IMG/VR virus record: IMGVR_UViG_3300042558_000825 | Span: 1-64,000 of that record | Length of the DNA stretch: 64,000 nucleotides | Reading direction: 5' to 3' (one strand) | Source: a virus | Part shown: positions 1 to 64,000 of the stretch, in pieces | How the letters are laid out: every line of letters starts with the position of its first letter | How positions within the stretch are numbered: the first letter of the stretch is position 1 | Program-made: the position numbers and the translations under genes | Notes under the pieces: generated by a model | What the model was told of the DNA's origin: nothing | What the model saw: the letters and a program-made list of their open reading frames with translations, nothing else | Databases searched by the model: none

Positions 1-89
1 AAGCACATATGAGGCTCGCCTGGTACTTCTCGGAAAATTACAGCTACTTTTCTGTCCCCGTGTTTCCCTACGTGTCTTGTAAAACTCAT
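1..89 (-). CDS. Unknown protein, 5' part only
   Basis: The reading frame starts at an ATG at 87-89 and runs off the left edge without a stop, giving about 29 residues beginning MSFTRHVGKHGDRKVAVIF. A good ribosome binding site (AAGGAG) lies 8 bases before the ATG. The segment has no motif I recognise. It is the last gene of the minus-strand series seen at this edge, 74 bases downstream of the 83-residue gene. Too little is present to assign a function. Confidence 0.7.
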   Translation of the reverse strand, partial: MSFTRHVGKHGDRKVAVIFREVPGEPHMC

Positions 90-163
90 ATTATGTTCTC
101 CTTGTAATATGCTAAAGTTATTTAATAAGAAATTTGTTCTCTACAAAATTTCCATATGCCCAT

Positions 164-415
164 TTATGACCATTTTAACTCATAAAAAGTTGCTTCTTGC
201 GGGTCCTCAAATGCAATACAACTAGGAGAAATTAACTCAATAATACTAGTTGAAATTGTAGGATATGTAATACTAAATCTTCCAGTCAATTTATCCAATA
301 CCCATTGTTTAGATTCAGGTGTGCATGGATGTGATGTTACTATAAAATGTTTAGGAGTATATGTCAACTCTCTTTCACTAAACCACGTAATAGGATCTAA
401 CTGATATTCAATCAT
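164..415 (-). CDS. Unknown small phage protein (83 aa)
   Basis: An 83-residue reading frame whose start overlaps the end of the upstream 143-residue gene by four bases, so the two are probably translationally coupled. It has no signal peptide, membrane segment or recognised motif. Its placement in a chain of overlapping small genes supports it as a real member of an operon of small unknown proteins. Confidence 0.7.
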   Translation of the reverse strand: MIEYQLDPITWFSERELTYTPKHFIVTSHPCTPESKQWVLDKLTGRFSITYPTISTSIIELISPSCIAFEDPQEATFYELKWS

Positions 416-843
416 TTTGTTAAATTGTCCAACATCTTATATTTTTCCCAGGCTTCTACTACTGCAGGGGTTGAGTTATCGTTAGTAGGAACCACTTGCA
501 TCCACAATCCTTGACCTAATTTAGCTGGATGATTATACAGGTAACTATGTCCAGCTCTGCGACCTTCATCATCAAATACTCTAGGTTGATGTATCCTACC
601 CGAGAAATATAATCTAGTAGCTAATGCCTTTACATCAGTCAGGTCATACTCGCCTAAGGTACTCAGATTTGAACGGCGTTGATATGGATTACCTTCTGCG
701 TAGTATTGTTCTACTACTTGCATAAAGGTATCGTAATCAGGACACAATGTACGTGTTACAATGAACATAACATCATCCTCGGACACTTCGTTATGCATAA
801 TACTAACTAGACAACCACCAAGACTAGTACCAATATACATCAT
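412..843 (-). CDS. Unknown phage protein (143 aa)
   Basis: A soluble 143-residue protein starting MMYIGTSLGGCLVSI. It shows no catalytic motif that I recognise. It overlaps both neighbours by four bases (840-843 upstream, 412-415 downstream), so it is the middle of a coupled set. Function unknown. Confidence 0.75.
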   Translation of the reverse strand: MMYIGTSLGGCLVSIMHNEVSEDDVMFIVTRTLCPDYDTFMQVVEQYYAEGNPYQRRSNLSTLGEYDLTDVKALATRLYFSGRIHQPRVFDDEGRRAGHSYLYNHPAKLGQGLWMQVVPTNDNSTPAVVEAWEKYKMLDNLTK

Positions 844-1214
844 ACAATCATCTTCCTATCTTGCTTAACGTAATCACTATATACTTTTTTACCATTAGTT
901 CTAATCCATTTTACGATAGGCTGTGGATTATCATTAAATGCTTCCTTAAGTTCATCATACTCAACAGTACTATTGAATTCATAAATCTCATATGCACGTT
1001 GACTATTTGCACTCGCACGAAGGATCATCATTTGTAATGGTATACCCGATGGTTGGTTGGGTATACGTTCTTCTTTAAGAATAGCAATAATTTTCTGTTG
1101 TTCCCATTCATTGTATTTTTTCATGTGCAAGTCAACATCATGTAGACTTTCAAGACCTTGCATATCCCACATTGCTAGATAGTGCTTAGTTTTGTTCTTT
1201 TTTGAGTAGGACAT
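840..1214 (-). CDS. Unknown phage protein (124 aa)
   Basis: A 124-residue charged, soluble protein beginning MSYSKKNKTKHYLAMWDM. It overlaps the upstream 85-residue gene by 29 bases and the downstream gene by four, typical of dense phage operons. The mixture of Lys/Glu-rich helices gives no clear fold assignment. Function unknown. Confidence 0.72.
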   Translation of the reverse strand: MSYSKKNKTKHYLAMWDMQGLESLHDVDLHMKKYNEWEQQKIIAILKEERIPNQPSGIPLQMMILRASANSQRAYEIYEFNSTVEYDELKEAFNDNPQPIVKWIRTNGKKVYSDYVKQDRKMIV

Positions 1215-1443
1215 ATACCATCTCTGCTTTGTTAATTGCGTTTGCTAATGCAGGTTCTGTTTCTGCTAGTTTAAGAATTTCTTTCCACTCATGCCATTTA
1301 GCAATACTTTTTCTTTCGGGATCTTCTCTAATTAAGGTGCGGTCAAGAGACCCACTTTTACGTGAATAGATCGTTTTGCCACCATCAGGGCTTTCGTAAA
1401 TTAAATCAGGGCTTTCGTAAATTAATATTGAATCATTAGTCAT
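1186..1443 (-). CDS. Unknown protein with a tandem heptapeptide (85 aa)
   Basis: An 85-residue protein. Near its N-terminus the heptapeptide LIYESPD occurs twice in tandem (residues about 7-13 and 14-20), encoded by an almost exact 21-base direct repeat at about 1384-1425. The rest is charged and helical. Its ATG overlaps the stop of the 38-residue membrane gene (TAATG). The tandem copy suggests slipped-strand expansion. Function unknown. Confidence 0.68.
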   Translation of the reverse strand: MTNDSILIYESPDLIYESPDGGKTIYSRKSGSLDRTLIREDPERKSIAKWHEWKEILKLAETEPALANAINKAEMVYVLLKKEQN

Positions 1444-1552
1444 CGTGTTTTGATAAGGTATCTAATGCATAGGATAGTAGTCTAATAAAAATATACAAGA
1501 CTACTCCTAGTACCAATACTATAAAGCCATAGCCAAGTATATCTAATATCAT
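1436..1552 (-). CDS. Small single-span membrane protein (38 aa)
   Basis: A 38-residue frame from the ATG at 1550-1552. Its start overlaps the stop of the VWA gene (ATGA) and its stop TAA overlaps the region of the next gene's ATG. A hydrophobic run of about 20 residues (positions 5-26, rich in I, L, V, G) forms one membrane span, followed by a short polar tail ending KHDD. The double overlap argues strongly that it is translated. The role is unknown; it could anchor or regulate the neighbouring VWA protein. Confidence 0.65.
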   Translation of the reverse strand: MILDILGYGFIVLVLGVVLYIFIRLLSYALDTLSKHDD

Positions 1553-2835
1553 GTTGATGACGACTCATCATAAATTGCATACGTACCGAATGGGGGATTG
1601 GGATTCTTGTCACCATGAATGATCCATGTCGTATCACAATAATCAGCATCACCCCAACTACCAAAAGGATAGCCATCAGTGAAACAAATCAATCGTTTAG
1701 GTACATTGCCAATGTCTTTCAAGTATTTAAAGATACAATCAAAGTCAGTGCCGCCGCCGCCCATTGGCTCATATTCTTCAATGAGGTCCATGTTCTCACT
1801 ACTGAAGTCTTTCGGGTTATATGTCTCAGTATCAAAACAGAATACATGGACCTTGTAACCATCAAACGCATCCATCATGCCACCCACTTCACCTAAGAAT
1901 TGCTGTGCTTGTTTGTTACTGATACTACCTGACATGTCAATAGCAACAACAACATCAATTTCTTCACCGGGATTCATGCCGGGCATAATAGCATCCATAT
2001 GCCAACCTCTACGTGAGGGACGCATCCATGAATAATCTGTACGAATAGCACTTGTCAAATTCGTTTGAATCAGTTCACGCCAGGGCATAACTGGGTTAGT
2101 TGCTTGCTTAATCAAACGTTCAACACCTAAAGGCAATGAACCTGCTTCAGCACTGCTTGCGGCATTGATAATAGCTTGCTTAACTTCCTGACGTACACGT
2201 TCACGTTCTTCAGGACTCATTGTTGGGCGTTTGCTTTTGCCTTCACTATCTCCGTTACCTTCACCATCATTCTCACCTTCACCATCCATGTGATCGTCAA
2301 TCATCTGGTCAAGTAAATCATCAATGGAGATTTTCTGAACATTCTTCATCAAATCATCATAGATTTCTTCTGCGGCTTTACCATCATACTTCTGCTCATA
2401 CAAGCAAGGTACTGTTTTAATAAACTCACCCACTTTATGACGTTTCAAATCAGCATTAACAGCATAGTCATCAGCAATATTCCAGATCTCAGGATCACGA
2501 TTACCTCTACGACCCATGTGGTCATAGACAACGTGTAACACTTCATGCCCAACTAAGAATTCAACTTCTTTAGGCTTCAACATCATAATGAAACGACTAT
2601 TGTAATAGAATTTCAAGCCATCAGTTGCCGCTGTACTACACCATAGATCAGCATTAATCAATTGCATACGAGTAGCAAGATTGCCGAAAAAGCTATGACG
2701 TAACAATAGACCAATACGTGCGGTAACTAATTTTTCACGTGCTTGATAGTCAATCTTACTATCTGTAGGTCCTACAAGATTCTCAAATTTCTTACTGCGA
2801 CTACGTTTCTTACTGGGATTAATTACTTCACTCAT
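1549..2835 (-). CDS. VWA-containing protein with metallopeptidase-like N-domain (MoxR partner)
   Basis: A 428-residue cytosolic protein. Residues about 25-175 match the putative metallopeptidase domain found with VWA-like proteins (DUF2201-type), with a zinc-binding HEVLH motif at 97-101. An acidic Gly/Asp/Glu linker spans about 180-200. Residues about 292-410 form a von Willebrand A-like domain with a MIDAS set: DMSGS at 300-304, Thr363 in a GGGGTD turn and Asp387 in TDGYP. Such proteins normally work with a MoxR AAA+ ATPase to remodel or activate a target protein, and that ATPase is encoded 0.6 kb upstream. A sigma70-type promoter precedes it, with AAGGAC as ribosome binding site. Whether the HExxH is active cannot be told. 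Confidence 0.88.
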   Translation of the reverse strand: MSEVINPSKKRSRSKKFENLVGPTDSKIDYQAREKLVTARIGLLLRHSFFGNLATRMQLINADLWCSTAATDGLKFYYNSRFIMMLKPKEVEFLVGHEVLHVVYDHMGRRGNRDPEIWNIADDYAVNADLKRHKVGEFIKTVPCLYEQKYDGKAAEEIYDDLMKNVQKISIDDLLDQMIDDHMDGEGENDGEGNGDSEGKSKRPTMSPEERERVRQEVKQAIINAASSAEAGSLPLGVERLIKQATNPVMPWRELIQTNLTSAIRTDYSWMRPSRRGWHMDAIMPGMNPGEEIDVVVAIDMSGSISNKQAQQFLGEVGGMMDAFDGYKVHVFCFDTETYNPKDFSSENMDLIEEYEPMGGGGTDFDCIFKYLKDIGNVPKRLICFTDGYPFGSWGDADYCDTTWIIHGDKNPNPPFGTYAIYDESSST

Positions 2836-2861
2836 ATTGGTCCTTTGTTGTTTATGTCTCT

Positions 2862-2890
2862 ATTGTAACAGAGATTGTATTAATTGTCAA
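2862..2890 (-). promoter_or_regulatory. Sigma70-type promoter for the VWA gene
   Basis: On the minus strand TTGACA (2885-2890) and TACAAT (2862-2867) are separated by exactly 17 bases. The -10 box lies about 27 bases before the VWA start codon, leaving a short leader with a ribosome binding site. The -35 box overlaps the end of the 117-residue gene. Confidence 0.8.
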
Positions 2891-3233
2891 CTGCAATGAA
2901 TTCACAAGCATCACTGGGGAATGAAGCGTTATTCAGTTCTTTTTCAGTACTATACAATTCATAGTATTTTGTACCGAGATGAATCAATACAATTTTTTCT
3001 TGTTGTTTCTTAGTAAAAGAAGTTTTATAACCACAAGAGCCTGCTAGTCTATCCATACCGATACCACGAATATTAGCAGGAGGGTCAAGCTTAATACCTT
3101 CAGGTGAGCCACCATAAATACCATCAACTACATTACCGTATTCAGGGCTACGAATGACGTTACCTTCTTTAAGAAGATTCTCAACCATTTTAAGAATAGC
3201 TTTACCACGATATGTTCTAAATTGTAATAACAT
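2880..3233 (-). CDS. Unknown phage protein (117 aa)
   Basis: A 117-residue soluble protein between the VWA and MoxR genes with its own sigma70-type promoter and an AGGAAC-type ribosome binding site just before the ATG. It has several Gly-rich turns and two Cys (in SCGY and DACEF) but no recognised catalytic motif. Its position suggests it belongs with the MoxR/VWA pair, possibly as a substrate or adaptor; this is inference only. Confidence 0.75.
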   Translation of the reverse strand: MLLQFRTYRGKAILKMVENLLKEGNVIRSPEYGNVVDGIYGGSPEGIKLDPPANIRGIGMDRLAGSCGYKTSFTKKQQEKIVLIHLGTKYYELYSTEKELNNASFPSDACEFIAVDN

Positions 3234-3261
3234 TTTGTTCCTCTGTATAAGTTAAAGATGT

Positions 3262-3290
3262 ATTGTAGCAGACCATGGATTTATTGTCAA
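3262..3290 (-). promoter_or_regulatory. Sigma70-type promoter for the 117-residue gene
   Basis: TTGACA (3285-3290) and TACAAT (3262-3267) on the minus strand with a 17-base spacer, about 28 bases before the start codon. The -35 region (TTTGACAATAAATCC) is almost identical to those at 4616-4621 and 4717-4722, showing a repeated early-type promoter design. Confidence 0.82.
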
Positions 3291-3292
3291 AA

Positions 3293-3457
3293 TTACATTG
3301 ACAGTTTGCGATAACCTTTATCAAAGTAAATCCTTGCGTAAGGTTCCGCACCTTTAGTATACAGTTCCTCGGCTTCACTTTTGTTCAATCCACGATCACG
3401 GGCACTTTGACCCATTGCGTAGAAATACTTCTTTCCAGTTAAAATCTTTGTTGCCAT
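3293..3457 (-). CDS. Unknown small basic protein (54 aa)
   Basis: A 54-residue frame starting one base after the stop of the MoxR gene, with GCAGGTAA as a ribosome binding site inside the MoxR end. It is rich in Lys, Arg, Tyr and Glu (starts MATKILTGKKYFYAMGQSA) and predicted helical and soluble. The tight spacing implies cotranscription and coupled translation with moxR. Function unknown. Confidence 0.65.
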   Translation of the reverse strand: MATKILTGKKYFYAMGQSARDRGLNKSEAEELYTKGAEPYARIYFDKGYRKLSM

Positions 3458-3458
3458 A

Positions 3459-4559
3459 TTAATTACCTGCATCTACAATGTACTTGCCGTATTTCTTATG
3501 GAAGTCATCAAAGTTCTTCAATTGTGAAGGTTCAATCGGTAACTTGTATGTCTTAAGAGCAATCTTAGCACCCATAACAACTAGTTCAGTCTCAAAGTTT
3601 GCCATAATGTAACTGAAGAAATTATCAGCCATTGTGTGAAACTCTTTACTAGAAACTTTCTTTGTTTCTAGTGCATCACGCAATTCATAGCACATTGAAA
3701 TAGTCAATGAGTACATTGCAGAAATTTCTTTAACTGCGAGGTCCTTAACTTTACCTGACAAAATGTCTGAGGGTTCTGGCATACGACCTGCTACTTTACG
3801 ATGTGCCGCAAACTTAACAGCAAGACCTTCACCAACTGCACCTGAAATCAAATTGAACAATGTATCACTATCTGTGTCATCTTCATCATTCAACAAATCA
3901 CTAACAAAACACCATGAACGAGGTGTAGCAAATGCACGTGAACTAGATTTAGCATCAAAATCGTACAAATCTTGTTTAGCGAATGATAGATAACCCACAA
4001 CATCTTTGTGAATACCTTTGTTCACAGCCCAATTCTGCCATGATGTAAAATCGGCTCGCATTTCTAAGTGTAAGAAACGATTAGCTAGGGGCATCGGCAT
4101 TCTGAAAGTAACACCTTTGTCAGAGTCACGATTGCCTGCCGCAACAATCACAACGTTATCAGGAAGTACATACTTACCAACTCTACGATTTAGAATAAGT
4201 TGATAGCCAGCCGCTTGTACTGCGGGACTTGCACTATTCATTTCATCTAAGAATAGAACAACAATCGGGTACTTGCTTGCTAGTTCTTCATCAGGCAAGT
4301 CAACAGGTGCCGCCCAGTCCATTTTATTAATATCACGATTGAAATACGGAATACCACGAATGTCTGTAGGTTCCATTTGTGCCATACGCAAGTCAATCAT
4401 AAAGCCACCTAGTTCATCTGTGACTTCAGAAACAACTTCTGATTTACCGATGCCGGGAGGGCCCCACAAGAAAAGCGGGCGTTTAGCTTTGAATGCTTTA
4501 AGCATTGCTTTGCGAGTTTGTACACTAGTGATAGTGAGATTGTCTGATACTGATGCCAT
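3459..4559 (-). CDS. MoxR-family AAA+ ATPase
   Basis: A 366-residue cytosolic ATPase. It has Walker A GPPGIGKS at 33-40, Walker B VVLFLDEMN at 100-108, a sensor-1-type Asn143 in AAGNRD and an arginine-finger-like PLANRF at 157-162. The spacing matches the MoxR class, which forms rings that act with VWA-domain partners as chaperone-like remodelers. The matching metallopeptidase/VWA protein is encoded downstream on the same strand, separated by two small genes. Two tandem sigma70-type promoters precede it, and GGAGC serves as the ribosome binding site. The phage target is unknown. Confidence 0.92.
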   Translation of the reverse strand: MASVSDNLTITSVQTRKAMLKAFKAKRPLFLWGPPGIGKSEVVSEVTDELGGFMIDLRMAQMEPTDIRGIPYFNRDINKMDWAAPVDLPDEELASKYPIVVLFLDEMNSASPAVQAAGYQLILNRRVGKYVLPDNVVIVAAGNRDSDKGVTFRMPMPLANRFLHLEMRADFTSWQNWAVNKGIHKDVVGYLSFAKQDLYDFDAKSSSRAFATPRSWCFVSDLLNDEDDTDSDTLFNLISGAVGEGLAVKFAAHRKVAGRMPEPSDILSGKVKDLAVKEISAMYSLTISMCYELRDALETKKVSSKEFHTMADNFFSYIMANFETELVVMGAKIALKTYKLPIEPSQLKNFDDFHKKYGKYIVDAGN

Positions 4560-4592
4560 TAAGTGCTCCTGTTGAAAATTTAATATGTATGA

Positions 4593-4621
4593 AGTATAGT
4601 CTAAAACTGATTTATTGTCAA
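4593..4621 (-). promoter_or_regulatory. Sigma70-type promoter P1 of moxR
   Basis: TTGACA (4616-4621), 17 bases, TATACT (4593-4598) on the minus strand: a near-perfect bacterial promoter about 33 bases before the MoxR start codon. Confidence 0.85.
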
Positions 4622-4693
4622 ATTTTGTGTTGTTGTTTATTTACAACAGATTGTGGATTGATAAAGAGATAGTTTTCTAGCTTCAATATGAGT

Positions 4694-4722
4694 ATTGTAT
4701 CATTGATTGGATTTATTGTCAA
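4694..4722 (-). promoter_or_regulatory. Sigma70-type promoter P2, upstream of moxR
   Basis: TTGACA (4717-4722), 17 bases, TACAAT (4694-4699) on the minus strand. No open frame with a start lies between this site and P1, so it most likely gives a second, longer moxR transcript with a leader of about 130 bases. That leader contains a small TGTTGT/ACAACA hairpin near 4631-4648. Confidence 0.75.
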
Positions 4723-4723
4723 A

Positions 4724-4978
4724 TTATTTCATTAGATTAGCCATTAGTAGTAGCTTTTCTAAGTGATTGATTGCTGTATTGATATCGGCAACCCTATCGT
4801 TTAACATTTCGTATTTGCCCGTTCTACGTAGATTGACTTCCAGTTTACTTAGTTCACTTACCATTTTGTCAATGTTTTTGTGCATACGATGTAAGTCTGG
4901 ATTGTAGCCAATCCCATTCATTTGACTTGATAAGTTACTACTAACTTGATTCCAATCTAAAGCACGTTCTATTTTCAT
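4724..4978 (-). CDS. Unknown helical protein (84 aa)
   Basis: An 84-residue protein with heptad-like Leu/Ile spacing in its second half (about residues 35-80), likely a short coiled coil. It has its own sigma70-type promoter whose -10 box ends only six bases before the ATG, so the transcript would start at or next to the start codon and lack a ribosome binding site. Function unknown; the promoter class places it with the MoxR/VWA genes. Confidence 0.72.
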   Translation of the reverse strand: MKIERALDWNQVSSNLSSQMNGIGYNPDLHRMHKNIDKMVSELSKLEVNLRRTGKYEMLNDRVADINTAINHLEKLLLMANLMK

Positions 4979-4984
4979 ACGATG

Positions 4985-5013
4985 AGTATAACAGACTATG
5001 GAATTTATGTCAA
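4985..5013 (-). promoter_or_regulatory. Sigma70-type promoter giving a probably leaderless mRNA
   Basis: TTGACA (5008-5013), 17 bases, TATACT (4985-4990). The expected start point, about seven bases past the -10 box, coincides with the ATG at 4976-4978. Confidence 0.8.
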
Positions 5014-5014
5014 C

Positions 5015-5039
5015 AAAAAAGGCTCCTGAGAGCCTTTTT
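5015..5039 (-). terminator. Factor-independent terminator after the six-repeat fibre gene
   Basis: A hairpin with arms AAAAGGCTC/GAGCCTTTT and a four-base loop, flanked by A and T tracts on both sides so it could act in either direction. On the minus strand it follows the stop of the 307-residue gene by about 25 bases. Confidence 0.85.
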
Positions 5040-5063
5040 ATTTTAGTGTTGTTAATTTTATTG

Positions 5064-5987
5064 TTAACCGTAGGCTGCGGCTGCTAATCCGTATCTTGCA
5101 GTACCAACACCTGCAGTATCAGTAGCTACTACCCCGGTGTTTGATACTTTGTTGGTTAATGAATATGGAATATAAGGTCCCTCAACCAAACCATATCCAA
5201 ATATAGCTTTATCATTGCCATAACCTGCGGCCGCCAAAAAACTTCTAACAGTACCAACACCTGCAGTATCAGTAGCTACTACCCCGGTGTTTGATACTAG
5301 GTTAGTTATTGATGTAAAAGCAGGATCCCGTCCATATCCAAATATAGCCTTATCAGTGCCATAAGTTGCGGCTGCAAGGGCTTGTCTAGCAGTACCAACT
5401 CCGGTAGTATCTGTAGACACCACCCCGGTGTTTGATACTAGATTGGTCATTGATCCCTGTGAGTTAATCACTTGCCCATATCCAAAAATAGCTTTATCAG
5501 TTCCATATCTTGTGGCTGCTAATGCAGTTCTAGTAGTACCAACACCTGTAGTATCATTAGCAACTACTCCGATATTTGATACTAGGTTAGTTATTGCTGT
5601 CTGACTAGAGCCAGCAAGTCCATATCCAAATATAGCTTTATCGCTACCGTAACCCGCGGCCGCCAATCCATATCTAGCAGTACCGACACCTGCAGTATCA
5701 TTAGCAACTACTCCGGTATTTGATACCAAGTTAGTCAATGATTTATCTCCTCCGCTTCCAGTGCCATATCCAAATATAGCCTTATCTGTACCATAACTCG
5801 CCGCTGATAATCCCCATCTAGCAGTGCCAACACCGGTAGTATCATTAGCAACTACTCCGGTATTTGACACTAGATTAGTCATTGATACTGTCTCTCCATA
5901 TCCAAATATAGCTTTGTTTCCCGCCGGCGGAGGTGTTATTGCGAATCCGCCAGCAAATGTTACGCCCGAAAATGTCATATCTGCCAT
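5064..5987 (-). CDS. Propeller-like tail-fibre/receptor-binding protein (307 aa)
   Basis: After an N-terminal Gly/Thr motif (TFSGVTFAGGFAITPPP) the whole protein consists of six repeats of about 45 residues. Each holds KAIFGYG, TNLVSNTGVV and GVGTAR..LAAAGYG. Six near-equal beta-rich repeats suggest a six-bladed propeller. The same repeats fill the C-terminal half of the next gene. Similar repeat proteins occur as fibre-tip or accessory proteins in marine and freshwater T4-like phages (from general knowledge). A late-type promoter and AAAGGAT ribosome binding site precede it; a terminator follows. Role in host attachment is inferred. Confidence 0.78.
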   Translation of the reverse strand: MADMTFSGVTFAGGFAITPPPAGNKAIFGYGETVSMTNLVSNTGVVANDTTGVGTARWGLSAASYGTDKAIFGYGTGSGGDKSLTNLVSNTGVVANDTAGVGTARYGLAAAGYGSDKAIFGYGLAGSSQTAITNLVSNIGVVANDTTGVGTTRTALAATRYGTDKAIFGYGQVINSQGSMTNLVSNTGVVSTDTTGVGTARQALAAATYGTDKAIFGYGRDPAFTSITNLVSNTGVVATDTAGVGTVRSFLAAAGYGNDKAIFGYGLVEGPYIPYSLTNKVSNTGVVATDTAGVGTARYGLAAAAYG

Positions 5988-6006
5988 AATATATTATCCT
6001 TTATAG

Positions 6007-6014
6007 TATTTAGC
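6007..6014 (-). promoter_or_regulatory. T4-type late promoter (variant)
   Basis: GCTAAATA on the minus strand, 19 bases before the start of the 307-residue fibre gene and just after the terminator of the gene upstream. Two mismatches to TATAAATA. Confidence 0.6.
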
Positions 6015-6034
6015 AAAAAAGATTAGATAAAGAA

Positions 6035-6054
6035 AAAGGCTCCGAAGAGCCTTT
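6035..6054 (-). terminator. Terminator after the 397-residue fibre gene
   Basis: Minus-strand hairpin AAAGGCTC/GAGCCTTT with a tight TTCG loop, followed by a T tract; it lies about 17 bases past the stop codon at 6072. Confidence 0.85.
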
Positions 6055-6071
6055 AATATGTATAATACCTT

Positions 6072-7265
6072 TTATGATAGCGAATAGCCTGCTGCCGAAG
6101 GATTAAATCTAGTTTGACCGACAATTGTAGTATCAGTTGCAACAACCCCTGTGTTTGATACTAGATTAGAGTAATCATATAAGGGATCTCCGTACGCAAA
6201 TATAGCTTTATCATTACCATAACTTGCGGCTGCTAATTGTCCTCTACTAGTGCCCGCGCTAACAGTATCACTAGCAAAAACACCGGTATTTGATACTAGA
6301 TTAGTATCTCTTCCTGGGCTACCAAATATTGCTTTATCACCGCCATAACCTGCAGCCCCTAAAACATATTTAGCAGAAACTGCTTCAGTAATATCATTAG
6401 CAACCACACCTGTGTTTGATACTTTGTTGGTTATTGATACTGTAGCAGACCCGTTATAACCAAATCCAAATATAGCTTTATCTAATCCATAACCTGCGGC
6501 CGCTAATCCGTATCTAGCAGTACCGACACCTGAAGTATCACCGGAAACCACACCTGTATTACTTACTAAGTTAGTTACTGATGTTACTACAGGACCACCG
6601 TATCCAAAAATAGCTTTATCTGTACCATAGGCCGCAGCCGCTAGTAAAGTCCTACTAGTACCCACACCCGCAGTATCGTTAGCAACAACACCAGTATTTG
6701 ATACTAGATTGGTCAATGATACGTAACCAACTGAACTCTGTCCATATCCAAATATAGCTTTATCAGTACCATATCCTGCGGCTGCAAGGCCATCCCTAGC
6801 AGTACCTACACCTGTTGTATTACTTGCAATTACACCAGTATTACTTACTAGATTGGTTACTGAGAAACGACCAGAATTGTTTGCACCATAGCCAATTATA
6901 GCCTTTTTAGTTCCGATTATAGGATTATTTGTTGTAACACTATTACTTGCCGCACTTGGACTACTTGTACCTACATTATTAGTAGCAGTTACTGTAAATG
7001 TATAACTTGTACTACCAGTTAATCCAGTTACATTAATAGTACCACTACCTGCTTGATTTAATGTACCTGTGACATTACCCGGACTACTTGTTGCCGTATA
7101 GCTTGTAATTGTTGCACCTCCATTGTTAACCGGAGCAGTAAATGTTACTGTTGCAGTTGTCTCACCTGTAGCTGTTGCCGTTCCGATAGTTGGTGCACCG
7201 GGTACTGTAGGTGGTGCTGTAAGATTCATTCCACCTGATAAAGTCATTCCACCTGTAAAATTCAT
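6072..7265 (-). CDS. FN3 plus six-repeat propeller-like fibre protein (397 aa)
   Basis: Domain order: an N-terminal Gly-rich motif (MNFTGGMTLSGGM) shared with the next gene, a fibronectin-III-like domain at about 18-115 (VPGAPTIGTATATG ... SYTFTVTATN), then six repeats of about 43 residues with KAIFGYG and TNLVSNTGVV signatures. The repeats are those of the 307-residue gene downstream, so the two genes share a propeller module. Late-type promoter, AAAGGAT ribosome binding site, and a terminator at the end make it a single-gene unit. Likely a virion-surface attachment protein. Confidence 0.8.
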   Translation of the reverse strand: MNFTGGMTLSGGMNLTAPPTVPGAPTIGTATATGETTATVTFTAPVNNGGATITSYTATSSPGNVTGTLNQAGSGTINVTGLTGSTSYTFTVTATNNVGTSSPSAASNSVTTNNPIIGTKKAIIGYGANNSGRFSVTNLVSNTGVIASNTTGVGTARDGLAAAGYGTDKAIFGYGQSSVGYVSLTNLVSNTGVVANDTAGVGTSRTLLAAAAYGTDKAIFGYGGPVVTSVTNLVSNTGVVSGDTSGVGTARYGLAAAGYGLDKAIFGFGYNGSATVSITNKVSNTGVVANDITEAVSAKYVLGAAGYGGDKAIFGSPGRDTNLVSNTGVFASDTVSAGTSRGQLAAASYGNDKAIFAYGDPLYDYSNLVSNTGVVATDTTIVGQTRFNPSAAGYSLS

Positions 7266-7283
7266 AAAATATATCCTTTGTTG

Positions 7284-7291
7284 TATTTAAC
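7284..7291 (-). promoter_or_regulatory. T4-type late promoter (variant)
   Basis: GTTAAATA on the minus strand, 18 bases before the 397-residue fibre gene, with AAAGGAT between it and the ATG. Confidence 0.6.
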
Positions 7292-7316
7292 AATATAGTA
7301 ACAAAAATTTAGTATT

Positions 7317-8873
7317 TTATTGTCTACCGGTACCGGCCATTTGAACACGTGGTCCACTTAGTGGTCCTCGTATACTTGCAATACCAGTATCATTGGCATA
7401 GGTGATACGTTGAACAGTAGATAATCTATTAGTAGCTCCTGGACCCGGGGCATATGCTCCGCCGAACCACCCATATGTACTATCTCCCGAAGTTGCGGAA
7501 TCTGAAATTCCACTGTTAAAAGTTCCTCTATTAGTTGATGTTACTGTATCTGTTGCATATGTTATCCGAGTTATTGTACTAACCCTCCCGGAGCCAGGCA
7601 TATACCCTCCACCAAACCATCCATAATTAAGGTTACCTATTGCCGCAAGACCCTCTGAATTTATAGTTAACGGGCCGCGAACGCTTGCAGTAGCGGTATC
7701 TGTTGCATATGTTATTCTATCCACTGTAGATAAATCTTGTCCGGTATCGCCATCTCTTCCGCCACCAAACCAACCATCAGTGGTATTCCCAATTGCAGCT
7801 AATATTAATTTGGATTGGCTTAACGGCCCCCTGTAAGTAGCAGTAGCAGTATCAGTTGCATAGATTATTCGCTGTACACTTGATCTATAACTGCCTGCAC
7901 CATACCAACCATATGTAGTGTTATCAGAAACCGCTCCCATACCAAAGTTACCGGCGGCAATTAACGGTCCACGAATACTAGCAGTAGAAGTATCGGTTGA
8001 GTAATTAATGCGATCTACCGTAGTTCTATTACCTGCATTATTACCACCGGCTACCCATCCGTCATATCCTGTTCCAGCAGATGCTGCCTGATATCTATTT
8101 GAACTTAACGGGCCACGTACACTTGCCGTAGCCGTATCTGTTGCATATGTGATTCTGTCTACTGTTGAGTATATTATAGTTCCTGTTCCCGGTGAAAAAT
8201 AAGTTCCACCGGCAAACCAACCATACGATAATGCCGGAGCCGGTACTGAAGGATCAGTAGTAATACTATTACTTGCCGCACTTGCACTACCTGTACCTGC
8301 AATATTAGTAGCAGTAACGGTAAATGTATAACTTGTGTTTGCTGTTAACCCGGAAACAGTAATAGTACCAGATCCTGCTTGATTTAATGTACCTGTAACT
8401 CCACCGGGACTACTTGTGGCTGTATATGATGTAATTGTATCCCCACCATTACTAACAGGGGCAGTAAATGCTACAGTCGCTGTTGTCTGACCAGTTGCTG
8501 TTGCAGTTCCTATTGTAGGAGCTCCGGGTACCGACGGTACTATATCATTTGTAGCATTTGAATTTGCAGAAGAATTTCCGTAACTGTTAGTACCGGTTAC
8601 TACACAACGTATTCTATAGTTAACGTCTGCTTGAACCAAAGTATACGTGCTACTATTTGCACCTAATATATTACTATATGATCCTCCACCTCGTTGCCAT
8701 TGATATGTATACGTTATTGTGGCATTACCAGTCCATGTGCCATCAGTAGTTGATAGTGTTGAACCAAACGTCTCGGTTCCGCTAACTACCGGGGCCACAG
8801 TATTTACCGGTGCGGTTCCTGACACTACAATACTCATTCCACCTGATAAAGTCATTCCACCTGTAAAATTCAT
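7317..8873 (-). CDS. Ig/FN3 fibre protein with six Trp-Gly propeller repeats (518 aa)
   Basis: The same N-terminal motif as the 397-residue protein (first 13 residues identical) is followed by an Ig-like domain at about 22-110 (TYQWQRGG, YTLVQADVNY), an FN3-like domain at about 113-208, and six repeats of about 50 residues with GWFGGG ... STVDRITYATDTATASVRGPLS. The Kelch-like GYGWFAGG signature again implies a six-bladed propeller but with a repeat family different from its neighbours. This is a classic modular receptor-binding design. Late-type promoter GATAAATA with AAAGGGTA ribosome binding site. Confidence 0.8.
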   Translation of the reverse strand: MNFTGGMTLSGGMSIVVSGTAPVNTVAPVVSGTETFGSTLSTTDGTWTGNATITYTYQWQRGGGSYSNILGANSSTYTLVQADVNYRIRCVVTGTNSYGNSSANSNATNDIVPSVPGAPTIGTATATGQTTATVAFTAPVSNGGDTITSYTATSSPGGVTGTLNQAGSGTITVSGLTANTSYTFTVTATNIAGTGSASAASNSITTDPSVPAPALSYGWFAGGTYFSPGTGTIIYSTVDRITYATDTATASVRGPLSSNRYQAASAGTGYDGWVAGGNNAGNRTTVDRINYSTDTSTASIRGPLIAAGNFGMGAVSDNTTYGWYGAGSYRSSVQRIIYATDTATATYRGPLSQSKLILAAIGNTTDGWFGGGRDGDTGQDLSTVDRITYATDTATASVRGPLTINSEGLAAIGNLNYGWFGGGYMPGSGRVSTITRITYATDTVTSTNRGTFNSGISDSATSGDSTYGWFGGAYAPGPGATNRLSTVQRITYANDTGIASIRGPLSGPRVQMAGTGRQ

Positions 8874-8891
8874 AAGATATACCCTTTATCT

Positions 8892-8899
8892 TATTTATC
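8892..8899 (-). promoter_or_regulatory. T4-type late promoter
   Basis: GATAAATA on the minus strand, 18 bases before the 518-residue fibre gene. Confidence 0.65.
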
Positions 8900-8939
8900 A
8901 AATAACTATCAATGTTTTATGAATGGAATTAACAATATA

Positions 8940-9611
8940 TTATTTTGTTCTTTTTATTTTCTTTTTAGCAACAGGTGTTTCTAACTCTTTTGGTGCATCC
9001 ACTACTGTTGTAGTTGGTTGATTAGTTAATTCTAACATAATATCTTTCTGTTCCAACAATACAGTATTTTGCGGGACAAGACCTATTTGAATCAATGATT
9101 GTAATGTTTGTGGATTACTCATAGCATTCAATAATTTAGCTGGACTAGGTCTGCCCATAGCTATGATTTCAGATTGAATCTCACGACCAACTGTTACTGT
9201 GAATTCATAGTTAGCATTAGCTTCAAACATTTCATCATCGGTGTATGGTGTACCATCTGGATGTTTAAGTCTTGTTGGTTCTACTTCAGCATAGAGTTCA
9301 GCCATATATTTTTCTAATATTTTAATCTCTTTGCGATTAAGTTCAAAAGCGTGTTTTTGGTCATCTAAATGTGATTCCAACTCAATAATTTCTGCTTGTA
9401 AATTAAGCAGAATATGTGGTAGTGCTGGAACTGTTTTTAGATGTTTTAGTTCTTCAAGTTTAGCTTGATATTTGAGTTCAGCTACTTCTTCTAGCACAGC
9501 CGCTCGTTTGCGACCGACATAGAAGCCTTGAAGTGTTTTGATTTTTTCCCATGGGGTACTACCGATAACCTGGTAACGATAGTTAAATTCTGAATTTAGA
9601 TTTGAAGCCAT
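8940..9611 (-). CDS. Coiled-coil protein of the fibre cluster (223 aa)
   Basis: A 223-residue protein with long charged helices: residues about 35-105 show heptad patterns (VLEEVAELKYQAKLEELKHL and ELESHLDDQKHAFELNRK). The C-terminus is lysine-rich (VAKKKIKRTK). There is no signal peptide. It sits among fibre genes and is expressed from a late-type promoter, so a structural, whisker-like or chaperone role is plausible, but I do not recognise the family. The start codon is preceded by a leader hairpin overlapping the AGAGAG ribosome binding site. Confidence 0.72.
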   Translation of the reverse strand: MASNLNSEFNYRYQVIGSTPWEKIKTLQGFYVGRKRAAVLEEVAELKYQAKLEELKHLKTVPALPHILLNLQAEIIELESHLDDQKHAFELNRKEIKILEKYMAELYAEVEPTRLKHPDGTPYTDDEMFEANANYEFTVTVGREIQSEIIAMGRPSPAKLLNAMSNPQTLQSLIQIGLVPQNTVLLEQKDIMLELTNQPTTTVVDAPKELETPVAKKKIKRTK

Positions 9612-9619
9612 TTTTTTCT

Positions 9620-9640
9620 CTCTATAAGTTGTGTATAGAG
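9620..9640 (-). promoter_or_regulatory. Leader hairpin over the ribosome binding site
   Basis: A perfect 7-bp inverted repeat, CTCTATA/TATAGAG with a seven-base loop, lies between the late-type promoter and the start codon of the 223-residue gene. Its 3' arm includes part of the purine-rich ribosome binding site, so it could stabilise the mRNA or modulate translation. Confidence 0.5.
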
Positions 9641-9641
9641 A

Positions 9642-9649
9642 TATTTAAT
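9642..9649 (-). promoter_or_regulatory. T4-type late promoter (variant)
   Basis: ATTAAATA on the minus strand immediately before the leader hairpin of the 223-residue gene. Confidence 0.5.
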
Positions 9650-9673
9650 GACTTATTTGCCTGTCTAAAAATT

Positions 9674-10828
9674 TTATAAATCGCCTGTGTTAGTTGAAGG
9701 GAATGCTCTTCCCGCACCCCAAATTATACGTACTGCTCCACCATTATCAACAGATGACCCGTCAGCGTTTGCACTAAGTCCGGCACCACCGCCATATGTT
9801 CCACCTCTAGGTAATCCATTTGAACCCGGAAATCCCGGGCCACCCATTGGCCAAGGTTCTATACCTGCACTAGTGTTTGTGCCATATCCATAACCACCTG
9901 CACCACTAGCTCCTTGACCTAGTAAACCTACACCACCACCGTTGCCAGCATAGCTAAATTGTCCTCCGGAAGCTCCGCCTCCGCCGCTTCCACCGGTACC
10001 TGCACTACCAGTGCCGCCCCTAGCAAGATATGAGGGGGCACCGGTGCCTCCTGTTCCAGAATAACCACCTGCACCGCCGTGGCCGCCATATATTAATGTA
10101 GGAGGGCTAGCTCTGTATATTCCACCCTCTCCACCTTCGCCACCACCATCTCCATTAAACCAGCCACCTCGGCCGCCTTGTACAAAATCGGCACTAGTAG
10201 TAGGTATACCATTGCCGCCATCGCCCCATAAGGTGCTTGTACTAATAAAATAACTTTGTCCACCTTTAGTAGGGTTGAATATGTTCCTACCCGCACCAAC
10301 TACAACAGTATATGATTGTCCGGGAACTACAGTAATATTATTTTTCCATCCTAATCCGCCTCCACCCGCGCTGCCTGTGCCTCCACCCCCGGCACCAACA
10401 ACAACAGCACACACTGATGTTATACCGCCGGGTGCTACCCATGAATATGTTCCGGCAGTTGTAAATGCCACCTGACCCGTTGGAGGAGCATTGGTTGTAA
10501 TTGAATTACTTGCGGCACTTGCACTACCTGTTCCTATATTATTTGTAGCAGTAACTGTAAATGTATAACTAGTACTTGCCGTTAAGCCGGACACTGTAAT
10601 AGTGCCTGAACCCGCTTGAGTTAATGTACCAGTAATATTACCTGGACTACTTGTTGCTGTATAACTTGTAATTGTTGCACCTCCATTATTAAGTGGGGCA
10701 GTAAATGCTACTGTTGCTGATGTTGCACCTGTAGCAGTTGCTGTACTAATAGTCGGTGCTCCTGGTACTGTTGGTGGAGGTGTTATACTTACACCTGCTC
10801 CTAATGTTATGCCTGGTCCAATATCCAT
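9674..10828 (-). CDS. FN3 plus glycine-rich tail-fibre protein (384 aa)
   Basis: An N-terminal motif (GPGITLGAGVSITPPP) like that of the other fibres is followed by an FN3-like domain at about 20-115, a short beta domain starting VAFTTAGTYSWVAPGGITSV, and a Gly-rich domain at about 150-375 (GGGG, GGYSGTGG, GGAGGYGYG runs). Gly-rich sandwich domains are known receptor-binding tips of T-even type phages and their adhesins; here the match is by composition and context. GATAAATA late promoter and AAGGAT ribosome binding site. No hydrolase motif seen. Confidence 0.8.
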   Translation of the reverse strand: MDIGPGITLGAGVSITPPPTVPGAPTISTATATGATSATVAFTAPLNNGGATITSYTATSSPGNITGTLTQAGSGTITVSGLTASTSYTFTVTATNNIGTGSASAASNSITTNAPPTGQVAFTTAGTYSWVAPGGITSVCAVVVGAGGGGTGSAGGGGLGWKNNITVVPGQSYTVVVGAGRNIFNPTKGGQSYFISTSTLWGDGGNGIPTTSADFVQGGRGGWFNGDGGGEGGEGGIYRASPPTLIYGGHGGAGGYSGTGGTGAPSYLARGGTGSAGTGGSGGGGASGGQFSYAGNGGGVGLLGQGASGAGGYGYGTNTSAGIEPWPMGGPGFPGSNGLPRGGTYGGGAGLSANADGSSVDNGGAVRIIWGAGRAFPSTNTGDL

Positions 10829-10849
10829 GTTAAATATCCTTCTTTATTG

Positions 10850-10857
10850 TATTTATC
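10850..10857 (-). promoter_or_regulatory. T4-type late promoter
   Basis: GATAAATA on the minus strand, 21 bases before the Gly-rich fibre gene and just downstream of the porin terminator. Confidence 0.65.
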
Positions 10858-10864
10858 AAACAAC

Positions 10865-10890
10865 AAAAAAGGCTCAAATTGAGCCTTTTT
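10865..10890 (-). terminator. Terminator after the porin gene
   Basis: Hairpin AAAAAGGCTC/GAGCCTTTTT with a loop of about five bases and flanking A/T tracts, about 18 bases past the porin stop codon. Confidence 0.87.
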
Positions 10891-10908
10891 ATACAATCTC
10901 AATGGAGA

Positions 10909-11790
10909 TTAGAAGCGATGTGTTACACCAACCCCAACTTGTTTTACGTCATTTGCTGTACCAGTAGCATCAACATTACGATAGTTGACACCTAATGCAG
11001 TACGCTTACTGAAGTTATAATCAGCACCCATTGCATAAGCTTTAACATTAGTATTTGTTTTACCATAGCTAGCTTTAGCAGTTACTGGACCAAATGCTTG
11101 ACTTGCACCAAACAAATCACCTGTACGTGCTACAGCACCTTTGTCATCACTATGTGAGTAAAATACTTGTGTATTGCCTAATTTTGCGCTACCAGCATAT
11201 ACTGTGCTTTTCTCAATACCTTGAGTATATTGTGCAACTGTTGCGTTAATGCCAAACAATTTTGCACTTGCACTATAGCTACTTGCTTCTGTGCCTACAC
11301 CATTTTGTGTGCGGTCATATGTTGCAGTTACACCTTTGACTGGTGTCAACCCAAAGAATGTACCATTGCTCATTCTTAAACCACGCAAGTTATGTACATC
11401 ACCTGCAACACTACCATACAATGTGCCAAAAGCGTCATTGTTAGTAATTGCTAAGAAGTGACTGTGTAGATTGCGACCTAAATCAATGCTACCAAGCTTG
11501 TTTGCCAAACCAATTGTTGATTGACGATCACCAAGTTTAGTATCTGCACCAGTGATAGGATCATTGGCTTTTAAACTTGTATCTAGTACTATACGAGCCT
11601 TCATACCACCAATGTTTTCATTTACTGAAATAGTGATGTTGCTTGTTGGATCAGTAGCTAGAGTTGTTTTGCTAGTAGCACCAGTCTTAGTATTGTCAAC
11701 AAATTCGCTGATTTTACCATTTAGATTAATTTGTGCTGTTGCAACTAGTGTTGTTGCGGCCAATAATGTCGCTATTGCGATTTTCTTCAT
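10909..11790 (-). CDS. Gram-negative outer-membrane porin
   Basis: A 293-residue protein with a signal peptide (about 1-19, ending VATA before QINLNG) and the alternating beta-strand pattern of general porins, including GSIDLGRN, a YSHSDDKG loop, YAMGADYNFSKRTALGVNYR and a C-terminal GVGVTHRF ending in the Phe required by the outer-membrane assembly machinery. It fits the betaproteobacterial-type porin family (Porin_4-like), at somewhat less than the usual length of about 340-380. It has its own T4-late promoter, a leader hairpin and a terminator. A full-length porin is a rare phage cargo; it may alter nutrient entry or mask/replace receptors. Clean ORF, no decay. Confidence 0.87.
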   Translation of the reverse strand: MKKIAIATLLAATTLVATAQINLNGKISEFVDNTKTGATSKTTLATDPTSNITISVNENIGGMKARIVLDTSLKANDPITGADTKLGDRQSTIGLANKLGSIDLGRNLHSHFLAITNNDAFGTLYGSVAGDVHNLRGLRMSNGTFFGLTPVKGVTATYDRTQNGVGTEASSYSASAKLFGINATVAQYTQGIEKSTVYAGSAKLGNTQVFYSHSDDKGAVARTGDLFGASQAFGPVTAKASYGKTNTNVKAYAMGADYNFSKRTALGVNYRNVDATGTANDVKQVGVGVTHRF

Positions 11791-11810
11791 AAGATTTTCC
11801 TTTAAAAATA

Positions 11811-11828
11811 AGCCTGATTCCTCAGGCT
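11811..11828 (-). promoter_or_regulatory. Leader hairpin of the porin mRNA
   Basis: A perfect hairpin AGCCTGA/TCAGGCT with a four-base loop followed by TATTTTT sits between the late promoter and the AAAGGAAA ribosome binding site. It could be a 5' mRNA-stabilising stem or a weak attenuator. Confidence 0.55.
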
Positions 11829-11835
11829 AGACTAA

Positions 11836-11843
11836 TATTTATA
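11836..11843 (-). promoter_or_regulatory. T4-type late promoter, exact consensus (porin)
   Basis: TATAAATA on the minus strand, perfect match to the T4 late consensus, 45 bases before the porin ATG. Confidence 0.8.
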
Positions 11844-11915
11844 GTGATTTTTGTTACCCATATAAAATAGTTGTTTACGTAATAACATACGCTTTAACAC
11901 AAAAATAGGCTTAAC

Positions 11916-12329
11916 TTACTCTATTTCAATCCATGAAATTGTATCTTCATCCCATTTGTAAATTTTATCATCCGATGGGTAGGAACCAATCGGTGATTTA
12001 AATGAGCAAGTTATTTCATCAAATATCCAAGATGGATACCCATGTTCTGCCCAATCTTGTTTAATTGCATCTTGCTTTGCTAGTTTTTCTTCATCAGTCA
12101 TTGAACGAACAGTGTGAACATCGGTACAAACTCCATCAATTATTTCATAATGACCACCTACATATATTTCATATACGCCCAAAACACTAGGTTCTGGTTT
12201 ACGCACAAATTCAATAAACTCTTCCGGGAGGTTATTAATATCAATATGAGGGAAAATTTGTATAAAATTTTCTTCAAGTATAGGATGCTCAACTGGTTCC
12301 CCGTTTTGTAATCTAATAAATAATTTCAT
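11916..12329 (-). CDS. Tail-fibre-assembly-like protein (137 aa)
   Basis: A 137-residue protein. Its C-terminal half has the pattern of small phage fibre-assembly or accessory proteins: MTDEEKLAKQDAIKQDW, then KSPIGSYPSDDKIYKWDEDTISW (a Tyr-x-Trp-Asp-Glu ... Trp ending typical of that group, from general knowledge). There is no signal peptide. It lies between the porin and the DUF4214-like gene with its own GATAAATA promoter and CAGGAT ribosome binding site. It may help fold the nearby fibres. Assignment is by pattern, not by close family match. Confidence 0.6.
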   Translation of the reverse strand: MKLFIRLQNGEPVEHPILEENFIQIFPHIDINNLPEEFIEFVRKPEPSVLGVYEIYVGGHYEIIDGVCTDVHTVRSMTDEEKLAKQDAIKQDWAEHGYPSWIFDEITCSFKSPIGSYPSDDKIYKWDEDTISWIEIE

Positions 12330-12355
12330 TTTATAAATCCTGTTAGTAATTATTA

Positions 12356-12363
12356 TATTTATC
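12356..12363 (-). promoter_or_regulatory. T4-type late promoter
   Basis: GATAAATA on the minus strand, 26 bases before the 137-residue gene, with CAGGAT between. Confidence 0.65.
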
Positions 12364-12381
12364 TCAAAAAAATAAAGGATT

Positions 12382-12404
12382 AAAAAGGCTCAAAGAGCCT
12401 TTTT
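12382..12404 (-). terminator. Terminator after the DUF4214-like gene
   Basis: Hairpin AAAAAGGCTC/GAGCCTTTTT with a three-base loop, 17 bases past the stop codon at 12422. Confidence 0.87.
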
Positions 12405-12421
12405 ATAGTAGTTTATATTGA

Positions 12422-13321
12422 TTACGCTACGAAAGGAGTATACTCAATACCAGTTGTTGCTAAACCAACTAAACCAATAGTTGTTTCAAACGCTGATAAT
12501 TCGCTAGCAATAACTAACACATCAGCTTGACTATACTTATTAGCAGTCATCCAGTTTGTCAATGCTGTTACATCCGCGATTGTAGCTGTAGTACCCATAA
12601 CATTTTTGTAAACATGCTTAATGAATGTCTCATCACTAATACCACCGGCATCAGTTTTGTATGTGTCAGTAGCTAATAGTGCTGTAGCCAATTCTTTGTT
12701 TGTCCAACCTGCATCAGCAAGATAGATACCAATACCTTTGTATGCATTAGTAACATCACTAGTACCTAATGCGGCTGCTAGTAATGCGTATACATCACCT
12801 GCACGTCCTGCGGCATCATAAGCAATAGCTTTGTCTGTAAAGACTACACGTTCATGATCAGCAAGATTAAATTCCATGTTACTAACTAGTGTGCTAGCTA
12901 GTGTTACTTTACTAGCAGTTTTAGTTGTAGTGAACTCTGTACTTGCACCGCCTGCTGTGTAAGTGTCAATACCAGTTGTGCCAGTAACGTCAACTGTAAC
13001 ATCAACTGTACCGTCACCGATACGACCTGTACCTACTACACCAAATGTAGCAATCTTACCTGCTGTACCAACTGTAGCTACTGTAACGATTAAGTTATTA
13101 GCAACTGTGCCGCCTAATGCCGTACCAGCTAGTGTGATTGTGTCACCTGCTAGATAACCACGGCCTGCGCTAGCGGCTAGACTGTCTAACACAACGGAAT
13201 AAACTCCGTTAGTTTTTGTAACATCAAATGCGGCTTCAACGCCTGCACCGCCTGTTAAGCCAGTGATGTTTTGATAGGTAGCGTTTACCGGTTTATCTTT
13301 GATTGTAATTGTTGTTGTCAT
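12422..13321 (-). CDS. DUF4214-like surface/virion protein (299 aa)
   Basis: Residues about 30-95 form a beta-rich Gly/Thr/Val segment (GRGYLAGDTITLAGTALGG ... NLIVTVATVG) that has a clear relative inside the 6118-residue protein. Residues about 150-285 resemble the DUF4214 region of bacterial S-layer and hemolysin-type proteins (LADHERVVFTDKAIAYD ... FIKHVYKNVMG ... NWMTANKYSQADVLVIASE). No signal peptide is present. It has a sigma70-like rather than late-type promoter, and a terminator. Could be a decoration or exported surface protein; function is uncertain. Confidence 0.7.
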   Translation of the reverse strand: MTTTITIKDKPVNATYQNITGLTGGAGVEAAFDVTKTNGVYSVVLDSLAASAGRGYLAGDTITLAGTALGGTVANNLIVTVATVGTAGKIATFGVVGTGRIGDGTVDVTVDVTGTTGIDTYTAGGASTEFTTTKTASKVTLASTLVSNMEFNLADHERVVFTDKAIAYDAAGRAGDVYALLAAALGTSDVTNAYKGIGIYLADAGWTNKELATALLATDTYKTDAGGISDETFIKHVYKNVMGTTATIADVTALTNWMTANKYSQADVLVIASELSAFETTIGLVGLATTGIEYTPFVA

Positions 13322-13355
13322 AAATTTCCTTTTATATATAAAAAATAACTCAATA

Positions 13356-13385
13356 AGTATATAGCGTTTCTACTAGTAATGTCAA
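13356..13385 (-). promoter_or_regulatory. Sigma70-type promoter of the DUF4214-like gene
   Basis: TTGACA (13380-13385) and TATACT (13356-13361) on the minus strand with an 18-base spacer, about 35 bases before the start codon, which has AAAGGAAA as ribosome binding site. Confidence 0.7.
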
Positions 13386-13415
13386 GGTTAATCCTGGCTA
13401 AACGTGTGATCCGGA

Positions 13416-14099
13416 TCACATGTTGGTGTGAAAAATAGCTTTTTTTACCAAACTATCTATGCTATTGACTAAGGGAATACCGTTTTGTTCTGATTCTCTA
13501 ACAGCTAAGGGTAATTCTGTGCAACCCAATACTACAGCACTTGCACCACGACTAATCAAACTATCTACTACAGAAATTAACATGGTATGTGATACAACCA
13601 TATCCCCTGCTTTAATTAAATCTATAGCAGGTTGTACTATGTTATCCATTTCTTCTTGACTAGGAACAATACAATCCCAATCAGTTAAACGGTTTTGATA
13701 TAAGCCTAATTCAATTGTAGCTTGTGTTCCCATTATACCTATTGTGCCTGTAACATTTATATCACGTAATGAATCAGCTACGCTATCTACAATATGTAGA
13801 ATAGGAATTTTAAATTTAACTAATTCATCATACCAGTAATGTGCTGTGTTGCAAGGTATGACAATTGAAGTACATCCAACTGCTTTCAATACTTGCATAC
13901 CTTGTAGTAAGTATGGTAGTGGTCTATCATCACCATTACGTATACTTGTACTACGATCTGGTACACGTGGTTCATTCCATAGTACGAACGGAATATGTTC
14001 TTGGTCACAACTTGCAGGTGTTTGTTGTATAAGTCTAGTTACGAACTCTGCACTTGCGGCTGGACCCATTCCACCTAGTATACCTAATCGTTTGGTCAT
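13416..14099 (-). CDS. Aspartate/glutamate racemase family protein
   Basis: A 227-residue cytosolic enzyme of the Asp/Glu racemase family (EC 5.1.1.13 type), which interconverts L- and D-amino acids without cofactor using two cysteines. Both are present: Cys83 in PCNTAH and Cys193 in LGCTELPL. The N-terminus LGILGGMGPAAS is the signature of the aspartate-racemase branch, and the length is normal. Its ATG overlaps the stop of the 20-residue peptide gene (ATGA), and it ends the operon of binding protein, symporter and holin. Substrate is inferred as Asp (or Glu); related family enzymes act on other substrates. Rare cargo for a phage. Confidence 0.88.
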   Translation of the reverse strand: MTKRLGILGGMGPAASAEFVTRLIQQTPASCDQEHIPFVLWNEPRVPDRSTSIRNGDDRPLPYLLQGMQVLKAVGCTSIVIPCNTAHYWYDELVKFKIPILHIVDSVADSLRDINVTGTIGIMGTQATIELGLYQNRLTDWDCIVPSQEEMDNIVQPAIDLIKAGDMVVSHTMLISVVDSLISRGASAVVLGCTELPLAVRESEQNGIPLVNSIDSLVKKAIFHTNM

Positions 14100-14158
14100 A
14101 TTATAACCAATATGATGATTATGAAAATACCAATAGCTATTACGCTAGGAAGTCTCAT
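14096..14158 (-). CDS. Putative 20-residue membrane peptide
   Basis: A 20-codon frame bridging the holin and racemase genes. Its ATG overlaps the holin stop (ATGA) and its own TGA overlaps the racemase ATG (ATGA). Almost all residues from position 6 are I, L, V, F or G, one membrane span with a single Arg at position 2. Perfect double coupling is unlikely by chance, although the short length means translation is unproven. It may tune holin action, as very small phage membrane peptides can, or simply carry ribosomes to the racemase start. Confidence 0.5.
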   Translation of the reverse strand: MRLPSVIAIGIFIIIILVII

Positions 14159-14757
14159 TTTTTGAATAATAATGCCGAAGCAATAACTAATGCTGTTTGT
14201 GCGGCTTCTACATCAGCTGGTTGCTCTTTCCAACCTACACTAATTTGACCAATGAATACGCCGGGTTCAGCAGGTACACTGATTCTACACATATAGTTAA
14301 CACCATTCTCCCTGTACGCAAATCCAATTAAGCTTTGTGGCTTAAGATAAGGACTACATGGTATCTTACCAGACATTAAACCAATCACATCATTGTTGTT
14401 ATCGTAGTTTTTAGAAAATAATCCAACATCTAATCCATCATGTTGTTTAATTCTTCCACCATTGCGTGTAGCTAAGAACACGATTTTTCTAGTGTTTACT
14501 AGTGTATTAACTTCCATTATGGATACAAGTTCTACTTCTGTATTTTTTAATAAGAAGTTGTATGCGTCATCATACTTGCCGTTCATCTTTGGTAATGCTT
14601 GTTGAGCTTTATACGTTGCCAAGAATGAATCTTTTTCTGTATAAACGATCCAACCAGCAAATCCTAGTATACAGAGAAAGACAACGGTGAATAGACGAAA
14701 TGGACTTTCGCCTATATAAGTTAATAAACTAAAGAGAAAATCTTTAAGTTTGTCCAT
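14155..14757 (-). CDS. t: T4 gpt-like holin
   Basis: A 200-residue inner-membrane protein with a short cytoplasmic N-terminus, one membrane span at about 22-39 and a large periplasmic domain, the topology and length of T4 holin T (218 residues). Alignment by eye supports this: after the span, VYTEKDSFLATYKAQ resembles the T4 segment around DSFFEYYKQ, and the C-terminal NYMCRISVPAEPGVFIGQIS resembles the T4 Cys-Pro ... AGTITMYW region. Two periplasmic Cys (134, 157) parallel T4's disulfide. It would time lysis by opening the inner membrane to the endolysin. It overlaps the symporter gene by 14 bases. Confidence 0.78.
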   Translation of the reverse strand: MDKLKDFLFSLLTYIGESPFRLFTVVFLCILGFAGWIVYTEKDSFLATYKAQQALPKMNGKYDDAYNFLLKNTEVELVSIMEVNTLVNTRKIVFLATRNGGRIKQHDGLDVGLFSKNYDNNNDVIGLMSGKIPCSPYLKPQSLIGFAYRENGVNYMCRISVPAEPGVFIGQISVGWKEQPADVEAAQTALVIASALLFKK

Positions 14758-16021
14758 CCGGTGCTACCTCTTTGTCACAGACAAATGCTGTTACTGCTAC
14801 GTTACCGTGTACATGACTTGCTGTGCGAATCATATCCATTAATGGGTCAACTGCAATCAACAACACTAACACAGCTTCACTTGGAAGTTTTAACAAGTCA
14901 CAAACAACTGCTACTGTAGCAACTGTTAAGATACCTGTTGTGCCTGCACTTGCTAGTCCTGCTAAGATACTACCAAATAACACTACAGCTAATCCAGTTA
15001 AACCTAACGGTGCATCGTAGATGTTAGCAATGAATACTGTAGCAATAGCATAGTAAACAATACTGCCAATACGATTAACAGTGAAACTTAGTGGAACAGT
15101 TAATTCAACTCCGCCTTTATCAAAGTGTAGTCTGTGTAATGATTCTTGTGCGTATGGTATACATGCTAATGAACTGCGTGAGCTAACAGCTACAATCAAT
15201 GTTTCTTTAGTTTCACGGATAACAGTCATTAAACTTAATCCACTACGCATCCAAATTACAACAGTACCTGCAATAACTACTAATAGTCCACCAATAAATT
15301 GTTGCATTACAAAGTCAAACATAGTTAAGAATATACCTACACCCACTTTACCAACTTGTGCTGATATCATTGCTAACAATGCAATTGGTAAAAAGTAATT
15401 TAAGAACTTAAAGATGCTGATACTTGCTTGTTGAATGCTTTTAAGCACTTCTACAAGCATCTTTTGACCTTCTGTTTTAAGATGTCCAAGCGCAACACCA
15501 AATATTAAACAGAAGATAACAATCTTCAAGCTTTCACCATTGTTTAGTGTGTTGAAGATGTTTTCTGGAATAAACTTCTCTGCCATTTTACCTGCATTTA
15601 CTGAGGGTTCTACTGGCATTGGTTCTTTAAGAGTAATGTTTAAGTCTGTCCCACTGTCTTTGTCGTTTACTAGTACACCAAGTTGTGTTTTCTTCTCAGG
15701 TGTCATTTCTGTGCCAGTTATTAGAACAGTACCTACGCCAATAGTTGCGGCTAAGAACATACTACCAACAAAGCCTACAATGATTTTGCGAATCAATTGT
15801 TGACTACCTTCTTTCTGTAGTAAGCCAATGATACCAACTAAGATAGTTGCTAATAAGAATGGTAATACTACAACTTTAAGTAAGCTGATGTAGATGCCTC
15901 CTAAGCTTTCAAAGTTTAAGCTGAACTCAGGAGCATATACTCCACTAAGTATACCAACAATGATAGAACCAAGTATGGTCCACGGGCTTGTTAAAAACGT
16001 TTTTAAATGTGTGGTTGTCAT
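14744..16021 (-). CDS. Dicarboxylate/amino acid:cation symporter (DAACS)
   Basis: A 425-residue inner-membrane transporter of the SDF (GltP/DctA) family, which imports Glu, Asp or C4-dicarboxylates with Na+ or H+. Family hallmarks are in order: several N-terminal spans, a Ser-rich re-entrant loop (SSRSSLACIP, about 285-294), TVNRIGSIVYYAI, a second loop with AGLASAGTTGI, and the substrate-site helix DPLMDMIRTASHVHGN near the C-terminus. Length is normal. The classical NMDGT motif is altered to NRIGS, so substrate or ion coupling may differ. It follows the binding-protein gene by nine bases and overlaps the holin gene. Whether it is active cannot be seen. Confidence 0.9.
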   Translation of the reverse strand: MTTTHLKTFLTSPWTILGSIIVGILSGVYAPEFSLNFESLGGIYISLLKVVVLPFLLATILVGIIGLLQKEGSQQLIRKIIVGFVGSMFLAATIGVGTVLITGTEMTPEKKTQLGVLVNDKDSGTDLNITLKEPMPVEPSVNAGKMAEKFIPENIFNTLNNGESLKIVIFCLIFGVALGHLKTEGQKMLVEVLKSIQQASISIFKFLNYFLPIALLAMISAQVGKVGVGIFLTMFDFVMQQFIGGLLVVIAGTVVIWMRSGLSLMTVIRETKETLIVAVSSRSSLACIPYAQESLHRLHFDKGGVELTVPLSFTVNRIGSIVYYAIATVFIANIYDAPLGLTGLAVVLFGSILAGLASAGTTGILTVATVAVVCDLLKLPSEAVLVLLIAVDPLMDMIRTASHVHGNVAVTAFVCDKEVAPDGQT

Positions 16022-16030
16022 AGCAGGTCC

Positions 16031-16849
16031 TTATTTCTTTTCTGCTTTATATCTATCCATTAACTTTTTAGTGTCAATGTTACTGTATTCATTTTTGATA
16101 ACATAATCTACAATACTTAGTAACTGTGTAGATTTGTAATTTACTGCTACTGCAATGTTATCTACACTATCACTGATTGTAATTGACTTTGTAGTAATGG
16201 CTGCATCTGGCTTTTCAAAAGCAATTTTCTTAATTTCAAACTCATCTCTATAAGCGGCTGCAATATCACCACGTGTTACTTTATCAATGATTACTTCCCA
16301 TTTATCTTCTGGGAGAAACGTAGCTTTGGGGAAATTAGTACGTGCAAACGTGTCATAGCTTGAGTTACGAATAAAACTTATCTTACCATTAAAATCTCTA
16401 ATGACTTGATATACTTCACGTCCTTGGCTGTTTTGACTTAGCCATAAACGATTGAGAACCAGTGACTGTCTTAGTTTAACATATGGTGTGCTAAATTTAA
16501 CTACTTGTAGTCTAGGGGCTGTAACAGATAATTTACTTACAGCAACATCTGCTCTACCGTCTCGTACTTGTTCAACAACTTCAGCAAAACTTTCAGCATC
16601 TCGTCTAAACTGTACCGGGACTCCAAGCATTACGCCTATTCTTCGTGCAATTTCAACGTCAAGACCTTTGATATCATCCCCTTCACCACTGAAGAAGGGA
16701 GGGTTATCTTTTTTGGTCATTGCCACAATAAGAACGTTTGCTTTCTTAATTGCGGCAATATCAGGGGGTAGTGGTACCGTAGAAGTTGGTAATTGTGCGT
16801 GGACAACTGAACTAATCAGTACGAATAATAATAGTAGTAGTTTTTTCAT
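16031..16849 (-). CDS. Periplasmic amino-acid-binding protein (SBP family 3)
   Basis: A 272-residue protein with a signal peptide (about 1-18, ending VHA before Q) and the solute-binding family 3 fold: KGLDVEIARRIGVMLGVPVQF, a DGRADVAVSKLSVTAPR segment, then SFIRNSSYDTFARTNFP. Members bind polar amino acids in the periplasm for ABC importers. No ABC permease or ATPase lies nearby; instead a DAACS symporter follows nine bases later. An exact T4-late TATAAATA sits seven bases before the ATG and no ribosome binding site is visible, so its late mRNA may be leaderless. It heads the symporter-holin-racemase operon. Confidence 0.87.
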   Translation of the reverse strand: MKKLLLLLFVLISSVVHAQLPTSTVPLPPDIAAIKKANVLIVAMTKKDNPPFFSGEGDDIKGLDVEIARRIGVMLGVPVQFRRDAESFAEVVEQVRDGRADVAVSKLSVTAPRLQVVKFSTPYVKLRQSLVLNRLWLSQNSQGREVYQVIRDFNGKISFIRNSSYDTFARTNFPKATFLPEDKWEVIIDKVTRGDIAAAYRDEFEIKKIAFEKPDAAITTKSITISDSVDNIAVAVNYKSTQLLSIVDYVIKNEYSNIDTKKLMDRYKAEKK

Positions 16850-16856
16850 AGTACTG

Positions 16857-16864
16857 TATTTATA
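16857..16864 (-). promoter_or_regulatory. T4-type late promoter, exact consensus (amino-acid/lysis operon)
   Basis: TATAAATA on the minus strand with only seven bases to the ATG of the binding-protein gene. It would drive binding protein, symporter, holin, mini-peptide and racemase together late in infection. Confidence 0.72.
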
Positions 16865-16891
16865 CTAGGAAAACCCTAACTTACCATAAAA

Positions 16892-17512
16892 TTACTTATT
16901 TGCCAATGGATTATCCATAGCTTTTTGTATTTTGCTATCAACTTCTCTCTTTAATGTCTCTACTTCACGGTTTATTTCTCTACGAGCGGCAGTAAATTCA
17001 CTATTAATTTCTTTACGGGTTGATTCCATATCTTTACGAATTGCAGCCGCTTCGGTTCTGGCCCTTTCTAGGTCTTCTCGCACAGCCTTACGCATATCAC
17101 GCATTTCTAACTCGGTTTCACGTTGGGCTGTCTTAACACTACGTTCCACTTGTTCAGTCACAGATTCATTACGGCGGATATCATTCTTCAAATCAGTTTT
17201 GATATCACGTGTATAATCAGCACCTTTTTGACTATTCTCCTCAATGACCGCTAAACGTTTATCAAATCCAGATAAGTCTGGTGCACTATATTCAGCAATT
17301 TTTTTCTTCATACCCACGTAGTCTTTATAGACTTCAAAGGTTCCGTAAAGCCCACCTAATATAGATGATACAATTGTGGCTGCAACCATTAGTTTAGCTG
17401 GGGTAAATTCATATCCACCAATACTAATAACTGTATCTTTGCTAGCATACTTTTTAGCGGCTGCCTCAAGTTCATCAACCTTAGCATTTACGTTTTTAAT
17501 TTCTTCTGTCAT
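16892..17512 (-). CDS. Membrane-anchored coiled-coil protein (206 aa)
   Basis: A 206-residue protein with an N-terminal short helix, one likely membrane span at about 40-60 (KLMVAATIVSSILGGLYGTF) and then roughly 120 residues of highly charged coiled coil rich in R, E, K and A (about 75-200). There is no signal peptide. The architecture resembles inner-membrane spanin-like or phage membrane-scaffold proteins, and it lies just upstream of the holin operon, but no family is certain. Ribosome binding site AGGAGA is good. Possible role in lysis or superinfection; inference only. Confidence 0.68.
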   Translation of the reverse strand: MTEEIKNVNAKVDELEAAAKKYASKDTVISIGGYEFTPAKLMVAATIVSSILGGLYGTFEVYKDYVGMKKKIAEYSAPDLSGFDKRLAVIEENSQKGADYTRDIKTDLKNDIRRNESVTEQVERSVKTAQRETELEMRDMRKAVREDLERARTEAAAIRKDMESTRKEINSEFTAARREINREVETLKREVDSKIQKAMDNPLANK

Positions 17513-17533
17513 TGTTTTCTCCTAATTTATTTG

Positions 17534-17623
17534 TTATCTTAATATTAGATATTGCACTATTACAATGAATGCTATAACTATTACCACACCACATACTATA
17601 TCATAAATGAGTTGTCCATTCAT
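17534..17623 (-). CDS. Small single-span membrane peptide (29 aa)
   Basis: A 29-codon frame starting two bases after the stop of the 606-residue gene, with TTAGGA as ribosome binding site inside that gene's end. Residues about 9-28 are strongly hydrophobic (GVVIVIAFIVIVQYLI), forming one span, with Arg as the last residue. It lies between two membrane- or envelope-related genes. Probably translated; function unknown. Confidence 0.55.
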   Translation of the reverse strand: MNGQLIYDIVCGVVIVIAFIVIVQYLILR

Positions 17624-17624
17624 A

Positions 17625-19445
17625 TCATTGTCCTAACTTATATTGTTGATTGACCATTTCTTGGTGTAATCTATCACTACCCAATCCTCTTAACAATCTT
17701 ACGTTATCAACATTGACTTGATTTTTGTATATCTCTTTTGGTGCATAGAATGCTACATCAGGCATCATTACTGAATATGCTTGATATCCTGCAGGTTGTA
17801 TTGCCATCTTATTAATATCAACAGCTCCAGCCAATTCATTTGGCAATACATTTTTTTTCACTGTTTCTGTCTTTTGTTCTTGTGAATTTGTATTTTGTAA
17901 TATAGTACGTTCTTCTATTGCATCGTTTAATACAGAACGTGTACCCATTTTGATACCTTCATTTTGTGGTAATTCTATTTCAATACTAACTGAGTTTGGT
18001 ACACGTGAAACAAGTAATTCAAATCGTGCAGAGTCACTAGTTGTATTCATATTTTGTAAACCTGATATGTTTTCTATAGAAGGTTGAACGTAGCTATTAT
18101 TAACCATAGCAAGTGATGATGCTGATGAACTAGTATCACTATTAATTGTTTGTTGCGTTGCTGGTTTTAATAATTCAATAGTAAATGCAGTAACTGTTGT
18201 TGAATTTGATTCTGTTGTTTGTGTTGTATTGTTAGATTTTAATACTTCAACCTTACCTACAGTAGTTTGTGTAGAACCACTGAGTGGACCACTAGAACTT
18301 TGTGCTTGCATTGAACTAGTTGTTGTAGCACTAGTTGTAGTAGTTGTAGTGCTTTGACTAACTGCTGAGGCAGCAACTGCTTCTGCTTGTTCTTGTGCTT
18401 GCATTGCATCTTTGGATGCAGCCGATTCTGCGGCTTGCACTACAGACTTTGCCTCGTTGCCAATTCTAGCCTGATTACTACTAATCATACTTAATACTGA
18501 TCCTAGACTAGGTCCAGCTTTGTTATCACTTGCTGTTTTAGTTTCACTAGGCTTAGATTGTTGACCTCCTCCTTGGGGTTGACTACCGGGTGGAGGTGGA
18601 CCATTTGGATTATTACCCGGTCCTGGGCCTGGTGGGGGTGGACTACCCGGTGGCGGTTCTGTTCCAGGAGGCGGGGGCGGTGCACCATCCGGCGGGGGTG
18701 GAGCATCTCCTGGAGGAACTATTACAGGATTTAGTTTTGCAAGCGCATCATTATATCCTCTACAGCTAGGTGAGTACAATGGATTGTTAGTACACGGATC
18801 AACACTATACTTCAAACTAAAATTAACCGCAGTTATTTCTGGTCCATATGGCCCTGTTAAGTTATTAGTATCTTTACCAATAAATCCGTATACAGCATTA
18901 CCGAGATCAGGCACACCATACGCACTTTTAAAATCTCTGCTAAGATTAAAGTTTCTCCAACCGTATGTATTGTATGTTAGATCCCAGTTATAACCTTCTA
19001 ACACTTTTGAGTTTGTATTGTTGTAGATATTTACATAGGCACTGAAAATGTCGGTCTGGCCATTGTCCCATCCATTACCGTTTTTCGCTTGAAATGTAAA
19101 GTTAAATCCGTTAACTTGTAGGCCTGTACCACTATTAGGCAATGCGTTTTTAATACTAACAATCTGGTATAAATCAGTTGCCTGATTAGAGAAGTTAATA
19201 ACATTGGAACCTGAGCCCCAAGCAGCAACTCTAGGTAATCCACCACAATAACCTTGCCCACCCGGCTCCCAGCAGGTAAGCTGTTGACCAATAGTACCAG
19301 CATTTTGCCAGGTAGAGGTTATACCAGTAGCCTGATTAGTAAAGTTAGTCAGGTTACCGGTAGTAGATATATCTTGACTATTAGAATAACTTGCGGACAA
19401 CAACGCCAAGGATAGCGCCAATGCCAATTTTCTTATAAGTATCAT
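17625..19445 (-). CDS. Exported beta-rich/proline-rich protein (606 aa)
   Basis: A signal peptide (about 1-23) leads into a beta-rich, Cys-containing domain of about 200 residues (TWQNAGTIGQQLTCWEPGGQGYCGG ...; four Cys), a Pro/Gly-rich linker at about 243-290, an Ala/Gln helical stretch (SVLSMISSNQARI ... AESAASKD), a Ser/Thr-rich low-complexity part and a C-terminal region beginning near SARFELLVSRVP. It begins inside the upstream Asn-rich gene (65-base overlap), so the two are coupled. It may be a periplasmic or virion-associated protein, conserved as a pair with its neighbour; I do not recognise a defined family. Confidence 0.75.
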   Translation of the reverse strand: MILIRKLALALSLALLSASYSNSQDISTTGNLTNFTNQATGITSTWQNAGTIGQQLTCWEPGGQGYCGGLPRVAAWGSGSNVINFSNQATDLYQIVSIKNALPNSGTGLQVNGFNFTFQAKNGNGWDNGQTDIFSAYVNIYNNTNSKVLEGYNWDLTYNTYGWRNFNLSRDFKSAYGVPDLGNAVYGFIGKDTNNLTGPYGPEITAVNFSLKYSVDPCTNNPLYSPSCRGYNDALAKLNPVIVPPGDAPPPPDGAPPPPPGTEPPPGSPPPPGPGPGNNPNGPPPPGSQPQGGGQQSKPSETKTASDNKAGPSLGSVLSMISSNQARIGNEAKSVVQAAESAASKDAMQAQEQAEAVAASAVSQSTTTTTTSATTTSSMQAQSSSGPLSGSTQTTVGKVEVLKSNNTTQTTESNSTTVTAFTIELLKPATQQTINSDTSSSASSLAMVNNSYVQPSIENISGLQNMNTTSDSARFELLVSRVPNSVSIEIELPQNEGIKMGTRSVLNDAIEERTILQNTNSQEQKTETVKKNVLPNELAGAVDINKMAIQPAGYQAYSVMMPDVAFYAPKEIYKNQVNVDNVRLLRGLGSDRLHQEMVNQQYKLGQ

Positions 19446-20661
19446 CTATCTTTACCTCATCTACTTTTGGTAGTTTTTCTGGGTTTGCTTCCCAAGATGC
19501 TTTAGCTTGTTCACCAATCTTACCGTCGTATGGACAAGGTGTTCCTGCTGCCAACATAGCTTCAAATACACGACGGTCTTGACACATCACAGCAACTGCG
19601 GCTACCTTCATACCCATGTCGTATAGAGTTTTAGACAACTTTAATCTTTCACAATTCATGTCACGTACTGTTCCACCTGAACTTACACCAAATACTTGTG
19701 TCTGTACACTACCAGAACTACCGGTGCTACATAAGTCAGCATTGCCACCACTTAACATAGAGGGTGCAACAGCAGTTGGTGGAGGTTGAATAACTCTTTG
19801 AGTTACTTCAGTTTTATTAATATTAGTATTAGTTACCTCACCGGCTTGAATATTTGTACTTACATTAGTGTTTTGATTAATATTGTTATTAACAGCAGTA
19901 CTAGCACTAGTTGAAGTATTGATATTACGGTTAGTCATATCACCGGTATTGACATTGTTGTTTGTAGCAGTACTACTATTAACATTATTATTGTTGTTGA
20001 CGGCAGTACTAGTATTAACATTATTGTTGTTATATGTCATTGTACCAGTATTTTCATTCTTGTTTACGTTAGTATTGACACTAGTACTAGTATTAACATT
20101 ATTATTGTTATACGTCATTGTACCGGAATTAACATTAAAGTTAGTATTTGTATTTGTACTTGTACTTGTACTAGCATTGTTATTGTTATATGTCATTGTA
20201 CCAGTATTAACATTGTTATTGTTATTTGTAGCGGTACTAGTGCTTGTGCTAGCATTGTTATTGTTATATGTCATTGTTCCGGAATTAACATTATTGTTAT
20301 TATATGTCATTGTTCCCGAATTGACATTATTATTGTTATTTGTAACAGTACCGCTTTGCACATTATTATTGGTGTTTACACTAGTACTATTGTTGTTATT
20401 AGTATTATTGCTAGTACTATTGACTGCACTAGTGCTATTACTATTACTGTTACTAGTTGTATTACTGTTTGAAGTAACCGTACTAGTACTATTACTTGTA
20501 CTGTTAGTGTCTACTAGACTTTTAGAATCATACGTTCCCTGATTAATTAGGGTACTTGTACCTGTAGTTGTGCCACCAGCTGAACTTGAAGTTGTGGTGG
20601 TTTGAGCTTGAATAGTGATTGCCATGCCCATGATGGCACATATAGCGAGAATCTTTTTCAT
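19381..20661 (-). CDS. Exported Asn/Thr-rich repeat protein (426 aa)
   Basis: A signal peptide (about 1-19, ending QA before Q) is followed by about 260 residues made almost only of N, T, S, V and G. These form repeats such as NNNNVNSGTMTYN spaced about 15-25 residues apart, a composition reminiscent of curli-type or other beta-solenoid/amyloid-like secreted proteins. The C-terminal 130 residues are ordinary and Cys-containing (ADLCSTG, DMNCERLKLSKTLYDMG, VMCQDRRVFEAM, GTPCPYDG) with a hydrophobic end (GIGAILGVVVRKLF). A late-type promoter and GAGGAC ribosome binding site precede it. Role unknown; possibly a surface or virion component. Confidence 0.78.
   Translation of the reverse strand: MKKILAICAIMGMAITIQAQTTTTSSSAGGTTTGTSTLINQGTYDSKSLVDTNSTSNSTSTVTSNSNTTSNSNSNSTSAVNSTSNNTNNNNSTSVNTNNNVQSGTVTNNNNNVNSGTMTYNNNNVNSGTMTYNNNNASTSTSTATNNNNNVNTGTMTYNNNNASTSTSTNTNTNFNVNSGTMTYNNNNVNTSTSVNTNVNKNENTGTMTYNNNNVNTSTAVNNNNNVNSSTATNNNVNTGDMTNRNINTSTSASTAVNNNINQNTNVSTNIQAGEVTNTNINKTEVTQRVIQPPPTAVAPSMLSGGNADLCSTGSSGSVQTQVFGVSSGGTVRDMNCERLKLSKTLYDMGMKVAAVAVMCQDRRVFEAMLAAGTPCPYDGKIGEQAKASWEANPEKLPKVDEVKIDDTYKKIGIGAILGVVVRKLF
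19840..20480 (-). repeat. Coding low-complexity repeats of the Asn/Thr-rich protein
   Basis: Minus-strand units reading roughly ACAATGACATATAACAA recur at least six times (for example near 20035, 20113, 20192, 20265 and 20305), with AAT/ACT-rich spacers. They are in-frame coding repeats prone to length change by slippage or recombination. Confidence 0.75.
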
Positions 20662-20686
20662 TTTTATTATTGTCCTCTAGAATTAA

Positions 20687-20694
20687 TATTTAGT
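20687..20694 (-). promoter_or_regulatory. T4-type late promoter (variant)
   Basis: ACTAAATA on the minus strand, 25 bases before the Asn/Thr-rich gene, with GAGGAC between. Confidence 0.55.
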
Positions 20695-20724
20695 TAGATT
20701 TTAGTTGAGAAATATCAAGCTTTA

Positions 20725-21060
20725 TTAAATTTTGATGAGTATGTCAGAGTTTGGAGTTAATGATGGCACGCCAGGCCAAACTGTTTTTAACTGAAATTTT
20801 AGAGTACTGTCACTTATTCTTCTCAGTCCTAAGGCAGTTTCGCTTGACCAATCGTAAACCCAAAACCTTTGTCCAGATGGGATTTTTTGAAGTTTGCGTA
20901 ATACTTTAGGTAATTGTTTTTTTATAATATAATCTACAGCGTGGGGAGATACCCCACGATCTTTGGCACGATCTATTGCATGTTGGTCTACTATGATTTC
21001 TAAATCATTAGTAATTATAGTACCCATAGCCGCTTCTGTTATAACTTCATTAATACGCAT
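20725..21060 (-). CDS. Unknown phage protein (111 aa)
   Basis: A 111-residue protein starting MRINEVITEA. The middle (VDQHAIDRAKDRGVSPHAVDYIIKK) has a His-x6-Arg pattern and the C-terminal beta-rich part resembles small RelE/DUF4258-like folds, so a nuclease-like fold is possible but unproven. It follows the tmRNA terminator. A CATAAATA late-like box lies only four bases before the ATG and there is no ribosome binding site, another candidate leaderless gene. Confidence 0.65.
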   Translation of the reverse strand: MRINEVITEAAMGTIITNDLEIIVDQHAIDRAKDRGVSPHAVDYIIKKQLPKVLRKLQKIPSGQRFWVYDWSSETALGLRRISDSTLKFQLKTVWPGVPSLTPNSDILIKI

Positions 21061-21064
21061 ATAC

Positions 21065-21072
21065 TATTTATG
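21065..21072 (-). promoter_or_regulatory. Possible late promoter abutting a start codon
   Basis: CATAAATA on the minus strand, four bases before the ATG of the 111-residue gene. One mismatch to TATAAATA. Confidence 0.45.
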
Positions 21073-21080
21073 CAAAAAGG

Positions 21081-21100
21081 AAAGGCTCCTGAGAGCCTTT
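21081..21100 (-). terminator. Terminator after the tmRNA gene
   Basis: Minus-strand hairpin AAAGGCTC/GAGCCTTT with a four-base loop followed by CCTTTTT, directly after the tmRNA. Confidence 0.85.
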
Positions 21101-21350
21101 ACTGAGTTTCTGTTACGAGGTATGTCTTACCCTAGGTAGCCTTTATCAAGCTGCCAATGCGAACTGTGAGTCGTTTGCGTTTACTTTTTTTGCTTCTACG
21201 ACCGGGAAACCCCTGTCCTACGGCTTCTGCTTTGCCGAGCTGTCCACTATGTTACTCTTTGCCCAATCGATCCTGTGTCATCCCCACCTAAATATACATT
21301 ATACACTTAGGTGGAGATGGCCGGCACTGCCCCGGCGTCTTGAACTTATT
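21101..21350 (-). ncRNA. ssrA: Circularly permuted (two-piece) tmRNA
   Basis: Read on the minus strand, the acceptor piece comes first and the coding piece second. The 5' end of the coding piece, GGGGATGACACAGGATCGA (from 21285), matches the conserved tmRNA start, and its first seven bases pair with CATCTCC (21313-21319) of the acceptor piece, including a G3-U70 pair, the alanine identity element. Between the halves lie 26 bases (21286-21311) that continue the stem as a hairpin to be removed. The tag frame GCA...TGA encodes ANDSQFALAA. CCA is not encoded (ACCT follows). The T-arm GCCGG/CCGGC has a GGCAGTG loop in place of the usual TTC-type loop. It rescues stalled ribosomes. Outer ends are approximate. 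Confidence 0.92.
21146..21178 (-). other. tmRNA tag-peptide reading frame
   Basis: Resume codon GCA at 21176-21178 through the TGA stop at 21146-21148 encodes ANDSQFALAA, a typical proteolysis tag ending in ALAA. The tag resembles proteobacterial ones more than cyanobacterial ones. Confidence 0.9.
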
Positions 21351-21376
21351 TTACATCGTTTCATACAGCAATAACT

Positions 21377-24300
21377 TCAATTGTATTTAGTATTAAAATA
21401 CTCTTGCAACCAAGGCCAATCATAACTTAAACGTAATTTATCTAACTCACCATTGACTGATTCATAGTATTCTACAGCATCTAATGCACCATTGATACTA
21501 TATTGGGCAAAATCTCCTTCACCTACAGTTGACCATATCTTTAATCTATGTCTGCTTATAGTACTATCTTCTAATCGTAACTTAATAGCTTCACGGAAAC
21601 TAGTACGCCAGGTACTAAACTCATCAGTATTGTATACTGCTATACCTGAATTAATATTTACGACCTCATGTTCATTATCTAGCGTAAAGTCTAATCCTTT
21701 ACCCATATTAAGTAATGTAATATGTTTATTGTATGCAATCATAGCTTGGTGACCGTATTCTAATCCATTGACCGAGTTAGTTGCATGAAAAATATAATGT
21801 TTAGGTACTTGTAGTCTATCAGGTTGCCATGACCAATCAAATTTATCATTAACACGTAACTTAGCAAATACGGTAAACATCCATGGTGTGTTACTTGATT
21901 CTGCAGCCGCATGATAGGCTGCTACACGACCGTCAACCCCATCAACTCTAACAACACGATTTTTTAGTCCTTTAGTCACTTTCAGTAAATGTTCGTAGTT
22001 CTCGTCAGCACCCGTTTCACCGTTACTTAGGAAGACTATATCCAGTGGCTTTGACTGTCCCATTTTTGTTGATTTAGTAATATATGGATAATCGTACAAT
22101 TCTTTTTCAACATAATTATTAGCTTCTTTTGGTACAACAATACGTGTGCCTCCCGTGTTAGTAATCAATATATTCTTTGACTCACTAGACCACATGCTAA
22201 TAGGTTCATCATTGGTATCCGGTGTAGTTACATTATCACTTGTAGTAAACACTGCATATGGGAAATCGTAAGAATGTTTTTTAAAGTTTAAATGTGTATC
22301 TTGTTCAGTTACAAAATTAGGTGCGGGTAAACGTTTTACTTTTTGATGCTGATTAAAGTTAATCTTCTCTATGTTTTCTAACTTATCTAAATCTTCTACT
22401 AGCTCATGTAGTTTATTTACATTAATAAAAAATGTATCACCAAACTTCTGCCTATCACTAGGGAACACATGCAATTGATCTAATGAGAATGGATCACATA
22501 TATAAGTAAAATCAAAGTTTGTATAATCACATATTGAACTGCAAACCCAAATATAATGATCTTTTTTAGTATCTAACTTATGTAGAATGTTTTTCAATGT
22601 GGTTAAATAATTATTTTCATATTTAATTTTGTGAACATTTAAACGTTTAGTTTTATTTTTAATTAATGATACCGTATCATTGATAGTAGTGTGATTACCG
22701 TAATCAATTAAATAAACATCATATAAACAATTACTAGCAATAGCACGTTTTGTTTTTAAAAAGTTTAAGTTACGTAAGTGTTCAATAATTTTTACATATT
22801 TTGTATCTTCAGCAAAGGTTTCTTTATTGACCATAAAGGTAGTACCCCAATGACTCCATTGTGTTCCAAACACATGTACCATTGACATTTGCCACGGGTT
22901 AGGATAATAATTAAATTCAAAATCAGTATAATCTAATTCACTGTTTAATATCCAACACAATTCAGTTGTAGATTTGTTGATACAGCGATTGATGGTCTCA
23001 ACCCAACTATTTAAGTAACGTGTTTTTTGTAGCGTTGGGAACTGTGTTTTAAGTTGTTCAAATCTAGTTAATGATTCTTTATTACCTTTGTCTACAAAAA
23101 ATGCATCAACTGGTTTAAACAGTTTAGATAGATATTCTTCATCTAATTTTACATTTTCAACAAAGTTTATATCTCTGTAACCGTTATGCCACATTTTACT
23201 GTTAACTAGATATGTGTGTGTTGTTTCGCTATCAGGTGATCCAAACACATTGATATTGAATGCTTGTTCTTTAGTAGGATGCCAATCAAAATTAAATGTA
23301 GTATAATCAATATTTTTACGCAAAGCCCAAAATATTTCATCTTTGTGTGCTTCTATCAATTTTTCTAAGGTGGTTTCAATATAATATTGTGGATATTGAA
23401 TCTTATTATCAGATAATAATACATTTTCTAATAACACAACATGGCCATCATTACCCGGTGTAATATATTTAGGTCCATCTTGTAAATGAATATCCTCTAA
23501 TACTGTACCAAATTGATAGATATAGGCAGGACTAGTAGCATCAGGATGCCAACTAAAGTCAAATTTTGTATCGTCAAATCCTGCAGGTATAATCCAATTT
23601 GTGTTGTCAGGTAATCGTTTAGATTTTAATACATCCAGATACTTAATTGGGGTATCAACTGTAGACCCGGGAGGTGTGTATATAGGACCATTTGTTTTTT
23701 GCCATTGTGTACCAAATTGGTATATTAAAGGATCATCATTAATATCAGGATGCCAACTAAAATCAAACTCGCTAACATCTAATCTAGATGGCACACTCCA
23801 ATATGTCATATCCGGTTTTAGTTTTGCTACAGGATAATCCATGTATTTGATATCGGTTGCGCCATTTGCAATATATTTAGGTCCACCTACTTTATCCCAT
23901 GTACTTGAAAACTGATAGATATAGGCAGGTTCAGTTGAATCCGGATGCCAACTGTAATCAAATTCTTCTACGTTAACAGGTATATCCCAATTTGTTTTAT
24001 CAGAAATACGTTTGGCTTTAAGTATATCCATATATTTTACGGGAGTATTTTCATTACAGCCCGGTGCTGTAAATATAGGACCGTCTGTCTTTTGCCATTG
24101 TGTGCCAAATTGATATACAAAAGGATCATCGTTAATATCAGGATGCCAACTAAAATCAAACTCACTAGAATCTAGGCCGGCTGGAATAGACCAATGAGTC
24201 ATATCTTGTTTAACTGTTGCAATAGGATAATCTAAATATTTTATTTCTGTAGCACCCTCTACAGTGAATTTAGGTCCACCTGTTTTACTCCAGGGACTAG

Positions 24301-25522
24301 GGAATTGATAGATATAGGGAGATTCAGTACTATCCGGGTGCCAACTAAAATCAAATAATTTTTGATCCACATTTCCAGGTATTAACCAATTGGTAAATCT
24401 CCAAGCTATAACTTCTGCTCTAATAACATCTATATATTTAATTTCTGTTGCACCGGGAACTACATATCTAGGTCCACCTGTTTTTTGATGTACCGTTCCA
24501 AATTGATATATGTAGGGAGGATCATTAGGATTAGGTTCCCAACTAAAATCAAAACTATTTTTTATAACATACGGAGGTATTTCCCAATTATCCATACACT
24601 GTTTACGTGTAGCACGTTCTTCCATGTACTTATATTCTGTTGCACCTTCAACAACATATTGAATAGAAATTTTATCTGCAGGGTTATTCCATTGATTCCC
24701 CCATGCATATATAAATGGAGGACTATAAGGGTCAGGTTGCCATGAATAGTCTATTCCATCACTATTTTCTAAATGAGTAAATCTAGCACTGTTGGGCAAT
24801 AACTCTGCCTTCATTGAATCATCGTTAATATATTTTCGTTTAGTAGCTCCTGGTACATGATACTCAACAGTTGGCATAATTTCACCAGGATATAGTGTAT
24901 TACCAAATACATAGATGTATGCGGGTTCATTTGGATCTGGTCTCCAGCTAAAGTCAAATGTAGACTTATCTATAGATTTCCATATTTTCCACTTGTCCCA
25001 TTCAGGTAATAATTCTACATCATCGTACATGTATTTTACAGTAGTAGCACCTTCAACATGATATTCTACACAATGTTTAAGTTCTGTCGGGTAGAATTTG
25101 CAACCCCATTTATATATGTAGGGAGGATCGTATGGATCGGGCTCCCAACTAAAATCAAATTTTAATTCATCTATTTTTTCTAATATTACCCAATTATCAT
25201 TTTTAATGTTTTTTCTATATATAGGTTCAACATCAGCACGATATATAATAGTATCAATATCTTGTTTTGGACATAACCATGTACCACTATCTTTATGACG
25301 GTTGCTTGGCCATACGTTATTATATTCGCTAGTCCAAACTTCGTCATCAGGTAAAAAATCAAAATCCCAATCCCAATCAAATTTAGTATAATCACAATAT
25401 TCATTGATTATCCAAAAATGTTCTGTAGTACATTGCTGTCTAGCGTCAGCTAAATCAATTGCATGTTTTTCTCGGGGGTGTGCGTTAGGTTTATTACCGT
25501 AATAAAATACATCTCTTATCAT
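21377..25522 (-). CDS. Repeat-rich glycosyltransferase-like protein (1381 aa)
   Basis: Fourteen copies of a motif of the form FDFSWHPDxxxPPYIYxFG, most about 60 residues apart, run through the protein. Many are followed by a GATEIKYMD segment. The C-terminal portion (about 1150-1381) resembles the 317-residue glycosyltransferase-like protein at 37095: VDGVDGRVAAYHAAAESSNTP, SVNGLEYGHQAM and FSTWRTSFREAIKL have counterparts there, but the DxD metal site (DGDN) is replaced by FAKLR. So this may be a non-catalytic or altered sugar-transferase relative with a long recognition array. No signal peptide. It follows the epimerase gene and precedes the tmRNA. A late-like ATTAAATA sits five bases before its ATG. 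Confidence 0.72.
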   Translation of the reverse strand: MIRDVFYYGNKPNAHPREKHAIDLADARQQCTTEHFWIINEYCDYTKFDWDWDFDFLPDDEVWTSEYNNVWPSNRHKDSGTWLCPKQDIDTIIYRADVEPIYRKNIKNDNWVILEKIDELKFDFSWEPDPYDPPYIYKWGCKFYPTELKHCVEYHVEGATTVKYMYDDVELLPEWDKWKIWKSIDKSTFDFSWRPDPNEPAYIYVFGNTLYPGEIMPTVEYHVPGATKRKYINDDSMKAELLPNSARFTHLENSDGIDYSWQPDPYSPPFIYAWGNQWNNPADKISIQYVVEGATEYKYMEERATRKQCMDNWEIPPYVIKNSFDFSWEPNPNDPPYIYQFGTVHQKTGGPRYVVPGATEIKYIDVIRAEVIAWRFTNWLIPGNVDQKLFDFSWHPDSTESPYIYQFPSPWSKTGGPKFTVEGATEIKYLDYPIATVKQDMTHWSIPAGLDSSEFDFSWHPDINDDPFVYQFGTQWQKTDGPIFTAPGCNENTPVKYMDILKAKRISDKTNWDIPVNVEEFDYSWHPDSTEPAYIYQFSSTWDKVGGPKYIANGATDIKYMDYPVAKLKPDMTYWSVPSRLDVSEFDFSWHPDINDDPLIYQFGTQWQKTNGPIYTPPGSTVDTPIKYLDVLKSKRLPDNTNWIIPAGFDDTKFDFSWHPDATSPAYIYQFGTVLEDIHLQDGPKYITPGNDGHVVLLENVLLSDNKIQYPQYYIETTLEKLIEAHKDEIFWALRKNIDYTTFNFDWHPTKEQAFNINVFGSPDSETTHTYLVNSKMWHNGYRDINFVENVKLDEEYLSKLFKPVDAFFVDKGNKESLTRFEQLKTQFPTLQKTRYLNSWVETINRCINKSTTELCWILNSELDYTDFEFNYYPNPWQMSMVHVFGTQWSHWGTTFMVNKETFAEDTKYVKIIEHLRNLNFLKTKRAIASNCLYDVYLIDYGNHTTINDTVSLIKNKTKRLNVHKIKYENNYLTTLKNILHKLDTKKDHYIWVCSSICDYTNFDFTYICDPFSLDQLHVFPSDRQKFGDTFFINVNKLHELVEDLDKLENIEKINFNQHQKVKRLPAPNFVTEQDTHLNFKKHSYDFPYAVFTTSDNVTTPDTNDEPISMWSSESKNILITNTGGTRIVVPKEANNYVEKELYDYPYITKSTKMGQSKPLDIVFLSNGETGADENYEHLLKVTKGLKNRVVRVDGVDGRVAAYHAAAESSNTPWMFTVFAKLRVNDKFDWSWQPDRLQVPKHYIFHATNSVNGLEYGHQAMIAYNKHITLLNMGKGLDFTLDNEHEVVNINSGIAVYNTDEFSTWRTSFREAIKLRLEDSTISRHRLKIWSTVGEGDFAQYSINGALDAVEYYESVNGELDKLRLSYDWPWLQEYFNTKYN

Positions 25523-25527
25523 TTGAT

Positions 25528-25535
25528 TATTTAAT
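25528..25535 (-). promoter_or_regulatory. Possible late promoter abutting a start codon
   Basis: ATTAAATA on the minus strand, five bases before the 1381-residue gene; no ribosome binding site is visible. Confidence 0.4.
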
Positions 25536-25549
25536 ATCGTATAGTATTA

Positions 25550-26467
25550 TTAAATAATTCTTTTATGTTTCCACAAATCAATAGCCATGTCCAATCCGTC
25601 ATTTAAATTAACTTTTGGACTCCATCCTAATAATCGTTCTGCTTTTGCATGGGTAGAATTTAATACATATATCTCACCATCACGTTTTGGTTTAGTATTC
25701 CAATTAACTAAACCTTTCCAGTTCAACTTACTTGCAATCATATTAACTAATTCTTCAATTGTAACTGCATTGTCGGGTCCACAACAAAAGAATTCTTTAC
25801 GTGATTTATCTGGATTTGCTAGCACTGCTTCATATAAGTCTAGTAAGTCATCAATCCATAAAAAATTCCTATAGGGTTTTCCATACCCCAAATTAATTTC
25901 ATTTGGATTACTTAACATTTGTGTGATAATTTGCTCAACTACAAAGAAATCATTATCGTTTCTACCATATGTATTAGTCTGTCTTAATGCACAGAAAGGG
26001 AAGTTAAATGCCCTACCGGCATATTCTAAATAATGTTCACAAGCAAGTTTAGCTACAGCATACGGAGCATTGGGATGTTGTTTAGTTTCTTCAGTAAACA
26101 CTGGTAATACAAACTCTTTACCATGTTCAATTAAATCACTTTCTGGTTGCCATCCATAGGTTTCCATAGTAGAACTAAATAAAAATAATTCTAGGTTCTT
26201 AAGTTTTCTTGCACATTCAATAAGATTAACTGTGCCTACATAATTAATCTCGCTAAAAGTAATTTGTTCGTAAAAACTCTTTTCAACTTCTGTTCTTGCT
26301 GCCAAGTGTATAATCATGTCTGGATTAACTTCTTGCAAACGCTGGTCTACTTTTGCCAGCTCTAATAAATCACAACCCAAATCATATATTTCATATTTGT
26401 GTTGTAATCTTTTTTGTAGATATCCACCTATAAATCCACTAAGTCCCGTTACTAATACTTTTTTCAT
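25550..26467 (-). CDS. NAD-dependent sugar epimerase/dehydratase
   Basis: A 305-residue extended short-chain dehydrogenase. It has the NAD-binding GLSGFIG at 8-14, a conserved HLAAR at 54-58, SST at 98-100 and the catalytic YAVAK (Tyr136, Lys140). Length and motif order fit nucleotide-sugar 4-epimerases or 4,6-dehydratases (UDP-glucose or GDP-mannose type). It probably makes a sugar donor for the neighbouring transferase-like proteins. Its start overlaps the end of the 438-residue gene by 29 bases. The exact substrate cannot be told from the sequence. Confidence 0.88.
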   Translation of the reverse strand: MKKVLVTGLSGFIGGYLQKRLQHKYEIYDLGCDLLELAKVDQRLQEVNPDMIIHLAARTEVEKSFYEQITFSEINYVGTVNLIECARKLKNLELFLFSSTMETYGWQPESDLIEHGKEFVLPVFTEETKQHPNAPYAVAKLACEHYLEYAGRAFNFPFCALRQTNTYGRNDNDFFVVEQIITQMLSNPNEINLGYGKPYRNFLWIDDLLDLYEAVLANPDKSRKEFFCCGPDNAVTIEELVNMIASKLNWKGLVNWNTKPKRDGEIYVLNSTHAKAERLLGWSPKVNLNDGLDMAIDLWKHKRII

Positions 26468-27755
26468 TTTTTAATCCTTTTAAATAATTTTTAAATTCTT
26501 CTACCCTAGCAGACACATGATTTTTATTATGTGTTACAATATCAATCCATTCTTCCGACATTTTATTTAAATCTTTGTTTAAACATATATCTTTAACAAT
26601 TTCTGTTATACGATATACTCGGTGTGAATGATTAGTTATGGTATCATAATCTTCATCCCAAAATTTATCAAATGTTTTATACCCGGCTATCTTAATATGT
26701 TCTAATGCATGTGGCACCGATTGTAATATAAAAGGATGTTCATATAGCATAGCTCTGATAATCTTTTCTGTATAAAAAAATCCCGTTTTCATGTCGGTTG
26801 CTTCGTCAAATCTACTTTCTGATACAATGCTAAAATATGACCTGTCATAATATTCTGCTAAATTTTCTTTATTTGCAAATCCCATCCATGATCCGGTGTA
26901 CGTACTACGGTTTCTGTCTGTCAGTGCTGATTGGTCAAGAACGGATGGTTGCAAATCTATTTCATCAATAATCTTAATCCATTCTTCATTTTTATATGTA
27001 TGTTTTATATAGTCATTCAATGGTAAACTGGTTGAAGTGCTTTCGGCAGGAATTGATATAAACCCATACTTATTTAAATCTTCTTTTGTAAAAGTGACAT
27101 GTGACATCAATCTATCTAATGTGTATCGCCTAGCCAATTTAATAAATTTTTTATCTTTTTCACACTTAGTTGGGTGATACTGTGGTAATTTTTTTAGACT
27201 CCATATTTCAGCCATTGGCATATGTATTAAATTGTTTCTATATAATTCATTTAGTATTCCTAATATGTCCGGGTGAAATATAGAAGTTGACCATATATAA
27301 AAATCCCTACAGGTTCCAAATTCTTTCAGGAACAGATCAAATATTCTATTGATAACATCTATCTCACAATCAGCCCAATTATGCGAAATAATTATTTTAC
27401 ATTTTCCTTTTGTCCATAGTTCAATAATGTTTTTAGGGATATGTTCTATCCAAATTCCTCTACCACTTCCATAATACAATGATATTATATACTTTATATT
27501 ATGTTGTATGTTAATATTATAAACAATAGTTCCTTGTTCAGAGTAATAATCTATGTTATTTACAAGATCACTATGGTGAACATGCATATAATCTATTCCT
27601 AGTATTGCATTTATAGGTGAATCTGTAAAATATGTCATCCCTACCTTCATAGGAGTTTTGTAATAATGTGAGATATATTCATTGTGAGACATTCCCAACG
27701 AGTTGGGGATGGGTCCATGAGGACCATACTCATTAATTGCATAAATTAATTTCAT
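26439..27755 (-). CDS. Putative glycosyltransferase (438 aa)
   Basis: A 438-residue protein. Its C-terminal third has a pattern seen in GT-B-like transferases of phages and bacteria: SESRFDE ... FFYTEKIIRAMLYEHPFILQSVPHALEHIKIAGYKTFDKFWDEDYD, where the Glu/Lys pair would bind the donor nucleotide. The N-terminal half has no clear motif. It lies directly downstream of the 693-residue radical-SAM gene (ATG 1 base from its stop) and overlaps the epimerase gene. Classification is by pattern; the sugar and acceptor are unknown. Confidence 0.65.
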   Translation of the reverse strand: MKLIYAINEYGPHGPIPNSLGMSHNEYISHYYKTPMKVGMTYFTDSPINAILGIDYMHVHHSDLVNNIDYYSEQGTIVYNINIQHNIKYIISLYYGSGRGIWIEHIPKNIIELWTKGKCKIIISHNWADCEIDVINRIFDLFLKEFGTCRDFYIWSTSIFHPDILGILNELYRNNLIHMPMAEIWSLKKLPQYHPTKCEKDKKFIKLARRYTLDRLMSHVTFTKEDLNKYGFISIPAESTSTSLPLNDYIKHTYKNEEWIKIIDEIDLQPSVLDQSALTDRNRSTYTGSWMGFANKENLAEYYDRSYFSIVSESRFDEATDMKTGFFYTEKIIRAMLYEHPFILQSVPHALEHIKIAGYKTFDKFWDEDYDTITNHSHRVYRITEIVKDICLNKDLNKMSEEWIDIVTHNKNHVSARVEEFKNYLKGLKNEKSISNGT

Positions 27756-29837
27756 TTAACTTTTCTTTGAAATAGGGATGTCAGCACCACAACTGCATCT
27801 AACAGAATCACATATTACCGTTCTCAATAAACTATTCCAATCTATTTTCTTATGATCTTTTACATTACCAATAATACCACCCACTTCACAATTTCCTCGT
27901 TTAATGTGACCATACTGATGTATAAACATACTTTCAGTACCTATTGCACATCTAAAATCAAAGAAATTTGTTTGTCCTTTGTTAATCAGCATTTGCGGAC
28001 TATTAATTACTTCTGACGTACTATCTTCATATGTAATGACGGCATTACTTGAATATTTCCTAAACAAAGGATTAGTTTCTAATATTTTTACTGCAGTAGT
28101 TTTTGTAGCAACAGTTTTAAAATTCTTAAAAAATTCAGACTGTTCAGGTGTGTACTTAAGATCAACTAGCTTATTTTTAGAAGATCCATATTGGTCATCA
28201 ATGTACACTACTTCTAATCGGGCAGTAGTTTCATTCTTTATTCTATCAATAAACTCAATGCACTTATCCCAATATAACGGATCCATCATCAATCTAACAG
28301 TTACCATAGTTAAATTTGATGCTATCTTAACTTTTTCTATCCATTCATCTGCTGTATTATTTGGAAATTCTTGTGCTGGATGAAAGCTACAACCAGCATA
28401 TGATAGATATTTGAAGTTCTCCTCAATATAGCGTGGTGTCCTAGCTAGATTAGTAGTAATACCTATATATCCACCTAGAGTATGAATTTTTTTAACTAGG
28501 TCCGGGAAGAACGGGCTCAGTGTAGGTTCTCCTCCGCTTAGAGAAAACAATAATTTTTTATTTAAATTAAGTCCGTAGAATAAAAATAGATCGTCTAGAA
28601 ATGGTTCTACTACATCCCAATCAAATAAATGATTTTTACCTTCATGTAATACCGGAGGACAATATCTACAGCTATAGTTGCAAATATCATTTAATATCCA
28701 TGTAATTATAGCCCAACTTTCATTTTTTATTTCTATAATCTTTTTCCCTTGAAGTGGTAATGGGCCCTTCCAATGAGGGATCCTACTAGTAGTAGGATTT
28801 GTATAGGCTGCAGTCATCTGTGTGTCAGATACAATTTCCACAGATTTTACACTTGAAAAGGGAGTTAAATCCATTTTTAACCCGCCGGCATTTTTGTATA
28901 GGTCATCCTCTTGAACTTCATACAAATGACCAATTAATAAATATCCTTCTCTATTGCGATGGTCACCAAACTTCCATCCATGTTGTTCTAATCCTACTTT
29001 TTTAAATCTGTGATATTGTTTTGTTTTATAATCCGGAGTAGCATTGTCAGCACCTAATAATGCCATAATTTCATTTGACCAAGTAGTTTGTAGTACAACG
29101 GCATTTTCTTCTGCGGCGCGGGTGTCTTCATCTAATACAATATGAGAAATATTTTTTCCTAATGTGTTGTAACCTAATACCAAATCGCCAAATCTATAAT
29201 AAGGAAAAAACGATGCGCTATCTTCTTCTGTTATTTCATAATCTAGTCTAGGATCGTAACTCATCAATATATTAACATTTGAGAAGGTTGGTAAGTTATT
29301 ACGTTGTGGTATACTGGTATTAAAAAACATCTCTAACGTATGAATCGTATCATTCAACTGTAAAAAGGTCGTGTGAAATTCTTCATTAAATCGTATACCA
29401 GGCCATCGTACAGCTTGAGGATCGTCCTTATCTAACCGTTTCCATGCATCGTCCCACCAATTTTTAGATAATTTCTCAGCTAATCGGTTGCCATATATTT
29501 CATATTCTTCATGTAGATAATTAAGAGTATCTTGGTCTATTACTGTTGCCCGACGTATTTCTCTATCATAAAAACTATTTAAATAATCAATAATACGATT
29601 AATTTTGTCTATTTTGCCACGATCGGTCAGTGTATCTAACGTATATGTATTACTGCGGGAGAATTTGACACTTTTTTCTCTTATACGTTTTTCACTAAAA
29701 TTCATTTTTTCAAATGCTTTAACCCATTTTTTTGCTAATTCAGTTTCAAATAACCTGAAATATATATCATAGTGTTCCCATGTTGTAGGATTGACGAGGG
29801 TAATCCGTACATTTTTATCTTCTAGAAATCGTGCCAT
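27756..29837 (-). CDS. Radical-SAM protein with a novel N-terminal domain (693 aa)
   Basis: Residues about 372-690 are a radical-SAM enzyme: CNYSCRYC (Cys386, 390, 393) binds the 4Fe-4S cluster and SGGEP at 434-438 contacts SAM. Cysteines near the C-terminus (DFRCAIG, GNCEVGG, CDSVRCSCGAD) could bind auxiliary clusters as in SPASM proteins. Residues 1-360 form a large, charged domain I do not recognise. It heads a run of five radical-SAM genes with transferases. A TTGACA box and a late-like ATTAAATA inside an inverted repeat precede it, with TTAAGGAT as ribosome binding site. Likely modifies a peptide, sugar or nucleotide; substrate unknown. Confidence 0.82.
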   Translation of the reverse strand: MARFLEDKNVRITLVNPTTWEHYDIYFRLFETELAKKWVKAFEKMNFSEKRIREKSVKFSRSNTYTLDTLTDRGKIDKINRIIDYLNSFYDREIRRATVIDQDTLNYLHEEYEIYGNRLAEKLSKNWWDDAWKRLDKDDPQAVRWPGIRFNEEFHTTFLQLNDTIHTLEMFFNTSIPQRNNLPTFSNVNILMSYDPRLDYEITEEDSASFFPYYRFGDLVLGYNTLGKNISHIVLDEDTRAAEENAVVLQTTWSNEIMALLGADNATPDYKTKQYHRFKKVGLEQHGWKFGDHRNREGYLLIGHLYEVQEDDLYKNAGGLKMDLTPFSSVKSVEIVSDTQMTAAYTNPTTSRIPHWKGPLPLQGKKIIEIKNESWAIITWILNDICNYSCRYCPPVLHEGKNHLFDWDVVEPFLDDLFLFYGLNLNKKLLFSLSGGEPTLSPFFPDLVKKIHTLGGYIGITTNLARTPRYIEENFKYLSYAGCSFHPAQEFPNNTADEWIEKVKIASNLTMVTVRLMMDPLYWDKCIEFIDRIKNETTARLEVVYIDDQYGSSKNKLVDLKYTPEQSEFFKNFKTVATKTTAVKILETNPLFRKYSSNAVITYEDSTSEVINSPQMLINKGQTNFFDFRCAIGTESMFIHQYGHIKRGNCEVGGIIGNVKDHKKIDWNSLLRTVICDSVRCSCGADIPISKKS

Positions 29838-29849
29838 CTTAGATCCTTA

Positions 29850-29876
29850 ACTCACTGTGTATTTAATACACTGAGT
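29850..29876. repeat. Imperfect inverted repeat upstream of the 693-residue gene
   Basis: ACTCACTGTGTATT pairs with AATACACTGAGT apart from a two-base bulge. It surrounds a late-like ATTAAATA (29860-29867), and TTGACA lies at 29882-29887. It could be an operator, or a terminator for the upstream gene. Confidence 0.5.
29860..29867 (-). promoter_or_regulatory. T4-type late promoter (variant) in an inverted repeat
   Basis: ATTAAATA on the minus strand, 22 bases before the 693-residue radical-SAM gene. Confidence 0.45.
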
Positions 29877-29897
29877 GCTACTGTCAATTTTTTAACA

Positions 29898-30815
29898 TTA
29901 ATATTGGTTATTAATAGGATAGATTTTTGGCTTTTTGGTATCTGCTGTAATTAATTTATGTTTAGGGTTTGCCGAACACAATGCACATTGTGGTATATGA
30001 GTTTTTGAAATTAAATTGTTCATAAATTTATCTAATTTTTCACCACTCCAGTTATGTTCAGCGGGGGCATAACTATCTATTAACTCTTTTTGATTTGTAG
30101 TAAGTGTTACATGATACTGTTCCATAAATTTTGGTATTACTCCTATAGGAGCACATTTGTACAATTTGCCATCCATCATATGATGACAGTCTTGCATAAT
30201 ACAATTTTTAAAGGCTTCTTTAGGATCACTCTCATGTAGGGAAAATTCAGAATTTTCATATTTTAAACTACTATCTTTAAAATGCCATGAGGGGATTAGT
30301 CTAGATTGTATGTTATTACGGTCTGTATATCTAAACATGGTAACTGAATGATCTTCATTTAAACAATCATTCCATACTTTGTTACTATGAATTTCTTTTT
30401 TTATGTCTTTGTCTAAAAACGATTCTAAATTTGTAAACGCATTTACCCAAGTACTCGGATCATGATGACTAACGTCCAATCCAACCTTACCTTTATATTT
30501 TAAAATTTCTTGATACAAATTAGGAACGTAATTCAATCTTGTTCCGTTGGTTACAATAAGAATATTTGCATTAGGCCATAAGATTTTTAGGCCTTCAATC
30601 CATTTAAAAAGATCCGGATTGAGTAACGGTTCACCACCTATAATGCCAATAGTTCCTATAGTTAATATCTTTGACCAGTTACTGTATGCTTCTTTAGCAT
30701 CGTCCCAACGATGATGGCCTTTAAAGGCATAGTTATTAAATCTATTACAATCTGTACAATTTAAGTTACAAACGTGTGTAATATAAAATTCAGTGTAAAT
30801 TAAATGATGTTTCAT
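29898..30815 (-). CDS. Radical-SAM protein (305 aa)
   Basis: A short radical-SAM enzyme with CNLNCTDC (Cys16, 20, 23) close to the N-terminus and IGGEPLLNPDLF at 59-70. C-terminal cysteines (NCIMQDCHH, KLYKCAP and CALC) suggest an extra cluster-binding SPASM-like part. It reads TEFYITHVCN at the cluster site, typical of the family. A GTTAAATA late-like box and GAAGGAT precede it, and the leader carries a relic of another radical-SAM C-terminus (28-base repeat). Substrate unknown. Confidence 0.85.
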   Translation of the reverse strand: MKHHLIYTEFYITHVCNLNCTDCNRFNNYAFKGHHRWDDAKEAYSNWSKILTIGTIGIIGGEPLLNPDLFKWIEGLKILWPNANILIVTNGTRLNYVPNLYQEILKYKGKVGLDVSHHDPSTWVNAFTNLESFLDKDIKKEIHSNKVWNDCLNEDHSVTMFRYTDRNNIQSRLIPSWHFKDSSLKYENSEFSLHESDPKEAFKNCIMQDCHHMMDGKLYKCAPIGVIPKFMEQYHVTLTTNQKELIDSYAPAEHNWSGEKLDKFMNNLISKTHIPQCALCSANPKHKLITADTKKPKIYPINNQY

Positions 30816-30833
30816 TAATTTATCCTTCTTTAG

Positions 30834-30861
30834 TTGGAATCTTTTGATTCACATCTCTATT
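30834..30861 (-). repeat. 28-base direct repeat, copy 1 (leader relic)
   Basis: Identical to 32631-32658, where it encodes the end of a radical-SAM protein. Here the same frame would read NRDVNQKIP followed shortly by a stop, in the leader of the 305-residue gene. Confidence 0.9.
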
Positions 30862-30868
30862 ATTTAAC
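30861..30868 (-). promoter_or_regulatory. T4-type late promoter (variant)
   Basis: GTTAAATA on the minus strand, 45 bases before the 305-residue radical-SAM gene. Confidence 0.5.
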
Positions 30869-30887
30869 AGATTTATTTTTTTGTCTT

Positions 30888-31829
30888 TTAAATTTTAATT
30901 TTGATATGTTTAACAGGATTCCATTTAAAATCCCATTCTCTATTTTTTGTATGATATAGTACTGATCCAATACTGCTACTAGGGTCGCCTGGGTTAGGTA
31001 AACTCCATCTATATTTGAACAACGGTTCTACTACATTTTCATTTGCTCGGCTATTCATAGCACATCCACCCATATAAACTAAACAATCTGCACCTGTTAA
31101 CTGTACAGCTAATTGCATAACTTTACTTACTTCTATTTCAAAACGTTCTTGTACTGATGCGGCAAGGTCACATTGTTCTTCTGTGTGTAATATCCAGTCC
31201 TGCACACCTTTATGAAAATTATAATTTAATTTTAGCGTGTCCGAACCAAAATAATTAGATACTTGTATACGGAATCTTTTAGGATTACCCTGTTCTGCCA
31301 TTTGTTGTAATAAGTATTCGTCTTTAATTGGCGTTAATCCAACAAGTTGTGTAAATGCGCTATAGAATAATCCTAGACTATGTGGATAACCACGACTCCA
31401 TACTTTTTTCATTTCTCCGTGTTTTGCTTCCCAAATAGTAGCACATTCAAACTCTCCTATAGCATCTAGTACAACAACAGCACAATGATTAAAAGTACTA
31501 GTATAATAACCCGCAGCCGCGTGACTAGCATGATGTGGGGTATATCTTACAGGTGCATAATGTAATCTAGTTTTATTAAGATATCTTTTAGGAAGGACAT
31601 TCATATCTAATGCGGTATCATATTGACCGGCATAGACTTGTCTTGCTTTTTTAACCCAAGGTCTTTCATACCAAAAGATATTATTAGGAGCTCCGTAATA
31701 AAGTGCTTCTGTAATAACTGAAGTATCTAATTCATCTGTTGAGCAGTTATACCATGATTTAAGTTTGTTATTATTAAAAATAGCTAAACTTGAACCGTGA
31801 TTAAGAGCATTGATTCCCCAATGTATCAT
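30888..31829 (-). CDS. Carbamoyltransferase, N-terminal domain only (313 aa)
   Basis: Matches the N-terminal Kae1-like domain of NodU/CmcH carbamoyltransferases, which use carbamoyl phosphate and ATP to carbamoylate a sugar or natural-product hydroxyl. Visible motifs: HHASHAAAGYY (His99, 100, 103), VLDAIGE (about 121-126), GGCAMNS (254-260) and the nucleotide-binding GDPSSSIGSVL (281-291). Typical enzymes have about 550-600 residues with a second C-terminal domain that is absent here; the frame ends cleanly with KIKI and no downstream remnant. A partner protein or an altered reaction is possible. Its ATG overlaps the stop of the 37-residue gene. Confidence 0.83.
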   Translation of the reverse strand: MIHWGINALNHGSSLAIFNNNKLKSWYNCSTDELDTSVITEALYYGAPNNIFWYERPWVKKARQVYAGQYDTALDMNVLPKRYLNKTRLHYAPVRYTPHHASHAAAGYYTSTFNHCAVVVLDAIGEFECATIWEAKHGEMKKVWSRGYPHSLGLFYSAFTQLVGLTPIKDEYLLQQMAEQGNPKRFRIQVSNYFGSDTLKLNYNFHKGVQDWILHTEEQCDLAASVQERFEIEVSKVMQLAVQLTGADCLVYMGGCAMNSRANENVVEPLFKYRWSLPNPGDPSSSIGSVLYHTKNREWDFKWNPVKHIKIKI

Positions 31830-31939
31830 TTGTATATAAACGGATCTTGTTTACGTAATTCATCAAGACGGCGTTTGCGTTCTTGCCTTGCTTTATACCA
31901 CTTTAGTGGTCTTAAAATATAATAAAAAAATTTATTCAT
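31826..31939 (-). CDS. Small basic protein coupled to the carbamoyltransferase (37 aa)
   Basis: A 37-residue frame beginning MNKFFYYILRPLKWY and ending DPFIYK, with a run of Arg/Lys in the middle (RQERKRRLDELRKQD). It has a GGGGATA ribosome binding site and its stop overlaps the carbamoyltransferase ATG (ATGA). Hydrophobic start plus basic tail suggests a peripheral membrane or helper peptide. Similar tiny proteins beside phage carbamoyltransferases seem familiar, but I cannot name a family. Confidence 0.6.
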   Translation of the reverse strand: MNKFFYYILRPLKWYKARQERKRRLDELRKQDPFIYK

Positions 31940-31963
31940 AACGTATCCCCATAATAAAAGTTT

Positions 31964-32617
31964 TCATAGCGCCAATTCTTGTAATCCAGGTTGATAATTT
32001 AACACCAACTCAACTAATCTATTACCTACTTTTTTATTTAATTCTTCTGTAAAATGATTGCTATACTCATTTCCTACCAAAGACATATCAACTAGATTTT
32101 CTTTTACAGTCATACCGTTTTTAAATATATATCCATGATCAAAACACCGTAAGTGTATTACGCAGGGAATTTTATAAACTTCTACAAGATCATCTAATTC
32201 TTTAAACCAAGAAACCATTGCCCATTTACAATAATCACGGGACCAAAGTTCTTCATAGTATAATTGTCCGGCTTTAGCAATTGCAAGATTTTTTATTGGA
32301 TCAATGTGTGTTCCCTCAGGATTATAAAATTTACCATTCTGGACACTACGGGAAGTAAGCCCATAATCATAATCATTGGGTATCCTATTAGGTTCAGTAT
32401 GGCATAATAGTAATACTTTTGGTACATGTAATTGTAATTCCTTTAATAGTCGTTTGCGTACGCTCCACCAAGAAGCTCCGGCAAATCCATATCCTCGAGT
32501 TTTTTCATTGCTGTTGGATAATTTTTGAGAAACTATAAACGGCCAATGAGTCGGTAGTGATCGTAATTCGGCAAAACTATCACCTAAAATTAATATATCT
32601 TTATGTTCAAATTTCAT
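31964..32617 (-). CDS. SGNH-hydrolase-like protein (217 aa)
   Basis: A 217-residue protein with the family's GDS motif near the start (ILGDSFAEL; Ser14), a Gly-containing second block (GYGFAGASWW), and a C-terminal NEYSNHF where His could complete the catalytic site. The family removes or adds acyl groups on sugars and other substrates. The block III Asn is unclear. It lies between a radical-SAM and the carbamoyltransferase genes, so it could edit an acyl group on the pathway product. Confidence 0.65.
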   Translation of the reverse strand: MKFEHKDILILGDSFAELRSLPTHWPFIVSQKLSNSNEKTRGYGFAGASWWSVRKRLLKELQLHVPKVLLLCHTEPNRIPNDYDYGLTSRSVQNGKFYNPEGTHIDPIKNLAIAKAGQLYYEELWSRDYCKWAMVSWFKELDDLVEVYKIPCVIHLRCFDHGYIFKNGMTVKENLVDMSLVGNEYSNHFTEELNKKVGNRLVELVLNYQPGLQELAL

Positions 32618-32619
32618 TT

Positions 32620-33714
32620 TTAACCAATAATTGGAATCTTTTGATTCACATCTCTATTTTGAGAACCTATAAAATTAAGTTCTCCGCAAATTGCACTGCA
32701 TCTTTCCAATCTAATATCAGAATTAAAAGATTTGTCTAATATACTAAACCAAGGACCGTTTACAATATCATGCAATTTAGTGTGATGTATGTTAGCAAGA
32801 TGCTTTCCGCCAATTGTATCCCACATTGACTGCATCATATATTTATCTGAATGCGATTCTGCTTCTATTCCGTAAAGTCTATCTTGCAACCAACCACATG
32901 GAAATACATTACCGTCTGCACTTATATAAATATGATTTGTTTTCTGTGAATGGCACTCAACTATAGTATTACCAAGATATTGTTTTATAGACCCGTGTTC
33001 AGTTGCAATCTTCTTTTGGTCTACATAAATCATATTTTGATAATCTACATTAGTAGGTAATTCTAAATAGCGTTCTACTACACCTTGTTTATTTTTCACA
33101 GGCCATTGCATAATGAATTCGTGTTTCTTATTGAAGAATCTAGCTGTATATTTTACTCTAAATTCTTTGAAACCTAACTGACTACTTAATTCTCTCGCTT
33201 TATCAACTTGATGTTCATTGTGTCTAAAAATTATAAAATCCCATATAGCTGTGCCACCGTTGTCAATATATATTTTTACATTTTTTATTATCTTTTGCCA
33301 ATTAGTATCGACCCTATATAAATGGTTAGTATCTTCTAATCCATCTATACCGAAACCAATCCAATCTACATATTTGCCTGCTTCTTTCCAAAATGATTTA
33401 GTTTGTAAGCTGCCATTGGTATGCAACGCTACTACTAATTTGGGATTAACTTCTTTTAACCATTGACATATACGTATTAAATCTTTATTCATACAAGGAT
33501 CACCGTATGTTCCACAGAAATAAACTTCTTCTAATTGCTTAATAAACTCAACAGGTAATATAGATTTTGCTGTTTCTAATGTTACATTTATCAACGGCAG
33601 ACTTGATACAGTTGCGCCACCGTAATCATTACGGGGGCATTGCGGGCATCGTGCATTGCAATGAGTAGATATTTCCCACTCAATCTTTTTAATATTGTTA
33701 TAATTAAATGGCAT
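32620..33714 (-). CDS. Radical-SAM/SPASM-like protein (364 aa)
   Basis: Radical-SAM motif CNARCPQC (Cys19, 23, 26) and a C-terminal auxiliary-cluster region with IVECHSQ, FPCGWL and LERCSAICGE. This layout resembles SPASM enzymes that modify peptides or sugars. The last codons lie in the 28-base repeat shared with the leader at 30834-30861. The two bases between its stop and the next ATG, and a 11-base overlap with the 282-residue gene upstream, show a coupled operon. Substrate unknown. Confidence 0.85.
   Translation of the reverse strand: MPFNYNNIKKIEWEISTHCNARCPQCPRNDYGGATVSSLPLINVTLETAKSILPVEFIKQLEEVYFCGTYGDPCMNKDLIRICQWLKEVNPKLVVALHTNGSLQTKSFWKEAGKYVDWIGFGIDGLEDTNHLYRVDTNWQKIIKNVKIYIDNGGTAIWDFIIFRHNEHQVDKARELSSQLGFKEFRVKYTARFFNKKHEFIMQWPVKNKQGVVERYLELPTNVDYQNMIYVDQKKIATEHGSIKQYLGNTIVECHSQKTNHIYISADGNVFPCGWLQDRLYGIEAESHSDKYMMQSMWDTIGGKHLANIHHTKLHDIVNGPWFSILDKSFNSDIRLERCSAICGELNFIGSQNRDVNQKIPIIG
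32631..32658 (-). repeat. 28-base direct repeat, copy 2 (coding)
   Basis: The codons for NRDVNQKIP at the end of the 364-residue radical-SAM gene; identical to 30834-30861. Confidence 0.9.
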
Positions 33715-34552
33715 GTTCTAATAACCTTGAAATACAAACTCTATTTACTATACCACCTCGGTTATAATCACTGAATGAATTATCCCCTAAACCAAATATT
33801 ACACAATCTGTTTGTTGAAGATTGTGTGTTTCACATACAGTTTTATACGTTTTTCCATAAGTGTCCCAATTATAATCTGCAGAAAAAGTATTCATTAATG
33901 CTATTGCTAATTGCATAGGTATTTTTGGAGTCATATCTACAGAATTGTATATATCAATTCCATCATCATTGTCATATCGTTGATAACGTATTCCACAACG
34001 CAACCACTGAGCACCATCAAATGCTTTACTTAGACTAAAACAAATGGTATCAATACATGTATAATTCAAATTTAAATTGATATTCTTAGTTATAGGATAA
34101 TAGGCCATGTCTAATAATACAGGTATGCCTAAATCTTCACACTTATCTAGCAACGAGTTCAACTCGGTATGCATAGAACCGGTATCACTAAACGGTACTG
34201 ATATAATCAGTGCATCACCGATCATTAACTGCTCAGTATTTAGCCATTCCCAGTTGAGATTGTGTTTCATTGATGCTCGGTGGTACATGAACTCACCTTG
34301 AAAAAATCTAAAACGTAGTTTGTTATATTTTAAATAAAAATGATCAAATGCTTGAATAGTACCACTTATAAACTTTTTATTTGTGTAAGACTCTATGTTC
34401 TCTAAATGATTATTTTTACTAGCTTTGATCCATTTGTCAAACACATCAATATAAGTATCATATACACTTAGTGTGGCATCAGTTTTTGTTGAATTAATTA
34501 ATTTTACTACATGCTTATTTGGTACAGGAATAGCGTTCTTATTAAACATCAT
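33704..34552 (-). CDS. PLP aminotransferase-like protein (282 aa)
   Basis: A 282-residue protein with the core of a fold-type I pyridoxal-phosphate enzyme: VLLDMAYYP (Asp148, the residue that pairs with the PLP ring) and CFSLSKAFDGAQWLRCGIRY, with Lys176 as the probable Schiff-base lysine and Arg near the phosphate site. It is shorter than usual aminotransferases (about 380-420), so the small domain seems reduced. It lies between two radical-SAM genes. It could aminate a keto-sugar or amino-acid intermediate; activity and substrate are inferred. Confidence 0.65.
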   Translation of the reverse strand: MMFNKNAIPVPNKHVVKLINSTKTDATLSVYDTYIDVFDKWIKASKNNHLENIESYTNKKFISGTIQAFDHFYLKYNKLRFRFFQGEFMYHRASMKHNLNWEWLNTEQLMIGDALIISVPFSDTGSMHTELNSLLDKCEDLGIPVLLDMAYYPITKNINLNLNYTCIDTICFSLSKAFDGAQWLRCGIRYQRYDNDDGIDIYNSVDMTPKIPMQLAIALMNTFSADYNWDTYGKTYKTVCETHNLQQTDCVIFGLGDNSFSDYNRGGIVNRVCISRLLEHAI

Positions 34553-35804
34553 TTAAAATCCTATAGTAATCTGCATACAACTCAGCAAATTTGATAGGTC
34601 TAATAGAATCTAATTTATTGATATAGTCCATAAAAGCCGCGAACTTACTACTTTCATCAACACTATTCATGTATTCAATCTGAGATTTGATTCTATTTTT
34701 CCATCGTTCGTTGTTATTTAACTCAGTAAATGATTCCCAATGTTGAATAATTTTATTTTTAACTTGCACAGGTAATACAGTTGTAGACATATATTTAGGC
34801 CAATGAGTCGTACCAATGGACATTAATCCCTGGTTACGTTTACATATCTTTTTCCAATCGCGGCCTATAATACTTTGTGCAAAATCAGGTATATAATATA
34901 TATTCATGGCATGCACTGTGGTTAATAGGCTAACTACAATGTTATTTCCAGTTTCGTCTAACCTATCAAGATTTTTTGAAATTACATTCCAATCAGCAGG
35001 ATATCTAATGTAATCATTACGGGTACCCCAATCATCTAAACTAACCATGATTTCTACTTCTTTAAAGTTATTCCATAACTCAATAAACTTCTCATTCAGT
35101 ATAGTACCGTTAGTATGGTAACGTAATTCAATATTTTTGCTAGCACCGGACTCTACTAATTTAGTAATGAATCTTTCGTGGTCTTTAATTAATAATGGTT
35201 CACCGCCACCGAAGATAATATGTCTAATGTCACCTATAAACTCATCTAATGAATTTTGTGTTTCTAATCTTTCAAACCAATCAAAACAATCAGTAGTAGT
35301 GATACTATTTGCTTTGTACTGCCAATCTCCTTTAGCTTCATGGTTAACTAAAATAGTAGATAATTTCTTACTATCTTGTAGCCACTTACTACTATCTCTA
35401 GGACGACACATTACACATTGTAAGTTACATGTGTTTCCTAATCGTAAATCTAATGATAAGGGTTTGAAATCTACACTACCGTCTGGGTTAGTTGATGTGA
35501 TCAATTGTTCAATGTATTCAGTGCTTATTTTACGTTGCCATAAGCCATTTTCTATTATTCTATGACTTCTAATGCCACTAGCTTCTTCTTTCCAACAGCT
35601 ATTACATTGCGGTATCTTTTCACCGGCTAAAAATTTTAGTCTAGCGGATTTGAATTGTTCGCTGTTCCATACTTCACTGGGAGTTTGTTGATTAAGATTT
35701 AATCCAACCTCAGGTGATGCAATGCAACAGAGCGGTACATTGCCATCGTTCCAGCTAGCTAAATGAATCCAGGGCTGGATACAAAAGTTTTCGTTATCAA
35801 TCAT
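34542..35804 (-). CDS. Twitch-type radical-SAM protein (420 aa)
   Basis: The N-terminal about 75 residues hold a Cys-rich block (Cys8, CC at 26-27, CNSC at 67-70) of the kind usually C-terminal in SPASM proteins. The radical-SAM core follows, with CNLQCVMC (Cys126, 130, 133) and GGGEPLLIKD at about 207-216. This inverted order marks the twitch-domain radical-SAM family. A paralogue of the same order lies immediately upstream, and the two overlap by 8 bases. Substrate unknown. Confidence 0.86.
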   Translation of the reverse strand: MIDNENFCIQPWIHLASWNDGNVPLCCIASPEVGLNLNQQTPSEVWNSEQFKSARLKFLAGEKIPQCNSCWKEEASGIRSHRIIENGLWQRKISTEYIEQLITSTNPDGSVDFKPLSLDLRLGNTCNLQCVMCRPRDSSKWLQDSKKLSTILVNHEAKGDWQYKANSITTTDCFDWFERLETQNSLDEFIGDIRHIIFGGGEPLLIKDHERFITKLVESGASKNIELRYHTNGTILNEKFIELWNNFKEVEIMVSLDDWGTRNDYIRYPADWNVISKNLDRLDETGNNIVVSLLTTVHAMNIYYIPDFAQSIIGRDWKKICKRNQGLMSIGTTHWPKYMSTTVLPVQVKNKIIQHWESFTELNNNERWKNRIKSQIEYMNSVDESSKFAAFMDYINKLDSIRPIKFAELYADYYRILNDV

Positions 35805-37095
35805 TCATAAGCCCTGCTATTCTAGGGTCTAAATCTTTAATAGTTTGATTTCTATGTTGGTCAAGACTTAAGGTAAACGTCCTAAAGCGTTCTACTTCTT
35901 CTTTCCAATTTTCTGTTCTAGGTTGTTGCAATAATCCTATTATTCCGTTTAAACTATTCATGGTCATATGATTATGAACCTGCATATAATTATCTCTATA
36001 AGCAACTAACTCATCTAATGCTTCTTTTTTAAGTTCATTTGGTAATATATTTACATTTAAATGATGAGGATGAGTATTCACTAAAAAATCTATAAAGCTA
36101 TTTTTATTAAATTTGTTATTTAAATCCTCTACCCATTTAATGATGTTAACCAAATCAAACACATTATATACTTGTACTGTAGGGGTAATGCCTAAATGTA
36201 CATTTGGCATCTGTGCTAATTTTTCAATATTACTGCTAATCTGTGTCCAATCGCTAGGTGCACGGATATATTCATTTACTATACCCACACCGTCTAAACT
36301 AGCATTAATATTAACAGTATCAAACTGACTAATTAATTCTAAAAAGTTCTTATTGATATTGGTACAATTTGTATTGAAAAACAACACAATATCTTTTCTT
36401 CCCTGCTCAATACAACTTTTCATAAATTTAAAGTTGTTCTTAATTAATGTAGGTTCTCCACCAGTCATATACACTTTTTTAAGATGAGGGATCAGACTAA
36501 TAACTTGATCCCACATTATGTCATGGTCAAACCATTGTTGATCATCCATTACATTAGTAGGGAATTTACCAAATGTTTTTTTCCAAACATCCGTATATGC
36601 AGTATTATTCTCAGCAATTTCTATATGTTCTTTAAAAATTTGACTGCTATTCCAGGGATTGCACATCCTACATTTAAGATTACATAGATTACCTAATCTT
36701 AAATCTAGGTACACTAATTCGTCATCTAACTTGCCATCGTTTTTTATAGCTTGCTGAACCCGATCATTTAATTTTTCTTTGCCTAAACGCCATTGCCATT
36801 CGTTAATAGAATGCTGTCTATTACTAGTCCTACCATTTTCTTCTTGCATGTAGCAGACAGCACATCCTTCAATCTTATCACCGGCTATCATAGACTTACG
36901 AATGTTTTGCATATCTTTGCTATTCCATGCATCGTGTATGAAATTGTCTTTGCATGTATAAAATGATTTATTATCTTCTTTTTTTAATTTGTTATGTGAA
37001 CCTTTAACCATACAACAGTATCTAACCGTCGTATCAGTATTGACCATAATACTAACAAACGGGACAGCACAAAAGCTTTTATTATTTTTATCCAT
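35797..37095 (-). CDS. Twitch-type radical-SAM protein, paralogue (432 aa)
   Basis: Same layout as the 420-residue neighbour: N-terminal Cys block (Cys9, CC at 27-28, CAVC at 78-81), then CNLKCRMC (Cys138, 142, 145) and TGGEPTLIKNN. I chose the ATG at 37093-37095, which overlaps the stop of the upstream gene as TAATG and has GAAGG before it; a TTG two codons earlier would be an odd start. Tandem paralogues with matching architecture suggest successive steps on one product or two related substrates. Confidence 0.86.
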   Translation of the reverse strand: MDKNNKSFCAVPFVSIMVNTDTTVRYCCMVKGSHNKLKKEDNKSFYTCKDNFIHDAWNSKDMQNIRKSMIAGDKIEGCAVCYMQEENGRTSNRQHSINEWQWRLGKEKLNDRVQQAIKNDGKLDDELVYLDLRLGNLCNLKCRMCNPWNSSQIFKEHIEIAENNTAYTDVWKKTFGKFPTNVMDDQQWFDHDIMWDQVISLIPHLKKVYMTGGEPTLIKNNFKFMKSCIEQGRKDIVLFFNTNCTNINKNFLELISQFDTVNINASLDGVGIVNEYIRAPSDWTQISSNIEKLAQMPNVHLGITPTVQVYNVFDLVNIIKWVEDLNNKFNKNSFIDFLVNTHPHHLNVNILPNELKKEALDELVAYRDNYMQVHNHMTMNSLNGIIGLLQQPRTENWKEEVERFRTFTLSLDQHRNQTIKDLDPRIAGLMND

Positions 37096-38048
37096 TACCA
37101 ACCTTCAATCTTTCTAATTACATCCATCTCAGTTACTAAAGGACCACGATTGTATTTGTCTGCACCGTAATGACGTTTAAAAAATTTACTTTGCAGACTA
37201 TCCAATGTAGCCATTGGCAGTCCTAGTTTATCATGTAGTGCGGCTCCTAGTAACGCTGATTCACGCACAGGATTTCTATTTACATGTTCTTCCCACAATG
37301 TAATATAGTTATCAAACCATTGAACATTAGTGTGATCCCATTGAGTAAGCATGGTCATGTATGTGCCTAGACGTGCGCCGTATATTGCCCATTCACCGTT
37401 CTCAACATCCATACCAACATTATGCCATATGGTCAGATTGTCTAAGTTACGACTTGCTACTGTTTCTTTAAATTGATCCACAGTAGGACGAGCACCTCTA
37501 TCTAAACTCATCTTAACACCTTCACGAAAGCCGGCACGCCATGCTTGAAATGGTGTCATGTTTGGATATGTAGTTGAATAGCAATCCCACATTGCCCAAT
37601 ATAAATTGTCATCTCCGCCCATACAGAAGTCAGCAATACGTGATACGTCACCGTCTTTTTGATGTTCGTGTGTTTTCATATTGGCAACATATTCTTTAGT
37701 CCAACTACTCATGCCACCATTGCCGTAACGTAGTCCGTTAATGTTGTTAATTGCTTTCCAACGAAACTGTGCTCGTTTGAATGATTCATCCTTACCAGTA
37801 AAGTCTAACTGAATGTTGAAGAAACTTTCTTCTGGCATGTTGTCTCCGTCAATTAGAATAAAACGTTCGGTATCACTTGCTTCACCTGCGGCTTTATGTG
37901 CGGCGTCACTACCTTTAACACTATCAACACGTTTAGCCCATGGCACCATATTTTTTATTCTAAGCCAAAATTCTTCTTTTTGTGGTTCATCATAACTGAG
38001 GTAGATGCAGTCTAAATCGGCTACATCAACGATATCATCAGAGTTCAT
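37095..38048 (-). CDS. Glycosyltransferase-like protein (317 aa)
   Basis: A 317-residue GT-A-like protein. RFILIDGDN (about 62-70) supplies a DxD-type metal/nucleotide site, preceded by SVKGSDAAHKAAGEASDT and followed by NINGLRYGNGGMSSW and PFQAWRAGFREGVKM. Segments match the C-terminus of the 1381-residue protein, which lacks the DxD. It overlaps both neighbours by a few bases. It probably transfers a sugar; acceptor unknown. Confidence 0.72.
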   Translation of the reverse strand: MNSDDIVDVADLDCIYLSYDEPQKEEFWLRIKNMVPWAKRVDSVKGSDAAHKAAGEASDTERFILIDGDNMPEESFFNIQLDFTGKDESFKRAQFRWKAINNINGLRYGNGGMSSWTKEYVANMKTHEHQKDGDVSRIADFCMGGDDNLYWAMWDCYSTTYPNMTPFQAWRAGFREGVKMSLDRGARPTVDQFKETVASRNLDNLTIWHNVGMDVENGEWAIYGARLGTYMTMLTQWDHTNVQWFDNYITLWEEHVNRNPVRESALLGAALHDKLGLPMATLDSLQSKFFKRHYGADKYNRGPLVTEMDVIRKIEGW

Positions 38049-38364
38049 ATGTTTTTAATTTCCATTTAGTTATGTTATTATAAGGACTATCTACTACGAT
38101 ACTTAAATCTTCGCTTGCACATTTAGTACCATTGTCATCATGTATTAATTTAGACACAATCGTTCCTGTTCTATAACCGGCTATTTTGCCATCAATAACT
38201 TTGATGTCAGGCCTCCCTCGGGCATATGTGTCAGTATCTATTACAATATAGTTACCTTCAGGTTTTTCGCACGTGTAAAATAACACATTACCACGTTCAT
38301 CATAATATAATCTGAACTCGGGTTTAATGATAGGAGGAGCCTCCCAAATTATAAACTCTTCCAT
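38038..38364 (-). CDS. Unknown phage protein (108 aa)
   Basis: A 108-residue beta-rich protein (PEFRLYYDERGNVLFYTCEKPEGNYIVIDTDTYARG) with no signal peptide. It sits between transferase-like genes, overlaps the 317-residue gene by 11 bases and follows the 248-residue gene without a gap, so it belongs to the cassette. Conserved-looking but unnamed. Confidence 0.7.
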   Translation of the reverse strand: MEEFIIWEAPPIIKPEFRLYYDERGNVLFYTCEKPEGNYIVIDTDTYARGRPDIKVIDGKIAGYRTGTIVSKLIHDDNGTKCASEDLSIVVDSPYNNITKWKLKTYEL

Positions 38365-39111
38365 TTAATAACTTTCTAATATTTTATCACTAAATGTTTT
38401 AATATGATAGTGAAACGGATACTCTTGTGGATAAGTATTGATTCTAATTAGTTTTGGCAATACTTCATATACCAATGTTTTAGTCCAATCTTCACTGGGT
38501 ATACCATTTACATATTGTTTCATATGTATCATACTCATCTCATCAAAGTTGGGTAATGTGGTTTTTTCTACTCCGACAATATGACAAGCCATGGCATATA
38601 CCCAATCAGTTGATACTTCTTCATTAGGATTACATTTAATTATAGATTTATACTCTTCCCAATTCTCAAAAATATCTCTTACTATTGTGTAAAATAACTT
38701 TGCTGTTTCTGATTTTTTAAAATATGTTATACTATTATATGTGTCAGGCAGCATATTTTCATCAATGAATTTTCTATACACTCTAATGTCAGATAATTCA
38801 CCTTTAAAATTTCTGATTTTGGTTGAAACAACTACATCGTTAACATTTAATATCTCCCACCAGTGTTCAATACTACGTGGGATAATCATATCAGCTTCTA
38901 ATTTAATAGTTTCATCATAAGGACTACATTCATAAACTTGCCAATCATTGTGATAGCCTCCCAAATTACCATGTGGTAACATATCACTAGTGATAATGGT
39001 TACATTACTATTAGGCATAACCTTTTTGATGCTCAACTCTAATGCTTTAGCACAGTTAGTATAACTGATTTTATCAGTGTCTTGTGCCATTATTACAAAA
39101 CCTCTGGTCAT
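38365..39111 (-). CDS. Glycosyltransferase-like protein A (248 aa)
   Basis: A GT-A-like protein with SPYDETIKLEADMIIP at 63-78, where Glu-Ala-Asp takes the DxD place. The same SPYDETI block with a full DxD occurs in the adjacent 267-residue protein, so the pair are tandem paralogues. The altered DxD could mean a changed metal need or lost activity. ATG overlaps the upstream stop by four bases. Confidence 0.68.
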   Translation of the reverse strand: MTRGFVIMAQDTDKISYTNCAKALELSIKKVMPNSNVTIITSDMLPHGNLGGYHNDWQVYECSPYDETIKLEADMIIPRSIEHWWEILNVNDVVVSTKIRNFKGELSDIRVYRKFIDENMLPDTYNSITYFKKSETAKLFYTIVRDIFENWEEYKSIIKCNPNEEVSTDWVYAMACHIVGVEKTTLPNFDEMSMIHMKQYVNGIPSEDWTKTLVYEVLPKLIRINTYPQEYPFHYHIKTFSDKILESY

Positions 39112-39911
39112 GCTATTAACTCCATAAAATTACTTTTATTCATAACATGAAAATCCATATCTTTAACTGTTATATATTCTTTACGTATTTTACCACGTTG
39201 CCAACTATCATACATTACTGTATATTCAGTATTAAATTCTGTATCGTTGTTCCTATATATACTTGTGTTTTTTCCCACATGTACTAAGTTCCAGGGGATA
39301 ATGTCTCTTGTATTATCACTATGTCCATTTGCAATACGTAATGCAAGTGTTAGTGCATAGTCATTACGATATACTCCACCTACAAAACTGTGTATATCAC
39401 AATAATGGTCATAATTCTTTTGTACCATTTCTAAACATTCAAAAATTTGTTTAGCCCTATTTGTCTTTTTAAAGGTAACTGCTGTAGCCCATAATGTTTT
39501 AAAACTATATGCACTTAATACTTCCTGTGCTACCCCCGGTTGCATCAAATAACTAGTAGTATCATGGCAACAAAAGTCATCATATATGTTAAATGTTCTT
39601 AACAGTTTATCTGAATTAACCATATAATCAGTATCTAACAATATAGTTTCGTCATATGGACTAAGTCCATATGCTTGATATCTCCCTTTATTAATCCAAA
39701 TATCATGTTCACGTATGTTGTTTTTATCAGCATTAGTAACTATAACTTTGTCAAAGGTATATTGTTGTATAGAGGGTAGTGATTCTTCATCCGTAACTAG
39801 TGTTACTGGAAGATTTAAAAAATAATTAATGCGTTTAGCAGTAGCTACTGCCATTTTATAGTAATTGAACTTTGGGGAGTTAAACGCAAATAATATTGCA
39901 CCTTTGCTCAT
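39108..39911 (-). CDS. Glycosyltransferase-like protein B (267 aa)
   Basis: A 267-residue GT-A-like protein with SPYDETILLDTDYMV at about 84-98; Asp-Thr-Asp is a proper DxD site for metal-bound nucleotide sugar. A Trp/His-rich C-terminus follows. It overlaps the 101-residue gene and its paralogue by four bases each. Likely the first transferase of the cassette, using a sugar made by the epimerase; acceptor unknown. Confidence 0.75.
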   Translation of the reverse strand: MSKGAILFAFNSPKFNYYKMAVATAKRINYFLNLPVTLVTDEESLPSIQQYTFDKVIVTNADKNNIREHDIWINKGRYQAYGLSPYDETILLDTDYMVNSDKLLRTFNIYDDFCCHDTTSYLMQPGVAQEVLSAYSFKTLWATAVTFKKTNRAKQIFECLEMVQKNYDHYCDIHSFVGGVYRNDYALTLALRIANGHSDNTRDIIPWNLVHVGKNTSIYRNNDTEFNTEYTVMYDSWQRGKIRKEYITVKDMDFHVMNKSNFMELIA

Positions 39912-40213
39912 CGGTTAGTCTCTACTTCTTTCCATTCTTTATACCATTCTAACATAACTTTACTGTATGTCTCTTTTAGTAAAGATAGTAATTGGTCACG
40001 TTTAACTTGTACTGGATTATCAAAGTTATCAATAAGAATTACAAAGTTATCATCCATTGCATTTAAAAAGGCAATGAACTCAGGGGTAGCTTTCCAAAGC
40101 CCACCTTGTTCGGCAATGATAAATTTGCCATCGTATTTGTCTTTGAGTTGCGCTTTTGCGCTATTGTGATTGAAGCGGGCTTTAGCCTCGCTGATTAAGG
40201 TTTTGGTATCCAT
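39908..40213 (-). CDS. Unknown phage protein (101 aa)
   Basis: A 101-residue helical protein starting MDTKTLISEAKARFNHNSA. I chose the ATG at 40211-40213, with AGGAG five bases before it, over a GTG two codons upstream. A TCTAAATA late-like box lies 15 bases upstream. I believe relatives are common in T4-like marine phages, but no function is known to me. It leads the transferase genes. Confidence 0.75.
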   Translation of the reverse strand: MDTKTLISEAKARFNHNSAKAQLKDKYDGKFIIAEQGGLWKATPEFIAFLNAMDDNFVILIDNFDNPVQVKRDQLLSLLKETYSKVMLEWYKEWKEVETNR

Positions 40214-40228
40214 AAACACTCCTGAAAG

Positions 40229-40236
40229 TATTTAGA
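40229..40236 (-). promoter_or_regulatory. T4-type late promoter (variant)
   Basis: TCTAAATA on the minus strand, 15 bases before the 101-residue gene; AGGAG lies between. Confidence 0.5.
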
Positions 40237-40260
40237 TGAATACAGTACTGTTGTGAAATT

Positions 40261-41211
40261 TTAAGATCCTGAGCTGGTACCTGCAATTGAAATACTACCC
40301 CATGTATTAGAAAGATATGTTGTTTCCGGTGGTCTGACTGTGACAGTAGTTGCGGAGCCAGTTGTTACAGTTAATCCATTTGGTATTTCATCCCACACAG
40401 TATAAATTGTAATAATATTACCTTTATCTCCATTAGATCCAACCGTACCATTAGTCTTTACAAATATATTAATATTTGTACTTAGATAGCCGGCCGGGCC
40501 GGTTGAAGCTGTTTGATAAAATACATTTGCATTAGCAGTTGTCCAAGCATAGTAACCACTATTAGTACTAATAGTAGGTGTACTACCACCTCCACCTATT
40601 TTAGTTACACCATTGTACGATGTACCCGTAACAGTTACAGCACCCGAAGTAGGAGCACTCAATACTACCGTACCGACGTTACTAGCTAACCCGTTTAACA
40701 ATAAATTAATACCGGTGCCACTGGGATGTGTACAAGTAATTGCAAGTTGACCGCCTGAGTTAAAGAAGTATCTAGTTGCATCGCCATTGGCAAAAGTAAC
40801 AGTGTGTGTAAATGTAACTGCATTAATCCATGTACTGCCATACGTGGCAGTATTTGCAGTAGTTCCACTTTGTGATACTGCATTTAATCTGTTAGTGTAA
40901 ATTGTTTGTAAATTAGTAACAACGTTTGCGTTATATGTAATTGTATTTCCTGCAGAAGGTGCAGTGACACTAGTAATACTTGAGCTTTGATGTGACGCTG
41001 AGTTTGCAGTTTTAGTAATCAAATTAGCCCATTTTGCAGCGGTTACAGTATCACCGACAGCTACATTAGCCTCAGCCGTTTGTCCATACCCTGAGGCTGC
41101 AGAACCAATTGACCAAACTGCATTTAATGTATTAGCTGTAGCACCGGGCGATGCCCCCACAAAACCATTGTAGTCTGAAGCTTGGATTGTTCCATATTGT
41201 GCGTAACTCAT
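40261..41211 (-). CDS. Virion structural protein, beta-rich (316 aa)
   Basis: A Ser/Thr/Gly/Ala-rich 316-residue protein typical of phage tail or whisker proteins (starts MSYAQYGTIQASDYNGFVG; long beta-prone stretches such as LLLNGLASNVGTVVLSAPTSG). No signal peptide or catalytic motif. It follows the fibre protein at 41215 by a few bases (stop, then AAAGGAT and ATG), in the structural operon. Exact virion position unknown. Confidence 0.72.
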   Translation of the reverse strand: MSYAQYGTIQASDYNGFVGASPGATANTLNAVWSIGSAASGYGQTAEANVAVGDTVTAAKWANLITKTANSASHQSSSITSVTAPSAGNTITYNANVVTNLQTIYTNRLNAVSQSGTTANTATYGSTWINAVTFTHTVTFANGDATRYFFNSGGQLAITCTHPSGTGINLLLNGLASNVGTVVLSAPTSGAVTVTGTSYNGVTKIGGGGSTPTISTNSGYYAWTTANANVFYQTASTGPAGYLSTNINIFVKTNGTVGSNGDKGNIITIYTVWDEIPNGLTVTTGSATTVTVRPPETTYLSNTWGSISIAGTSSGS

Positions 41212-41214
41212 CTT

Positions 41215-42402
41215 TTATCCTTTAATTGAAACAAACGCTTCTACTGTTCCGACACCGTCTGTTGTTTTATTTGCTAAAGCACGACCAATTACATTGAAAG
41301 ATGTTGCTTCACCTAATGTGGCTGCCCGTGCAATTCCATTCCCTGCACTTACCAAACGTTGACCTTTACGAACTTTACCCGTAACTTTAACTTGCACACG
41401 ACCACCAACAGCGATCGGTGGATGAGAAGAATCATTTCCTGCACCTGCATTCATTAAATATGCCGCAGTGTTTGATACTACACCAAATACATCTTCGCTT
41501 AATTCAGATACTACTGCAGTAATTTCGGCTTCTCCGCCCAATTCAACAACAGTGCCTGCATCATATATAGCATCTGCTTCAAAACGTTCTGCCAAGTCAG
41601 CATATGATGCTTGCAATCTTGCACCGCTACCTAGTAGCCATATTCCATTAATATTTCCACCGCCAGAAATATTACTTGTAGTAATACTGCTAGGCTGTAG
41701 TGTTCCTGTATATGTTGGTAAATATAATGCTACGTTAGCATTACCATAAGATCCTGTTGGGTTGAAAGGTGTACCATTTGCATAGTAATAGTTGTCAGTT
41801 TTAATACCAGTTACTGCAACTAAGTTACCGTTAGTAATAATCATTGTATTACCTGATGCACCACCATTTGCTGTCCAAGTACCAGTAATTGTTCCGGTAT
41901 TAGTATTTGCTGCGCCTGCATTAATATTTGCTGTATTTAATGTAGTAACGTTACCTATAGTGATGTTAGCATTTGCAATTGTTGCATTAGCTGTTATTGT
42001 GGCTAAACGTACGGTAATGGTGTCGCCAGTAAATGCATTGGCAGCAGTGATATTATTTGCTTGTAGATTTCCTGTAACGGTAACTGATCCAAAAGTTGTT
42101 GTACCTGAACCACCTGACTGTGCTAATATAATCCAAGAACTTGCTGTTGTAGTTCCGTCTGCAGGGCATACACACAATGTATTAGCATTTGTGTTATACC
42201 ATAATTGACCTCGCAATGGGTTAGATGGAGGAACTGTGTCTGCAAAGTTTTCCATTGCATGAACAAAGTTAGTATCAAGTGATTGACCATACCCGGCGTA
42301 GTTCCTGCCCGGTAAGCCCAATGATGTACTAGTTGTGTTTATAGTACCGTCAGCAATGGTTGTTAGTACTGTTCCATCACTCTTTACAATCGTATATGCC
42401 AT
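41215..42402 (-). CDS. Fibre protein with peptidase_G2-like chaperone end (395 aa)
   Basis: The N-terminal 80 residues (MAYTIVKSDGTVLTTIADGT ... SNPLRGQLWYNTNANTLCVCP) look like a phage tail-attachment domain, followed by Asn/Thr/Ala-rich beta-helix-like repeats. The C-terminal about 130 residues (SYADLAERFEADAIYDAGTVVELGG ... VGGRVQVKVTGKVRKGQRL ... IGRALANK) match the intramolecular-chaperone/peptidase_G2 domain of phage fibres, which trimerises the fibre and may self-cleave. GATAAATA promoter and GGGGTAA ribosome binding site precede it. I believe it is a tail fibre or baseplate spike. Confidence 0.78.
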   Translation of the reverse strand: MAYTIVKSDGTVLTTIADGTINTTSTSLGLPGRNYAGYGQSLDTNFVHAMENFADTVPPSNPLRGQLWYNTNANTLCVCPADGTTTASSWIILAQSGGSGTTTFGSVTVTGNLQANNITAANAFTGDTITVRLATITANATIANANITIGNVTTLNTANINAGAANTNTGTITGTWTANGGASGNTMIITNGNLVAVTGIKTDNYYYANGTPFNPTGSYGNANVALYLPTYTGTLQPSSITTSNISGGGNINGIWLLGSGARLQASYADLAERFEADAIYDAGTVVELGGEAEITAVVSELSEDVFGVVSNTAAYLMNAGAGNDSSHPPIAVGGRVQVKVTGKVRKGQRLVSAGNGIARAATLGEATSFNVIGRALANKTTDGVGTVEAFVSIKG

Positions 42403-42425
42403 ATTAAATTACCCCGATATTCTGT

Positions 42426-42433
42426 TATTTATC
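42426..42433 (-). promoter_or_regulatory. T4-type late promoter
   Basis: GATAAATA on the minus strand, 23 bases before the 395-residue fibre gene. Confidence 0.65.
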
Positions 42434-43054
42434 TTAAATTGTCACTAAATTAGTCAAGCTTTGAATCCTGACCGTATAATCTATCTGTATTTGTCTATTC
42501 AAACTCTTTTGTACTGGGTGAAAAATCACATGTGTTAACAATCTAGTAATCACATTTCCATCACTATCAGTACCGTAATTTGCCAATAAACCCAACTCGT
42601 CAAAAACATAAGCCGAATCAGTTTGTGTACTGTTATCAAATGCATTTTGTCCTGCAGGCTCACCGTAGTCTAATAAACATTGAACTAAGATGTCAGTATA
42701 AACACGACCAGTAGTATGAGAAACTGTCATTTTATTACGTGTAGGGTCTAAATTGAAAACACTTGTATCGTCAACAATTTTAGCATAGGTTTGATTATAT
42801 AGGGCTGCATTTTGACCAGTAGTATTTGGGGGTAGATATGTGATAACACCTGTTTCATCTACACTTGCACCACCGTTCCCAAATGCCATCTGATAAATCT
42901 CACCGTATCCACGACTGCTTAATGTATCAGCAATGGCTTCAGACATGTTTTCGTAGTTAATCGCATTATGCTTATCTACTAAAACTTCACCGCTATTAGG
43001 GTCATAAATCTTTAAAAACCCTTCTACTTTATATGATAGTGTTATTACTGACAT
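42434..43054 (-). CDS. Virion/baseplate-associated protein (206 aa)
   Basis: A 206-residue protein starting MSVITLSYKVEGFLKIYDPNSGEVLVDKHNAIN. The segment FLKIYDPNSGEVLV has a close parallel in the 50-residue protein just upstream (HLKITDPNTKEILV), so the two share a small N-terminal module. A long acidic C-terminal part follows. ATG overlaps the upstream stop (TAATG). Position after gp6 and the giant protein suggests a baseplate or tail role; no T4 equivalent is certain. Confidence 0.72.
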   Translation of the reverse strand: MSVITLSYKVEGFLKIYDPNSGEVLVDKHNAINYENMSEAIADTLSSRGYGEIYQMAFGNGGASVDETGVITYLPPNTTGQNAALYNQTYAKIVDDTSVFNLDPTRNKMTVSHTTGRVYTDILVQCLLDYGEPAGQNAFDNSTQTDSAYVFDELGLLANYGTDSDGNVITRLLTHVIFHPVQKSLNRQIQIDYTVRIQSLTNLVTI

Positions 43055-43206
43055 TAGTTATCGCCTCTTGTTTGAACCAAAATCTCTTTAGTATTTGGAT
43101 CAGTTATTTTTAGATGAGATGAAAAGTAAAACCCACCATGCTCGTCCGGTTTAGGACCATATTCCTGTACAGGTTTAGACTTATTTTCTTCTATATTATT
43201 ACTCAT
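43054..43206 (-). CDS. Small structural-operon protein (50 aa)
   Basis: A 50-residue frame (MSNNIEENKSKPVQEYGPKP ...) ending in HLKITDPNTKEILVQ plus a short tail, a module repeated at the start of the next gene. An alternative ATG five codons earlier (43219-43221, immediately after the giant gene's stop) would give 55 residues. A GATAAATA late box at 43212-43219 sits five bases before the chosen ATG and overlaps the earlier one. No ribosome binding site is seen for either start. Confidence 0.62.
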   Translation of the reverse strand: MSNNIEENKSKPVQEYGPKPDEHGGFYFSSHLKITDPNTKEILVQTRGDN

Positions 43207-43211
43207 ATATT

Positions 43212-43219
43212 TATTTATC
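43212..43219 (-). promoter_or_regulatory. T4-type late promoter abutting a start codon
   Basis: GATAAATA on the minus strand, five bases before the 50-residue gene, between it and the giant gene's end. Confidence 0.5.
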
Positions 43220-43221
43220 AT

Positions 43222-46200
43222 TTAAGATATGGTCGTATTTAAGAAATATGCCGCATCAGTCTCGCTAATCTGTAACGGGTCTCCGTCAGTTACGTTATAT
43301 ATGTTGCTATTCCATGTTAAATTATAGTCTACACTAGGTAACAAATTATTAGATAATAATCCAAACATTTCAGAATATAACGGTATATAGCTTAATTCTG
43401 CAGTTCCGTTAGTTCCACGCTGTAATCCAGATATTGCATTTATTGCAATAGCAGTACCTGTACCCATACCTAATCCAGTAGCAGTAAACGTTAATCCTAC
43501 TGTATTGCTTGATGCACCTATACTAGTAAAGTTTGTTGTTCCTACAGTTTCAATAATATACTGTTGTCCAATTTTGAAGTTTCCAGATTGCAATATTGGA
43601 TTAACTGTTGTGAATTTAATTTGTTCTCCGTTAATATAAATTAAATTACCTTCAAGTGTTACAATAGCTAAACTATCACCAACAGTAACTTCATCATATA
43701 TTTCTAGAATTGGAGATAAGTCTATGATTACTATATCATAATTAGTAGAATTTATATAAGCATTTGTCGTATTGTTATAAACAGTAACTTGAGAAATAAT
43801 ATTCTTGTCTGCTGTTAATCCTATACTTGTTATACCATTCACTGCAGCCGGTGCTACTACGTTTTGTGTAATCTGGTCAGTTATTTTAGTTACATCATCA
43901 ACATATATTACTGCATCAGTATAATATATTGGTTGAACTATCCAAGTTCTAGTATTACTATTTGATCGGAATACTGAGCCAGTGCCATTTTTATTAACAT
44001 TTTGTAAATATACTAATTGATTAGGTGTAGCACTAGATATCATACTAGTAATGATGATGTCATCTCCTGTGACAATCTCTGTCAAAATGCTTAAATTATT
44101 ATTAGCATTTAAATACAACTGAGTTGAAGGGACCCGATATCCATTAATAGTAACCCATAATCTATCAACATTACTTTGTTCCCAATCACTATCTACTACA
44201 AATATACCATCTTCCCATATATATCCACCTGATAGATATGTTGATATACTAGTTACTGGATCGTTAACGGCTGATATACTTGATGAGTATGAAGTATTAT
44301 ATAGATCAACTTGAGTACTACTAATCACATGAACATAATATGTATTATTATTTAATTGAACTGAACCTATAGTCCCGTCAATACGTATTAAATCATTTGT
44401 AGTTAAATTATGAGCAGTAGAAGTAGTTACACGAACTGCAGGAGTTCCTCCAACATATGCTAACATAGTACCGGTAGCAGTTCCTGGATTAAAAGTTGAA
44501 CCACTTAATGTTGTTGATATAGTAAACGTACCATCGTACGGATAAGTTACTGATTTCACATAGTAAACAGTACCGTTGGTTAATACATTTCCAAGTTGTG
44601 TTCCTTTAAATATAATTGTTTGGTCAACAATAAAACCACTAGTGTTAGCACATGTTAACAAATTACCAGTACTAGATACGGCAGTTACAATAGTAGATAC
44701 AATAGGTGGTGTAATTTCATTGTCAATATTGATAATAGTTGATACTGTTTTATTTGTTATATCGTATTGAGTATTAAAATATTGACGTTCAGTTAAATTA
44801 AAACTTGTTACAGCAATAGTATCTAATGCTGACGGTGTTAACGGTGTTCCACCAATAAATTGTAAGGTGTCAGTACTACTATTAATGGTATATGCTGTAT
44901 CAAGTAAACGTACTCCGTTTATTTCTACTATAGCATTAGTAGGATTATCACCACCAACAAAGTTTGTTAGAGTGAATGGTCCACTAGTACCATTACCTAT
45001 AATAGTTTGTATTTCTGGGATAGTATAACCATATTGTGACGGATATGTCTCTCCAAATACAGTATATGCCAAATAATCTAACGTAACATCATACTGTGCA
45101 GAAAAAATCATTTTTGCAGAAATACCGTTATCTGCTATACCAAATGAATAGTCATTCGTAATTCCAGTTGCGCCACCTACCGCATCTGAAAGTGTAATAA
45201 CAGTACCACCCAATGTAGCAGAGATAGTAAACTCATTACCATCAAAAATTGATTCAATATAATATACTGTTTGCGGTGTTATGTCATTTCCAAACATTGT
45301 GTCACTAAACACAATTCTATCTCCTACTGCCATTCCACTAGTTGTATTACACGTAATACTATTATTTGAACTGTTAGTTTGTGTGATTCTGTTAGTATGA
45401 CCCAATATCAATTTAGTACCATTATGATATACAATAGGATCACTCCATACTGCACCACTACCGGTTTGTATTACAATATCCATTGAACCAGAATCGGTAG
45501 TTATGATAAATGTAGGTCCAGCTACTCCATCAGTTATTACATCTGAAATTGTAATTTTGTTTGTTACGGTACTAATAGTTTTAACATAATAATGAGTATC
45601 TGCTACTATTCCACCAAACACATCACCTTGGAATATAATTTGGTCATTTAAAGTAAAGTATGCAACATTTTCACACAATATAGTGTTATCGGTACTATCT
45701 GTCTCTGTTGCTATTACATTAATAGGTTCAGTTCCCGGTCTAATAACACCAGATCCAGAAGAACGTGTAGCTGTAAAGTTACAATTTAAATTAATTTCAT
45801 TAAATCCAGTTACTGTATTAATACGAATAGGGTCAGTCTGACTATTAGATTTTTCTAGTTGATCACCGTTACCTACTTCGTAAACTTCTACCACCAGTGA
45901 GTCCCCTGCAGGCAAACTACTAGGTAATGTAATTGTTTTTACCAACCAATCTACAGTGAATGAGGAAGGTGAATATAACCTTGTAGATAATCCAGTTACA
46001 CTATCTACTTGGAATACTGACAATTGCGCTGGGAATTCAACTAAATTATCAAAGCTAAAAGTTAATTGACCAACTGTTGGTGTAATCTGAGTAGATACTA
46101 CATTGTATCCAACATGTTGATATGTTTCAACATCCCAGTTTGTACCTGGACGAGTTGTAACTATCATTGTTAAATTGTCAGATACTACACCAGGTACCAA

Positions 46201-49200
46201 TTCTTCCGGACCATAACCTGACATAAAAGGATCGCCTTGAACGTCATATATTGTAGGTAGTGTGTCAAATACTCCTACATTAATCCAAGTTATTCCGTCA
46301 GCACTTTGTAATATAACATTATTATTACCAGCTATTACAAATTCATTATCAATGTTGTTCCATGTTATGCCATTTAAATTTTCAGTTGTTATATCAGAAT
46401 CAGTTACATCTGTCCAAGTAACACCGTCATCTGATGACGTTAGTATTGCACCTGCTTGTCCCACAATTACAAACAATCCTAAATCACTTGAATATGCAAC
46501 ATCTTTTAAGTTGTAACTTCCTGTTCCTACATTTACCCAGTTACTACTATTAATAGATGTAAATATAGTTCCATTGTCACCTACTATGATAATAGTATTA
46601 TTACCACTAGTTACTCCATATAATGTTTCTGCCGATCCAAAAGGTGTAATATTTGTCCAAGTTATTCCATCTAGGCTATTTAACACAACGCTTTGAGTTA
46701 TTGTTGGTATTACGCTGTAGTCCGGACCATATCCTACTGCCACAAATCCATTAAAGTTATTGATAGTTATACCTGAAATACCGTATAAAATAGAACCGTA
46801 AAAATTATATACTTCTATCCAATTATATCCATCGGTACTAGATACAATATTATTACCAGTAGCAATATATTTTCCGTTTAAGTATGAAACACTATATAAT
46901 TGTGTACTATCTATAGATACCGTACCGTCAACTAAGCCAGTAGTAGCCCAAGATTCTCCGTCAGTACTAATAAAGATAGGAGTTGCCGTGTTAGTAGAAG
47001 TTATTATATATTTTCCATTAAAATAACCAATGTCAGATAATCCTACCGGTTGTTCTGATAATTTATTAGAAGGCCACGATGTACCATTAACACTATTAAT
47101 AATTAATGAATATGTAGGCGTATTAGCAGAGCCAATATAAGTAACTCCATCAAATAATATTGAAGCAGTATCTACTTCTACTGGACTAAATGCTTGGTCC
47201 TGTAATATAGTATCTAATGTGTATTCGTCTGCTGGCGGGAATGCATTACCTTGGTATGTGCTATTTGGATAAGTTATACCTTCTACTAATTGAGTTAAAT
47301 CTAATCCAGGCATATTAGCTGTTGGTTGATAGTAACCCATAATTCTGTCTAACGCATTTAATTTTCTGCTATCGCTAGATAATAATTCCCATTTACCAAA
47401 TATAAACTCAGTATCATTATTACTTACAATACATTGATAAACTCTGTTATTATATTTGACAATACTCTGATTGAAATAGAATGGTTCTGGTAATAACGTA
47501 TAATCACCTGCAGTGTATGGGAAATCTATTCCACTAACTGGAATCTGTAATAAAGGATCACTGTATACTTCACACTCTGTAGCAGATATAACTTTTAAGT
47601 AATATTGTTCAACAGTTTCATTTGGAGTACCAGCGCAAATTACTGATAATATTTCTCCATTAGTATCTATCGTATTGACAGTCATTACTAAATCATTTGC
47701 AGGAGTAGTACCGGCTAATGCAGTTCCTAATATAGTTATAGTATTATTAATAGCATACCCTTCTCCAGCATCTGCAATATTTACGCTATAACCACCTAAA
47801 ACCCAACTTACATCAAATTCAGGAACTAATGTAGGTGCCTGTGTCATTGTTACATTAGCTGACGTATCTGTTAATGGGAATTCCCCGCCCCCTAAACTTG
47901 CTGATACTTTAATATAAGGTTGTCCTGTAATACCCATTGTACCGTTTTCACCGGTTAAATCAACTTCAGTTCCTCCAGGAACATTAGATATTTTAAATTG
48001 AGTACTAGTAATTGGTGATACGATTGTATCTATTATATAATAGGTTGTGTCTAAAACTACACCTCCTAAACCAGTACCAGTAAATGTTACAGGCATTTCA
48101 TTATAGAATCCCGCTGTACTTGTACAAGTTAATACATTGCCTGCGCTAGTAGAGGTTACTGTAGTTTCTACTATCCCATTTGCTACAATCCAATAAGTAG
48201 TTCCACCAGTCAATCCGCCGTAATTACTAGCAAATTCTACTGGCATGTTATTGTATATGTTAGTTAATCCACCACTGGTAGTAGTTACACTTAAATAATC
48301 ACCGTTAGCTAATGCATTATCTATAGTACGTACTAGTAGATTACTGTCAGTTCCAATTAATCCTGTATATGTAGAAGATGTTGGGTAGAATGTAAACTGT
48401 TGTCCTGTAATTTGTCCTGGGCTAACCGGTAAACCGACATTGCAAATCATTGATCCTGTCGCAGTTGTCAGTTGGACAATGTTCTTTTGGTCTGTACCTA
48501 AACATGTGCCGGTTACATTACTAGGGCCAAGATTAAATGCTCCTCCATTAATTACAGTAGAAACTTGAAAATTATTACTATCAATTACCGCACGTACATA
48601 ATAAGTTGTACCACTAATTAAATTACCAAAATCTGAAACTACTGAGCCACTAATCACCATGTCAGTAAATATTATTGGGTCATTAATTGATAAGCCCAAT
48701 GTACCGGTACACGTGATATAATCAGTACTTGCAATCACGCCTGTTACATTAATAATTAACGGGTCCTGCACTGTAGACATAGTAAATGTGGTACTATTAA
48801 CTACTGTAGTCACATAGTATTCTTCATTTTCTATGATTCCACCAAATACACTACCTGTAAAGAATATTGGTAAATTAGTATAGAATCCAGTAGTACCTCC
48901 TAAACCAGATCCCGTTAACGGAATTGTTATTGTATTTGTTACTGCAGTGGTATTAGTGGTATTTAATATGCCAGGATAGAATAATGTAACAACTGCAGTA
49001 TTAGTAACTTCACCTACGTATAACAATAGGCCAGCAGAACTAATTGTAGCAGTATTTAAATTAAATGTGCCTCCACCGATTGCGGCAGATATAGTAATAT
49101 CAGTATCATTCAATATGGTTTTTACATAGTATGTTGTACCATTAACTAATAAACTATTGCCTACTGCACCCTGAAATTTAATTGGCATATCAACATAGAA

Positions 49201-52200
49201 ACCAGTTGTAGGACCAACACCACCTTCATCAGGAGCACCACCGGTTGAAGGAGCAATAGTAATTATATCACTAGTTCCTCCTGTAGTTGATACTACATTT
49301 CTTGTACGTGAGCTCCAATTTAAAGTTTGGTCATTAGTAACACCTTCTATTTCAAACACTGCACCCTGGGCACTAGCTAAGATAGTATCAATTGATGGTT
49401 GAGTAGATTCTAATGTTATACTTGAACTAGATATTCTTACTGAATTGTTGTACAATCCTGCATAAAAACTGCCATAGAATTGTCCACTTTGCCAATCAGA
49501 TAATTCTGAAGTATAACTTGTTCTATCAAATCTCAATGCTATTTTATTTTCTCTAATTGGAACTGCAGTTGACACACAGCTAGCTCTTGCACTAATACTT
49601 AACAAGTTATTAGAACCAGTACCAGTAGTATACAATACAACTCGGTCGGTATCATTGATTGCATCTCTATACGTTGTATATAATGCAATATTAAATGTTG
49701 GAGTTGATTCAAGTACATTAACATAGTAATATTGATTAACTTCTAATCCACCTACTGCAGTTGTATCAGTACCTATAGTATATTTTATTAAATCACCAGT
49801 TTGTAATAAGGGTAACGGTAATATTATTGTATTAGTGAAAGTGTCAACATCGGTTGAGGTAAACGGTAATCCTATAGAAGGGTCAATGACAATTTCTGGT
49901 AACACTACATAACCATCACCCGGATCAATAACATCAATACGTAATATAGAATCTAAATTCATTACGGCTTGTAATATTGCAGGTCTTCTTGGTTCCGGAT
50001 ATATTGACGTATCAATGTATGCTGTTATTCTAGGTGGCTCATTATATGCACGGCCGCCATTTAATAACAATACCGCTGGTAAATCAATTGTTATAATTTC
50101 TCCCGGAATATGTACAGAAATTGGTGTACCATCAACACCGCGTGTTAAGCCAAATAATGTATTATTTGAACGGTCAACTCCTGCATATCCTATTAATTCG
50201 TCACCTATTAATATAGTTCCATTAATGGGGAATCCATATGCATTATCTACGGCAAATGATCCAGAATTCAATGAAATATAAGATGCTAATACAGTGATTT
50301 GATAATCATTAACTCCGGTAATACTTAGTCCGTAATTATTAAACCATTCTTTATACGCACTGGTTTGCCATATAGGGTCAGTGGGTAGATATTGATTAAT
50401 TGCACTTGGATTACTATATACTAATTCAGGAGTAATAAATTGTTGTACGTCAGTATTATATTGTGACGGTAAATCAAAATCAGTAATAGTCCCTGCATAT
50501 AATTCAGAACCTGTATATTTAAATAAGAACTCTTTAATAACTACATGATAAGGTTTAACTTCATTAATATATCCTGCCAAGAAATCTTGATTATCTGATC
50601 GGAATACTTCTAGTGGTAATAATTCACGTATAGTATGGCCAACATCAATAAACGATGTTTTATTTAACCACGGTAAATAATTTTGTGATTCAATTGTTTC
50701 ACTTTGAATATATTCAAATAATAATACTAAACTTTTGTTTCTATAAAGCAATAACTCATTGGTATAAATTTCTTCATTTAATGCTCTTACAATACTACGA
50801 GTTTCCTGCGATGGATATGTATCATACGGAGTGGTGTCAAAGAAATTATCTCCGAATCCTAATCTAGCAGTTGAATAATCCCACAAGTCACTACTAAACT
50901 CAATAGTGCCATCTTGTAGACCTATACGTTCCCACATATTTAAATTAGTATAAACATAGACTTCAGATTTACCATCACCATTAGTAGTGACAGTTACAAT
51001 TAATCCTGGCGTTGCATCTATTGTTGCTAAATCAGCATAGATAGGAACCTGTAGTGCTGATTTGGTGTTATTATCATATCCAGTAGCCCACCAATTAATA
51101 TAATTCCAATAATCGGTTGTATTATACTTAGCACCTTCAGCAAATGCTAAGAATGATGCAGTACCTGTATTTCTACTAGAGCCGGTTGCTGGTCCAGTAG
51201 CAATAAACGTGATACCTGCAGTATTACTTGCGGCGCCTATACTAGTCCAGTTTACATCTCCTACAGTTACAATAGTATATGTTACATTGGCTTGACAATT
51301 GCCTGCAACAATGGTTTCTATAATTGTTGGGTTTTGTGTATTTAAGAAACTAGCATTTCTTGTTTCAGTAATAGGATATTGTGCTAATACATCATTAGCG
51401 TATGTCAAATAATTTTTCAATGCTAAAAATCTATTAACAAAGAAACTTTGTCTTGGTCTAGCATAGATACCGTATTGTACTGGTTTCGGTAGATACGGAT
51501 CAGGAACAACACCGCCTGATTCATCTACTCCGCACAAACTATCTAACATTCTATCATACAACGATTCAGGAACATCCAATCCATTAGTAGTAGGTAATCC
51601 TGGTAAGAAGTCATCCGCATAGTTAGTACGAATTAAGTTATATAAACTATGTGAAACATCATCATTAGTTCCGGTTGAAAAACCAATATGTAATACGGTA
51701 TCATTTGCATTGATATTATCACCGCAATTATATAATCCATATATATCTTGTTCTAGTGGTGCAAAATAACTAATCCCAGAGTTAATAGGAGAAGCAATAT
51801 ATGATTGAATAATACTATCTGCTAAAGTTTTTCCTGTTTTAGTGAATATAATATTAGTATTTCTAACCCAATAGTAATACACTGGAGTCAGTACACCGGA
51901 AGCATTTAAGGTGTATTCAATTGCATATGACTCTACATCAAACACAGTGCCTGGACCAGCATAACTTATAGGAGGAACATCACTTGTTATCCAACTGTAT
52001 ACTGTTACATCACTTCCTGGGAATACTTGACCCCACCATTTGCTATCATATACTATATCATTTTGATGGTAATTTACAAATCGTGTAGTACTTGTATTAA
52101 ACCATATTTGTCCAATTTGTACTGCTCCCCAAACCATTGCACCCTTATTAATATTAGGACTATTATAACCAGCTGGATCAACATTAGATATCACATCAAT

Positions 52201-55200
52201 ATTTTGACGTACAGATCCTAATATTTTACCTTGCAATGGGTCAATATAATCTAAATTGTCTAATGTGTTATTGGTAATTGCACTATATAATTGTATGTTT
52301 TGAATTCTATTGGTATCAACAACCGGGTTTGAATTTCTATACACACTCCAATCAGGGGTACCTGTAGCATTAATATATGTTATAAGTTGTCCTGCAATAG
52401 TATCTGGTTTAAAGTTAGGTGTCCCGATAACTACATGTGATGCGTTAAAATCTATTGCATGTCCAAACATTGGCTGACTGCCATATGTTTCATTAATATC
52501 ATTAGTACTCTGTGCATATACAAAATTACCACAATTTGCTAACGATTCATTATATACTGACAGGTAGTCAAACATGTATACCGCACCAGCATTTCTATAA
52601 GTATCAACCCATTGTGTAGCATTGTTGTCAAACAGTGTGTCATTGTCATAATCTTCGTCATCGGTAGAATCAAATGTTGTCGCTTGATAACGGGTTGCTG
52701 TTGGTGCACTTACTACGAATGAATTAAATTCATTGAATTTAACCACATTACCAAACTGAGTAGTACCTTGTATATGTGGGTCGGTAATAATTTGTGTTTG
52801 TGTATAAGTATTAAATCCTAATTCTGCCCACGTAGATGTATTCAATACAGTAACATTAAGTTTATCATTAACTGATGCCAATGCAGTATTTATTAAGCTA
52901 ATAATTAACTTGCCTGTAGGGATCCCTAAATTATCTAATTGCTCAGATGCTTGTACATTAGTAATATTTGCTTGATTAATTATATTAGCAACGGTTGATG
53001 CATTGCCTGCAGTTAATGTTACTATATAACCATTAATTAAAATAATCCTAGTAGTGGTAATTGCACAATCTGATGTACCAATAATCATACCGTACTTGCC
53101 ACCACCGTTAGTGTAGCGATAGACCGCACCTTCTTGATTTTGACTGTTTAATTCAAAAGGAGCTCCAACTAATATTTCAGTAGCATAGGTGTTTGTGTCA
53201 ACACTATTACCAAACTGTACACCAATTTTAGGTGTTGTTTCAGTAGTAAGAGTTTGACATAATACAAAGTTGTTACCACTTACATTGATGATATCACCTG
53301 CATTTAATGAGCTGTATACATATAATGTTGAATCTATAACTGCATAATTGTTATCAGTAATTATAGTACCATTAACAGTAATTAATAATGGTGTTATTTG
53401 TATTGAGCATGTCATGCTACCGGTAGAAGATGTTAAATTAATAGGAACTACTGAACCTCTAGATGTTGTGATTCTAAATGTAGTGCCTGTTGGTTTATCA
53501 AGTATATAATACACTGTATTAGCGGAAATTGCTCCACTAGATAATAGTCCGGTTGAATTAGCTGTACCTGTTCCTGTTCCGGCACCGGTAGCTACAAAAG
53601 TTTGACCAATTGTGTTAGCGGATGCACCTATTGCTACAAAATTAGTAGTGCCAACAGATGTTATTGTATACGTTTCTCCTATTGCAAAATATCCTGCATT
53701 AGTGCCAGTAGAGAAAACAACAGGATCTCCTACACTAAAACCAGCTGAACTAGTTACAGTAATTCTTTCAGTTGATCCGTCTATAGCAGTAGCAGTTTGT
53801 GTTACTGTAGTAGGTGTCCAAGCTAATGTAAACGTTTGCGGGACATCTGGCAAACTTGTAAATTGTGATTCAACATTTTGTACGGTTCTATCGTATACAT
53901 ATGTGTAGCCCCAGTTTTCAATTGAACCATCATAGTTTTTATCAGGTGTACCGATTACTACTGTGTCACCATAATAATCTGTTGCAATAGAGTAACCAAA
54001 GTTATCATCATTTGTTAAGCCCAAATTAATAGTTGTAGAGTATTCATATTCTTCTGTGATAGTTGAATAACGATACACATATACTAAACTAGTAGACGAT
54101 GTTACTGCTGATATATATAACCAATTAGCGTCGCCGGAGATAGCAATTGCTTTACCCCACTCAGTTACACCAACTGGAGCAGCTATAGCAGATTGTAATG
54201 ACTGTAATTCATCAACTGTTATACTAACTACTAATTGATAAACATAAACTGCAGGAGTACCTGTAGGTTGTGATATAACAAATATATCATTTGCATAAGC
54301 AATAGTTGTACCAAATGAAGATGATGATGTAATTGTTTGTAGCAACTCATATCTATCAAATAGTGTATTATATGAATAACGGTATGCAACTCCTGCGTCG
54401 GCATCACCAATTAAATAACCCAAGGTGTCAGTATACGCTACTGCACTACCAAACGTTTCAGAACCGTTTTTAATTAATTCTGAATCATAGCCGTAATTAA
54501 TACTTTTGCGATATACTGCCCAATCGCCATCATTATTTGTATCTACCCAAACTTTGGTTTTAACAAATTCTGTGTTCAATAAAGGTAAATCAATAATATC
54601 ATTAGGAGTCGCTACACGTTGAGATTGGAATTTAAATCCAATACCCTGACCAAATATAGAAGTGATTGACGGAGCCAATGTTACATTAACCAATACACTA
54701 TTCAAATCAATTACTGTATTAACTATATAATATCCGTTTAAACTATCATTAAAGTTAACAACTGCAAATGGTTGATATTTTGTCAATCCATGAGGATTAT
54801 TAAATGTTATGGTAGCAGTGCCATTTAAATTGTTTTTTGCAAATATTACTTGACCTAAACTAACCGGGGTCATTACTTGCCAAGTACCTTGATAATCGGC
54901 TAACCAAATATATTGCCCTACATATAATTGTGATAAAGGTGTCAACACACCGCGTGGTGATGTGCTAGTTGGTAAATTAGTATAATAGTATGCCGCAATA
55001 CGCATATCATTAAAGTTAGCATAGCCTGCATCTGGTAACAAATACGAAGGGGTATTAGTAGGTAATAATGGCAGTACGTCTGTACTATTTACCGGACGTC
55101 CATAATTATATAAACTATATAATGGTACTTCTTGTTGTACTCCATCAGTAGATATTCCGTTAGTCAACCCAACAATACTTGGATTGCCTGTTAATAGTGA

Positions 55201-58200
55201 TTGATTTAATTTAAAATCAATAAAGTTGCTATTCAATACACCGCCAAATTCACCTGACTTGATAGCCCAGTTTTCATATATATCATAATCAATACCACCC
55301 TGTGGTAAATTAGCTCCCTTAAATGCACTGGCTGCATTTAATGTTCCTTTGTTTTTAATAAAGTTTTTATAAACATTAATTTGTGTAATATCAGTCAAAT
55401 CTGCAAGTGCTAGATAATCACGTGGACGATAACCAATCAAACTAAAACTTAATAGGTCTGCATCATTTTCTAAATTAGCACGATTTACATCATAATAAAT
55501 TGTGCTTTCAAACGAACGTGTGCTTGTATTTGGTAACAAACCTTTTTGTATTTCGTTGTAATCTGTTTGCTTCCACTCACGTTCCTCAAACAATTGTTTA
55601 GGTTGTATAATAGTAGTAGCAATCCAATATTTGTTTTTATATTTAACTATGCTACCTGTTGTATATTTTACTGTTTTATCCCAATCAAGTATGTTATCTT
55701 GATTTAAAATAAATCCTTGAGCATCAATAGTACCGTTCCATTCTGCAGTTTTTGTTCCTCGTACAGTAATGCGGCTTTGTCTTAATCCTGTTGCTAAATT
55801 ATAAATTACATCGTCAAATACAGTAACGTTGTCAAAAACAATACCATGTTCAAAATTACTAATATTAAATTGTCCATAGGCAATAGTATCACCTTGGTTT
55901 AATGGTTGTGCTGTGAATGCAGTACCGTCACGTATAATACTCAAATCAGTACTTTGTATTGGATATAAGTTTTGATTTAGTACAAAATTTTGTCTCTGTA
56001 ATGTTAATGGTTGTACAATATAACTATCTTTATTAATAGAAATTAGAGTAGCGGCTGGATTGATGTTAACAATACTTCCAGACTCCCATCCTGTTTGCGC
56101 CCAATATAAGTATTCGGCAACCATTTGTCTCCAACTAACTTCTAACCCAGATTCAATTTGGTCAAACAATACACCTTGACTTGCCAAATATCTGCCATAT
56201 CCTTCTAAGAACTGCGCTACTTCTTGTATAGTATAAAATTCAGTACCATACGATACAACTGTTGGAGTTGTATAATAATCTTTAGCTAACTGAACACTCA
56301 ATCCCTGAACTGATACTCTGTCATAATTTCCATTTATTTTAGGTAGTAATATTTTAAAATATGCATTAGTTTGACTATTACCATATACTTTATAATAACC
56401 GTTATTTGTTAATTGTATTACTACGCCACTGTATGTAATACGGTCAAAGGGTTGGTTATCATATAGCAATACCTGATAGCTTTCATCAGGAATTAATAAA
56501 CTACTGTTATTGCTATTTGCTGTAGATTTTTCAACATAAAACTTTAATAAGTTTTTATCACTAAAGCCAGCAAGTCTATAAACTAATCTAACATCAATGT
56601 TGTTTAATAAATCACTAACATTATTAGTTGCATCAATGCCTACTTGTTTTTCATAATCAACTACCCAATTAATATAACTTGTTTTAGCAATACCGTTGCC
56701 GTAAATTTGTACATCACTTATTATTAAATGACTACGATTATTTACCAAATACTGATTAAATTCTTCGTTGTATTTGTAATTATCAACATCAACTCCTAAA
56801 TTAAAGAAGTTAGCCGGCTTTGTTAATGCTAGTATACGCATTAAATCAAATGGCCAACTACTACTTCTACGATAACTAAATTCTGCAGGGCCAACATCAC
56901 CGACTACCCAATCACGGTTAAGTGTGTTGTTGCTATAATTACCTACAATAGAAACAAAGGGTGATACTAAATTACCCTGACTATCTACTGGTAATACTTG
57001 TAATAATTCTGGACGAATTGCTTGGGTAATAACAATTGGATTACCATTATTCCAATCAATACCCTGTGCCAAATCATTCCACAAAACTAAGTTATCGCTA
57101 GTATACGGAGCAGAACCATAACGTGTTGCCCACCATGATGGTTGGTCAGTAAAGCCTAACATTTCCCATGGACTAGTATCTGGATTACTAGTATCATAGA
57201 AATATTCATATATACCTCTCCAATACCCCTGTAGAATAACTTGTTGGTTTATCTTGTTACCAGTTTGATTATAATTATAGGTATATTCATTATTGGCATT
57301 ATAGAACTGAGTTTTGTAATTGATTCTATTTTGTCCTACCCAATCTAAAAAGCTAGATGAGTAAATCTGTAAAATTTCGTCATAACTATAATCAGTCTCT
57401 CTAAAGAACCCTGGTAATACTTCATATTCTTGTACAGGAATAACATTACTTAATTTTAAGTTATTGTATACACGTTTCTCATACTCAAACAATACTTGGT
57501 CTCTAAAATCAATTAATATGCCGTTAATGTAATCACCATATAGTTTATTATATGAACCATCATGCCCTACAATAAAATATGTTGGTTGAGCGTAAGCAGA
57601 ATCTAATACAACTGCGGGTATAGTTGATGGATATAAACCTAATTTAGTAGGAGTATTTGGAACATAACTACCATATGTTTGATTATATTCTTTAATAGTG
57701 ATTTGATCACCTGGATCCAAATCTAATGTGACAGTTAATGATGGTGTATCTGTACTTACTGTATAATCAACTCCGCGTATTAATTGACTAATTATTCCGG
57801 ATGTATTAGTTAAGTAAACCAATACACTATTATAATTAGCCGTAGCAAAATTATATACTTTACTTAATGGATATATACTTATATCTAATGCATTTGCAAA
57901 ACTGTATGTATTGGTGATATATGCCGCTTTTGATGGCAACATATCACTCCAAAAGAAACTATTACTATCTGTTTTTGAAGCAGTAATTTTATCTAATGCA
58001 TCATCTAACATAGTTGAAGGAGATAATCTTGTACTAAAATCAGTAGAATTAACTGTATCAATTAATAAAGTTTTAAAAGTAATGTATTCTCTACTGTTAT
58101 ATAATAACGCATTGAATAGATTATGACTCTGTTTACGTAAAAATGCACCAGGTAACACTAAACTTGCGCTATTCTGAATAATCTTATTACCATATGGTAC

Positions 58201-61200
58201 CATATTACCTAAATCACGGTAATTGTTTGCACCAAATACATCACCAGTTGTGTTTGGATTATTGTAAAAGCTACTCTGATATTGACCACGAATATCACCT
58301 ACATTAACTACCGTAATATCTGCATTCAATGGGTTATTGTTTAAATTAGAAGGTATACTATAATATGCAGTTTCACTTACCTGATCACTTAATAATAATA
58401 TTTCAACTACAGTATCTACTAATGGGTCAGGCACTGTGAAGGTTACGATTGTTTGTGACGATGTGGTTTCTACTGTATAGGCGGTTGAATATTGTATTTT
58501 ATTGTTTACAAAAAGTTGTATAGTAGGCCATGCACTATCTGTATTTGCTAGTTTAGCAATATCACATGTATATGTTGTTACAGGATTATTAGCATAGTAG
58601 TTAAATTCAAATATTTGGTATTGTACACTTGGTCCTACTGCTGTTTGCCATCCTAATTGTCTTACCGATGTTGTCAAGTCAGAATAATTATAAATATATC
58701 CCGTGTTAACTTTTTGTGTAATAGGAGTAGTACCACTGACATAGTTGAATGTTGCAGAATTAAGTGATGTGTCAAAGCTAATATCACCTACATTATCAAT
58801 AGAACTATACAATAAAGGGAAGCCCAATATTGCATCATCATTTCCCGATCCAATACCATATGCAAATAGTTTATTACCTGCAAATGATGTACCAATGTAA
58901 ACGGTGCTATCACCAAAACTTATTCCGTTATCATCAAATATATCAAATAAAGGTGGTTGATTTACTGTCGTTTTTTGTTGAGCTTCTTGCCAATCAACAC
59001 CATCAAAGTAAAAATCCATACCTTGATAATTATATCCTCTGAATGCAACTGTTTGCTCATTTGCTAAAACAAGACCATCATCTGCCTGTGTTAATGTAAT
59101 TACTGGACTATCGCCTGGTATTAATGTAGAAAATCTAACAATATATATTTTATTTCGTATGTTTAGATTTTCATCGGCTGCAAAAACAATTCTTGCTCCG
59201 TCAAACACTGCATAACTGTCATTATTAGTATCGTTGGCAATTAATGATGCCACTGCAGTAGATCCTATTGTTTGCGAAAATTCCCACTCTACTGTTAACG
59301 TTATAGTTGTTGTTCCTGAAATATTAGTAATTTGAGTATTTCTTGGAAGAATATTTGTACTATCGTTTATATATTGACCAATTTGAAATGTGCCAGGCCC
59401 AGTTTTTGAGAACACATTACTTGCAAGTATAGTAATAGTTGTGCTAGTACCAGTAGTACCGTTGATAGTGGCATTATATCCAGTATAGACTTCAACGTCA
59501 GGATAATAATTTTCTTGTCCTGCTACTTGATTAGGAGCATCTGTTGTGCGAAAATCAATAAAATCTATAGGTGGTTTTCCAATAATACCCGAATCAAACA
59601 TTCGTAGATTAGGATAAAATTCAATAATAGGACGTTTAGCTTTATTGTCCGAGGTAGCATAAAGGGATATTAATTCCGGATTACTATTGTATGATGCTGT
59701 TGCATTAATTACGTCAATGTGAAACCATCTATTACTACGAGACCATGCGTTTTTATCAATACTATTTCTTGAAATAGTAATATAATCTGGTGTGACAGGT
59801 ATGTATAAATTTATATCATAATTACCTATGTCATACGGGGTTGTGTCAAAGGGAATATAAGTACCAGATGTAAATGGTTCTGGTGCTATCAAATCTGTCA
59901 CTGGAATTAATTCTATTGCAGTACCAACTCCTTCTACATAAAATCTAGTACCTTCATAACTTGAAGGATATATATCTCCGGAGAATATAACTTTTAATCC
60001 ATTAGTAAATACTACACCATTTGGTGCTGTGTAGTTTTGTTTGCCAATAATGTCTGTTAATACATCAATACGATTAGTAGTGTTACTAGAAATTAATCTA
60101 ATTTGTCCTACTTTATTACCTGAGGTACCGTCTTGATAATATAAAGTATCAAGTATAGCACTCATATAAGGTATTAATGATACAGTGTCGCTGGTATTTC
60201 TATAAAATGTTCTACCAATCCATTCTGTACCAAAATTAGCAGTAATTTTTTCTTCAACAGGAATAGTACCGGTATTAACTAATCTAATTACAGGGTCAGT
60301 TGGATCACCTTCATAGGTAATTGTATAAAAAGTAGCTGATATATCTGTGTAATATCCACCTTCTGAGTTTGCAAAATTTGTACTATCACCAGGCGGAGTA
60401 TACGGTGCGCCCCCTACAGGAAATGTAACTGGACCGCTATTAGTACTAACTGTTTGTGTCCCTGAACTTGGTGTTTCTTCATCATAGGTTGTAGTATCAA
60501 AGAATTTTGATATATATCCAGTTAATACAATTGCAGCTCCAGTGCCTGTACCAACACCAGTCGCAATAAATGATTCACCTACTGTGTTAGAAGTTGCACC
60601 AATTAACGTAAAATCAGTAGTACCAAGTGTATCTATAGTGTAAGTGCTACCAACTTCAAATGAGCCGGCATCAACTAATGATTGTACACCGGTATTATAG
60701 AACATTAATGTAAGACCTTCAAGTGAAGTAATACCATCTATGCCGTTTTCTAAGCTACTTACTAATACACCGTTAACTTCATCATATGTTAATGTTGATA
60801 CTACATCTACCCTGTTATTACCGGGAAAAATATATTGATCTTGAGCATTTTTAAAAGGTACAGTAAATGTTACAATACCCACTTCTGCTCCGTTATTGTC
60901 AACACCTAATACATCACGTGTTTGTACATTAAGTTGTGTAGGATCAAATCCGGTTACACCCGGTGCGCCTTGAATCCAAAATTGACTATTTTGATTAACA
61001 CTGAATCTATACGTACCACCACGCAATAAAGTTAATGATGGGTTAGTAGAACCCTGTGCTTGACCATCTGCTGTTATAAGGTAACCATTAGGGTTACTTA
61101 CAACAATATAATCAGTAGCATTATAAACAGTATCAGTACTAACAGTTACCGCTTCAGGACCTTCAGGTATCCAATAGTATTGATTAAAATTAATAATTTT

Positions 61201-61578
61201 ATCTAGGTTAGTAAAACTATCCCATGAATAGAATTGACTTGTGAATAATCTGTTGTTATCATTAACAACACCACCTTCTAATTCTAATCCATCAATAATA
61301 CCCGGGTAGCTAATAAAATCTTGTGCAGTGTTAGTATCTTTTTTAAGGAACGTTACACCCGGATCAAGTTGATAATCAGTTCTTGTTTTGGTAGGTTCAG
61401 TAACATAATAATTTTTAGCATTGACTCCATAACCAAATCTACTTCCTATATAGCCTTCTATGCGTTTAGTATTAGGCTGGTCTACTATTTGATCCAACGT
61501 TGCATTTAAAAATTGACTATTAGTCGGCGTTTTAAATATTTCAGGTAGAAAATTTAATGTTCTAATTCTTGTTGCCAT
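43222..61578 (-). CDS. Giant virion structural protein, gp7 position (6118 aa)
   Basis: One uninterrupted frame of 6118 residues, no signal peptide, following the gp6-like gene by 25 bases with GAGAGA as ribosome binding site. In T4 the gene after gp6 is gp7 (1032 residues), so this is its positional counterpart, vastly expanded. Parts: N-terminal conserved-looking region (ATRIRTLNFLPEIFKT) to about 2000, with QGYWRGIYEYFYDTS near 1440; FG-GAP-like propeller about 2370-3050 (FGYSIATDYYGDTVVIGTP); a conserved block near 3670 (INEVKPYHVVIKEFLFKYTG); many YYVKT/FTIS beta repeats about 4150-5700; Asp-box/BNR-like repeats about 4810-5125; and four scattered copies of a GTTNFTSIGASSNT-type module (near 333, 2650, 3450, 6025). 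Role: baseplate wedge or peripheral scaffold, inferred. Confidence 0.82.
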   Translation of the reverse strand: MATRIRTLNFLPEIFKTPTNSQFLNATLDQIVDQPNTKRIEGYIGSRFGYGVNAKNYYVTEPTKTRTDYQLDPGVTFLKKDTNTAQDFISYPGIIDGLELEGGVVNDNNRLFTSQFYSWDSFTNLDKIINFNQYYWIPEGPEAVTVSTDTVYNATDYIVVSNPNGYLITADGQAQGSTNPSLTLLRGGTYRFSVNQNSQFWIQGAPGVTGFDPTQLNVQTRDVLGVDNNGAEVGIVTFTVPFKNAQDQYIFPGNNRVDVVSTLTYDEVNGVLVSSLENGIDGITSLEGLTLMFYNTGVQSLVDAGSFEVGSTYTIDTLGTTDFTLIGATSNTVGESFIATGVGTGTGAAIVLTGYISKFFDTTTYDEETPSSGTQTVSTNSGPVTFPVGGAPYTPPGDSTNFANSEGGYYTDISATFYTITYEGDPTDPVIRLVNTGTIPVEEKITANFGTEWIGRTFYRNTSDTVSLIPYMSAILDTLYYQDGTSGNKVGQIRLISSNTTNRIDVLTDIIGKQNYTAPNGVVFTNGLKVIFSGDIYPSSYEGTRFYVEGVGTAIELIPVTDLIAPEPFTSGTYIPFDTTPYDIGNYDINLYIPVTPDYITISRNSIDKNAWSRSNRWFHIDVINATASYNSNPELISLYATSDNKAKRPIIEFYPNLRMFDSGIIGKPPIDFIDFRTTDAPNQVAGQENYYPDVEVYTGYNATINGTTGTSTTITILASNVFSKTGPGTFQIGQYINDSTNILPRNTQITNISGTTTITLTVEWEFSQTIGSTAVASLIANDTNNDSYAVFDGARIVFAADENLNIRNKIYIVRFSTLIPGDSPVITLTQADDGLVLANEQTVAFRGYNYQGMDFYFDGVDWQEAQQKTTVNQPPLFDIFDDNGISFGDSTVYIGTSFAGNKLFAYGIGSGNDDAILGFPLLYSSIDNVGDISFDTSLNSATFNYVSGTTPITQKVNTGYIYNYSDLTTSVRQLGWQTAVGPSVQYQIFEFNYYANNPVTTYTCDIAKLANTDSAWPTIQLFVNNKIQYSTAYTVETTSSQTIVTFTVPDPLVDTVVEILLLSDQVSETAYYSIPSNLNNNPLNADITVVNVGDIRGQYQSSFYNNPNTTGDVFGANNYRDLGNMVPYGNKIIQNSASLVLPGAFLRKQSHNLFNALLYNSREYITFKTLLIDTVNSTDFSTRLSPSTMLDDALDKITASKTDSNSFFWSDMLPSKAAYITNTYSFANALDISIYPLSKVYNFATANYNSVLVYLTNTSGIISQLIRGVDYTVSTDTPSLTVTLDLDPGDQITIKEYNQTYGSYVPNTPTKLGLYPSTIPAVVLDSAYAQPTYFIVGHDGSYNKLYGDYINGILIDFRDQVLFEYEKRVYNNLKLSNVIPVQEYEVLPGFFRETDYSYDEILQIYSSSFLDWVGQNRINYKTQFYNANNEYTYNYNQTGNKINQQVILQGYWRGIYEYFYDTSNPDTSPWEMLGFTDQPSWWATRYGSAPYTSDNLVLWNDLAQGIDWNNGNPIVITQAIRPELLQVLPVDSQGNLVSPFVSIVGNYSNNTLNRDWVVGDVGPAEFSYRRSSSWPFDLMRILALTKPANFFNLGVDVDNYKYNEEFNQYLVNNRSHLIISDVQIYGNGIAKTSYINWVVDYEKQVGIDATNNVSDLLNNIDVRLVYRLAGFSDKNLLKFYVEKSTANSNNSSLLIPDESYQVLLYDNQPFDRITYSGVVIQLTNNGYYKVYGNSQTNAYFKILLPKINGNYDRVSVQGLSVQLAKDYYTTPTVVSYGTEFYTIQEVAQFLEGYGRYLASQGVLFDQIESGLEVSWRQMVAEYLYWAQTGWESGSIVNINPAATLISINKDSYIVQPLTLQRQNFVLNQNLYPIQSTDLSIIRDGTAFTAQPLNQGDTIAYGQFNISNFEHGIVFDNVTVFDDVIYNLATGLRQSRITVRGTKTAEWNGTIDAQGFILNQDNILDWDKTVKYTTGSIVKYKNKYWIATTIIQPKQLFEEREWKQTDYNEIQKGLLPNTSTRSFESTIYYDVNRANLENDADLLSFSLIGYRPRDYLALADLTDITQINVYKNFIKNKGTLNAASAFKGANLPQGGIDYDIYENWAIKSGEFGGVLNSNFIDFKLNQSLLTGNPSIVGLTNGISTDGVQQEVPLYSLYNYGRPVNSTDVLPLLPTNTPSYLLPDAGYANFNDMRIAAYYYTNLPTSTSPRGVLTPLSQLYVGQYIWLADYQGTWQVMTPVSLGQVIFAKNNLNGTATITFNNPHGLTKYQPFAVVNFNDSLNGYYIVNTVIDLNSVLVNVTLAPSITSIFGQGIGFKFQSQRVATPNDIIDLPLLNTEFVKTKVWVDTNNDGDWAVYRKSINYGYDSELIKNGSETFGSAVAYTDTLGYLIGDADAGVAYRYSYNTLFDRYELLQTITSSSSFGTTIAYANDIFVISQPTGTPAVYVYQLVVSITVDELQSLQSAIAAPVGVTEWGKAIAISGDANWLYISAVTSSTSLVYVYRYSTITEEYEYSTTINLGLTNDDNFGYSIATDYYGDTVVIGTPDKNYDGSIENWGYTYVYDRTVQNVESQFTSLPDVPQTFTLAWTPTTVTQTATAIDGSTERITVTSSAGFSVGDPVVFSTGTNAGYFAIGETYTITSVGTTNFVAIGASANTIGQTFVATGAGTGTGTANSTGLLSSGAISANTVYYILDKPTGTTFRITTSRGSVVPINLTSSTGSMTCSIQITPLLITVNGTIITDNNYAVIDSTLYVYSSLNAGDIINVSGNNFVLCQTLTTETTPKIGVQFGNSVDTNTYATEILVGAPFELNSQNQEGAVYRYTNGGGKYGMIIGTSDCAITTTRIILINGYIVTLTAGNASTVANIINQANITNVQASEQLDNLGIPTGKLIISLINTALASVNDKLNVTVLNTSTWAELGFNTYTQTQIITDPHIQGTTQFGNVVKFNEFNSFVVSAPTATRYQATTFDSTDDEDYDNDTLFDNNATQWVDTYRNAGAVYMFDYLSVYNESLANCGNFVYAQSTNDINETYGSQPMFGHAIDFNASHVVIGTPNFKPDTIAGQLITYINATGTPDWSVYRNSNPVVDTNRIQNIQLYSAITNNTLDNLDYIDPLQGKILGSVRQNIDVISNVDPAGYNSPNINKGAMVWGAVQIGQIWFNTSTTRFVNYHQNDIVYDSKWWGQVFPGSDVTVYSWITSDVPPISYAGPGTVFDVESYAIEYTLNASGVLTPVYYYWVRNTNIIFTKTGKTLADSIIQSYIASPINSGISYFAPLEQDIYGLYNCGDNINANDTVLHIGFSTGTNDDVSHSLYNLIRTNYADDFLPGLPTTNGLDVPESLYDRMLDSLCGVDESGGVVPDPYLPKPVQYGIYARPRQSFFVNRFLALKNYLTYANDVLAQYPITETRNASFLNTQNPTIIETIVAGNCQANVTYTIVTVGDVNWTSIGAASNTAGITFIATGPATGSSRNTGTASFLAFAEGAKYNTTDYWNYINWWATGYDNNTKSALQVPIYADLATIDATPGLIVTVTTNGDGKSEVYVYTNLNMWERIGLQDGTIEFSSDLWDYSTARLGFGDNFFDTTPYDTYPSQETRSIVRALNEEIYTNELLLYRNKSLVLLFEYIQSETIESQNYLPWLNKTSFIDVGHTIRELLPLEVFRSDNQDFLAGYINEVKPYHVVIKEFLFKYTGSELYAGTITDFDLPSQYNTDVQQFITPELVYSNPSAINQYLPTDPIWQTSAYKEWFNNYGLSITGVNDYQITVLASYISLNSGSFAVDNAYGFPINGTILIGDELIGYAGVDRSNNTLFGLTRGVDGTPISVHIPGEIITIDLPAVLLLNGGRAYNEPPRITAYIDTSIYPEPRRPAILQAVMNLDSILRIDVIDPGDGYVVLPEIVIDPSIGLPFTSTDVDTFTNTIILPLPLLQTGDLIKYTIGTDTTAVGGLEVNQYYYVNVLESTPTFNIALYTTYRDAINDTDRVVLYTTGTGSNNLLSISARASCVSTAVPIRENKIALRFDRTSYTSELSDWQSGQFYGSFYAGLYNNSVRISSSSITLESTQPSIDTILASAQGAVFEIEGVTNDQTLNWSSRTRNVVSTTGGTSDIITIAPSTGGAPDEGGVGPTTGFYVDMPIKFQGAVGNSLLVNGTTYYVKTILNDTDITISAAIGGGTFNLNTATISSAGLLLYVGEVTNTAVVTLFYPGILNTTNTTAVTNTITIPLTGSGLGGTTGFYTNLPIFFTGSVFGGIIENEEYYVTTVVNSTTFTMSTVQDPLIINVTGVIASTDYITCTGTLGLSINDPIIFTDMVISGSVVSDFGNLISGTTYYVRAVIDSNNFQVSTVINGGAFNLGPSNVTGTCLGTDQKNIVQLTTATGSMICNVGLPVSPGQITGQQFTFYPTSSTYTGLIGTDSNLLVRTIDNALANGDYLSVTTTSGGLTNIYNNMPVEFASNYGGLTGGTTYWIVANGIVETTVTSTSAGNVLTCTSTAGFYNEMPVTFTGTGLGGVVLDTTYYIIDTIVSPITSTQFKISNVPGGTEVDLTGENGTMGITGQPYIKVSASLGGGEFPLTDTSANVTMTQAPTLVPEFDVSWVLGGYSVNIADAGEGYAINNTITILGTALAGTTPANDLVMTVNTIDTNGEILSVICAGTPNETVEQYYLKVISATECEVYSDPLLQIPVSGIDFPYTAGDYTLLPEPFYFNQSIVKYNNRVYQCIVSNNDTEFIFGKWELLSSDSRKLNALDRIMGYYQPTANMPGLDLTQLVEGITYPNSTYQGNAFPPADEYTLDTILQDQAFSPVEVDTASILFDGVTYIGSANTPTYSLIINSVNGTSWPSNKLSEQPVGLSDIGYFNGKYIITSTNTATPIFISTDGESWATTGLVDGTVSIDSTQLYSVSYLNGKYIATGNNIVSSTDGYNWIEVYNFYGSILYGISGITINNFNGFVAVGYGPDYSVIPTITQSVVLNSLDGITWTNITPFGSAETLYGVTSGNNTIIIVGDNGTIFTSINSSNWVNVGTGSYNLKDVAYSSDLGLFVIVGQAGAILTSSDDGVTWTDVTDSDITTENLNGITWNNIDNEFVIAGNNNVILQSADGITWINVGVFDTLPTIYDVQGDPFMSGYGPEELVPGVVSDNLTMIVTTRPGTNWDVETYQHVGYNVVSTQITPTVGQLTFSFDNLVEFPAQLSVFQVDSVTGLSTRLYSPSSFTVDWLVKTITLPSSLPAGDSLVVEVYEVGNGDQLEKSNSQTDPIRINTVTGFNEINLNCNFTATRSSGSGVIRPGTEPINVIATETDSTDNTILCENVAYFTLNDQIIFQGDVFGGIVADTHYYVKTISTVTNKITISDVITDGVAGPTFIITTDSGSMDIVIQTGSGAVWSDPIVYHNGTKLILGHTNRITQTNSSNNSITCNTTSGMAVGDRIVFSDTMFGNDITPQTVYYIESIFDGNEFTISATLGGTVITLSDAVGGATGITNDYSFGIADNGISAKMIFSAQYDVTLDYLAYTVFGETYPSQYGYTIPEIQTIIGNGTSGPFTLTNFVGGDNPTNAIVEINGVRLLDTAYTINSSTDTLQFIGGTPLTPSALDTIAVTSFNLTERQYFNTQYDITNKTVSTIINIDNEITPPIVSTIVTAVSSTGNLLTCANTSGFIVDQTIIFKGTQLGNVLTNGTVYYVKSVTYPYDGTFTISTTLSGSTFNPGTATGTMLAYVGGTPAVRVTTSTAHNLTTNDLIRIDGTIGSVQLNNNTYYVHVISSTQVDLYNTSYSSSISAVNDPVTSISTYLSGGYIWEDGIFVVDSDWEQSNVDRLWVTINGYRVPSTQLYLNANNNLSILTEIVTGDDIIITSMISSATPNQLVYLQNVNKNGTGSVFRSNSNTRTWIVQPIYYTDAVIYVDDVTKITDQITQNVVAPAAVNGITSIGLTADKNIISQVTVYNNTTNAYINSTNYDIVIIDLSPILEIYDEVTVGDSLAIVTLEGNLIYINGEQIKFTTVNPILQSGNFKIGQQYIIETVGTTNFTSIGASSNTVGLTFTATGLGMGTGTAIAINAISGLQRGTNGTAELSYIPLYSEMFGLLSNNLLPSVDYNLTWNSNIYNVTDGDPLQISETDAAYFLNTTIS

Positions 61579-61603
61579 TATTTCTCTCTATGTTATATAG
61601 TAC

Positions 61604-64000
61604 TTATCTTATTTGTAATTGAGCTGGTGTAAGTGCCGCAATCACTACCACATCATTTGCTGTCGCACCATTTGCAAATATTTCGTAAGGAGCAGATTTA
61701 ATTTCATATAAATCTCCAAAACTCATTGTAGGATCATTCGGCACTAATACTGCTGAACTAATTAATTCACCAACTTGGGCATGTAAGTATGCACTTAATT
61801 CACTAAAGTAAAAAGTGTCACCAAAATTCCAATTATTAATATCAAAGTATGCATTCATTGCAGAAAGAACGGCACTGCGAATTTCACTATCACTGGCATT
61901 AGTATTATTTGCTCTAATGACTTTAACAGTTGCTCTTAATAGTTCAGGAGCTTTAGGTCCAAATAATGGCAAAAATACTACGCTATTTAATATAACACTA
62001 TCACTTAACATTTTGTAATCATTTAATGAACCATATGATTGTGATAGTTCATTGATTGTAGGTTTATCTGGCATTGGTACTGTATCAGTAATATCTTGTA
62101 ACCAATTTTGATAAGCAGTATAATAGGATTGTGTTACTAGATATAAATCAATAATATTTGTAGTAGCTGGATCAATACGTGTAGTGTTATTACTATTATG
62201 ACGATATTGGAATTGCAATCCTTGACGTCCCGGTTTCATAATATATTGAGGTTGTTCTGTTACAACATAATAAAGAGTATTGACTGTTTGGTCTTGAATA
62301 GTTCTATAAAATAAATTATCACTGTATGCATAAAATAATTGACCTTCTGGGTACTCATATTTAACTACTTCAATTTGAGTCTTAGTGGGGTATTGGTATA
62401 CCACGGTACTTGATGCTATCAATTGATAACGTGAAAGATTAATAGCATCTTGTATAAGTTCAAAGAAAGTATAAACACCTATATTAGTATTACCAGTTAC
62501 ATAACCAGTAACTTCAGTAAAGAAATCTGGATTACTAACAAGTGTTCTATCATTAACATCTATGCTTGCAATTTCTACTTCAAAGTCATTAATATAACCG
62601 TCACTCTCTACTGTTTGACCAATGATACTAGTAGATACAGGTGCAGCCAATGCATAGTTACTATTAAATTGTGTATTAGTTGCTAATACTTTAACAAAGT
62701 CTTGTAATATTTTTCCACTAAACGGATCATATACTAGTTTGCCAGTTTCAAACGTAAAACGTGTATCAGCCACACTACCAAAGTAATATGTTAATGAGCG
62801 ATATGATATACTGTAACGGTTGTTACCTGAACTTAAAAAGTTTATAAAATAGTTACTAGCATTATATGCACCTATACTCCAACGATCTTGTGCTATAGTT
62901 AAACTGTTATCAAATATTAAACTAAAACTTTGATTAAGTTCCATTCTAACAACGCATTCTTGTATTACAATGTTAGGGAGTGAGTTATCAAATGCAGGTA
63001 ATATAGTAGTTACTATTGCACCTTGTGGTACATATCCGTTTAATGTTACTGGCCCAGTACCATTACTGAATGCGCCCTCACCGTTATTATAACCATCACC
63101 CACTACATTTAATACGGTAGTCCATATATAAGTTTTGTCAGATGGGCTTGCAATACCTGCTATTAAACGGTTTGTTTCACTAAAATAATATCCACTAGGT
63201 GCAACAAATTTAATCATTGCTCCTTTTGTAGCGTATTTCATATTATGAGTAGAGTACGTTCCAATTGGGATAGGAGTATTATCACTACCATTAATATTGT
63301 AGAAATAACCAGTTAAACTATTAGCATCAACTGTTTGTTCTTCCCAATATACTGTTCCATCACCTGATGCTGTATTAACACTATATCGTGTATAGTTTTG
63401 TATATAATATTGTCTTGCACGATTATCTGCTAATAGAACAGCTAATGAGTCTGTTAAAAAAGTAATAATATCGCCGGTGGTAGTAATTGTTAATAATGTA
63501 TTACCATTAGTACTATCTTGGTACATGCCACCATCACTAGCAAATGAATTCGTGCTGGAGTATTTTCCGGTTGGGTCTAACAAGTCTAAGTTTTTTGATA
63601 CACCAACAGAACTACGGTTAATAGCTTTGCTTTTAATAATAGAACTGTATAATGTATATGGGAAATTGTTGTAATCTTCTCCATTAACCATTCTGTTCTG
63701 GGTGTAGTAGCGGGAAGGGGCACGTTGTTTAATGTTTGATAATGTTTCTCTTGCCTGTGCGTTTGACACCGGTGTCTGTAATTCTAATCCTAATGTAAGT
63801 GTTTCTGTTCGTCCTACCCTACTAATATAACTTAATGTAACTGATAGATTTTGCATCTCAGTTGGATCAATAGTATATGTCAATGCATTACCTGCACGTA
63901 CATATGCTCTAAATGTTCCTACTGGAATCTCGGAAAATACTCCATCACCGAAAACGTAACTAACTTGGTCATTGAATCTAGAGCCTACAGAAAATATTCT
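61604..64000 (-). CDS. 6: gp6-like baseplate wedge protein, 5' end missing
   Basis: The frame runs off the right edge without a start: 39 codons upstream of a TTG at 63881-63883 are open and coding (SRFNDQVSYVFGDGVFSEIP ...), so the TTG is internal and at least 798 residues are present. The pattern (FGDGVF ... IP, then LSNIKQRAPSRYYTQNRMVNGEDYNN) fits the baseplate J/gp6 family; T4 gp6 is 660 residues. It would form the wedge of the contractile-tail baseplate in the virion. Its end lies 25 bases before the giant gene, the T4 gp6-gp7 order. Confidence 0.83.
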   Translation of the reverse strand, partial: RIFSVGSRFNDQVSYVFGDGVFSEIPVGTFRAYVRAGNALTYTIDPTEMQNLSVTLSYISRVGRTETLTLGLELQTPVSNAQARETLSNIKQRAPSRYYTQNRMVNGEDYNNFPYTLYSSIIKSKAINRSSVGVSKNLDLLDPTGKYSSTNSFASDGGMYQDSTNGNTLLTITTTGDIITFLTDSLAVLLADNRARQYYIQNYTRYSVNTASGDGTVYWEEQTVDANSLTGYFYNINGSDNTPIPIGTYSTHNMKYATKGAMIKFVAPSGYYFSETNRLIAGIASPSDKTYIWTTVLNVVGDGYNNGEGAFSNGTGPVTLNGYVPQGAIVTTILPAFDNSLPNIVIQECVVRMELNQSFSLIFDNSLTIAQDRWSIGAYNASNYFINFLSSGNNRYSISYRSLTYYFGSVADTRFTFETGKLVYDPFSGKILQDFVKVLATNTQFNSNYALAAPVSTSIIGQTVESDGYINDFEVEIASIDVNDRTLVSNPDFFTEVTGYVTGNTNIGVYTFFELIQDAINLSRYQLIASSTVVYQYPTKTQIEVVKYEYPEGQLFYAYSDNLFYRTIQDQTVNTLYYVVTEQPQYIMKPGRQGLQFQYRHNSNNTTRIDPATTNIIDLYLVTQSYYTAYQNWLQDITDTVPMPDKPTINELSQSYGSLNDYKMLSDSVILNSVVFLPLFGPKAPELLRATVKVIRANNTNASDSEIRSAVLSAMNAYFDINNWNFGDTFYFSELSAYLHAQVGELISSAVLVPNDPTMSFGDLYEIKSAPYEIFANGATANDVVVIAALTPAQLQIR

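Follow-up and report, generated by a model that had tools for sequence, protein, structure and literature searches.

A constant glycosyltransferase block and an exchangeable radical-SAM cassette in a viral locus that may decorate tail appendages

What would a virus do with five radical-SAM enzymes encoded among sugar-modifying genes? The question is raised by a stretch of viral DNA of 64,000 nucleotides (the window; positions 1 to 64,000 of IMG/VR record IMGVR_UViG_3300042558_000825), in which an earlier note had singled out 25550-39911 as a possible unknown modification pathway. The coordinates and gene calls given there are correct, and so is the statement that the genes mostly overlap: minus-strand genes fill the region, with neighbours overlapping by 4-29 bases except at three gaps of 134, 72 and 60 bases, which precede the carbamoyltransferase, rS305 and rS693 genes, respectively. 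The region is not an assembly artefact, since two contigs from other metagenomes (L006 and L007) carry it with proteins that are 100% identical; no near-identical phage isolates of this virus were found. The system reaches past 25550-39911, up to 42402, where the constant block begins, and down to 21377, the end of a protein with repeats and a GT-A-like domain. There are two parts in the locus, a constant block at 42402-37095 and, behind it, an exchangeable cassette. The constant block, from high to low coordinates, consists of the following.

41215..42402, minus strand: 395-aa virion-appendage protein with a Peptidase_G2-like C-terminal part (intramolecular-chaperone type); candidate acceptor
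40261..41211, minus strand: u316, virion-appendage protein; candidate acceptor
40220..40260, minus strand: gap with the late-type promoter motif CTAAATAC before the operon of u103, glycosyltransferase and radical-SAM genes; TAAATA 15 bases upstream of u103
39908..40219, minus strand: u103, 103-aa protein; in 64/66 loci
39108..39911, minus strand: GT8-like glycosyltransferase 1, DTD motif; in 66/66 loci
38365..39111, minus strand: GT8-like glycosyltransferase 2, paralogue of the first; EAD replaces DxD
38038..38364, minus strand: u108, 108-aa protein; 49-82% identical in close relatives
37095..38048, minus strand: GT-A glycosyltransferase, DGDN motif; final gene before the exchange boundary
37080..37095, no strand: exchange boundary, where DNA similarity to relatives stops (at 37080-37093 in L244, L238, L241, L258 and L287)

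The GT-A protein at 37095 has both the fold and a DxD-like motif of its class: its predicted model (pLDDT 82.8) draws Foldseek matches to GT-A enzymes, including the PBCV-1 capsid glycosyltransferase and SunS, at E ~3e-4 and with low TM-scores, and DGDN is in place. The GT8-like genes at 39108 and 38365 have no Pfam match above cut-off, with DTD in the first and EAD in the second; the GT8 profile A4, when compared with the PDB, finds glycogenin (E 6e-7, ~95 residues aligned). No function can be transferred from an isolate, because the GT-A, GT8-1 and u108 proteins, as well as the rSN protein described below, have no match among 50,697 phage records.

The two candidate acceptors have relatives in Pseudomonas phage PA5oct, which carries neither the constant block nor such a cassette behind them. 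The 395-aa protein is 33% identical to gp359 (E 9e-47), besides weak matches to Peptidase_G2 and to a virion-structural PHROG, and u316 is 29% identical to gp360 (E 1e-12). Taken together, the appendage proteins of the locus are homologous to gp357, gp359 and gp360, which stand in the same order and are all flagged ESI-MS/MS in the PA5oct record. A neighbourhood of tail genes is by itself no proof that the tail is the acceptor.

The GT-A protein has more than 580 relatives in IMG/VR, of which 80 loci were listed, and the layout was counted in those phage loci that were testable and non-redundant. Both GT8 genes and the u316 gene, itself in 66/66 loci, precede the GT-A gene in all 66, the 395-aa protein gene is found in 65 of the 66, and a radical-SAM gene comes after the GT-A gene in 65/65. 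The earlier note had held that a lack of co-conservation in other phages would speak against its proposal; co-conservation is strong and the proposal stands on this point. DNA similarity, on the other side, stops at the end of the GT-A gene in 18/18 relatives (66-81%); in L244, for example, it runs at 81% identity across 44048-37080 and is then gone. The cassette behind the GT-A gene is thus exchangeable. Cassettes of relatives also hold genes for Asp/Asn-hydroxylase-like, methyltransferase-like, carbamoyltransferase and nucleotidyltransferase-like proteins, and one of them, L160, carries the accessory genes of this virus together at 45-54% identity. Three families that relatives often have, hydroxylase-like, GTMT451 and MT206, gave no match in the 109-kb record at the threshold applied, the hydroxylase profile included. 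The cassette of this virus is made up as follows.

35797..37101, minus strand: TwiB, N-terminal-twitch radical SAM (NF033640), 366 bits; CX3CX2C at 140-147
34542..35804, minus strand: TwiA, N-terminal-twitch radical SAM (NF033640), 368 bits
33704..34552, minus strand: small PLP-dependent aminotransferase-like enzyme; 54% in L160
32620..33714, minus strand: radical SAM with SPASM domain, PF04055 and PF13186 above cut-off; 51% in L160
31964..32617, minus strand: SGNH-like hydrolase with GDS motif, called by motif reading alone; 52% in L160
30888..31829, minus strand: degenerate carbamoyltransferase, N-terminal domain alone (PF02543 only)
29898..30815, minus strand: short radical SAM rS305, 305 aa (PF04055); own TAAATA 51 bases upstream
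27756..29837, minus strand: rS693, fusion of an rSN domain (residues 1-360) and a radical SAM (365-692); TAAATA 28 bases upstream
26439..27755, minus strand: 438-aa protein, recurrent in such cassettes; 48% in L160
25550..26467, minus strand: SDR nucleotide-sugar epimerase/dehydratase (PF16363 E 7e-41, PF01370 E 1.2e-39)
21377..25522, minus strand: probable member, 1381-aa protein, tandem repeats and then a C-terminal GT-A-like domain related to the GT-A at 37095

All five PF04055 matches of the 109,530-base virus record fall within 8.4 kb (28278-36696), each above the family cut-off, and CX3CX2C is intact in all five proteins, so the number of radical-SAM genes claimed before is borne out. 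Their several architectures are confirmed as well: two are of the N-terminal-twitch type, one has SPASM, one is short and one is the 693-aa fusion. TwiA and TwiB are clear members of N_Twi_rSAM by the curated cut-off of NF033640 (170 bits), an NCBIfam subfamily model that is not named for any reaction, and the N-terminal Cys is invariant in both alignments. None of 14 control genomes reached this cut-off, and up to 17 matches were found on one phage contig; TwiA lies directly after TwiB in 27 of 65 phage clusters. The rSN domain and its radical SAM are separate, adjoining genes in other phages. Its predicted model is usable (pLDDT 79) and has no PDB match below E 1e-3. Sets of rSN, hydroxylase and GTMT genes, for which no relatives were found in isolates, are present on marine contigs too, where they stand with recombination genes and not beside tail genes.

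Among the helper enzymes, the epimerase/dehydratase is solidly identified by its two Pfam families, and this call of the earlier note stands together with those of the glycosyltransferases at 37095, 38365 and 39108. The carbamoyltransferase domain that was listed with them turns out to be a degenerate half. Its relatives, of 475-496 aa, additionally have PF16861 and retain the HDAS and HAERYS-type motifs that this protein has lost; the C-terminal (YrdC-like) domain is absent, with no remnant within the window, and the two-domain NodU/TobZ-type arrangement is therefore not present. Lacking the whole C-terminal domain and the N-terminal motifs, the protein is probably inactive by itself. The aminotransferase-like call holds in part: Lys176 (Schiff base) and Asp148 are invariant and there is a weak match to a PDB aminotransferase (E 0.0012), but PF00155 stays below the Pfam cut-off. 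In the SGNH-like protein GDSF is conserved across two sequences, and no profile matches above cut-off. The 438-aa protein, which has no informative match (its PDB match is at chance level), is perhaps a glycosyltransferase. The 1381-aa protein probably belongs to the cassette; a domain related to its GT-A-like part is fused with a twitch radical SAM in L165 and L166.

As for the time of expression, a late-type TAAATA motif is present in 16 of 26 gaps, against 3.8 expected, and the identical CTAAATAC precedes u103 in L244 and L014. The literal T4 late promoter TATAAATA was rejected; it is under-represented (4 found, 18 expected), and for this reason the strict motif was dropped and the shorter TAAATA, which is concentrated in the gaps, was used. 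Scans for sigma-70 promoters and terminators across 24500-43300 gave no excess over shuffles.

The constant/variable layout suggests that these phages attach unusual and variable chemical groups to their own particles or to the host surface. The explanation we favour, and to which we give an even chance, is that large T4-like phages carry a two-part locus by which a glycan is built on their own tail appendages and variably tailored by the cassette. The constant block would supply the appendage proteins and three soluble glycosyltransferases, all encoded in the same direction; late in infection, the three enzymes would work in the cytoplasm and put a short glycan on newly made appendage protein, either the 395-aa protein or u316. 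The cassette would provide the sugars, or chemically alter them or the residues that bear them, by radical chemistry. A swap of the cassette at the end of the GT-A gene would then give a different decoration with the same builder and the same acceptor, which could plausibly vary host recognition or help to escape recognition. We infer all three elements of this account, namely that the product is a glycan, that it is attached to the virion and why it varies, and would rank the targets with virion appendages first, the host surface second and DNA last. More tentatively, and with somewhat less than even confidence, the fixed trio of glycosyltransferases may put a scaffold on the tail appendages that the exchangeable radical-SAM set rewrites, in a system widespread among phages that gives a switchable chemical coat and serotype-like variation of the virion. 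The fusions that tie GT-A to a twitch radical SAM and rSN to a radical SAM count for the glycan on the appendages. Against it count the sets of rSN, hydroxylase and GTMT genes that lie apart from tail genes, and the TwiB-TwiA pairs on Bdellovibrionales contigs, whose contexts are varied and do not look like phage, so that these enzymes can act outside virions. The neighbours of these pairs, which by sequence reading are Lon-like, patatin-like, NifS-like and GT2-like, vary among the genomes and have no function in common.

The same pairs, which in L092/L094 adjoin a GT2-like protein, show that TwiB-TwiA can belong to a cellular pathway, and they lend something to a different account, in which the locus alters, in the infected cell, the LPS core or some other surface glycan of the host envelope and blocks superinfection by competing phages. 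This is how the glycosyltransferases of the pelagimyophage host-recognition cluster were read (PMC7029224), the enzymes suit the tailoring of a glycan, and lipid-linked core sugars at the membrane can serve as substrates for soluble glycosyltransferases. An envelope target nevertheless seems unlikely to us. By hydropathy, no flippase, polymerase or polyprenol-linked membrane enzyme, as would mark O-antigen conversion or export, lies in or beside the cassettes. An exported polymer is disfavoured because no cassette family has proteins with at least two hydrophobic segments (by hydropathy only; among 303 neighbours, one has four). The constant linkage to virion genes and the late-type promoter motifs also agree less well with a change made to the host early in infection.

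The radical-SAM, PLP, hydroxylase-like and methyltransferase-like enzymes might instead modify a protein directly, in a RiPP-like manner or at side chains, with the appendage protein or u103/u108 as substrate, sugars added there and rSN serving as a substrate-binding adaptor. In the PDB, TwiA comes closest to the peptide maturase SkfB, the GT-A fold matches include the peptide S-glycosyltransferase SunS, and the fusions of rSN, to radical SAM in 7 clusters and to a hydroxylase-like domain in L048, are what an exchangeable adaptor would be expected to show, although this role is a guess given that rSN has no fold match. The gaps of the cassette are, however, too small for an unlisted same-strand precursor gene of more than ~45 aa, and the SDR, along with the nucleotidyltransferase-like and dehydrogenase-like genes of relatives, points to sugars; we consider direct protein modification improbable. 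Radical-SAM, PLP and carbamoyltransferase enzymes of phages are known from DNA hypermodification, and a hypermodified base has to be weighed for this reason. Phage glycosyltransferases are reported to act on DNA too (Pyle et al. 2024, as cited in PMC12619734). Yet the carbamoyltransferase here is degenerate, the fixed partners of the locus are virion genes, and a thymidylate-synthase-type hydroxymethylase was not found in the G000 fragment or, among 16 records searched, in 13, most of these records being fragments; a DNA product is very improbable.

How much of this is new? A modification pathway is supported, with a glycan-type pathway as the best reading, and the constant/variable layout was not found described in the literature. 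The system is not wholly undescribed, however, and the claim that it is cannot be kept in full: radical-SAM clusters, with no function given, were already present in Campylobacter phages, a marine T4-like genome and pelagimyophages. Campylobacter phages CP220 and CPt10 (PMC2853527) have 11-12 radical-SAM proteins each, whose central five-gene part differs and was termed an interchangeable module; baseplate-type genes are close by, and the module includes two nucleotide-diphospho-sugar-transferase genes and holds a 24% match to the SPASM enzyme of the window. Unlike the present locus, it has no match to the GT8-GT8-GT-A block, contains an amidinotransferase and was read as host metabolism. The pelagimyophage cluster (PMC7029224) combines a hypervariable region, tail fibres, glycosyltransferases and radical-SAM cassettes, and our locus has the layout of such a host-recognition cluster, a likeness of layout and not of shared descent; a constant glycosyltransferase block with a fixed exchange boundary was not described there, and the cluster was taken to modify the host O-chain. 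Pelagibacter phage Mosig EXVC030M has a region comparable to this cluster, with carbamoyltransferase, aminotransferase, epimerase and hydroxylase genes in addition, but does not carry the constant block and has no match to the GT-A, GT8 or rSN proteins. The marine T4-like genome (PMC5332604) has 12 radical-SAM genes, which were discussed as iron-sulfur users, without a pathway or a layout. Virus-encoded glycosyltransferases that modify virion proteins are known from mycobacteriophages, where virion glycosylation has been reported (Freeman et al. 2023, as cited in PMC12619734), and from the capsid glycosyltransferase of PBCV-1; the parts of these accounts available to us make no mention of radical-SAM tailoring or exchangeable cassettes.

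Why some phages carry so many radical-SAM genes has been puzzling since 2010 or earlier (PMC2853527). The layout of constant and variable parts points to a likely acceptor, a boundary of cassette exchange, and cultured phages with comparable sets, namely Mosig and CP220, which carry them beside tail or baseplate genes. If the explanation is true, phages would be using radical chemistry to make their particles diverse, and a great many uncharacterised enzymes of sugar or protein modification would be added to those available.

The virus record, of which the window is one part, runs to 109,530 bases and is that of a large T4-like phage, with a baseplate-wedge protein closest to those of jumbo phages at about 30% (for example Sinorhizobium phage Phosso and Erwinia phages pEa_SNUABM). 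Genes from 25550 to 39911 lie on the minus strand and overlap for the most part. Since contigs of other metagenomes (L006, L007) encode the region with 100% identical proteins, it is no assembly artefact. The main features are:

42402-37095, minus strand: constant block (395-aa protein, u316, u103, GT8-1, GT8-2, u108, GT-A)
40261-41211, minus strand: u316
39908-40219, minus strand: u103
39108-39911, minus strand: GT8-1
38365-39111, minus strand: GT8-2
37095-38048, minus strand: GT-A
35797-37101, minus strand: TwiB, first gene of the exchangeable radical-SAM cassette
34542-35804, minus strand: TwiA
29898-30815, minus strand: rS305, short radical SAM
27756-29837, minus strand: rS693, 693-aa fusion of an rSN domain and a radical SAM (rSC)

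As the earlier note had claimed, there are five radical-SAM genes, and the SDR at 25550 is indeed a nucleotide-sugar epimerase/dehydratase. The five are all the radical-SAM genes that the record has; they fall inside 28278-36696, and each encodes a CX3CX2C motif. The carbamoyltransferase domain of that note survives in part: its N-terminal half is there, while the rest is absent and motifs kept by relatives are gone. Two of the radical SAMs belong to the N-terminal-twitch family NF033640, scoring twice its cut-off; the others are one SPASM enzyme, one short protein and the 693-aa fusion. The PLP protein retains Lys176 and Asp148. In a 1381-aa protein (21377-25522) a unit of 60-70 aa (FDFSWHPD..PYIYQFG) is repeated in tandem about ten times; the unit is similar to part of the protein's own C-terminal GT-A-like domain, and the protein's relatives have fewer copies.

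GT8-1 (39108) and GT8-2 (38365) are paralogous and share a conserved SPYDET..LD.D stretch, and their joint profile retrieves glycogenin (GT8) with an E-value of 6e-7. A DGDN motif is found in the protein at 37095, whose structure model (pLDDT 82.8) matches GT-A enzymes, including the capsid glycosyltransferase of PBCV-1 and SunS, a peptide S-glycosyltransferase, with E about 3e-4 and low TM-scores; these model-based matches support the GT-A fold class, not a particular reaction.

A first scan found 76 phage loci with TwiA relatives, whose neighbourhoods show a repeated gene order. In a count that covered 151 loci, grouped into 65 DNA clusters, TwiA comes immediately after TwiB in 27, rSN after TwiA in 28, and GT8-2 after GT8-1 in 19. 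A protein scan with GT-A confirmed at least 587 relatives, and the layout was counted in the best 80 (70 left at 90% identity), which are the closest relatives and no random sample; each search contributed at most 80 loci to the counts. Wherever these had enough sequence upstream, both GT8 genes and u316 were present (66/66), accompanied by a 395-aa-type protein in 65 and u103 in 64; downstream, a radical-SAM gene followed in 65 of 65 loci with enough sequence on that side, and two or more in 56. The order was not produced by sampling, since the loci were picked on the GT-A gene alone. The genes are mechanically called ORFs, and our record and almost all related ones are fragments of environmental contigs.

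What follows GT-A is another matter. The related contig L244 has 81% DNA identity to the window over 44048-37080 and is unrelated beyond. By sequence, its cassette holds another radical SAM, two twitch radical SAMs and a relative of the 438-aa protein, along with sulfotransferase-like and nucleotide-sugar-dehydrogenase-like genes, both named from motifs read by eye. In all 18 relatives aligning over the upstream 3.5 kb (66-81% identity), alignment covers only 0-1% of the 3 kb beyond; TwiB-TwiA is common to L014 and the window. Constant blocks could be aligned in 281 pairs, a few of them near-duplicates; the 3 kb downstream are shared to 80% or more in 63 of these and to less than 5% in 84. Some pairs thus share cassettes and others differ, so cassettes are passed on for a while and swapped at times.

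The cassette genes also fuse and travel together. In other phages rS693 is two genes, rSN and rSC, with the fused form in 7 clusters; in L048 a hydroxylase-like domain stands behind rSN instead (PF05118 was scored on a different phage protein that shares its motifs). L165/L166 have a twitch radical SAM joined to a GT-A-like domain, and GTMT451, a family common in relatives, is fused to a hydroxylase-like domain or a radical SAM. A 356-kb phage contig (L160) unites rSN~rSC, the 438-aa protein, SPASM radical SAM, PLP and SGNH-like genes at 45-54% identity to those of the window, and among these lie a nucleotidyltransferase/cupin-like and a 2OG-oxygenase-like gene, named from motifs read by eye. 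Such joint recurrence and fusion is the pattern of a shared pathway.

Several other sequences deserve mention in their own right. Two marine phage contigs (L210 7950-11001, L230 6680-9663) carry a minimal form of the set, rSN then a hydroxylase-GTMT fusion, amid recombination-type genes and away from tail genes. Cultured Vibrio phage K566 (255 kb; L082 19977-27716) has six twitch radical-SAM family matches, several clustered. Four related phage contigs (G010, G011, G012, G014) have a twitch radical-SAM copy in which a single in-frame TGA stands at one common position (e.g. G012:C1:33266-34327), which may be read-through, recoding or a broken gene. Chromosome-like Bdellovibrionales contigs (L088-L107) also encode TwiB-TwiA pairs, with 36-41% identity; in L088 and L089 a carbamoyltransferase of full length lies a few kb away. 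The pair may have arisen in predatory bacteria or have a second use there.

Gaps between genes in the window hold two promoter classes. TAAATA occurs in 16 of 26 gaps (1186-39908), against 3.8 expected and no more than 8 in any of 500 shuffles. The gaps ahead of u103, rS305, rS693 and the 1381-aa gene are among the 16, and CTAAATAC before u103 is identical in the window, L244 and L014. Sigma-70-like sites, 11 of 12 matches, precede 2880, 3459, 4724 and 12422, the gene at 3459 having a distant TAAATA as well. T4 late promoters have TATAAATA; the resemblance of TAAATA to these suggests late expression of the genes behind it.

Regions of this type are already known. CP220/CPt10 have 11-12 radical-SAM proteins, five within an 'interchangeable module' (PMC2853527), which lies near baseplate-type genes and has two nucleotide-sugar-transferase genes of its own; 12 radical-SAM genes are on record from a marine T4-like genome (PMC5332604). 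The cultured Pelagibacter phage Mosig (L321, 52443-72952) bears a comparable set adjoining its tail fibres, with a radical SAM annotated MoaA and carbamoyltransferase, aminotransferase, epimerase and Asp/Arg-hydroxylase genes. In the open-licence literature searched, we found no account of a constant GT block bordered by an exchange boundary and no function for phage radical-SAM arrays, and it is a realistic possibility that the system as such is new.

As to what might be decorated, the three proteins encoded just upstream (206, 395 and 316 aa) are homologues, in conserved order, of PA5oct gp357, gp359 and gp360 (E-values 9e-34, 9e-47 and 1e-12), which carry an 'ESI-MS/MS' flag in the PA5oct record that we read as detection in virions; no GT or radical-SAM cassette was seen at the matching position of that record. 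Between the baseplate-wedge and appendage genes, the window has a 6118-aa ORF with internal repeats (43222-61578); an 11.6-kb structural gene occupies the corresponding place in PA5oct. Virion glycosylation is known in mycobacteriophages, by work cited in PMC12619734. Modification of the host surface is the rather doubtful alternative, and has a parallel in pelagimyophages, where a host-recognition cluster containing GTs as well as radical-SAM cassettes was interpreted as modifying the host O-chain (PMC7029224). Export of a polymer is disfavoured, because by hydropathy the proteins of the cassette families have at most one membrane-like segment each; four were seen in one of 303 neighbours. 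A peptide-type modification, of which the SunS match is a reminder, is unlikely, and it is compatible with a glycan, so that both could hold. That DNA is the substrate we regard as very improbable. In the simplest model, which we give an even chance of being right, the GT trio would act in the cytoplasm, where it builds a short glycan on one virion-appendage protein, the SDR, PLP and radical-SAM enzymes would make or modify sugar units or attachment residues, and swapping cassettes would give the phage a different decoration.
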